From Cladosporium sp. IMV 00045 (Eukaryota > Ascomycota > Dothideomycetes > Cladosporiales > Cladosporiaceae), in assembly GCA_001931905.2 (NCBI GenBank), contig MSJI02000129.1, positions 4,859 through 47,272 of the forward strand: 42,414 nucleotides of DNA, given 5' to 3'. Below, piece after piece: positions 1 through 42,414 of the stretch. The first letter of the stretch is position 1; each line of letters begins with the position of its first letter. Made by a program: the position numbers and the translations under genes. Under the pieces are notes generated by a model. The model saw only the letters and a program-made list of their open reading frames with translations, had not been told where the DNA came from and did not search any database.

Positions 1-1
1 T

Positions 2-331
2 ACACAGGAGAAGCTTGATATCTTCGCTATAACATATGCTAGAGTCGTGAATCATCCGCACAGGTGTGCATGGGATGTGTTTTTGGTAGAAAGTCAGGTT
101 GCAAAGTTTACTAGTGGAATGCAGCAGATCGTTGAGAGCGTATGTGGCAGCCAAGCTTTCCGACTCCATACTTACCAATCCACCCCGAATCTGAACGGCG
201 GAATATTGTTATTAGATTTTAATCTTGGATGCCTGCATATTTCCCATAAACTTGCGAATTTCCTAATCCCTGTCAGTGGGAGCCAAGGTTACACCAGCGA
301 AAACCCTAACCCTAAAGGCTCGCTGGTGTAA
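2..331 (+). CDS. Possible partial ORF at left edge, unrecognised
   Basis: A frame open from the window edge for about 110 codons, ending in a stop at 331. I do not recognise the product (it contains CAWDVFLVESQ and FTSGMQQIVESV). Codon composition is ordinary here: CpA and TpG are present, unlike the block that starts 50 bp downstream. It could be the 3' end of a gene entering from the left. It could also be a 5' exon of the start-less frame at 316-2259, because GT and AG dinucleotides and a CTAAC branch-like motif lie between about 286 and 378. It could equally be chance. Low confidence. Confidence 0.2.
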   Translation, partial: TQEKLDIFAITYARVVNHPHRCAWDVFLVESQVAKFTSGMQQIVESVCGSQAFRLHTYQSTPNLNGGILLLDFNLGCLHISHKLANFLIPVSGSQGYTSENPNPKGSLV

Positions 332-333
332 CC
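287..333. repeat. Perfect 14-bp inverted repeat with telomere-like loop
   Basis: Left arm GGTTACACCAGCGA (287-300) and right arm TCGCTGGTGTAACC (320-333) are exact reverse complements. The 19-nt loop contains two CCCTAA units. A further copy of GCTGGTGTAACC follows at 344-355 in direct orientation to the right arm. It lies just outside the point (about 380) where the RIP-purged block begins, so it may be a terminal or subterminal structure of that element. Confidence 0.75.
303..313 (+). repeat. Telomere-like motif ACCCTAACCCT, left of RIP block
   Basis: Eleven bases matching nearly two units of the fungal telomere repeat (CCCTAA). The same 11-mer occurs in the same orientation at 4773-4783, near the other end of the RIP-purged block. 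Confidence 0.6.
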
Positions 334-2259
334 GGGTTATATAGCTGGTGTAACCAGGATATACCGGCTAAGGGACAGTTAGAAAATAGTATCGAAGATA
401 CTAATTACTTTATTACTAGTTATATAAAGAATAATCTTAATAAGAAAAGTAATAACTTCTTTAGCGAGATTTATACTTTAAGAAATAAGCTAAAAAGCTA
501 TAATATTAGAAGTATTAGTACTTATAAGCCTATTAGAGAAATAGACTCGAGTACTATCGCTTTTAATAATAGTACTATAGATATTAATAAAGTTTCTACT
601 CTATTTAATAGCTTATTAACTAGGATAGAAAGTAAATTTTTTCTATCTCTATTATTCTTTAATACTAAAGATTCTATAATAAATATAGAAGTCTCTAAGA
701 TAGAAGATAATAAAGATAATAATAAAGCTTTAGTAGACTTATCTTATACTTCTTATCTTAGTACTTTTAAGAATATATTAATAAAGCGATTTCTAAATCC
801 TAAAACCTTTATTTATCGATATTTTAATAGAAATAAAAATCTCGAAAATAATATTCGTTTATACTTAAAAAGTATTACTAGGTTCTTAGAACTTTTACTT
901 TTAAACTACTATTTATTATCTAGTAGTCCTTTACGAGGAGAAGAGCTAGTTATCTTAAACTTTAAGAATACTAGTCTATCTAAGCTTAGAAATATCTATT
1001 TCGATAAAGAAACTAAGCTTATAGCTATAAATACTAGCTATAGTAAAAGTAGAGATTTAAATATTCTTAATAAAGAGAATATTAGATTCTTACCTTTTAG
1101 ACTTAGTAGAATAACTATCTACTATATTACTATATTAAGACCTTTTATAGAGTACTTAAACTTTACTTATTTTAGTAAAAAAGAAATAGAAACTAAACTA
1201 TTTCTAAATAGTAATAATAATACTATTAGTACTACTTTCTTAAGTAGTATTCTTAAAAAAGAAACTAAAGTATTTTTAAATACTAGCTTAAATATAAGCG
1301 CTTATAGGCAATTTATAACCTATATTATAAAAGAAAAGATAGTAAAGAATAATATTAATATTCTAAGTCCTAAAAAGTCTAGAGTCTCTAGAGATTATTC
1401 TAGAGATAAAATAGAAGATATATTAGCGAATAGATCTTCTAAAGTCTCGAATTTATATTACGCTAGAGAAAGTAATCTATTTAGTAATAAAACTCGAGAT
1501 ATTACTACTAGATCTATAGAGTTTAGTTATTTATATTTTAACTATTTTAATATAAATACTTATAATACTCTAGAAGAGATTATAGATAATAGTAATAAAG
1601 AAGATTCTTTAGAAAGTTCTAGTAACTCTTCTAGGAGTTCTTCTATTATATCTAATATTAAATCTACTTCTACTTCTAGTAATTCTCTAGACTTAGAAGC
1701 TATATCTAAAGCCCCTACTATTATAGATAAGAATATATTAGAAGATATAGAAGATAGATCTTTAAGCTCTTCTAGTTCTAATAGCTCTATTATAGTAGAT
1801 TCTAATTCTAATCCTTTTATTAACTCTAAAACTAATAAAGGAAAAGAAAAAGCTATAGATTCTAGACTTAATAGAGTAAATCTTAATACTCTAAATAATC
1901 TAGAAAGTCCTTCTAAAAAAGATACTATAGATAGGTACTTAGATACTATATCTATAAGTTCTAGTTCTAGTTCTAGCTCTACTACTAGCTCTAAATCTAG
2001 TAATAAGTCTAGAACTAACTATATTAATTTAGATTTAGATAGTCTAGATACGAATCTAAATTCTAATCTAGAAGATCTATACTATAATAGTTTAGAAAAG
2101 ACTACTAATAATTCGAATAATAACCTAGTAGAAAATACTAGTTATATAGATTCGAATATTAGTAGCTCTAATCTAAACTCTAAACCTATAAGTAAAAGAG
2201 GGAGACCTAGACTACTTAGGACTAATAAGAGAGGTAGACCTAAGAAAGAAAGAAAATAG
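316..2259 (+). mobile_element. Tyrosine-recombinase / telomere-linked-type ORF without any NTG start, CpA/TpG-purged
   Basis: Frame 1 has no stop for about 648 codons, ending TAG at 2257-2259, in very AT-rich DNA. From about 382 onward there is no Met, Trp, Cys or His codon and one Gln. The domain at 780-1530 matches, from memory, the fungal family found beside telomere-linked RecQ-like helicases, whose core resembles tyrosine recombinases. Visible boxes are SSSPLRGEEL (Arg codon 934), a K in TSYSKS (1045), IRFLP followed by ILRPFIEYL, NISAYRQF (Arg 1306), and NRSSKVSNLYYARES (Tyr codons 1456/1459). The His usual before SSK is Arg here. A Ser/Asn/Asp-rich linker (1560-2190) follows, then two AT-hooks: KRGRPR (2194-2211) and KRGRPKK (2227-2247). 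It is probably the recombinase-type gene of a RIP-adapted element or a decayed relative. No start codon is visible, so a 5' exon or a non-AUG start would be needed. Confidence 0.6.
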
Positions 2260-4790
2260 AATTCTAGATAAAAAATAGATAATAATTAGTTAAAAATAGA
2301 TTTTTCTATTTAGATTACTTATTTTTTATTAACTTTTTATTTTATTTTTATTTCTTTTTACTTTCTAAACTAGAATTATTTCTAAATTTTTCTTATATTT
2401 CTAAAACTTTAAATAAGCCTACTTTATTATAAAATAACTTTAAAATCTTTTCTTAAACTCTAATATTCTAAAATTCTAAGTTTTCTAATTTTTAAAAAAG
2501 TATAAGAATTTCCTATAACTAGCTATTAAGTTTATAAAATTCTTTAGACTAAAATCTATTATAAGTAAGTAAGATAGGTTTCTAGAAGTTCTATATTTAG
2601 GAAAAATTAAATATAGTAGATTTTAATTAATATAGCTAGTAAAACTTAGAGCTTTTAATTTTCTAGAGACTATTTTAATTTTCTAAAACTAACTAATAAA
2701 GTAAAAGTATAATATAAACTATAATCTACTATAGATAAACAAGATTAGATTCCTAGATTTCTAGATCTAAAGAAAAAACTAATAGAGTTAAATTTTAATA
2801 TATTTAGTTAGAATAACTAAGAAAAGAAAAACTATTTTTAATTATTTAGAGCTAAGTTTAATTTTTCTATATATAGTAGTAGCTCTATATAGTAGATCGA
2901 TATAAATACTATATTAGAAAAATATAGAGTATTCTATTAAAATTAGATTATACTCTAAAATAATTAGAATATTTTATTTTCTATCTAAAAACTCTAGAGT
3001 TTAGTACTAACTAAATTAACTCTTACTCTTTTAGCTTTATTAATTAGTAAACTAGAGTCTTTTATAGCTAGATATAAACTAATCTTTAATACTAGTTTAA
3101 AGAAAGCTCTAATATCTTATTATTTTTTAATAATTAGTAATAGAGATACTTTTAGGAATTCTTTTAAGTTTCCTAGAATTTTTTTAAACTTAAAACTTTA
3201 CTTAAAGCTAAAGCTAAGTCTAATTAACTTATAAAAATTCTAGCTAAGCTTAGAAAATTCTAGACCTACTAATATTACTAATAGAAAATTCTAGATTTTA
3301 GAGTCTACTTACTAAATTAGAGATTACGAAGAGATATCTAAATAGTTACTATTTTAGTTAAGTTATAAGTAGATTAGAGTCTATCTTATCTATTTATAAT
3401 TAAATTCTAATACTAGACTAGTAAAAACCTTTTTATTTTAATAGTTTTAGTAATTAATTAGAGTTTAGATTTCTATAAATTATTATAGCTTTCTTAGAAT
3501 TTTTCGTAATTTAAAAATATAGCTATAAGTTAGAACTAAATCTAGACTACCTAGAGTAATTCTAAATAAGCTCTAAAAATTCTTAAAGTATCTAATATTC
3601 TTATTTTTAGTTAATACTCTATTTTATTATTATTTTTAGCTAATTATTCTTAATTATTTAGTAAAGTTTAAGAATTTTATATTATATAGTAGAATCTATA
3701 GTATACTTCTATATTTTTAATATAGCTTAAATAATTCTCTTAAGTCTAGGAAAATTCGAAAACGCGCTTTCTAACTCTCGGTAAGTAGAGTAAGTAAAGA
3801 AATACTTTTAGAGGAAGGAGAGTAGATCGTCCTACTAAAAGCCTTATAAGTATCTATACTACCCTATAAATTCGAGCTATAGGTCTACGACGTATCGTTT
3901 AAAGCTACTATCTACGGCCTACCGCTACCGTACGTTAGATACCTTTACTCGGCTCTCTCGTAATACTTCTCGTAATTATAACTCGCTATTAATCGTTTCC
4001 TCCCTTACTTTATCCCCCTCTCCGTCTTCTCCGATCGATTCCTCTTATAATACGGTAAAGTATCGTTACTACTACCGGTACTCGAAAAATCGCTAATACC
4101 TCTACTTCTCCTCCTATATCCGATTTAACGCTTATTTCCCTTTCTTTCGTACGTTTCCTCTACGTCCTCTTTCGTTTACCTAGCCGTATTCCGATTAGTA
4201 GTATTTCTATATTCTAGAAATCGTTTAGTAGATATATTTATAAGCCTCTCTATCTCCCTATCCTATATATAGTAGCCCGTCCTTATATACCGCGAGCTCT
4301 TTAATCGGTCCTTCGTTCGCTTATAGGTATATAACCTCCTCTTTACTATATACTACTTCTTCTAGCGCTACCCTAATCGCTATAATACGGCTACGCTTTT
4401 CCTTACCGACCTACGGGTAATACTTACGTAAGTAACGATCGATCTATTCCGGTACGATAGTAAAAGTATACTACTTATATATAATAATCTTATATTATTA
4501 CTTATATTAAAAAATACTATTAAAGTTACTTCTAGCGCTACCTATTTTTGCTCCGGATTTCTTATATTAACTTCTAATACTATAAAGAGAATACTTCCTA
4601 TAAACGCTTACGGTTTCTTTAACTCGACCGGCGATACCTATATATTTATACGCCGTATCGGAATTATTACCTAGCCTTTCCCTCCTAAAAAAGAATCTTA
4701 CTTTCTTCTATCTACGCTAATATTATATTTGCGACGCTAGCGTATTCTATTATATAACCCCCGCGTCGCGATACCCTAACCCTTTAAAAG
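380..4790. mobile_element. RIP-purged AT-rich block (inactive or RIP-adapted repeat)
   Basis: Between about 382 and 4548 I find by eye only two CpA (1309, 2740) and no TpG; TpG reappears at 4549, 4730 and beyond. This symmetrical loss is the signature of saturated RIP (C to T in CpA on both strands). From 2260 to about 3740 the DNA is extremely AT-rich with stops in every frame. From about 3740 to 4790 CpG is common although CpA and TpG are still lacking, implying a different ancestral sequence. In 3990-4440 several frames show stops almost only as TAA or TAG, as expected from RIP of CAA/CAG/TGG codons. I could not identify the ancestral protein. Normal composition returns between about 4795 and 5020. 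Confidence 0.8.
4773..4783 (+). repeat. Telomere-like motif ACCCTAACCCT, right of RIP block
   Basis: Identical to the 11-mer at 303-313 and in the same orientation. It lies where TpG and CpA begin to reappear, so the two motifs roughly bracket the purged block. Confidence 0.6.
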
Positions 4791-4924
4791 ACCTTATATA
4801 TGTAATACTAATAAAACGCTATTTATCGTATTTAAAAACATTTCTAGTATTGCGATATAAGAATATATCTTCTACGTTTATCTCGTGATTTTACGACATT
4901 AGATGCTTAAAGAAACTACCGTCG

Positions 4925-4996
4925 AAGTTTCAAAAAAACTACCGTCTCGATAAGCCGGACCTACCTCAAATTTCGCCTACGTTTCAAAAAAACCAC
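4925..4996 (+). repeat. Short imperfect direct repeat GTTTCAAAAAAAC-YACSGT
   Basis: Two near-copies of a roughly 19-bp string (GTTTCAAAAAAACTACCGT near 4926 and GTTTCAAAAAAACCACGGT near 4981) lie between the end of the RIP block and the start of the segmental duplication. No gene is recognisable from 4790 to 5021. Confidence 0.5.
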
Positions 4997-5094
4997 GGTG
5001 ATTTCTTCGTAGAATGAGAGTCAGGTCAACGGCGTGAGCCTCCCGATCCAATTAGGCAGAGGGCGGGATCTACGTTCAACTTGCAGTGACATAC

Positions 5095-5962
5095 TTAGTG
5101 GTATGTCAGAAACACCCCTGCAATCAGAGCGAAAAGCGCTCCCAGTACGACAAGCCATCTCAACAGACCTCTTCTTACTTGCTTCTTCGCGAATCCCTCT
5201 GTTGCAGTCTTCTCATTAACTCTCGGAAATTCCATGTCCGGCACTGGAACTTCCAGAGCTCTGCACAAAGGACCCCAGCCTTCTTTGACATCAAAAAACA
5301 TCAACTTCTCCCGCGGCACAATTCGCTCCAAGTACTGGATGTGACGATCATAAACTTCCCGATTCGACACAAACGGATCACCTGAAGGATGCCCGTACAA
5401 CTTCTCCCAGCGCCCAACGAGCATCGCATCGACGTAAGCAGAGAAATGGCGTAGACTGGGAAGCAGAAAGAAGGCGAATCGTAAGAAATTTCGAGCTTTG
5501 GCTTCTCCCGAGACGTTGCCCATGCTTATTGCCCATTTCTCGGGATCCCTCGTAGTGCAGATGACCTAGCGTGACGAAACGATACGATCAGAACACCGGC
5601 CGAAGATCGGAGAAGGAAGAGTAATATACCTTCGCATTGGGATACAACTCCATCAACTCGCCAACATACATGTGAGCTGGACAGTCCGTGACCGCAGCGA
5701 AGCCTTGCAACAATTGTTTCAAGCCCCGCTTGACATGTCCAATGTTCTGTTCCGCCTCTGGAGGATTTAGATGCATGATCTTGTTCCATGTGAGAACATC
5801 ATTCTCGGGTCCTAGACAGATCTGGGTGCCACCATGGTAGACGGGTTTGTGCAAAAGAATGCGCAAAGCTTCGCTGAAAGAGGCTGTGCCAGTACGCGGT
5901 AGACCTGCACCGATGACCTGGAGGCTGGTGCCGGGAGAAGGCTTGGAGGCTTCTGCACCCAT
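5095..5962 (-). CDS. Sulfotransferase-like P-loop protein with C-terminal membrane anchor (copy 1)
   Basis: Exons 5962-5630 and 5565-5095, with a 64-bp intron (GTATAT...CTAG) joining NAK to VICTTRDPEKW; 267 aa. This is the fungal Sulfotransfer_4-type family, often mis-annotated as NAD-dependent epimerase. The P-loop/PAPS-type motif is GAGLPRTGTASF at residues 18-29, followed by ALRILLHKPVYHGG, then TDCPAHMYVGELMELYP and the CTTRDPEKW strand motif. The last 20 or so residues (LLRWLVVLGALFALIAGVF) form one hydrophobic segment, suggesting a tail anchor. Family members are presumed to transfer sulfate from PAPS, but the substrate is unknown. The start is the first ATG of the frame and places the P-loop at the usual distance. 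The second copy is at 17945-18812. Confidence 0.85.
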
Positions 5963-6116
5963 CTCGTCAGGCAGAGCAAAACCGAAAATCTGCAGCCGAC
6001 TCGTATCCGCTGGGGTGTAGCAGTCATCTAAATACTATTGCTGCAAGCGGTGAGAGCTTTTCGGCCATGCCGGTTCTTGCCTGAGGTCCATCGATTCTTC
6101 GCCCAAATCCCCAGAT

Positions 6117-7032
6117 CTAAGCACAAGTGCCGGATAAATCCCCAAGACCAGTTGTCGAGCAAGCCAGAACAGATTTCTCATCCTTCACAGCCTCAGCCGC
6201 ACCTTGCCTCCGAGCCGAAGAATCAACAAGCTGCGTGTCGGAAGCCGATTGGCGCGCCCACAGTGCTGGGTTCATCGGCACCTGGGCCCCAAGACCGTTA
6301 GCTCTGGGGTCCACCCAATAGCGACTCTGCAAAGGAAGAATTCGCGCATACAAGTGCAAAGCAGCTTGCTTTTCCAGCATACGGCTTCAGCTGCTTGCAT
6401 TGGCACTACGCGGGGACGCCGAATAGCAAGTTTTGTCGAAACAATGGGAACTGTGACAGATGACTTTCCTTCACCCGTGTCCAGCTGTATCACCACCTTC
6501 TTGCCGTCTGGAGGCTGAACCATCTCTCGTGCGCTTTGCCGTCAAACTGGCCGGATCGTGATCTCGCTGTCACACTCGAGTAGCAGCCACTCAGGGTTGT
6601 GGAGTGGGTTTTGTTACACCTGACCGCTGCTTTCAAGCTCACAAAGCAGCTCAGCAAAATTGTCTTCCGCCCGAATGTATCGCTTCACTTTTGGTAAAGC
6701 CCTTCTCGTTAACCAATACAGTATGATCGCATCTTTCTCATAGACAGCCGTAATACTACGCGGACAAGAAGCCAAACAGCAGGACGTCGCCGAGGGAGCT
6801 TGCTGTTTTCCCACACAATGCCGTTGCGATTATCTTTGCAAACCGCCTCCAGGGCGACCTGTTTGCCGCACACACAGAGCGTGCTTGTGAACGGCTCGGT
6901 CACTAGCGTTGGATCCATGATAAAATTGTTTTGAACATGATCCAGTCCCCGCTTGCCTGTCTCCGGCGGCCCCTTGCTCTCTTCAGTCTCTTGCGAGTTC
7001 TGCTGATTCATCTTGGTCAAAGTCTTGGCCAC
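6117..7032 (-). pseudogene. DUF3638 (giant ATPase-like protein) fragment, copy 1
   Basis: Reading the minus strand, shifting frames give DNFAELLCELESSGQ, then QPPDGKKVVIQLDTGEGKSS. This matches the DUF3638 region of very large (about 3000-residue) fungal proteins, which includes a Walker A-like GEGKSS. The frame breaks between 6614 and 6523 and again after GEGKSS, and only a few hundred of the expected residues are present, so this is a decayed internal fragment. It lies between the sulfotransferase-like gene and the transporter and was present before the duplication, because copy 2 holds the same fragment. Confidence 0.7.
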
Positions 7033-8030
7033 AGCTGCGCGAGATGTCTCATTCTGAAATCCAGAAAAGGATGTGTCAAGGCGTACTTCGAGGCGTACTG
7101 AAACGGGGTCGATGTGGATGGTGGCTACCTGTGCTATGAGACGTCAGCGAGAACCTGGGTGTAGTGTAGACTTCCGGAAAGCGAACTGCCAGTCAACAAC
7201 TCTTTCAAAGCCCCCGAAAATGCGGCCTCTCTCAAATTCTTTTGAGCATGTCTTGACTTTCTGAAGGAACCCACCAGTGAAAGTTATGCCGGCCCTCACT
7301 GCTTTCCATCGCGCTGACCTGACAGAAAGCGCTTCAAAACATGGTGTACGAAACCGGGACGGCAGCCACGCTTTTTGAAGATGCGTCATCTGCGCTTGAA
7401 GGTTCGGAGGCAAAACCAAATGGTGTCGAATGCATTCTTAAGGCTACCTTCGACTACTCATAGTTGCGGCATTCACTGGGCGCCATGACCGGAAACAGCG
7501 ACTGTTGCAGCCAGTTGAAGTCGACTCGTTAAGTCGGCTGAAGGTACAAATTTTCAAGAGCCCAGGCGCAAGGCTAGACAAGTCCCAAAAGGAGCCATTC
7601 ATTCTTTCTTGGCACTCTTGGAACGTATTCGTGGAACTACGATCGAATGTTGTGGCATCGAAGGGGACAGCGAGTGTAGCGGAGGCCGTGATTGCTAGCA
7701 ACCGAGCGGTGCGGAGGCCCAGTGCGCCGGCGCCCGAGCTTCTACCACTGCAGAAGCATGCCTCTCATGCGGGTTCCGCCAGTCCCGACGACCGAGACAT
7801 CATTACGGTGACTACAATTCATCGAGGAAATGATGCGGTCACCAAAAATGGCCGTCCTTGCAAGGTTAGTGAGACTCTCATCTGATTCTACCCCTGACGA
7901 CTGAACTCTCTATTCCTTTTATAACAGTCTCAATGATCCTATTTGCTCCACCGACAATCACATCTCCCTGGAGTCAATCACTCGTTGTCCTCGATATAAC
8001 GAGAATCTTTTCTGGCAATCTGGGCCTCCC
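7033..8030. other. Intergenic DNA upstream of the ABC transporter (copy 1)
   Basis: About 1 kb with no recognisable gene. An ORF at 7505-7885 is open only in this copy from its start; in copy 2 the frame is shifted near its beginning. The stretch probably holds the transporter promoter and more of the decayed DUF3638 fragment. Confidence 0.5.
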
Positions 8031-11000
8031 ATGAGCGAAAAGCTGCCTGTCAACACTGCTCTAGGTAGCGAGACCGCTGCTGCTCTCGCTACCTCGGAAT
8101 CTCGCGATGACACAGATCCCCCAAAGCAGATATCTGCAATGCAGGCCTATCTGGTGAGCCTTCCAAATATTGCATTGTCGTTAGTGACATGCGCACCACT
8201 GACATTCACATCCAGCGTATCTTTTCCTACGGCTCTCCAACAGTATCATCTCTCCAGGTCGTCGCCATCGTCGCGGCCTGTGGTTCCGGAGTCGCCCTTG
8301 CGCTGGTGAATCTTGTTCTTGGGAACTTCATTACACTACTGAGTGAATTCAGCTCGGGCCAAGATGTGCCAGCCAACTTCATGTCCTTAGTGAGCAAACA
8401 ATCGTATGTGCCAACTGTTACGTTGTGACGAACATAACTCGTGTTGCTGATGCAATTTAGGCTCTACTTTGTCTACATAGGCATCGCTCGCTTTGGATGC
8501 ATCTACCTGTACTCGGCAATCATGACATATACCGCTCTGAGACTAGGCCGAGAAATGCGCCATGACTATCTGCGTTCCGCACTACGCCAGGACATCAGTT
8601 TCTTTGATCATGGCTCGGCAGGATCAATCTCCATGCAAGCAACATCGAACGGCCGGCTCATCCAATCGGGCACTGCTGAGAAATTGGGCCAGATGATCCA
8701 GGCTGCAACGACTTTCATTGCTGCGTTCGTCATTGCATTCGTGAGCCAGTGGAAGTTGACTTTGATATTGATCTGCATCATACCCGCCTTGATTCTCATG
8801 GTCGGTAGTGCAGGAGGCATTGATGCCGGAATTGAGACGCAAATCCTCAAAGTCTACGCACAAGCCGGTGCCTATGCCGAATCGTCGCTGAGCAACGTTC
8901 GCGCCATTCATGCTTTCAATCTGGCTTCAAGAATTGTTAAGGGATACACCGTCTACTTGGCTCAAGCACAGGCCCTGGGACGAAGAAAGAACGTGCTCTA
9001 CGGCCTTCTTTTCGCCGGAGAATACTTCGTGATGTTTGCAGGAATGGGTCTTGCCTTTTGGCAGGGCATTGCAATGATAGCCCGGGGTGAGGTCGAAGGC
9101 ATTGGTACCGTCTTTACGTAAGTTCTTGCCGCAACGACAAGCTGCCTTCGAAACCTGCTGACATAGTCTAGTGTCCTTTTCTCTGTTGTCATAGCGGCAG
9201 CTATGCTAAACTCTGTTGCTCCCAACATGATCACTTTTACCAGAGCAGCAACGGCGGCCTCCGAGTTGTTCGCTCTCATTGATCGAACTTCTGAAATCAA
9301 TCCTTTTGATCCAGCTGGGGAAAAGCCTGCTAGCTTGGATGGATCGATTGACATCCATGGACTTACATTCAGCTACCCAACTCGAGCAGACGTCACTGTC
9401 TTGGATGACTTCAACCTCCGTATCCCTGCAGGCAAAGTGACGGCCCTAGTAGTGAGTCTCCCGAAAACATGCGCTTCCTTGATAAACGTTCCTTACAAAG
9501 TCTACAGGGATCTAGTGGTTCTGGGAAAAGCACAATCATCGGCCTGCTCGAAAGGTGGTATAACCCAAGCCGTGGTGAAATTTTCCTCGATGGTACGCCT
9601 CTTCAAAATCTCAACCTACAATGGCTTCGCACGAATATGAGGCTGGTACAGCAGGTGAGTTCCGTGAACCCAGAGACGAAGGTTGTCATCACCTGCCAAG
9701 GCTGACTTATGTCAATGTAGGAGCCGGTCCTTTTCAATGGGACAGTGTTTGAGAACATATCGAACGGCCTCGTCGGCACTGCATGGGAGCATGAAGCATT
9801 GGGAGACCGAGTATTACGCGTCAAGAATGCGGCTAGAACGGCATTCGCGCATGATTTCATCGAGAACCTGCCACAAAATTACGACACGCGCATCGGCGAG
9901 AGGGGAGGTCTTCTGTCAGGTGGTCAGAAGCAGCGCATTGCCATCGCACGCAGTATCATCTCCCAACCAAAGGTTCTTCTGCTCGACGAGGCCACCAGCG
10001 CGTTGGATCCGCATGCCGAGGCTATCGTCCAAAAAGCACTCGACAAAGCATCGACAGACCGGACCACGATCGTCATCGCCCACAAACTCAAGACAATCCA
10101 AGCTGCCGATAGCATCGTTGTCATGAAGCAGGGTAGAATCATCGAACAAGGGAAACATGTTGAGCTCATTGCCCGTGGCGGCGCTTACTCGAGCGTGGTC
10201 AGAGCTCAAGATCTATCTCTCAACGACGATACCTCTGACGCGGAATCTCCTCACGAGGATACGCAGGAGTTGGTTCTCGAGAAGAGTATGTCTCTTGGTG
10301 GCCACGATACCAGCACACAAGAGAACTTGAGCCTGCTAAGCAAACGAGAAGATTATGGACTTGCCTCAGCTACTGGCATCCTGACTACTGCTGCTAAACT
10401 GGTACGAGCTACGCCAGATCTGAGATGGTGGTACACCCTTGCCTTGCTCACTAGCATTCTAGGCGGTAAGTCAAACTTCTTCTACAAAGTTTAATTCTCA
10501 CGTACTAACTGCATCAGCTGGTGTCTATCCCGGTCAAGCACTTCTTTTAGGCAGCGTCATGGATGTCTTCTCTCCTGAGTTGAATCAACGTCGCGGCAAC
10601 TTCTTCGCCTTGATGTTCTTCATCATGGCGATCTGTCTGTTGTTTGTTTATATGGCCATGGGCTGGGTCAGTAATCACATTGCACAGGTAAGTCAAATAA
10701 AGCGCGCGATGTTCCTGATTTTCCCACATCATACTAACTAATAATAATGCAGACTTACGGTCATGAAGTCCGTAAACGAATGTTCTCATCCTACCTCCGA
10801 CAAGATCTGCGCTTTTTCGATCGGCCAGAGAATACCATTGGATCGTTAACCAGCCGACTCGATTCGGATGCGCAGTCTCTTTTCGAACTGACGGGTTTCA
10901 ACATCACTCTCATCATGCTCGCCGTTGTCACCATCATTGCCTGCTCGATCCTCTCGATTGCCGTGTCATGGAAGCTCGGGCTTGTGGGTGTCTTCGCAGG

Positions 11001-12371
11001 CACTCCTCCCATGATTTTGGGAGGCTACATCCGTATCAGGGTTGAGACGAAGATGGATACTGACATTGACGCCAAGTTCTCAAAGAGTGCGTCAATAGCG
11101 TCCGAGAGCGTAACGGCTATCCGCACCGTCTCCTCGCTTGCAATAGAGAATGATGTTCTGTTGCGGTACACCAACGAGCTTGACTCTGCCATATCCGAAT
11201 CTCGGGTGATGCTAGGATCCGTGATGGCATTTTTTGCTTTTACCCAATCGATCGAGTTCTTTGTCCTCGCCCTTGGGTTCTGGTAAGCTGTGGACTGTCG
11301 ACTCGCACACATGACCTCACGCTAACGCTGCTCACAGGTGGGGTTCGAAACTCATCCTTGAGGGAGACATCGACTTCTACCAATTCATAGTCTCTTTCAT
11401 GGCTGTTTACTTTTCTGGTCAGGGATGTGCGACCATATTAACCTTTGCAAGCAGTGAGTTTGAGTTTTACCCTCCAGACAAAAAGCTACTAACAACAAGC
11501 AGGCTTCACCAAAGCAAATGCTGCTGCTAATTATTTCTTCTGGTTGTGCGACCTTGAAGGCACAGTCAGGGAGACGGATCAGAACAAAGCTGTCGTTCTG
11601 ACGACCGGGTGTTCGTCGTTTGAACTTGACAACGTCCAGTTTGCATATCCTCTCGCACCCAACAACCGCGTTCTCAAAGGCGTCTCGCTGACCATCAATC
11701 CTGGCGAGTTCGTTGCGTTTGTAGGCGCATCGGGCTGCGGCAAGAGCACCATGGTCTCTCTGCTCGAGCAATTCTACGATCAGACCACTGGTGGAATTGT
11801 CATCGATGGAACCAACAATCTCATCGATCTCAACCCACGACTGTACCGTCGCGCTGTTTCTCTGGTTCAGCAGGAACCCACCCTGTTCCCTGGCACCATT
11901 CGCGAAAATGTCTGCATGGGCATTGATCAGGATGACATCGAAGACATCAGCATCGATGACAACACTGTGGAATCTGCATGCCGAGCAGCCAATGCCTGGG
12001 ACTTCGTCAGCTCGCTCCCTGAAGGCCTAAATACGCCTTGCGGGACAGGAGGTGCTCAGCTTTCCGGTGGACAGCGGCAGCGCATTGCAATTGCCAGAGC
12101 GTTGATTCGCAACCCCAAAGTCATTCTTTTGGACGAAGCTACCAGCGCTTTGGACACGGAATCTGAAAAGATCGTACAAGCTGCGCTCATGAATGCAGCC
12201 TCTGCAGGTAATAGAATTACGGTTGCAATCGCACACCGACTGTCAACGGTCACTAATGCAGACCGCATCTTCGTTTTCTACAATGGGAGAATCGTCGAGG
12301 TGGGTACTCATTTGGAGCTTCTCGCACAGGGCGGGTTGTACACAAAAATGTGCGAGGCGCAGAATCTTTAG
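8031..12371 (+). CDS. Full-size ABCB/MDR-type ABC transporter (intact copy 1)
   Basis: Ten exons: 8031-8153, 8216-8403, 8461-9117, 9172-9451, 9508-9654, 9721-10465, 10518-10687, 10753-11282, 11338-11453, 11503-12371. They sum to 3825 nt, an open 1274-aa protein, the normal length for TMD-NBD-TMD-NBD exporters. NBD1 has Walker [10 protein letters not shown] (417-425), signature LSGGQ (530-534) and Walker [13 protein letters not shown] (about 550). NBD2 has GASGCGKST (1060-1068), LSGGQRQR (from 1172) and [12 protein letters not shown]. Hydrophobic helices precede each NBD (for example [19 protein letters not shown]). It should be a plasma- or vacuolar-membrane ATP-driven exporter of hydrophobic compounds; the substrate is unknown. 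It is convergent with the Zn2Cys6 regulator 570 bp downstream. All introns are GT-AG and phase-consistent. Confidence 0.92.
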
Positions 12372-12944
12372 ACCCTCGCTGTAGAATATGGAAGTCAGCG
12401 GTTTTTCATTTTTTTAATACTGTACGTTAGTACTTCAATTTGTATTGCGACTTTACAGCAACTTACTTGCCTTTTGCAAAAGTCGAACCCAGTTTTGTAA
12501 ATCTTTGCACAACAGAAAAGTGACTACGCCAGCTTGATAGACTCTCAATCGAATCTCACTTTATCGCCGACGTTTCCACCGGACGATCGGCCGTCTCTTA
12601 CACTGCTGCGTTCTCGAGGCAAACTCACCCTGTAAGTTGATGCGACCTTTTTGGCCTCCTACGTTTCTTCCTCGGGCCGATGACCTAAGCTCCGTTGCTT
12701 CAGTGAACTCCTTGCAAGAAATCGCATAGTGCATAATTTCCATGCATTGTCCCCTGAAGAAAGGGTCGAACATCGTCATCTTCTACGGTAACTTCGATGG
12801 CGCTTTTGAGGCGAGAAGAGGCCGAAAGAGGAAATGGCATGGCTAAAGTTTGCGACTTGTAAGCATATAAGATACAAAGTGTCCTCGTCATGATTGGTGA
12901 GCACATTCCTCGTGCCACAACCAATCATTCTCGAGGTTAATGGC
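12372..12944. other. Convergent intergenic region (copy 1)
   Basis: 573 bp between the stops of the transporter (+) and the regulator (-). No gene recognised; it should hold both transcript 3' ends. Confidence 0.6.
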
Positions 12945-15596
12945 CTATTCCGCCCAAGTAGAGGTAAAATCCGCACCTTGAAGTAGCTCCATGGACGCCT
13001 GGTTATTGTAAAACCAGTCTTCCAATTGCATGTTATCACCCATCCAAAGCACTGGATCCAAAGATTGCTGACTCAGTAGAGTCTCACCAATGCCGGACTG
13101 CATTCCATCGTGTGCTTCGTAGCGTCCAACTCTGGGGAAGCCCAAGGCGGCCAATTGTGCATCCATTGATGATGCAGGAGGTGCTCCGCTGTTGTCTTGC
13201 AGGCCAACTTCGATGTAACGGGCAGCAATCTTATTTAGTACCTGAAACAAGCGGTACATCTTGGTGGCAGGCTCGGAGACCTCGGTCGCTGCATGAATGG
13301 AGCTTACGAATGCATCGAGGCGGAGTGAATCTGTGTGATCTCGAGTCTCCATGACATAGCAAAATATGACAATAAAAGGAACAAATGGCGCAAACAAGAG
13401 TGTCCTGGAAGTGTTAGTGTGGCATATAAGGAAGCCAGTGCCGTGTGGATAGCATACCAGTTGACGTAAGCTGAGAAGTAAATGCCGTTTGACTGATGTA
13501 GGACTGCAATGCAATCATGATGTCTATCCAAGGTTGCTCTCGCTGCTTCGATGCAATCGACATTGAATGTAGTGCAAGACCGCACATCGCTTGGAGCCGC
13601 TCGAAATACGTGGGTAAGTAGTGAAAGTCGCAGGATTTCGTCAGAGATGGCCCAATAATCCAGCAAGTTGCCACCCGACTTCTGTTTTGCAAGCTTGAGC
13701 CATTTCCCCTGGGAGATATCAGTCTTTCGTTTGGTCGCACACAACAAGGTTGAAGCTCTGACCTACCCTCGTCTTCTCTGTTTCTCGCGAAATTTCATGC
13801 AACTCTGAGGCCAAGAAATCCACCCTCGACTGCCTCACTTCAGCAGGCTGCGTGAGCGATGCAGGAGAATAGAGCATCTCGTAAATACTGCCCTGGCACC
13901 TCGCGGTCTTGGTCCACAGGACGTAGAATGCAAGAACTGGTTCCTGGTCGTCGCTAGGTGGGCAGGGTGGGGTTGTGGTTATGTCCCAGTCTTGTATTGT
14001 CGAGGCTCTGCCCAAACGCAAAGACAGGCTTTTGTCGACGTAGTAAGCCGTCCAGAAGAGGAGTTCCGCATACCTGGGGCTTACTGAACACTTAGTACTC
14101 TGGGTCGGCTTTCTATGATAGCCCAGGGTTTGGCATAATTCTGATGCTTTCGAGGACAAGGACCAAGAGAGAGAGCAGGTCGAGAACTCGATAGAATAGA
14201 ATGCCTGATAAATTGTCAGTGGCTTGTCTAGTCATTGCGGTGAAGGAGACGTTCTCCAAACAAAAGAGCTGCAATCACATTGGCAGACGCTGGTAGATGG
14301 AGGGGCATTTCGGCCAGCCCTGTCTCAAGATTATCTCGGCAAAGACGCGCATGCGCCATGTTGCGCTCTTTTTCGTCTTGGGATATCTGAGCGGTCAAAG
14401 CATGGTCCGAAAACAGCGAGTAGAGGCCAGCATTGACGCTGATGAAATCGAACGGCGATATGTCTTCCGAAAAATAGACATTGAGACACAGATCACCGAA
14501 AGACTGCATCACAACATACTCGTATACCCATCCTGCCCCAGCAAGGTGTTGGACTTGTAAGGGAGAGCATCAGTCGCATGTTTCCAGACACGGTGCCTCT
14601 AAGGGTTGGCCAACGCACCTTCTGCTTTGCGGATCAGGGTCACGGCGCTTTGGATAGGTGGCAAATCGAACTTGGTTTGATCTTTATGCCGCGGCACCCG
14701 GGCGTTTGGCAGGACCGACTCTCGTGCTTGTGGCTTCTTATTCGAGGCGTCAGCGATATGCGCGAGGCTGTCCAAAGTCATCTGAATTTGCGGATCAGAT
14801 TGCTTGGAGCCAACCAAAGTCTGCAGGAAGTTATTCACGAAGACAGAGTGCGCAGACAACGAAGATTTCCCTTCCACGACTGTCGTTCTTGCCGGCTCCG
14901 ATGGAAGTGATTGATCCTGGTAAGGCAAGACCGAGGGTTGGACTATGGGAGGATGCGATGCTTCGCTCTCAGCATTGTTGATATCTCTATTGGTGGGGCC
15001 ATCGGTCTTGATGTCTTTTAGCAAGGTTGTGATGTCTTCCAACCGGTGCTCGATGGAGTCAATCTTTCTCTCACTAGCCAAGTGCATCAGCATCAGCCTA
15101 AAGACGAATATGGATGTATACTACGTGGAGCGGAGGTAGGTAAAGAGGCAGAAACTTGTGTCGTGATGAACTTACTACTGCGGTGTGAGCAGGATGCGTG
15201 TTCGTTTCTCCCTGCGCCTGACGGCGGGATAGACACACTTGATATCGGCGCGCCGACATGGGAGGCATGGTGATTCTTTGTCGCAACGGATCTAATGGAA
15301 TGCTTTCAGCGATGTTGACCAACTCCGTGTAGACCTCCACGTCCCCCGGGACGCTCTACTGCTAGTCGAAAGGCGGACACCTGACGAGATAGCAGAGGCA
15401 GGACAAGCACACCTTTCGAGTCCGACAGGCCTCACACTGTCATTCAACAGTCAGCATGACAAGGCTGAGGAGGGTAATATGGTCGACTGACCGCACCACG
15501 GCCCACGGCGAGAGGCTCTGCGTTGTGAGAAGACGACGCTCCAGTGGATTCGGGCGTCTCGCCCTGGTCGCTCGGTGAGGATCGCGAGTCATCCAT
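12945..15596 (-). CDS. Zn2Cys6 fungal-specific transcription factor (copy 1)
   Basis: Eight exons on the minus strand: 15596-15492, 15436-15413, 15291-15179, 15097-14619, 14553-14255, 14204-13767, 13708-13458, 13404-12945; 2169 nt, 722 aa. The zinc cluster CX2CX6CX5CX2CX6C (Cys 36, 39, 46, 52, 55, 62) is spread over three exons, one of them only 24 nt. It is followed by the basic linker AVRRREKRTR and a likely coiled coil (ERKIDSIEHRLEDITTLLKDI is in that stretch). The middle domain is of Fungal_trans type (AGAGWVYEYV, SKASELCQTLGYHR, then TLLFAPFVPFIVIFC). The C-terminus has the family's EDWFYNNQASMELL. The intron between exons 5 and 6 starts GA rather than GT. It lies between the transporter and the trehalose phosphorylase, so it may regulate a neighbour. 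Confidence 0.85.
14205..14254 (-). other. Candidate non-canonical GA-AG intron (copy 1)
   Basis: Removing these 50 nt joins AALLFG to AFYSIEFSTC in frame, as the family alignment requires. The donor would read GAACGT instead of GTNNGT; the branch point CTGAC and acceptor TATCAG are normal. The only canonical in-frame alternative I see is a GTGATT donor earlier (after PASAN), which would drop VIAALLFG. The same GA is in copy 2 (26829-26878). Confidence 0.5.
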
Positions 15597-16189
15597 GGGC
15601 AGATAACGATTGGCTGCAGATCGCGAGGCTATCAGAGTGCGGTGGATAATTTGACCTAACGCGGTTTGGGGATTGGCAAAGCAGGCTCGCAGGATAGAAG
15701 GAATCGCGGTGGAGCTGGAGTGCGAGAGGGTGGCCCGTTGCTGCCGGCGCCCGTTCGTCTCGGCGTCCGCTTGTCCCGGAGTCCGCCGGGTATGTCTCTG
15801 TCAAAAAGTCCTGCATGTCTGGCTAATCCCACGTGGTACCTTCCCCGCTGGCTATCCGACGCTCACAATGAGAAGTATCTGACGAATTCCATACATCATC
15901 ACCTCACCACCTAAGAGAGAGGGTATATCGGCATGATGGCGTTGCACTTCCTTCTACGTCAAAGCTTGTCGATAATGATCACTTCCTCGCAGCCTGATTA
16001 TCGTAGATAACGCAATGAAGACTGTCATCAACGTAAGATGGATCACCAATGCTACTTGTATAGCCTATATATACAGCTGAGATCTTTTGTCGAAGTCAGT
16101 GTGCTTGGCTTTAGACAACTCGCCATGCCTTGAACCTTTCACGATTATTCTCTGCCGTCGAACTTTAGCAATCACCATCACGCGCCAAC
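15597..16189. promoter_or_regulatory. Divergent promoter between regulator and trehalose phosphorylase (copy 1)
   Basis: 593 bp separate the two divergent starts. The half next to the trehalose phosphorylase is nearly identical between copies. It has a CCAAT at 16046-16050 and TATATATA at 16066-16073, about 120 bp before the ATG. In copy 2 the TATA element reads TATAGGTA (28686-28693). Confidence 0.5.
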
Positions 16190-16584
16190 ATGGTCAAGCG
16201 TGCGACTACCTCTGATTCCGACCATGAATTCGCCTGCCCCGCCAGCGCAGCAGCAACAAAGCGTCAAACACATCAAGACGACGAAATTCCCTCTCCTAGG
16301 GCTCCATTGGCCAGTTTATGGCTGGGTCTTGCTGCGAAAAGACTAGATAACGGATGTGTCAAAGTCGGCTACGCTTGCCACGATGGAACGTATACTATGG
16401 ACTCTGCGATTGATGTCTTGGAGGAAGATACTCAGGAGTCAATGGTATACTACTTGATCGACAGGATTGATACGTATGCCAGGGCTCATGCGTACAAGTT
16501 CATGGGCGCTGGAATAGCGGAACAACTTCTGGAGATGTGTCCCAATCTTAAATCTCGCTTGTGGGCAGATCTGGACGTGATTCC
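16190..16584 (+). pseudogene. Trehalose phosphorylase, 5' fragment (copy 1)
   Basis: The first 131 residues match copy 2 (28810 onward) with a few substitutions (VKVGYACHDGTYT here, VNVGYACHDGTYT there). The reading frame then enters the 20-N gap after WADLDVIP. Sequence beyond the gap is a transposon end and unrelated DNA, so the catalytic GT-B domains are absent from this window. Either a transposon insertion plus deletion truncated the gene, or the gap hides part of it; the downstream sequence never returns to the gene. Confidence 0.85.
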
Positions 16585-16604
16585 NNNNNNNNNNNNNNNN
16601 NNNN
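16585..16604. other. Assembly gap (20 N)
   Basis: Twenty N between the truncated trehalose phosphorylase and a transposon end. The true length is unknown; it probably hides the rest of the transposon. Confidence 0.98.
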
Positions 16605-16921
16605 TATCGAGAGTATCTTTTGCGATTCGTGCGATTTAGAGCGAGAAGTAGCTCGGGTAAGCCGGTCGGAGAAAGTAGAGTGCGGTATATTAAACGCGTA
16701 AGCACACTTTCGAATCGAGGTATATTCGCCGTTTCGGTAGGCCGTTAGGGCCGTAGTAAGCGTATCTTCGGAATAGGTAGGCATAGTAAAGGAAGAAAAG
16801 AAGAGGACACGTAAAAATCAAATAAGAACGCGAAACTAGTACGCGGGAGTGTCCGGCTTCCGGTACTGTCCGGTTTCCCCTACCGTAACGTTACTGTCCG
16901 AACTCCCCTACTGTGACGTTA
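16605..16921 (-). mobile_element. One end of a pogo/Fot1-like (Tc1-mariner) DNA transposon
   Basis: On the minus strand, 16784-16605 encodes the first 60 residues of a transposase: MPTYSEDTLTTALTAYRNGE, then SIRKCAYAFNIPHSTFSDRL. This is the HTH_psq-type DNA-binding start typical of fungal pogo/Fot1 transposases. The coding sequence runs into the gap, so the DDE catalytic domain is not seen. Between the ATG and the outer end lie a roughly 60-bp leader and two tandem 28-bp imperfect repeats (16865-16892 and 16893-16920), probably part of the terminal inverted repeat. The outer end reads ACGTTA, consistent with a TA target. Confidence 0.75.
16865..16920 (+). repeat. Two tandem 28-bp repeats in the transposon end
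   Basis: Units 16865-16892 and 16893-16920 both start ACTGTCCG and end with ACGTT, sharing CTCCCCTAC/TTCCCCTAC cores. They are likely transposase-binding sites in the terminal repeat. Confidence 0.7.
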
Positions 16922-17175
16922 AGTAGCCCTTCCAGTAAGAGAGAAGCACCTCGCATGTCCGCTGACCCTCTCTTTTCCCCAGCTTCTTTTCCTCGCCAGA
17001 CGGCAAGGAAATCTGGAATGTCTACCATGCCACCGCCAACTCGGCAGGTGCTTGCGATGGCACACGATGTACGTCTGCACAGAAAGTCAACTGGAACTCT
17101 GATGGTCCGCCGAACTTTGGTAAAGCCGTGAAAATCGGACAGTCTCTTGCTGGTCCGTCTGGTGAGCCTGCATGA
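16922..17175 (+). pseudogene. 3' end of a glycoside hydrolase family 43 gene
   Basis: From about 16983 the plus strand encodes FFSSPDGKEIWNVYHATANS, then CDGTRCTSAQKVNWNSDGPP, then NFGKAVKIGQSLAGPSGEPA and a stop (17173-17175). This matches the C-terminal part of secreted fungal GH43 (arabinanase/xylosidase-type) enzymes. A plausible 48-bp intron (GTAAGA at 16935 to CCAG at 16982, branch GCTGAC) precedes it, leaving only about 13 bp of an earlier exon before the transposon end. Everything upstream, including the catalytic beta-propeller blades, is missing, so this is a remnant cut off by the transposon or rearrangement. Confidence 0.65.
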
Positions 17176-17872
17176 GCGGTACAATGTGGCAGCTCGACGG
17201 TTCAAACTATTGCCGGGGCTTGAACCTATCGGTGCAGATAGCATGTTCGTCTTCTTGATTGAGTATGAGCTGTCTCACACCATTCTTTCAGATCCAGCGC
17301 AAAAGCAGGAGAGTGAAATACCGCAATTTGAATGAGAAGACTGTTAACCCATGTCATGCGATCCACGTAGCTGCCGCGGCTGACGCGACTAGTAGTCAAG
17401 AGGACACAGACATGTGACTCCTTTAACTTGAGAGTTTCTCGGTGCCTCAGTGTTCTTATCGCCCTTCGTGTCTCGGAGCTGATGACGGGAGAAGGAACCT
17501 CAAGCAAGTTGTTCTTTGAAGATATAGGCACGGGTCAATGTGGAGGGTGACTATATATTCTGCCTTTGGATTATGAAATGTGTGATTCTTGGATTTGTGC
17601 GTAGCGTAAGTATCGAAAACGGAAAATTCTTTGATTGCCGTGCGGCTAGTCATGGAATGTGCGAAGGCGTGGCTCGGGCGTCAACTATCTCGTTTAGCAC
17701 TGCATGTATGGTGGCATTCTGGCCAAGAAAACTTTCCTCGAATCATCTAGATTCCTCTGCTTGTCTAGGACTCATTGGTGGCGAAGTCACATGAGCGTTA
17801 ACAAAATTACCGGACCCCGATTTGGTTGTTCTCCACCCGGCGGTCTCTATCTCAGCATGCCCGTTTCTTTCC
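17176..17872. other. Unassigned spacer before duplication copy 2
   Basis: About 700 bp of ordinary composition with only short unrecognised ORFs. It has no counterpart on the left side of copy 1. Confidence 0.5.
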
Positions 17873-17944
17873 AGGTCAACGGCGTGAGCCTCCCGATCTA
17901 ATTAGGCAAAGGGCGGGATCTACGTTCAACTTGCAGTGACATAC

Positions 17945-18812
17945 TCAGCGGTATGTCAGAAATACCCCTGCAATCAGAGCGAAAAGCGCTCCCAGTACGA
18001 CAAGCCATCTCAACAGTCCTCTTCTAACTTGCTTCTTCGCGAATCTTTCTGTTGCAGTCTTCTCATTGACTCTCGGAAATTCCATGTCCGGCACTGGAAC
18101 TTCCAGGGCTCTGCACAAAGGACCCCAGCCGTCTTTGACATCAAAAAACATCAACTTCTCCCGCGGCACAATTCGCTCCAAGTACTGAATGTGACGGTCA
18201 TAGACTTCCCGATTCGACACAAACGGATCACCTGAAGGATGCCCGTACAACTTCTCCCAGCGCCCAACGAGCATCGCATCGACGTAAGCAGAGAAATGGC
18301 GTAGACTGGGAAGCAGAAAGAAGGCGAATCGTAAGAAATTTCGAGCTTTGGCTTCTCCCGAGACGTTGCCCATGCTTATTGCCCACTTCTCGGGATCCCT
18401 CGTAGTGCAGATGACCTAGCGTGACGAAACGATACGATCAGAACACCTGCCGAAGACCGGAGAAGGAAGAGTAATATACCTTCGCATCGGGATACAACTC
18501 CATCAGCTCGCCAACATACATATGAGCTGGACAGTCCGTGACCGCAGCAAAACCTTGCAACAGTTGTCTCAAGCCCCGCTTGACATGTCCAATGTTCTGT
18601 TCCGCCTCTGGGGGATTCATATGCATGATCTTGTTCCATGTTAGAACATCATTCTCGGATCCCAGACAGATCTGGGTACCGCCATGGTAGACGGGTTTGT
18701 GCAAAAGAATGCGCAAAGCTTCGCTGAAAGAGGCTGTGCCGGTACGCGGTAGACCTGCACCGATGACCTGGAGGCTGGTGCCGGGAGAAGGTTTGGAGGC
18801 TTCTGCACCCAT
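17945..18812 (-). CDS. Sulfotransferase-like P-loop protein (copy 2)
   Basis: Exons 18812-18480 and 18415-17945, with the same 64-bp intron; 267 aa. It keeps GAGLPRTGTASF, the CTTRDPEKW motif and the C-terminal hydrophobic tail. Differences from copy 1 are few and mostly conservative, for example GSENDV for GPENDV, HMNPP for HLNPP, ATERF for ATEGF. The open frame and conserved motifs suggest it is still functional. Confidence 0.85.
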
Positions 18813-18966
18813 CTCGTCAGGCAGAGCAAAAACGAAAATCTGCAGCCGACTCGTATCCGCTGGGGTTTAGCAGTCATCTAAATACTATTGCTGCAAGCGG
18901 TGAGAGCTTTTCGGCCATGCCGGTTCTTGCCTGAGGTCCGTCGATTCTTCGCCCAAATCCCCACAT

Positions 18967-19840
18967 CTGGGCACAAGTGCCAGAGAAATCCACAAGACCA
19001 GTTTTCGAGTAAGCCAGAACAGATTTCTCATCCTTCACAGCCTCAGCCGCACCTTGCCTCCGAGCCGAAGAATCAACAAGCTGCATGTCGGAAGCCGATT
19101 GGCGCGCCCACAGTGCTGGGTTTATCGGCACCTGGGTTCCAAGACCGTTAGCTCTGGGAACCACCCAATAGTGACCCTGCGGAGAAAGAATTCGCGCATA
19201 CAAGTGCAAAGCAGCTTGCTTTTGCAGCATACGGCTTCAGCTGCTTGCATTGGCACTACGCGGGGACGCCGGTTGTCGAAACAATGGGAACTGTGACAGA
19301 TGACTTTCCTTCACCCATGTTCAGCTGTATCACCACCTTCTTGCTGTCTGGAGGCTGAACCATCTCTCGTGCGCTTTGCCGTGAAACTAGACGGATCGTG
19401 ATCTCGCTGTCACACTCGAGTAGCAGCCACTCAGGTTGTGGTCCCACCTGACCGCTGCTTTCAAGGTTACATAGCAGCTCAGCAAGATTGTCTTCCGCCC
19501 GAATGAATAGCTTCGCTTTTGGTAATGCCCTTTCAGTCAACCAATACTGCATGATCGCATCTTTCTCATCGACAGACGTAATGCTACGCGGACAAGAAGC
19601 TAAACAGCAGGACGTCGCTGAGGGAGCTTGCTGTTCTTCCATACAATGCCGTTGCGATTGCTTTTGCAAACCGCCTCCAGGGCGACCTATTTGCCGCACA
19701 CATAGAGCGTGCTTGTGAACAGCTCAGTCACTAGCGTTGGATCCATGATAAAATTGTTTTGAACATGATCCAGTCCCCGCTTGCCTGTCTCCGGCAGCTC
19801 CTTGCTCCTTCAGTCTCTTGCGAGTTCTGCTAATTCATCT
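18967..19840 (-). pseudogene. DUF3638 fragment (copy 2)
   Basis: Better preserved than copy 1. One frame (19699-19256) carries FIRAEDNLAELLCNLESSGQ, then PEWLLLECDSEITIRLV, then QLNMGEGKSSVTVPIVS, a recognisable DUF3638 core with the Walker A-like GEGKSS. Upstream and downstream parts need frame shifts and most of the giant protein is absent, so it is a fossil fragment. Confidence 0.75.
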
Positions 19841-20891
19841 TGGTCAATGTCTTGGCCACAGGTGCGCGAGATGTCTCATTCTGAAACCCAGAAAGGGATG
19901 TGCCGAGGCGTACTTCGAGGCGTACTGAAATGGGGTCACCGCTGATAGTGGCACCAGCGTAGTGCTTCATGATGTGGATGGCGGCTACCTGTGCTATGGG
20001 ACGTCAGCGAGAACCTGGGTGTGGTGTAGACTTCCGGGAAGCGCACTGCGAGTCAACAACTCTTTCAAAGCCCCCGAAATTGCGGCCTCTCTCAAATCCT
20101 TTTGAGCGTGTCTTGACTTTCTGGAGAAATCCACCAGTGAAAGTTATGCTGGCTCTCACTGCTTTCCATCGCGCTGACCTGACAGAAGGCGCTTCAAAGA
20201 ATGATGTACGAAACCCGGGACGGCAGCCACGCTTTTTGAAGATGCGTCATCTGCGCTTGGAAGGCTCGGAGGCAAAACCGAATGGTGTCGAATGCATTCG
20301 TAAGGTTGCCTTCGACTACTCATAGATGCGGCATTCACTGGGCGCCATAACTGGGAACAGCGGCTGTTGCAGCCAGTTGAAGTCGACTCGTTAAGTCGGC
20401 TGAAGGTACAAATTTTTCAAGAGCCCAGGCGCAAGGCTAGACAAGTCCCAAAAGGAGCCATTCATTCTTGGTTGGCGCCCTTGAAACGTATTCGTCGAAC
20501 TACGATCAAATGTGGTGGCATCGAAGGGGACAGCGAGTGTAGCGGAGGCCGTGATTGCTAGCAGCCGAGCGGTGCGGAGGCCCAGTGCGCCGGCGCCCGA
20601 ACTTCTACCACTGCAGAAGCATGCCTCTCATGCGGGTTCCGCCAGTCCCGACGACCGAGACATTATTACGGTGTCTACAATTGATCGAGGAAACGATGCG
20701 GTCGCCAAAGATGGCCATCCTTGCAAATTAGTGAGACTCTCATCTGATTTTACCCCTGACGACTGAACTCTCTACTTCTCTTATAACAGTCTCAATGATC
20801 CCATTTTCTCCACCGACAATCACATCTGCCTGGAGTCAATCACTCGTTATCCTCGATATAACGAGAATCTTTTCTGGCAATCTGGGCCCCC
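19841..20891. other. Intergenic DNA upstream of the transporter pseudogene (copy 2)
   Basis: About 1 kb corresponding to 7033-8030. No gene recognised; small indels distinguish it from copy 1. Confidence 0.5.
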
Positions 20892-23800
20892 ATGAGCGAA
20901 AAGCTGCCTGTCAACGCTGCTCTAGGTAGCGAGACCGCTGCTGCTCTCGCTACCTCGGAATCTCTCGATGGCAAAGATGCCCCAAAACAGATACCTGCAA
21001 TGCAGGCCTATCTGGTAAGCCTTCCAAATATTGCATTGTCGTTAGTGAGACGCGCACCACTGACATTCGCGTCCAGCGTATTTTTTCCTATGGCTCTCCA
21101 ACAGTATCATCTCTCCAGGTCGTCGCCATCTTCGCGGCCTGTGGTTCCGGAGTCGCCCTTGCGCTGGTGAATCTTGTTCTCGGTAACTTCATTACACTAT
21201 TGAGTGAATTCAGCTCGGGACAAGATGTCCCAGCCAACTTCATGTCTCTAGTGAGCAAACAATCGTGTGTGCTAGCTGTTATGTCGCAATGACAGATCTC
21301 GTGATGCTGATGCAAAATTAGGCTCTACTTTGTCTACATAGGCATTGCTCGCTTCGGATGCATCTACCTGTACTCAGCAATCATGACATATACCGCTCTG
21401 AGATTGGGCTGAGAAATGCGCCATGACTATCTGCGTTCCGCACTACGCCAGGACATCAGTTTCTTTGATCATGGCTCTGCTGGATCAATCTCCATGCAAG
21501 CAACATCAAACGGCCGGCTCATCCAATCAGGCACTGCTGAAAAGTTGGGCCAGATGATGCAGGCTGCAACGACTTTCATTGCTGCGTTCGTCATTGCGTT
21601 CGTAAGCCAGTGGAAGCTGACTTTGATATTGGTCTGCATCGTACCCGCCTTGATTCTCATGGTCGGCACTGCAGGAGGGATTGATGCCGGAATCGAAACA
21701 CAAATACTCAAAGTCTACGCTCAAGCCGGTGCCTATGCCGAATCGTCATTAGGCAATATCCGCGCAATTCATGCTTTCAACCTGGCGTCACGAATTGTCA
21801 ATGGATACACGATCTATTTGGATCAAGCACAGACCTTAGGACGAAAGAAGAATGTGCTCTATGGCCTTCTCTTCGCCGGGGAATACTTCGTCATGTTTGC
21901 AGGAATGGGCCTTGCCTTCTGGCAGGGCATTGCAATGATTGCCCGGGGAGAAGTCGAAGGCATTGGTACCGTCTTTACGTAAGCCTTTGCCGAACAAAAT
22001 TCTACCTCGAAAGGCTGCTAATCTTGGCTAGTGTCCTGTTCTCTGTTGTCATAGCAGCAGCTATGCTAAACTCCGTCGCTCCCAACATGGTCACTTTCAC
22101 CAGAGCAGCAACGGCCGCCTCTGAGCTGTTCGCTCTCATTGATCGGACTTCCGAGATCAATCCTTTCGATCCAGCTGGGGAAAAGCCTGCGAGCTTGGAT
22201 GGATGTATCGACATCCGTGGACTTACATTCAGCTACCCAACTCGATCAGACGTCACTGTCCTGGATGACTTCAACTTCTATATTCCTGCAGGCAAAGTGA
22301 CAGCCCTAGTAGTGAGTATCCCGACAAAATGCGCTTTCTTGATAAACGTTTCTCTAAAAGTCTACAGGGATCTAGTGGTTCTGGGAAAAGCACAATCATC
22401 GGCCTGCTCGAAAGGTGGTATGATCCAAGCCGTGGTGAAATTTCCCTCGATGGTACTCCTCTCCAAAACCTCAACCTACAATGGCTTCGCACAAATATGA
22501 GGCTGGTACAACAAGTGAGTTCCGTGCAGCCAGCAACAAAGGTTGTCGCCACCTGCGAAGGCTGACTGATGTCAATGCAGGAGCCCGTTCTTTTCAATGG
22601 GACAGTGTTTGAAAATATATCGAACGGCCTCGTCGGCACCGCATGGGAGCATGAACCACTGGAAGACCGACGAGTACGCGTCAAGGATGCGGCCAGAACG
22701 GCATTCGCGCATGATTTCATCGAGAACCTGCCAAAACAGTACGACACGCGCATTGGCGAGAGGGGAGGCCTTCTGTCGGGTGATCAGAAGCAGCGCATTG
22801 CCATTGCACGCAGTATCATCTCCCAACCAAAGGTTCTTCTGCTTGACGAGGCCACCAGCGCCTTGGATCCGCATGCCGAGGCTATCGTTCAAAAAGCACT
22901 CGACAAAGCATCGAAAGACCGGACCACGATCATCATCGCCCACAAACTCAAGACAATCCAAGCTGCCGATAACATCGTTGTCATGAACCAGGGTAGAATC
23001 ATCGAACAAGGGAAACATGTTGAGCTCATTGCCCGTGGCGGCGCTTACTCGAGCCTGGTCAGAGCTCAAGATCTATCTCTTAACGACGATACCTCTGACG
23101 CGGAATCTTCTCATGAGGATACACGTGAGTTCGTTCTCGAGAAGAGTGTGTCTCTCGGTCGCCACGATACCAGCACAAAAGAGAACTTAAGCCTGCTTAG
23201 AAAGCGAGAAGATTATGGACTTGCCTCGGCCCTGGCATCCTGACTACTGCTGCTAAACTCGTACGAGCTACGCCAGATCTGAGATGGTGGTACATCCTTG
23301 CCTTGCTCACTAGCATTCTAAGTGGTAAGTCAAATAAAGCGCGCGATGTTCCCGATTCTCCCACGTCATACTAAAAATGATGCAGGCTTACGGTCATGAC
23401 GTCCGAAAACGAATGTTCTCATCTTACCTCCGACAAGATCTGCGCTTTTTCGATCGGCCAGAGAATACCGTTGGATCGTTGACCAGCCGACTCGACTCGG
23501 ATGCGCAGTCTCTGTTCGAGCTGATGGGTTTCAACATCACCCTCATCATGCTCTCCGCTGTCACCATCATTGCCTGCTCAATCCTCTCGATTGCCGTGTC
23601 GTGGAAGCTCGGGCTTGTGGGTGTCTTCGCAGGCACCCCTCCCATGATCTTTGGAGGCTACATCCGCATCAGGATTGAGACGAACATGGATGCCGATATC
23701 GACGCCAAGTTCTCAAAGAGTGCGTCAATAGCGTCCGAGAGCGTAACGGCTATCCGTACCGTCTCCTCGCTTGCAATCGAGAATGATGTTCTGTTGCGGT

Positions 23801-25003
23801 ACTCCAACGAGCTTGACTCTGCCATATCCGAATCTCGGGTGATGCTAGCATCCATGATTGCATTCTTTGCTTTTACCCAATCGATCGAGTTCTTTGTCCT
23901 CGCCCTTGGGTTCTGGTAAGCTGTTGATTGTCGACTCGCACACATAACCTCACGCTAACGCTGCTCACAGGTGGGGTTCGAAACTCATCCTTGCGGGAGA
24001 CATCGACTTCTATCAATTCATAGTCTCTTTCATGGCTGTTTACTTTTCTGGTCAGGGTTGTGCAACCATGTATACTTTTGCAAGCAGTGAGTTTGATTTT
24101 ACCCTACAGACAAGCAGCTACTGACAACAAGCAGGCTTCACCAAAGCAAATGCTGCTGCTAATTACTTCTTCTGGTTATGCGACCTTGAAGGCACAGTCA
24201 GGGAGACGGATCAGAACAAAGATGTCGTTCCAGCGACCGGGTGTTCGTCGTTTGAACTTGACAACGTCCAGTTTGCATATCCTCTCGCACCCGACAACCG
24301 CGTTCTCAAAGGCGTCTCGTTGACCATCAATCCTGGCGAGTTCGTTGCGTTTGTGGGCGCATCGGGTTGCGGCAAGAGCACGATGGTCTCTCTGCTCGAG
24401 CGATTCTACGATCCGACCACTGGTGGAATTGTCATCGACGGGGCCAACAATCTCACCGACCTCAACCCACGACTGTACCGTCGCGCTGTTTCTCTGGTTC
24501 AGCAGGAACCCACCCTGTTCCCTGGCACCATTCGCGAAAATGTCTGCATGGGCATTGACCAGGATGACATCGAAGAGATCAGCATCGATGACAACGCCGT
24601 GGAATCTGCATGCCGAGCAGCCAATGCCTGGAACTTCGTCAGCTCGCTCCCTGAAGGCCTAAATACGCCTTGCGGCACAGGAGGTGCTCAGCTTTCCGGT
24701 GGACAGCGGCAGCGCATTGCGATTGCCAGAGCGTTGATTCGCAACCCCAAAGTCATTCTTTTGGACGAAGCCACCAGTGCTTTAGACACGGAATCCGAAA
24801 AGATCGTACAGGCTGCGCTCATTAATACGGCCTCTGCAGGCAACATGATTACGATCGCAATTGCACACCGACTGTCAACGGTCACTAATGCAGACCGCAT
24901 TTTCGTTTTTTACAATGGGAGGATCGTCGAGGTGGGTTCTCATCTGGAGCTTCTCGCACAGGGCGGGTTATACACAAAAATGTGCGAAGCGCAGAATCTT
25001 TGA
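20892..25003 (+). pseudogene. ABCB/MDR-type ABC transporter, decayed copy 2
   Basis: Colinear with the intact gene at 8031-12371, with clear lesions. (1) A CGA to TGA nonsense codon at 21410-21412 (LGRE becomes LG-stop). (2) The NBD1 signature LSGGQ reads LSGDQ (22782-22784). (3) A 1-nt deletion near 23229 (GCTACTGG versus GCCCTGG) shifts the frame after YGLAS. (4) A 222-bp deletion at 23324-23334 between two GGTAAGTCAAA copies removes the 170-nt exon 7, whose loss also breaks frame. Even so, NBD2 (24320-25003) and the exon 8 region remain open, suggesting recent decay. Splice sites of most other exons are kept. Confidence 0.9.
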
Positions 25004-25577
25004 ACCCTCGCTGTACAATATAGAAGCCAGCAATTTTTAGCTTTCGGATACTGTATGTTAGTAATTCAGTTTGTACTGCAATACATGGCCTGGCTCTTGC
25101 AAAAGTTGAACCATGTCTTCTGAATCTTTGCAAAACTGGAAGGTGACTACGCTAATTTGATAGACTCGCCTTCAAAACTCGCTTCATCGCCGCCGTTGCT
25201 GCCAACAGATCGACCGTCCGTTACACTGCTGCGTTCTCGAGGCAAAGTCACCCTGATATCCGACCTTTTTGGCCTTCGTACGTTTCTTCCTTGGGCCGAT
25301 TAGCTAAGCTCTGTTGCTTCGGTGAACTCCTTGCAAAAGATGACATGGCGCATCATTGCCACGCATTATCTCGTGGAGAGCTGGTCGAACAGCGTCATCT
25401 TTCACGGTAATTCTATCGCGCTATTGAGGAAAGAAAAGCCGAGGGGAAAAAAAGGAAAGCATCGCCAAAGTTTGCGATTCGTAAGTATACAAAATACTCA
25501 AGGTGTCGTGGTCGTGCCTGGTGAGTACATGCCTCGTACTTCAACTGATCACTCTCGAGATCACTGGCCTATTCCGT
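25004..25577. other. Convergent intergenic region (copy 2)
   Basis: 574 bp between the decayed transporter and the regulator; nothing recognised. Confidence 0.6.
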
Positions 25578-28220
25578 CTAGGTACAGGTTAGATCCGCAT
25601 CTTGAAGTAGCTCCATCGACGCCTGGTTGTTGTAAAACCAATCTTCCAGTTGCATATTATCACCCATCCAAAGCACTGGATCCAAGGATTGCTGATCAGG
25701 CAGGGTTGCACCAATGCCAGAGTGCATTTCATTTTGTGCTTGGTAAATTCCAGCTCTGGGAAACCCCAAGGCGGTCAATTGTGCATCCATTGATGATGCA
25801 GAAGGCGCTCCGCTGTTATTGTGCAGGCCGACTTCGATGTAGCGGGCAGCAATCTTGTTTAGTACCTGGAACAAGCGGTACATTTTGGCGGCGGGCTCGG
25901 AGACATCGGTCGCTGCGTGAATGGAGCTCACGAATGCATCGAGGCGGACTGAATCTGTGTGATCTCGAGTCTCCATGACATGGCAAAATATGACAATGAA
26001 AGGAACGAATGGCGCAAACAGGAGTGTCCTGGGAGTGTTAATTTGGCATGCAAGGAGGCCCGTGCCGTGGGGATAACATACCAGTTGACGTAAGCTGAGA
26101 AGTAAATGCCGTTTGACCGATGTAGGACTGCAATGCAATCGTGATGTCGATCCAGGGTTGCTCTCGCTGCTTCGACGCAATCGACATTGAATGTAGTGCA
26201 AGACCGCACATCGCTTGGGGCCGCTCGAAATACGTGGGTAAATAGTGAAAGTCGCAGGATCTCGTCGGAGATGGCCCAATAATCCAACAAGTTGTCGCCC
26301 GACTTTTGTTTTGCAAGCTTGAGCCATTTGCTCTGAGAGGTATTAGTCGTTCAATTGGTCACACATGAAGATGTTGAAGCTATGACCTACCCTCGTCTTC
26401 TCTGTTTCTTGTGCAATTTCATGCAAGTCCGAGGCTAAGAGTTTGACCCTCGACTGCCTCACTTCAGCAGGCTGCGTAAGCGATGCAGGAGAATAGAGCA
26501 TCTCGTATATATTGCCCTGGCACCTCGCAGTCTTGGTCCACAAGACGTAGAATGCAAGAACTGGTTCCTGGTCGTCGCTAGGTGGGCAGGGTGGGGTTGT
26601 GGTTATGTCCCAATCTTGTATTGTCGAGGCTCTGCCTAAACGTAACGACAGGCTTTTGTCGACGTAGTAAGCTGTCCAGAAGAGGAATTCCGCATACCTG
26701 GGGCTTACTGAATACTGAGTACTCTGGGTCGGCATTCTATGATAGCCCAGGGTTTGGCATAATTCTGATGCTTTCGAGGACAAGGACCAAGAGAGAGAGC
26801 AGGTCGAGAACTCGATAGAATAGAATGCCTGATAAACTGTCAGTGGCTTGTCTAGTCATTGCGGTGAACGAGACGTTCTCCAAACAAAAGAGCTGCAATC
26901 ACATTGGCAGACGCTGGTAGATGGAGGGGCATTTCGGCTAGCCCTGTCTCAAGATTATCTCGGCAAAGACGTGCATACGCCATGTTGCGCTCTTTTTCGT
27001 CTTGTGGTATCTGAGCGGTCAAAGCATGGTCTGAAAATAGCGAGTAGAGGCCAGCGTTGACGCTGATGAAATCGAACGGCGACGTGTCTTCCGAAAAATA
27101 GACATTGAGACACAGATCACCGAAAGACTGCATCACAACATACTCGTACACCCACCCTGCCCCAGCGAGGTGTTGGACTTGTAAGGGAGAGCATCAGTCG
27201 CACGTTTCCAGGCACGGTGCCTCTAAGGGTTGGAATACGCACCTTCTGCTTTGCGGATCAGGGTCACGGCGCTTTGGATGGGTGGCAAATCGAACTTTTT
27301 CTGATTCTTATACCGCGGCACCCTGGCGTTTGGCAGGGCCGACTCTCGTGCTTGTGGCTTCTTACTCGAGGCGTCAGCGATATGCGAGAGGCTGTCCATA
27401 GTCATTTGGATTTCCGGATCAGATGGCTTGGAGCCAACGAAAGTCTGCAGGAAGTTGTTCACGAAGACCGAGTGCGCAGACAACGAAGATTCCCCTTCCA
27501 CGACTGTCGTTCTTGCCGTCTCCGATGGATGTGATTGATCCTGGTAAGGCAAGACCGAGGGTTGGATTATTGGAGGATGTGATGCTTCGCTCACAGCATT
27601 GTCAGTATCTCTGGTGGTGGGGCCATGGGTCTTGATGTCTTTTAGCAAGGTTGTGATGTCTTCCAGACGGTGTTCGATGGAGTCAATCTTTCTCTCACTA
27701 GACGAGCGCACTAGCATCAGCCTAAAGACGAACCTGGAGGTATAGCACGTGGAGCGGAGGTAGGAAAAGAGGCAAGAACTTGTGTCGTGATGAACTTACT
27801 ACTGCGGTGTGAGCAGGATGCGTGTTCGTTTCTCCCTGCGCCTGACGGCGGAATAAACACACTTGATATCGGCACGCCGACATGGGAGGCATGGTGATTC
27901 TTTGTCGCAACGGATCTAATGGGATGCTTTTAGCGCTGTTGACCAACTCCATGTAGACCTCCACGACCCCCGAGACGCTCTACCGCTAGTCGACATGCGG
28001 ACACCTGACGAGATAGCAGAGGCAGGACAAGCACACCTTTCGACTCCGGCAGGCCTCACACTATTGTTCCAAAGTCAGCATGACAGGGCCGAGGAGGAGA
28101 ATATGGTCGACTGACCGCACCGCGGGCCACGGCGAGAGGCTCTGGGTTGTGAGAAGACGACGCTCCAATGGATTCGGGCGTCTCGCCCTGGTCGCTCGGT
28201 GAGGATCGCGAGTCATCCAT
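25578..28220 (-). CDS. Zn2Cys6 fungal-specific transcription factor (copy 2)
   Basis: Exons at a constant offset of 12624 from copy 1: 28220-28116, 28060-28037, 27915-27803, 27721-27243, 27177-26879, 26828-26391, 26332-26082, 26028-25578; 2160 nt, 719 aa. The zinc cluster is intact (CEACRSRK, then RCDKESPCLPCRRADIKC), as are the coiled-coil stretch and Fungal_trans motifs. The C-terminus stops earlier (MELLQDADLTCT) than copy 1 (MELLQGADFTSTWAE). The same GA-AG intron (26829-26878) is needed. Nothing in the sequence marks it as dead, so two expressed paralogues are possible. Confidence 0.85.
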
Positions 28221-28809
28221 GGGCGAAGAACTATTCGCTGCAGAGCGCGAGACTATCAGAGTGCGGTGGATGGTTTGGCCTACGCAGTTTGGAGTTTAGC
28301 AAGGCAGGGTAGAAGGAATCGCGGTGGAGCTGGAGGGCGAGAGCGTGGCGTGGCCCGTTGCTCCCGGCGTCCGTTCGTCTCGGCGTCCGCTTGTCCCGGA
28401 GTCCGCCGGGTATGTCTCTTTCAAAAAGTCCTGCATGTCTGGCCAATCCCACGCGGTACCTTCCCCGCTGGTTATCCAACGCTCACAATGAGAAGTATCT
28501 GACGACTTCCATACATCATCACCACACCACCTAAGAGAGAGGGTATATCGGCATGATGGCGTTGCACTTCCTTCTACGTCAAAGCTTGTCGATAATGATC
28601 ACTTCCTCGCAGCCTGATTATCGTAGATAACGCAATGAAGACTGTCATTAACGTAAGATGGATCACCAATGCTACTTGTATAGCCTATAGGTACAGCTGA
28701 GATCTTTTGTCGAAGTCAGTGTGCTTGGCTTTAGACAACTCGCCATACCTTGAACCTTTCACGATTATTCTCTGCCGTCGAATTTTAGCAATCACCATCA
28801 CGCGCCAAC
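28221..28809. promoter_or_regulatory. Divergent promoter between regulator and trehalose phosphorylase (copy 2)
   Basis: 589 bp between divergent starts. CCAAT is conserved (about 28666-28670), but the TATA-like element has changed to TATAGGTA (28686-28693) compared with TATATATA in copy 1. Confidence 0.5.
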
Positions 28810-30963
28810 ATGGTCAAGCGTGCGACTACCTCTGATTCCGACCACGAATTCGCCTGCCCCGCCAGCGCAGCAGCAGCAAAGCGTCAAACACATCAAGACG
28901 ACGAAATTCCCTCTCCTGGGGCTCCATTGACCAGTTTATGGCTGGGTCTTGCTGCGGAAAGACTAGACAACGGATGTGTCAATGTCGGCTACGCTTGCCA
29001 CGACGGAACGTATACCATGGACTCTGCGATTGATGTCTTGGAGGAAGATACTCAGGAGTCAATGGTATACTACTTGATCGACAGGATTGATACGTATGCC
29101 AGGGCTCATGCGTACAAGTTCATGGGCGCTGGAATAGCGGAACAACTTCTGGAACTGTGTCCCAATCTTAAATCTCGCTTGTGGGCAGATCTGGACGTGA
29201 TTCCTGTCGCTTGTAGCAGGGAGTGTAACTCCGGTGAAGTGGACGAGGTCGCAGATTCCATGGCAAGAAAATGCGTCTTGTGAGTCTTCATGTGGACTAT
29301 GTCGACATCCACTCAGTGCTGACTTGATGCAGGGTATTCGCACCAGACCGCCAACTACGTTTGCACGTTGGACATCACAATGATGTCAGAGCGGATCTGG
29401 AAGGCCGAGCTGGATTCGCAACGATTGGACAATACTTAGACAACTCAGACCTGGAGACGAAGCGTATGACGGAAATGTATGCGAAGTCTGTCAAAGAACG
29501 CAAGGAGAAAATCGCTTTCTTCAGCGCGACACCCCGCGGTGGTGGAGTGGCTCTTATGCGCCACTCGCTCCTTCGATACTTCAAACTGCTAGGAGTAGAT
29601 TGTTCATGGTGAGCTAAGTCGTTTAGAAGCCCTGAAGTTATGGTGAATTTTGCTGACTGAGTTTAGGTGGGTTCCGAATCCCAAGCCGGCAGTCTTTCGC
29701 ATCACCAAGACCAATCACAACCTACTCCAAGGTGTTGCGAAGGACGACGAACGATTCACGTCTGAGAGCCGCGAGATGGTAGACACATGGGGTATGGACA
29801 ACGCTCAGCGCCTCTGGGTGCAAGAAGGATACCCGCTGGCTCCACGATCAAAGGGTGGTGCTGATCTCGTTGTTGTCGACGATCCCCAAATGCCAGTGCT
29901 TGTATCGATCGCCAAATGTCTCGACCCTGACCGCCCAGTCATCTTCCGCTCTCACATACAAATGCGCTCTGATTTGATCCAGGATCAGGATTCGGAGGCA
30001 CACGCAGTATGGGCTTGGATCTGGTCACACGTCGAGAAGGCTGACATGTTTGTGGCTCATCCAATCAGCAAGTTCGTGCCAGCCGAAGTTCCCAAAGACA
30101 AAGTGGCGTATATGCCTGCTACCACTGACTGGATCGATGGCTTGAACAAGCCGCTCTCTTCCGAGGCTACACGATCTTATCTCGACGAGTTCAATTCTCT
30201 GTGCCAAAAAGAGAATCGGACTTCTCTTGCTTTCCCCGAGCGCGATTACATCGTGCAGATTGCCAGATTCGATCCATCGAAGGGATTCGATGACTGCCTG
30301 GCTGCCTATGCACACTTCAGACACAGCTCCCCCTTCTGCAAGGGAAAACCATCGGCCCAGACTCCGCAGTTGCTGCTTTGTGGTCACTCTTCCGTCGACG
30401 ATCCAGACGGTTCGATGATCTTCCAAAGCATCACCGATACCCTTGAAATCGATTACAGTGAGTTGAAAGACAGTGTAATCGTCATGCGTCTCGGCCCGAG
30501 CGACCAGTTGCTTAATGCGCTTCTTCGCTGTTCCCGCGTGGTCCTGCAGCTATCCACCAGTGAAGGATTTGAGATCAAGGTCTCCGAGGCTCTGCACAAA
30601 GGCATTCCTGTCATTGCACGTCATGTTGGTGGCTTACCACTACAGGTTCAACATAACAAGAATGGCTTCCTCGTGCAGAGCGAAGATAGGGAGACTGAGA
30701 TCCGAACCGTCGCGGAGCACCTGCACACACTGTTCTCCGACAAGCAGACGTACAAACAAATGAGCGAGTACGCAACATCCCACATCAGCGATGAAGTGGG
30801 AACTGTGGGAAACGCGGTCTGTTGGATGTACTTATTGGATCGCCTTACCGCGAACGAGCCACTGCAACCACATGGAAGATGGGTATGGGACCTAGCAGAA
30901 GAGTATGCAGGTGGTGCGAATCTGGACGATGGAATGAAACTACCCAGAAATTTGACGACCTAG
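28810..30963 (+). CDS. Trehalose phosphorylase (CCG-9-type, GT4 family), complete
   Basis: Three exons: 28810-29279, 29333-29608, 29667-30963; 2043 nt, 680 aa, in the family's normal range. Fungal members catalyse reversible phosphorolysis of trehalose in the cytosol; the Neurospora relative is clock-controlled gene 9. The N-terminal domain holds VGYACHDGTYTMDSAIDVLE and YYLIDRIDTYARAHAYKFMG. The GT-B core includes HVGHHNDVRADLEGRAGF, ATPRGGGVALMRHSLL, FRSHIQMRSDLIQ, IVQIARFDPSKGFDD and the GT4 EX7E motif in SEGFEIKVSEAL (Glu about 548 and 556). Both introns are GT-AG and phase-consistent. It is the only complete copy in the window. Confidence 0.92.
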
Positions 30964-32684
30964 GAAAACTTGTACGTTGATAGGAATTCGTTTCTTGTTA
31001 CCAGAGACTGAATGAACGGGAGAAGGGAAAGCGCTTTCATCTCGCAATAAGCCTAAAGAGCTGTTAATACGTGTATAGTCATCTAACTGCTATGGCATAA
31101 TCTTCTCCCCCCATGCAATCCCAGACAGCTCCCAGATAATGGCTTGTTTTACATTACCGCAATGGAAGATGGGCAATCTAGGGCATTCTGATACCTTTTG
31201 CGCCGTCATGTTCGAGCAAAAATCCCTGCTCACCTGAGCGAATGGATGCACTTGGCCGTCTAGCACTCAATTTCGGCCAAGAGATTGTGGTTTATCACTT
31301 ATCAAGGTTCCGTGCAGTCATCTTGGATATGTCCCTGGAACCAGCATCTTAAGCCCGAAAAGATAAGTTAACTTACAGTAGCTTCACCAAAGGGAATTAG
31401 ATAGCCACTGGTCAAACCTGACAATACGCAAGGTGCGCAAAGAAGAGGCAGTTGACGACGTGGGAGCTGCACTCGGGGGTGTAGAGCCAATCCGAGACTT
31501 CGGGGAGTGCTGCTTGCAATGAATGATATTCATGTATTGCTAAATACATGTATCCATCGCAACGCGAACAAAGTCATCTCGTTTCAAGGCCGTATTACAA
31601 AGACTTCACTCGTGCAGCCACTCCACTTCAGGCCTCTGCTAGTGCGGATGCTGCCTGAAGCTGACCAATTCTCCTCGTTCCGAACCCGTTCTAGAAGCGA
31701 AGGAGGAAACCCAGTCTCGTTCTCCATAGCATCGGCTGAATTGCTAAATTTCGGTCTTGTGGGCGACAGCGACGGCACCACGCGGCTGTCAGTAAAAGCC
31801 GCGACGAATAATTCAAACTATGTGTCAACGTTACGAAACCCCAACATGGAGATCCCTTCAATTACCAAAGCGCTCCGTGGAGACTCCTCTTCTCCCCAAC
31901 ATGCCCCGTTGCCCGTGACTAACAAGGTCGCTGTAGGTTTCGAGATGGATTCCGTAGTGGATGTGGTGCATAACCCGACATGATTCCTGGCCACGGTCTT
32001 TCTCTTTCCCCGTCAGCCCTTGATGCTGCTGCAGTCGAGGAAAGCATCTCTCGCCCAAGATCAGCGTCACTACTGTCGGTGGCGGCCAGCCAAGGAGAGA
32101 CAAGCTTTTCGAAATTTCCATGCTCCAAACACAACGTGGCGTCGTGGCATCCTCCGGGCCGATGAAATCTGCACGGCCCTGTGGTCCCTCTCCGCCCAGG
32201 ACATGAGAGCACACAAACGAGATCATTCTTCGCTTGTGTGGCAAGGGTTTCTCGCCTTGAAGGCGAGATAAGACGCATGTCTGATCCAGGAGTACGAACC
32301 GTGGAAGACTGCCTCATTGGCATGTTGGGGCGAGGCATGACTCGAGACAAGAAACGCGAAGACACGCGAATAATCTCTAGGCTATCGTGGCGCCGAGATA
32401 CGAAGTTGCGCCGTTACCCAAAAAAGAAGTCTGTGCCGACTCCAAGTCGATAGCCGACGTCCTGAACTCAATCCCGTTCGTGGACGCCCACGTTTCGCCA
32501 ACGCCGTTGACAATCGGTATTTGGTCATGGCCTGTCTTACCCTCATTGGTCGTTTGCAATGGAGAAGCAAGCCAAGCGTAACCAGAACAGATGCGAGACA
32601 GGTATTACAACGTCGCCTCGCCTTCGAGCCCTTTCTCTCACTTCCACTTAGTCCTCCCATTCCACTCTGCCGCCTCAGACAATC
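30964..32684. other. Intergenic region, no gene recognised
   Basis: About 1.7 kb with several overlapping ORFs on both strands (largest 31507-31983), none resembling a known family. It ends with the promoter of the amino acid transporter. Confidence 0.5.
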
Positions 32685-34177
32685 ATGGTAACCAACCCGG
32701 AGAAGGTCATTGACGAAGAGCTAGCAGGTGTAGAATCCAACAAGAATGGCGAAGTTCAAGACGAGGTCTTTGGCAACGTCGAGGAGGGCGGACCCAACTT
32801 CCGCAGCGTCTCCTGGATGGGCGCATCCGTTCTCATGATGAAATCGGAAATGGGCATTGGCATCTTGTCCATTCCACAGGCATTCGGCACTCTTGGACTC
32901 ATACCGGGAGTCATCGTCCTATTGGCGATCTCGGCAATCACTACCTGGTCGTCATACGTCGTTGGTGTCTTCAAGCTGAAGCATCCCCAAGCCTATGGAT
33001 TTGCGGACACAGCTGAGATCATCTTTGGACCCATCGGACGCGAGGTCGCCTCGATCGCGTTCTGCCTGCTTTGGATCTTCGTCGCCGCATCCGGATTGCT
33101 TGGAGTCTCCATTGGTTTGAATGCTGTCTCATCCCATGGCACTTGTACCGCTACCCTGGTGGCTGTTTCCGCCATTATGGGATTCGGCGTGGCTAGTGTA
33201 AGAACGCTGAGCAAGATGAGCTGGCTCGCTTGGGCTGGCATGATCAGTATCGTAGCTGCAGGTGCGTTCAATGGGAACCCGGAGAACTGAACGTCGACTA
33301 ACAAGCATCGCAGTCTTCTCTCTTACCGTCGCCGTTGGTGTTCAAGACCGCCCCGCCGAAGCACCCCAGGAGGGACCGTACGTTTCCACATGGGTGCTCT
33401 TCGGTAGCCCTACATTCGCAGAGGCCATGGCAGCAATTGCCTCGATTATTTTCGCGTTCTGCGGTGTGCCTGCCTACTTCTCTGTCGTCTCCGAGATGGC
33501 GGATCCGAGAGAATACCCGAAATCTCTGGCGCTCTGCCGCGGCGTTGCAACAAGCGTCTATCTTACCATCGGTATCGTCGTCTACTACTACTGCGGTATC
33601 TATGTTGCTTCGCCTGCATTGGGATCTGCTGGCGTTCTCATGAAGAAAGTCTGCTACGGTCTCGCCATCCCCGGATTGATCATGTCTGAGACCCTCTATC
33701 TACACGTAAGCTTCCTCAAGTCTCTAACATCTAAGCGCACATACTGACAACCAACAGATCACGGCCAAATACATCTTTCTTCGCCTTCTCCGTGGTTCCA
33801 AGCACCTGACAGCCAACACGTTTACGCATTGGGGCACCTGGCTGGGCTGCACTGCCATCACGACCATCATCGCCTACTGCATTGCAAGCGGTATTCCCGC
33901 CTTCGGTGGTCTTGTCTCTCTTGTCGGCGCCCTGTTCGGCACTCTGCTCTGCTTCCAGCCGGAAGGCATCATGTGGCTCTACGACAACTGGCATTCGTAC
34001 TCTCGTGGATCGCCCCGATGGATCGCAATGGTTTGCTGGAGCATCCTCGTCATCGCCATTGGAACTTTCCTTATGATCGGAGGCACCTATGGATCGATTG
34101 TCGGGCTCATCAACACCTTTGCGGCAGACGGTGGCTCTTCCGCTTGGAGTTGCGCGGACAACAGCAATTCGGTTTGA
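32685..34177 (+). CDS. Neutral amino acid permease, AAAP family (mtr-type)
   Basis: Exons 32685-33261, 33314-33705, 33758-34177; 1389 nt, 462 aa. The Aa_trans signature comes early (MKSEMGIGILSIPQAFGTLG). About eleven hydrophobic segments follow, including VIVLLAISAITTW, EVASIAFCLLWIFVAASGLL, AIASIIFAFCGVPAYFSVV and VYLTIGIVVYYYCGIYV. The hydrophilic N-terminus and overall length fit Neurospora mtr-like plasma-membrane transporters of neutral and aromatic amino acids. The substrate is inferred from family only. Confidence 0.88.
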
Positions 34178-34394
34178 GACATACGATAGTACCGGAGTTG
34201 CATGCATGAACAGCGACATCCGAGCAGCGAACCAAATTTTAGACGAATACATTTTACATTAAGATCATGACCCACTGCTAAATTTCTGAGTCCCAGCGCT
34301 AGTGATTTCATTTCTCACTTCTTCTGAACCCTGAGAGACTTCGACCTGTCATCAATTGTTTATCCGACCCGACCTTTGAAAGATGCGACTCCCC

Positions 34395-35605
34395 TTATTG
34401 TCCGGGATACGGGCTGTCGCTATCCGTTCGTCGCGCTCCGAAGTCGTATGCACGCTGTCCTTTGCCATCGAAGTTGTCCGTAAAAAGTCGAGCCAGGCCA
34501 GCTTCGGATCCAAAGGCAGCAGCGGCATCGTGTGTGGAGTCAATATAATCGACAGTATCGCAATTTCCACCCGTAGAATCATCGCATGACGGAGGAAAGG
34601 CATTCATGAAGTTCAGGAAGCGCTCATCACGGTTACTCCCGTCGTGTAAGCGCCGCATCCGTCGACGGTGTAATCGCCCTGGTCCTTGATGGAACGCAGC
34701 CACGACACTTGCTTGCTTTGGAAGTTTTGGCGTATGGCTTCTCGACCCTGGCTGACGAGACCTTGACCGTATTGCTGGCTAGCATTGACGTAGTTGCTGA
34801 ATCCCTCGGGGTAAACATCATACGTATCGCAGTCTACCGCAGGTCCTTGGGGTCTGTCGGTACTGAGCCAGACCATCGAATTGGGGTCCGCGGGCCAGAA
34901 AGTTACGGCGACACGATCAGAAGCGACAGAGGTGAGAGCCGCGTAGCGCTGCACAAGTTGGCTGCCCATCGAGTGTCCGGCGACGACCACTTCCTTTAGG
35001 TTGGGAAAAGCATCTTCGTCCTTGAAGTAGGCGACAATCTCGTCGAGCACGTGGAAAGAAGAGATGTTCGTGCTCGATGAGGGATAGATGTTGTTTCTCC
35101 CATACGCCCAGTCGTTATCAAACCATACTAGAGCATTCGAGGTTGACTCTTGCGACTGGTCGTTCCAAGGAAATGAGGTACCCTTGTCTTGCTCATTCGC
35201 AAAAACTGGGGTCAGAATGGCGGTGTTGTCGACGCTAGGACCAGAGGTGACTTTCTTCAGAGCATCAAGTGTCTTCAAGCAGTCAGTGGGTGTGGCTTCC
35301 TTGAGGGTGGACGATGCGGAACTCACAAATCCCTCGTAATCGGCAGCATTTCTGTTCATGCCAAACATCATAATCACAGCGCGCTGCACCGACGACGGTT
35401 TCAGCCGCTGTCCATCGCTGCCTAGAGAGTAGTAGTTGAGCAGTGTGAGCTGGTCGTTCGCTCCTGAAGGATCGGAGATGCGGAAGTATGCTACTTCAGA
35501 GCCTTCATGCGACGGGAGTGTTCCAGAGATCGTGTCGCCTGCGTACTGCTGAGCGACAGCCGCAACACCGAAGAACGCAAGAAGGGTGGAGGCGGGGAAG
35601 AACAT
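34395..35605 (-). pseudogene. Secreted alpha/beta hydrolase with C-terminal frameshift
   Basis: An ATG at 35605 begins a clean signal peptide (MFFPASTLLAFFGVAAVAQQ); an in-frame ATG 21 codons earlier would spoil it. The nucleophile elbow GHSMGSQ places Ser at about residue 212. The frame is open to codon 323, then reads YTTGVTVMSAS and stops at 34613. In the next frame NRDERFLNFMNAFPPSC continues for about 80 residues to 34395, including CDTVDYIDSTHD (probable catalytic His) and ARLFTDNFDG. One base is missing around 34634-34637. Either the gene is truncated and inactive, or the base is a sequencing error. No GT-AG intron explains the shift. Confidence 0.75.
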
Positions 35606-35668
35606 GGTGCGAGAGTTGATGTTGCGGGGATGTGAAACAAAATCTGCAGAGAACATGAAGCGATACAA

Positions 35669-36618
35669 ACATTCTTATTGTAGCAGTCAGCGAGCATGTA
35701 TTCTTAGAGCAAGGATGGATTCGCGATCGCCAAAGATCTTCACGCAACGTTTGGTTCACCCGCCTCACCCAAGCCGATCATCATCGTGTTGCAATATCGA
35801 TCTCGTATTCTTTTCACGGAAAAGGTCACTCGGTCGTCGGACGACGTCTTGCTGTAAAGGTGTATGGTAGGGCAAAATTTTGATGTGTTGTGGCTTCTTT
35901 GTCTCAAGGCTCAACCTAATCACTCGTTGAAGCTCCTTGGCCAAATGGTCACAATCTTCCAGATGAATCACTGAAGATTCTCCAAGGCTCCTCATTCCTT
36001 GATCGGGTATCTAATGTTAGCGACATGCAGGAAGATTTTCCCATGTAGAAGCCAGCAAAGCCACAAAAATTAATAGGGATCGTCAGGAACACGGCAAACT
36101 TCAAGGTTAGAGTTTAGGTTTAGCGTTGACGCCACGAGCCGTGAAGCTTGTGACGCGTATTCAAGATGTCGCACCCAGCACATCTCCTGAGGACCGAGTA
36201 CACAACAATATCATTTGCCGAGGTCACCAGTCTTGTGGCATTCATATTCTGGAGGTAGATTTACGTACCTCAATTGAGTTTAGAGGGCGCTCGTACTCCG
36301 CAACTGCTTCGTGTCGCGATATGGTTGGTCAAAAACGAAATTTCACACCTCAATAATCAAGTAAATGCTTCTTCGTTACAGACAAGCTCAGGGGAGGGCG
36401 GGAGATAAGCTATACGGTCTTTTACGATCATCTGCAATTTTTGCCTGCCTACGCAACGCCCACGGAATTCCAACCTCCGATCAGTCGTTCCTTTACGCAA
36501 TTCCCTGAAAGCCTCAAGTTTCGACTCGTACCTTGATGCACTGGTGAATCAATCACCAGGTCTCTCGATGATGAACCGATTCATGGCCAAGGATATCCCA
36601 TCATCTTGTGCCCTGTTC
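35669..36618. other. Intergenic region, no gene recognised
   Basis: About 950 bp between two minus-strand hydrolase genes. Only short overlapping ORFs; nothing identifiable. Confidence 0.5.
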
Positions 36619-37853
36619 TCAAGAGCAATCCGTCAAATCATCTTGCACGACTAGTATGTCAGCATTCCTTGCCAAGTGCTCGAGTGATTTGGTCTGGTTC
36701 TTGAAAAGCAGATCTAGCAGTCCGCTCATGATCTCGTTCTGTCCCTTTTCAAGCCTCCTGGCATCCAGTGTTCCAATGACTTGCTCAACCACCGGCTTTG
36801 ACGAGACCGGAAGCGGGTAGTTCATGAGAAGCATTGGAACGTCCATGAATGAATAGTGCTGCGTGTCCCGCACGGCCAGCAACATCTTTGCAGCGTTCAC
36901 ATTCTGGTAAAACTCATCCCAACCGGGCAATGGCGGAACAGTATTATTGGCGCTTCTCGTGGACGCCACCAGCACAAACGGTTTGCCTTTGAAGCCCTGC
37001 TCGCCCACGGGACCAAACACAGTGCCATCAAAATTGAGACCGCCGATGACAGAAGAGTCTTCCTGGGCAGATATGGCGGCTGTGGCGCCTCCGAGCGAGT
37101 GACCGAAGACGGCGATCCTTTGGGAATTATATGTTGCCGGAAAATTGCCCAAAACTCTCGACATGAGTATTGTGTTGAAAAGCTGGGATGCGAGGAAGGA
37201 CACATCGCCGGTGCGGATCTTCATTCGTCAGTCTCCTTCACATCATTGATTGAGGTGGCGTTGCAGTCTACTCGTACCTTCAATAAATCCAACAACGCCA
37301 TTGAGTTGTCACCGCTAATTGTTCCCAGGTCGAGAGTCGAATTAGCAACACTGCCATCGGGAAACTCCACTACATACGTCTCGTGAGTGTGATCGACTGT
37401 GATGACGATATGACCCAGACTCGCCAGAGATCTCGCCAATGCGCCGTAAAGAAGCCTCGAGCCGCCCAAACCTGGCGAGAAAACAGCGATGGATAAGGCT
37501 CTTCTCTCGGAATTATCCGTCTTGACCGTAGACATGTTGCAGAACTCCATCTCGAAATTGTCAAGCATGCCTTTCGGTAAGCCTAGCTCGGCACCTACTT
37601 GACCAAAAACAGTGGCGGTGCGCGGCGGTAGATACGGTACAACTTCCGAATCGCAGTGGTGTCCGGCAGCGATGGGTAGATACGCTGAAGCCATGAGGCG
37701 GCGTTTGATGTCTGGCTCGGGCGCCAGGGGATCTGTTCGATTCTGGTCGATGAGCTCAAAATGCTTCACAGCGACAGAGTAGGGACCTGGGGGAGACGGA
37801 ACAAGAAGGGCTTGTGTGGCCCCAAAGAACAGAGTAAGTCTCAGAAAATGCAT
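36619..37853 (-). CDS. Secreted PAF-acetylhydrolase-like lipase/esterase
   Basis: Exons 37853-37278 and 37218-36619, with a 60-bp intron (GTACGA...CTGAC...GAAG) joining LLDLLK to IRTGDVSFL; 391 aa. An N-terminal signal peptide (MHFLRLTLFFGATQALLVPS) suggests secretion. Family motifs are FSPGLGGSRLLYG (oxyanion region), TVDHTHETYVVEFPDG, the nucleophile elbow FGHSLGGA (Ser about 233), GLNFDGTVFG and DTQHYSFMDVP (probable catalytic His). This is the plasma PAF-AH-type alpha/beta hydrolase fold found widely in fungi. The substrate is unknown, presumably short-chain or oxidised phospholipid esters. Confidence 0.88.
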
Positions 37854-38207
37854 ATTTGTTGGAACTCAGCAGATTTCGTGAATTTCGATCTCGAATGGAT
37901 TTTCCGGAATAACGGTCGATGGGCGGTCTATTTATATTGTATGCCTCCAAGAGCAAGGTATTGATCCATCAATATTGCGTGGTACTAAGTCATTGACATT
38001 GGCAAATGGAAATTATGAAACAAATACGAGAATATTCAGCGCGGTCTGTAGTTCCGCGCTGAAGTCCTGCTTTGGGAGAGAAAGACTGTAGGTATGGAGA
38101 ATTACTCGTTCATGTCTTCAAAGGCGACGTCTCCACCAAAAAAATGCCCTTCGTGGTCCTTCGAGCTTATTGGCTGCGTCGTACAAATCTTAGGCCTCAG
38201 GAAACAC

Positions 38208-38438
38208 TTATGCAGGTCCCGATCCTTCGTCTAGCTCGGCCGGACAAGTGATCCGGGTTTGAGCGATCTCTCGTGTCAGCAACCGCATCTTCTCTTGGTC
38301 TGGCATGACAGAACCAGAGACGCAAGCGAGTACGCTAGCTAAGATGAGGGAAGGTACAGAATATATTGAAAATCGTTTCAAGAATAATGAGGCAGCAGCA
38401 AAAACCTTCTCTCTTTTGATCGTGCTTTTTGCTTTCAT
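38208..38438 (-). CDS. Small hypothetical protein, possibly membrane-anchored
   Basis: 76 codons, divergent from the zinc-cluster regulator with 88 bp between starts. A basic N-terminus precedes one hydrophobic stretch (YSVPSLILASVLACVSGSV). Not recognised; it may be a chance ORF in the regulator's promoter. Confidence 0.2.
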   Translation of the reverse strand: MKAKSTIKREKVFAAASLFLKRFSIYSVPSLILASVLACVSGSVMPDQEKMRLLTREIAQTRITCPAELDEGSGPA

Positions 38439-38526
38439 GGGTATTTATTGACAAGTCGCACGCTGATGCGATGCGCTGCCGCCTCCCAGTCGGCTCGACT
38501 TCACCACTTCACTTCTCTTCTCGACA

Positions 38527-40814
38527 ATGGCAGAGGAGCCGATTCCCGCGCGCTCTAAGCGTCAAAGAGGTCCCTATTCACGTATGATCTGCCTTGGATG
38601 TCAGCAAAGACGCATCCGCTGTGAGCTACCCAGCGAGACCGAGGTTCCAGGTCCAGGAGAATGCCTAAATGTACAGACGCCTTGCTACCGATGCAACAGA
38701 CTAGGCATTCCGTGCATTGTCCGGCAAACTGTCTTGGGGAGACCTTCCACCGATGATAGCTCGATGTCTGTAACAGAGTTACCCTCTGTGAGCAGTGCCG
38801 AACCTCCGGCCAGATTGACGGCACAAGCTAACCGATGGTTGTCTACACCACAAGAAGAGGCATCACTCAACATTAGCGCTACACCTGGTTGTGGCACATT
38901 AAGTTGCCCTGAAGATGCTCCGGCCTCCGGAACGATGCTCAACAAGCCAGGTGACAAGTCATACCACTACAGCACACAGCAAGAGCTGATTTCACCCTCT
39001 TCTTTCTCGCCACGACATGCCGGGACTGCTCCTGTTAGGTCGGAAAAGGTGCAGATCCTCCCGTTACGACGACCACCAGCTCTAGTGGACTCCGATGTGC
39101 CACGCAAGAGCACGCAATCCGACTCCAGCGATAGCCAGACTACTAAAACAAAGCATGCTAGGGCTAGCAAGCCCAAAGTGCGGACAGGCTGCTTGACATG
39201 TAAGATCCGCAGGGTAATACTCACGACAAGTCTTCGAAGATTCTTCGAGCTGCTTACTTCCTGCCTTAGGTGAAATGTGACGAGACGAAGCCCGCTTGTA
39301 TCAAATGCGGTAGCACGGGGCGAAGATGTGATGGTTATACCGAGCCTCCTCCAAGGAAGAGGAAATACCAAAACATCAACAGCAGTCTACCTGTTTGTCC
39401 TGTGCCAACGAGGGGGCTGGCTTTATCTGCTCTCAAGACGACATCCAGCGAGTCTCGGGGGCTGGAATATTTCTGCGTGAAGACGGCGCCCTACATGGGC
39501 ATGTACTTTGATGGCGACTTCTGGAGCGGTCTCATCCTTCAGGCGAGTATCTTCGAACCGGCGATTGCACATGTCATGGTTGCTGTGGGCGTCTTCGCTG
39601 AACGCCGGGAGAGTCTCGATACCGAAGGACAGCCCGCTTCACAAGCACGACCAGGGGGAACACAATGGGATGCAGCGGCACTCAATCGAAAGCGAATATC
39701 TTCTGAAAACGACCCCGTGGCTCTCATCAACTACAACAAGTCAATCAGTTTATTGAAGAGGTACTCTTCATCTGAGAACACAGAAACGGTCCTATTGGCC
39801 GCCATCCTTTTTGTTTGCGTGGAGTTCCTACGAGGAAACGATGAGGCCGCTCTGCAACACTTCAAAGGCGGAATGGCTATCATCATGCAAACTTTTTCTC
39901 GCGCGGACAGCTCTCCCAGTGCAAGAGAAATGGCCAACCGCATCAAAGCGACCATCATGCCATTCTTCAACCGTCTGGAGATGCTCTACATGCTCTTCGG
40001 CAACGACACAGCCTGGCCGTACCATGTCACACTTGAAGAAAGCATCCCTGCCACGTTCTCCTCCGTCAAACAAGCTCGCGAGAGCATCGTCCATCTCATG
40101 AACCTCTCCCTGCATTTCGTGCGCAGCATGGGCCTCTTGAAGTACTCCCCATCGCCTCTCCCTTCTTCTGCCATTGAAGGGCAAGCGGCTTTGCTGTGTC
40201 ACCTGGAATCGTGGCGTTCAGTCTTCTCGGCCTACCAGACCGAAAACGCCTCGCAACTGACCTCCTCAGACATCTACGCTAGCAACGTCCTCGAAATCCA
40301 CTGCATCATCGCCTCAATTTGGGTGAGCGTGTGCACATTGCCCTTCGAAAGCGCAAACGACGCACACATCCCCTCCTTCACAAAGGCTGTCACGCTCGCA
40401 GAACAGCTCTCCTCGTCAGCGGCGGCAGGCACTTCCGCACAACGGTCACGGTACAGCAACACCTTCCTGCTCGACATGGAGATCGTGGGGCCAATTCACT
40501 GGGTGAGCATCAAATGCCGGGATCCGAGCCTGAGAAGGCGGGCGATAGCGGTGCAGCGCAGCACGCAGCGAAGGGAGGGCATTTGGGATTCGAAGGTGAC
40601 GGCGGCGGTGGCGGAGAGTGTCATGGCGGCGGAGGAGACGGGTCTCGATGTGGAGCATGGGGAACTGCCGTGCGAGGCGGCAAGGGTGCATTTTTCAAGT
40701 TTGGACTGGGGAGCGGGGATCTCTCCTGTGAGGACTGTCATAACGCATCAGACGAAGCCGTATGGCGTGTATGGGGAGTGGCATGTTTGGCAGGAGGTGG
40801 TCTGGTATGAATGA
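38527..40814 (+). CDS. Transcription regulator with two Zn2Cys6 clusters and a Fungal_trans_2-type domain
   Basis: Exons 38527-39213 and 39270-40814; 743 aa. The first zinc cluster at the N-terminus has Cys 22, 25, 32, 53, 56 and 63, with a long 20-residue central loop. A Ser/Pro/Thr-rich linker of about 150 residues follows. The second, canonical cluster has Cys 222, 225, 232, 239, 242 and 249, and the 56-bp intron lies inside it, between CKIRR and VKCDETKPACIKC. A basic stretch PPPRKRK comes next. The rest (YFCVKTAPYMGMYFDGDFW, AIAHVMVAVGVFAERRE, LLAAILFVCVEFLRGN) resembles the Fungal_trans_2 regulatory domain. The exon 1 ORF alone would end at 39273; joining at the consensus splice sites rebuilds the cluster exactly. 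Targets unknown. Confidence 0.88.
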
Positions 40815-41206
40815 ATTGTTAGTAAGGTATTGATCTGAGCGTATAGCTGACGGCGGTGCTTGTCTCGGCTTGCATGGGGGAAAGAGCAAGATCAACTCAT
40901 TTGAAGGTCAGTCGGTGATACGGATGAGATTACTAATTCGCGCCGCGATCATGTCAGAGAATGATTGAGAAAGGTCAGGACGGACTGGGGACTGGGAGCC
41001 TGAGAAGCAGGCCTGATCCAGAGCATTGTGCTTTCATTCTTCATCTGAAATACATATGTCATCATCAATTGCTGCCGTCACGCAGCGCATTCGTTATAGG
41101 GGCATGATTCCAACTCCACACCTGTCGTGTCTCGACAAATCAGACAGCTGAGTTACAGAAGCATAGCACCACATTCTTCGGTTGCCAGCATCCGTGCTTG
41201 GAACAT
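40815..41206. other. Convergent intergenic region
   Basis: About 390 bp between the converging regulator and peroxidase genes; nothing recognised. Confidence 0.6.
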
Positions 41207-42123
41207 CTACTGCTTCTTCTTGCCGGTATCAACACCCAGTTCTACGGGCAACACGGTGCCATTGAACTCAGCCATGGTCAAGCCATAATGGCTCTTGATC
41301 CTCGGCTCCCAGTTCTCCGCGAATCTCTCCTCGGTAAGCATGGGAACCAAATCGTCAACGCGACCACCGAAAATGGTCAACATGGTGGACGAATTGGCGC
41401 TGCCGAACATATTGTGAAACAGGCTCTCAGAGTATTGCGGGTTTTCCTTCCTAGCCTCAATCCTCCTCTTGCTCAGAGCCCTGCTGAGATCGGCCTTTGT
41501 GAGAAGCTTCTCACCATTAGGACCCTTGCCAGTGGCGCACTCGAGGAGCCACCTGACGAGCTCGAGATCCGGCTTGCCTTGGTCTGGGACGAGTGCAGAG
41601 TCGCGGCGGGTCAGGCTGGCATCGTGCTCAATTTCGTTGTGCTTGCTGAGTTCTTCCAGGTCGAAGCTGTCGGACCAGTAGGAGCGGTTGAGAAAGTTTG
41701 CGGCGAAGGACGGGACGAAGAAGCAGAATGTCGGTGCGAAGTTGTAGGTCTCGTGTATGGTGCGCTTGAGGTCGCGGAAAGTGATGTTGCGGCCGGAGTG
41801 AGGAAGGATGCCGTGGTTAGCCTGTGCAATGATGGGTCAGCTGCCTGCAGAGCTTGCCAGTGTGGAAAGAGTACGCATTGGGTGGAATGAAATGGAAAGG
41901 CTCTTACCATAGCATTCAGCATTGGGCAGGCAGACCTGGAGTCGCCTTCTCTAGGAGCGACATAGGCAGGCCACTTGCCTCGGTGTCCAGGAACACCAGC
42001 CGGGACGACATGGCCGTATTCGCGTTTAGGGAGAGCGAGGTTGAGGATTGCCAGTCCCAGGTCCCAGAGCATGACCAAGAGCTCGGTGATGACCTTGGTG
42101 GCCTTTTGAGTGATGGCACCCAT
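41207..42123 (-). CDS. Heme-thiolate peroxidase (chloroperoxidase/peroxygenase family, Peroxidase_2)
   Basis: Exons 42123-41908 and 41821-41207, with an 86-bp intron (GTAAGA...CACAG) joining CPMLNAM to ANHGILP; 276 aa, a usual short-family length. The proximal heme ligand would be Cys66 in SACPMLNAMANHGILP; most relatives have PCP where this has ACP. The acid-base motif is EHDASL (Glu137). The N-terminus has a hydrophobic segment (ITELLVMLWDLGLAILNLAL) that could be a signal anchor. Family members use H2O2 to halogenate, oxidise or oxygenate organic substrates; the substrate here is unknown. Confidence 0.88.
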
Positions 42124-42414
42124 AGTGGGAAGAGTCCTAGTGAAAAATGCTTGTGCTGAGAAGGACTCGATGTTGGGAAGACAAACAGATCAGGCTTGAC
42201 ATGTAGTGTCTACTAGGAACGAAGGACATGTAGCTCCAAGTGCGACGGTGACGACGGCCCGTCTGTGAGGTCTCGGGCATTTTGCATTTCGAGCCAGCTC
42301 ACGACGATGAGAGAGATCGGCAAGATTAGTAAAGTTTGGCGTTGACTGGTTCCAATGGCTGTTGCACTTGGTTGGCTTGGGCGACTGCGCATATACCGTT
42401 TCTGGCGGTTGGCG
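42124..42414. other. Upstream region of the peroxidase gene
   Basis: 291 bp to the window edge, containing the peroxidase promoter; no other gene seen. Confidence 0.5.

Follow-up and report, generated by a model that had tools for sequence, protein, structure and literature searches.

How can a reading frame of more than six hundred codons stay open inside DNA that bears the marks of RIP? RIP changes C to T at CpA on both strands and is taught to be fatal for repeated genes. Such a frame lies near the left end of the window (the whole 42,414-nucleotide stretch of Cladosporium sp. IMV 00045 DNA analysed here). The stop-to-stop frame at 316-2259 has 647 codons without a stop. The interval 382-2259 contains one CA (at 1309) and no TG in 1,878 bases, and the 624 codons of 385-2256 are free of stops and of TpG and have a single CpA. 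The protein encoded at 382-2256 lacks Met, Trp, Cys and His and has a single Gln, as the original prediction had read from about 382 on. Observed/expected ratios (o/e) of CA, TG and TA are 0.01, 0.00 and 1.36 in the frame versus 1.15, 1.16 and 0.59 in host DNA (window 20001-40000). RIP-affected DNA is recognised by CpA/TpG depletion with TpA enrichment, which the frame shows, and by frames broken by TAA or TAG, which it does not show in any of its 624 codons. CpG is also scarce, with o/e values of 0.71 and 0.25, whereas younger, CpG-rich classic RIP relics of the same genome reach 1.2-2.2. The three codon positions of the frame have strongly different base usage (A makes up 54% of position 1 and T 55% of position 3), a contrast that is far weaker in the non-coding part. 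It had further been claimed that at codon junctions T-ending codons precede A and C-ending codons precede G. The first half holds (242/340), and the second does not, because C-ending codons are followed by G in 7/50 cases and by T in 41/50. No unmutated close copy of the gene was found in the assembly.

The openness of the frame is not a product of chance. Six Markov models (orders 1, 2 and 3; training on either the frame or 2260-3720; 400 sequences each) gave on average 74-79 stops per 624 codons (minimum 48), and the longest open run in any frame was 138 codons. The neighbouring purged DNA is indeed rich in stops, with 49-73 in each of the six frames of 2260-3720. Two flanks of the same genome (L027 and L030), whose first 600 bases past an element end hold 0 and 1 CA+TG, lack, in the stretches examined, any purged frame that reaches 110 codons. 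A chance open frame was rejected on the basis of these nulls and flanks. RIP of an ordinary ORF was likewise rejected as the source. Saturating RIP simulated on 12 ordinary homologous ORFs produced 30-55 stops per 625 codons and never an open frame, so that RIP of a parental ORF does not leave such a frame by chance. Two RIP'd homologues in this genome have 24 stops (C950) and 39 stops (C864); they are relics of ordinary-composition genes and serve as a control. Stop-riddled relatives, which might have spoken against the original prediction, thus exist, but they are of ordinary composition, whereas 24 relatives that share the odd composition are long and open. Since RIP of an ordinary ORF cannot leave an open frame, we conclude that the frame was selected while it was being purged.

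The features of the locus are listed in Table 1. The frame is open from 316, as originally described, but the gene does not extend that far, because 316-383 is the end of a multicopy element and the gene part is 385-2259.

Table 1. Features at the left end of the window (positions in the window; residues counted from 385; "odd-composition" denotes relatives poor in Met, Trp, Cys, His and Gln, and "ordinary" denotes homologues from the same genome with a letter at the site).
Feature	Position	Strand	Remarks
Terminal part of multicopy un-RIP'd element, outside the gene	1..383	-	Read leftwards from 169, codes for the N-terminus of an OrsD-type zinc-finger protein
RIP-purged CDS, 624 codons + stop TAG (2257-2259)	385..2259	+	C-terminal part of OrsD/tyrosine-recombinase-like protein; aligns with P0014 residues 516-1199; 49% identity to P0001 over 99%
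Tyrosine-recombinase-like catalytic core	832..1470	+	About residues 150-362
Conserved Arg 184 (CGA), first recombinase arginine	934..936	+	R in 24/24 odd-composition, 12/12 ordinary
Conserved Lys 221 (AAA)	1045..1047	+	K in 20/24 odd-composition, 11/12 ordinary
Invariant Arg 308 (AGG), second recombinase arginine	1306..1308	+	R in 25/25 odd-composition, 11/11 ordinary
Gln 309 (CAA), sole CpA of frame	1309..1311	+	His or Gln (both CAN codons) in 21/25 members
Conserved Tyr 359 (TAC), candidate nucleophile	1459..1461	+	Y in 24/24 odd-composition, 10/11 ordinary; role from motif position
Ser/Asn-rich linker, probably disordered	1612..2184	+	pLDDT <50 over residues 410-621 of first model; conservation below core
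AT-hook 1 (RGRP)	2197..2208	+	C-terminus common to P0001, P0002, P0003 and others
AT-hook 2 (RGRP)	2230..2241	+	C-terminus compared with relatives
Purged non-coding DNA downstream	2260..3740	.	1 CA, 0 TG in 1,481 bases; 73% identical copy at C944:112-1170

The recombinase boxes and the two AT-hooks that had been noticed in the frame are both real by comparison with relatives. The Arg...Lys...Arg...Tyr series of the tyrosine recombinase superfamily is present as R184, K221, R308 and Y359, which we assigned by position and presume to have the catalytic roles of their counterparts, and the predicted fold is that of the catalytic domain. The positions of the catalytic His residues are Gln 309 and Arg 350 in the window, and His in 15/25 and 11/24 members, respectively; the only His in the 453 residues of P0003 falls at site 309. 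Foldseek with the 625-residue model returned unrelated, insignificant matches only, and with the 410-residue core the first eight rows were recombinases, at E 0.016-1.0; thus, Foldseek alone gave nothing at E 0.001 or better. The window frame matched nothing in Pfam at E 1, in NCBIfam at 0.01 or among PDB sequences at E 1. Starship captains are DUF3435 proteins, and Cryptons are tyrosine recombinase elements with a GCR1_C domain and defined element ends. Pfam gave no DUF3435 match for the window at E 1 and none in seven homologues, where an odd sequence can hide a match, and no GCR1_C match for the window or homologues; Crypton-type element ends were not found. The RecQ helicase domain is missing from the window gene, since the frame ends at the AT-hooks and the public proteins give no match in 2260-3740 at E 1e-3. 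The gene is a relative of the OrsD/telomere-linked RecQ helicase family and is not itself a TLH.

The same composition is found in a family of public proteins. A search with the frame found 13 proteins at E 1e-3 or better, headed by P0001, and a profile search found 24 proteins at 1e-10, which are 347 to 1,760 residues long and 23-55% identical. These relatives were selected by similarity and none by composition. Met, Trp, Cys, His and Gln, none of which can be encoded without a CA or TG, together make up 0.15-5.68% of the 24 relatives, versus 10.72-17.18% in ordinary controls, the best 120 of 162 homologues of the own-genome member L011. Part of the distance between 5.7 and 10.7% may come from the search itself, which prefers matches with 5-residue words common to the query and may miss members of intermediate composition. 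P0020 and P0024 retain more of the five residues than the others (5.68 and 5.35%). OrsD reaches the Pfam cut-off in P0012, P0016 and P0017, and helicase domains (DEAD/Helicase_C) were found in the odd-composition P0016-P0020, P0022 and P0024. P0016-P0019 are odd-composition RecQ-type helicases; they are 1,546-1,678 residues long, yet each has one or two Met and at most one Trp, and Walker-type TGSGKS and DEVH motifs are legible in P0016. In a tree that left out P0013 (core <150 residues), odd and ordinary rows split with 100/100 support; unequal composition was flagged, and a single origin is thus not proved. No odd-composition relatives were confirmed in the viral_contigs and genome_contigs collections.

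The five residues were not lost at random. We defined conserved columns by agreement in at least 70% of the sequences in a set of 91 ordinary homologues, namely the best 120 of 162 with 29 proteins of <850 residues left out. Sixteen conserved Trp columns, several of which are Trp in 88/88, 91/91 or 62/62 ordinary proteins, kept Trp in 0/298 odd-composition cells. Met was kept in 0/120 cells and Gln in 25/270. Cys (88/227) and His (63/251) were kept nearly all-or-none by column: in the OrsD region, for example, a Cys and a His were kept in 15/15 each, and four C-terminal Cys columns in 8/8, and elsewhere retention was 0-1. In a second column set, defined on the odd-composition proteins themselves, the residues lying in conserved columns were 128/183 Cys, 95/123 His, 19/35 Met (the start), 16/199 Gln and 0/8 Trp. 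Most residual Cys and His occupy conserved zinc-ligand-type and motif columns. Among other residues in the conserved columns, Tyr was kept in 52% and Leu in 46%, and the kept fractions of Gly, Ala and Val were only 0.10, 0.08 and 0.06. This loss of Gly, Ala and Val indicates that AT pressure beyond CpA/TpG also acts.

Could plain AT-richness of the host genome or compartment, rather than a mutator directed at CpA/TpG, account for the whole pattern? Gly, Ala and Val fall, Asn, Ile and Lys rise, and GC is 18-23%, as such a cause would have it. But base composition by codon position alone predicts about 43 Met+Trp+Cys+His+Gln in the window protein, where one was observed, and CT and AG are over-represented in the frame alongside its zero TG and one CA. 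The public members were examined at the level of protein neighbours. Every codon for Asn, Tyr, Asp, Phe, His and Cys ends in T or C, so that before Ala, Gly, Val, Asp or Glu the codon junction is TpG or CpG. Such pairs number 2 in the window versus 23.3 expected, and 233 in the 24 public members versus 1,100.8 expected (o/e 0.21, z -36). The controls (best 120 of 162) have 8,669 versus 8,718.3 expected (0.99). All 25 members are below expectation (z -3.3 to -10.1), and the mirror class, Lys, Glu or Gln before residues with G-starting codons, has an o/e of 2.18. Because the junction pairs are depleted, the public genes also avoid TpG, with TpG and CpG avoidance inseparable in this test. AT-richness alone was therefore rejected on the residue prediction and on a junction avoidance that all 25 members share and the controls lack, and we regard it as highly improbable in place of a directed mutator. 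The neighbour statistic also offers a way to find further RIP-adapted proteins in protein databases without DNA.

With a probability of roughly 0.84, we favour the reading that 385-2259 holds the last 624 codons of a member of an OrsD-zinc-finger/tyrosine-recombinase family that stayed coding through exhaustion of the RIP substrate. The family would have passed through many rounds of RIP, the presumed mutator, until neither its coding nor its non-coding DNA had target dinucleotides left to offer. Copies bearing CAA, CAG or TGG would have been killed, and survivors would be those in which Gln and Trp had been replaced. Met, Cys and His may have drifted to Ile, Tyr and others except where they were irreplaceable, and selection would retain such codons at the start Met, in zinc ligands, at the His/Gln next to the second catalytic Arg and in the helicase motifs. 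CpG, decaying to TpG and CpA, would feed the same sink, which would explain why CpG is low compared with younger relics. At the end state almost no RIP substrate would be left, and a further round might do little harm. The original prediction, a coding sequence under RIP-like pressure and purifying selection and thus RIP-tolerant, is in this sense supported by sequence comparisons for the family as a whole. It also spoke of an element; that the gene is mobile would be a further step, and no ends of a mobile unit carrying it were found. A stronger version, to which we give slightly less than even odds, is a RIP-proof lineage: a recombinase/helicase that evolved through the mutator, became practically immune to further RIP once CpA and TpG were exhausted, could then be present in several copies alongside other repeats that RIP kills, and makes a presumably working protein from an alphabet of about fifteen amino acids, in which Cys, His, Met and Gln survive solely at chemically essential sites and some residue neighbours are forbidden. 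Such immunity may have aided the spread of the family.

The window copy itself is incomplete. It starts at P0014 residue 516, so about 515 N-terminal residues of P0014 have no counterpart; the N-terminal OrsD zinc fingers of the family are missing, and no in-frame ATG occurs after 385. Besides the window, the genome has at least 30 other matches to bases 1-383, each 97-100% identical across 154 bases or more. In loci L023-L052 the last 20 bases have 29 perfect matches, beyond which 28 different sequences begin; identical ends that meet distinct flanks place the element end at 383. No target consensus was evident in these flanks. Bases 1-300 contain 22 CA and 23 TG and are therefore not RIP'd. 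The minus-strand product resembles the N-termini of P0022, P0010, P0018 and others (E 1e-4 to 1e-2). The element end carries TTACACC palindromes and a AACCCTAACCC stretch, and the element could be a young mobile or subtelomeric unit. The window copy was probably cut on its 5' side by insertion of this multicopy OrsD-type element, with the junction at 383/384, and is most likely a recently truncated member of the family. RIP'd relics of the same superfamily adjoin the same element end in C950 and C864. At L057 (C950:1-6000), an un-RIP'd element end is followed by the RIP'd OrsD/tyrosine-recombinase relic with 24 stops and then by a RIP'd copy of the element end, an order that represents nested insertions of related elements. 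To the left of the window, contig bases 1-4858 read N.

On the 3' side, the flank at 2260-3740 and its copy in C944 are 70.7% identical over 1,169 aligned bases and contain 1 and 2 CA+TG. Neutral simulation without renewed purging gave means of 10.1, 23.7 and 43.6 CA+TG at a tenth, a quarter and half of the divergence (minimum 3, 10 and 28); this comparison bears only indirectly on repeated purging of the gene, since it concerns the non-coding flank, the coding part of the C944 copy being absent from the assembly. At the same rates an unselected frame acquired 6-14 stops at a quarter to half of the divergence, and 2-3 at a tenth. Public proteins P0001-P0144 gave no match at E 1e-3 in 2260-3740 or in 3600-5100. 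A second, differently RIP'd block at 3741-5022 is 85% identical to C247:7317-7958 and ends where a tandem unit starts; its part 3741-4500 has no CA and is CpG-rich (o/e 2.1-2.2). The tandem duplication, of about 12.85 kb, covers an ABC-transporter region (window 5022-16584 and 17872-29204, 91-94% identical in three aligned pieces). It has ordinary CA/TG and is not RIP'd, in a genome with RIP relics. Since both the multicopy element and this duplication are un-RIP'd, RIP looks weak here now.

These simulations bear on whether the window frame is now a dead relic, the remnant of a gene that was RIP'd and abandoned and is open by luck. There is no ATG, and the N-terminus is gone where the gene meets a young multicopy element. 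An unselected frame stays open in 4-12% of simulations at scale 0.1 and in 22-28% at 0.05, so that chance openness is possible if the time without selection is less than about a tenth of the divergence between the copies. Abandonment cannot explain how the frame arose, since RIP of an ordinary ORF would have closed it and the same composition recurs in the 24 long public proteins. It is thus tenable only for the time since truncation, for which we think it somewhat probable, and it is compatible with retention of coding in the family. That the window copy is still expressed as a protein is quite unlikely. We also considered a domesticated single-copy host gene, not an element, in a RIP'd subtelomere, which RIP reaches by spilling over from adjacent repeats. 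A second odd-composition gene copy was not found in this genome with three family queries and the window frame, so that a single member is known here, and related helicases are described as telomere-linked in the accessible part of PMC12857005. Against this stand the second purged copy of the 3' flank in C944 and the public near-copies P0004/P0005, which lie on different contigs, maybe not of one genome, with 27 differences in 832 residues. We therefore consider domestication rather unlikely.

In summary, RIP seems to have driven a gene family into its absorbing state without ending its coding capacity. The protein itself is of a known kind, being related to tyrosine recombinases and to RecQ-type telomere-linked helicases. 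What sets the family apart is its apparent state, in which coding genes have run out of sites for a genome-defence mutator. No earlier description of such genes was found in the literature searched, mostly the text of openly accessible articles. The family suggests that genes can adapt so as to survive such a mutator. If true, it shows by natural experiment how proteins function when Trp and Met have all but vanished and Cys, His and Gln are restricted, and it cautions that real genes may be lost from view when RIP'd AT-rich DNA is masked.

Among known systems, TLH/tlh1 RecQ helicases share the recombinase-like core together with OrsD and/or DEAD/Helicase_C, as seen in the ordinary own-genome homologues and the best 120 of 162 public ones, where the names listed include 'ATP-dependent DNA helicase tlh1' and 'RecQ family helicase'. 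The window form differs in that it ends in AT-hooks, lacks the helicase and is CpA/TpG-exhausted. Tyrosine recombinases (Xer, Cre and integrases, in the topoisomerase IB fold superfamily) share the predicted fold and the Arg-Lys-Arg-Tyr positions, but the window frame has no Pfam match at E 1 and has Gln and Arg at the His sites. X26 of Stagonospora nodorum, a RIP'd telomere-associated RecQ repeat as described in the accessible part of PMC3017866, belongs to the same gene superfamily and has the same mutational signature, whereas X26-type repeats are there broken by stops and the window frame is open. The crapaud retrotransposon also persists despite RIP, and the accessible text of PMC10787394 gives three routes of escape, which are timing, small size or dissimilarity, and divergence with function. 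Substrate exhaustion inside a reading frame is not among these three and, if true, would be a further route. Finally, virus genomes are depleted in the target motif of the host mutator APOBEC3, as far as the accessible part of PMC7449416 describes. The fungal genes resemble them in this respect, but their depletion goes to near zero and alters the amino-acid alphabet and the rules of which residues may be neighbours.
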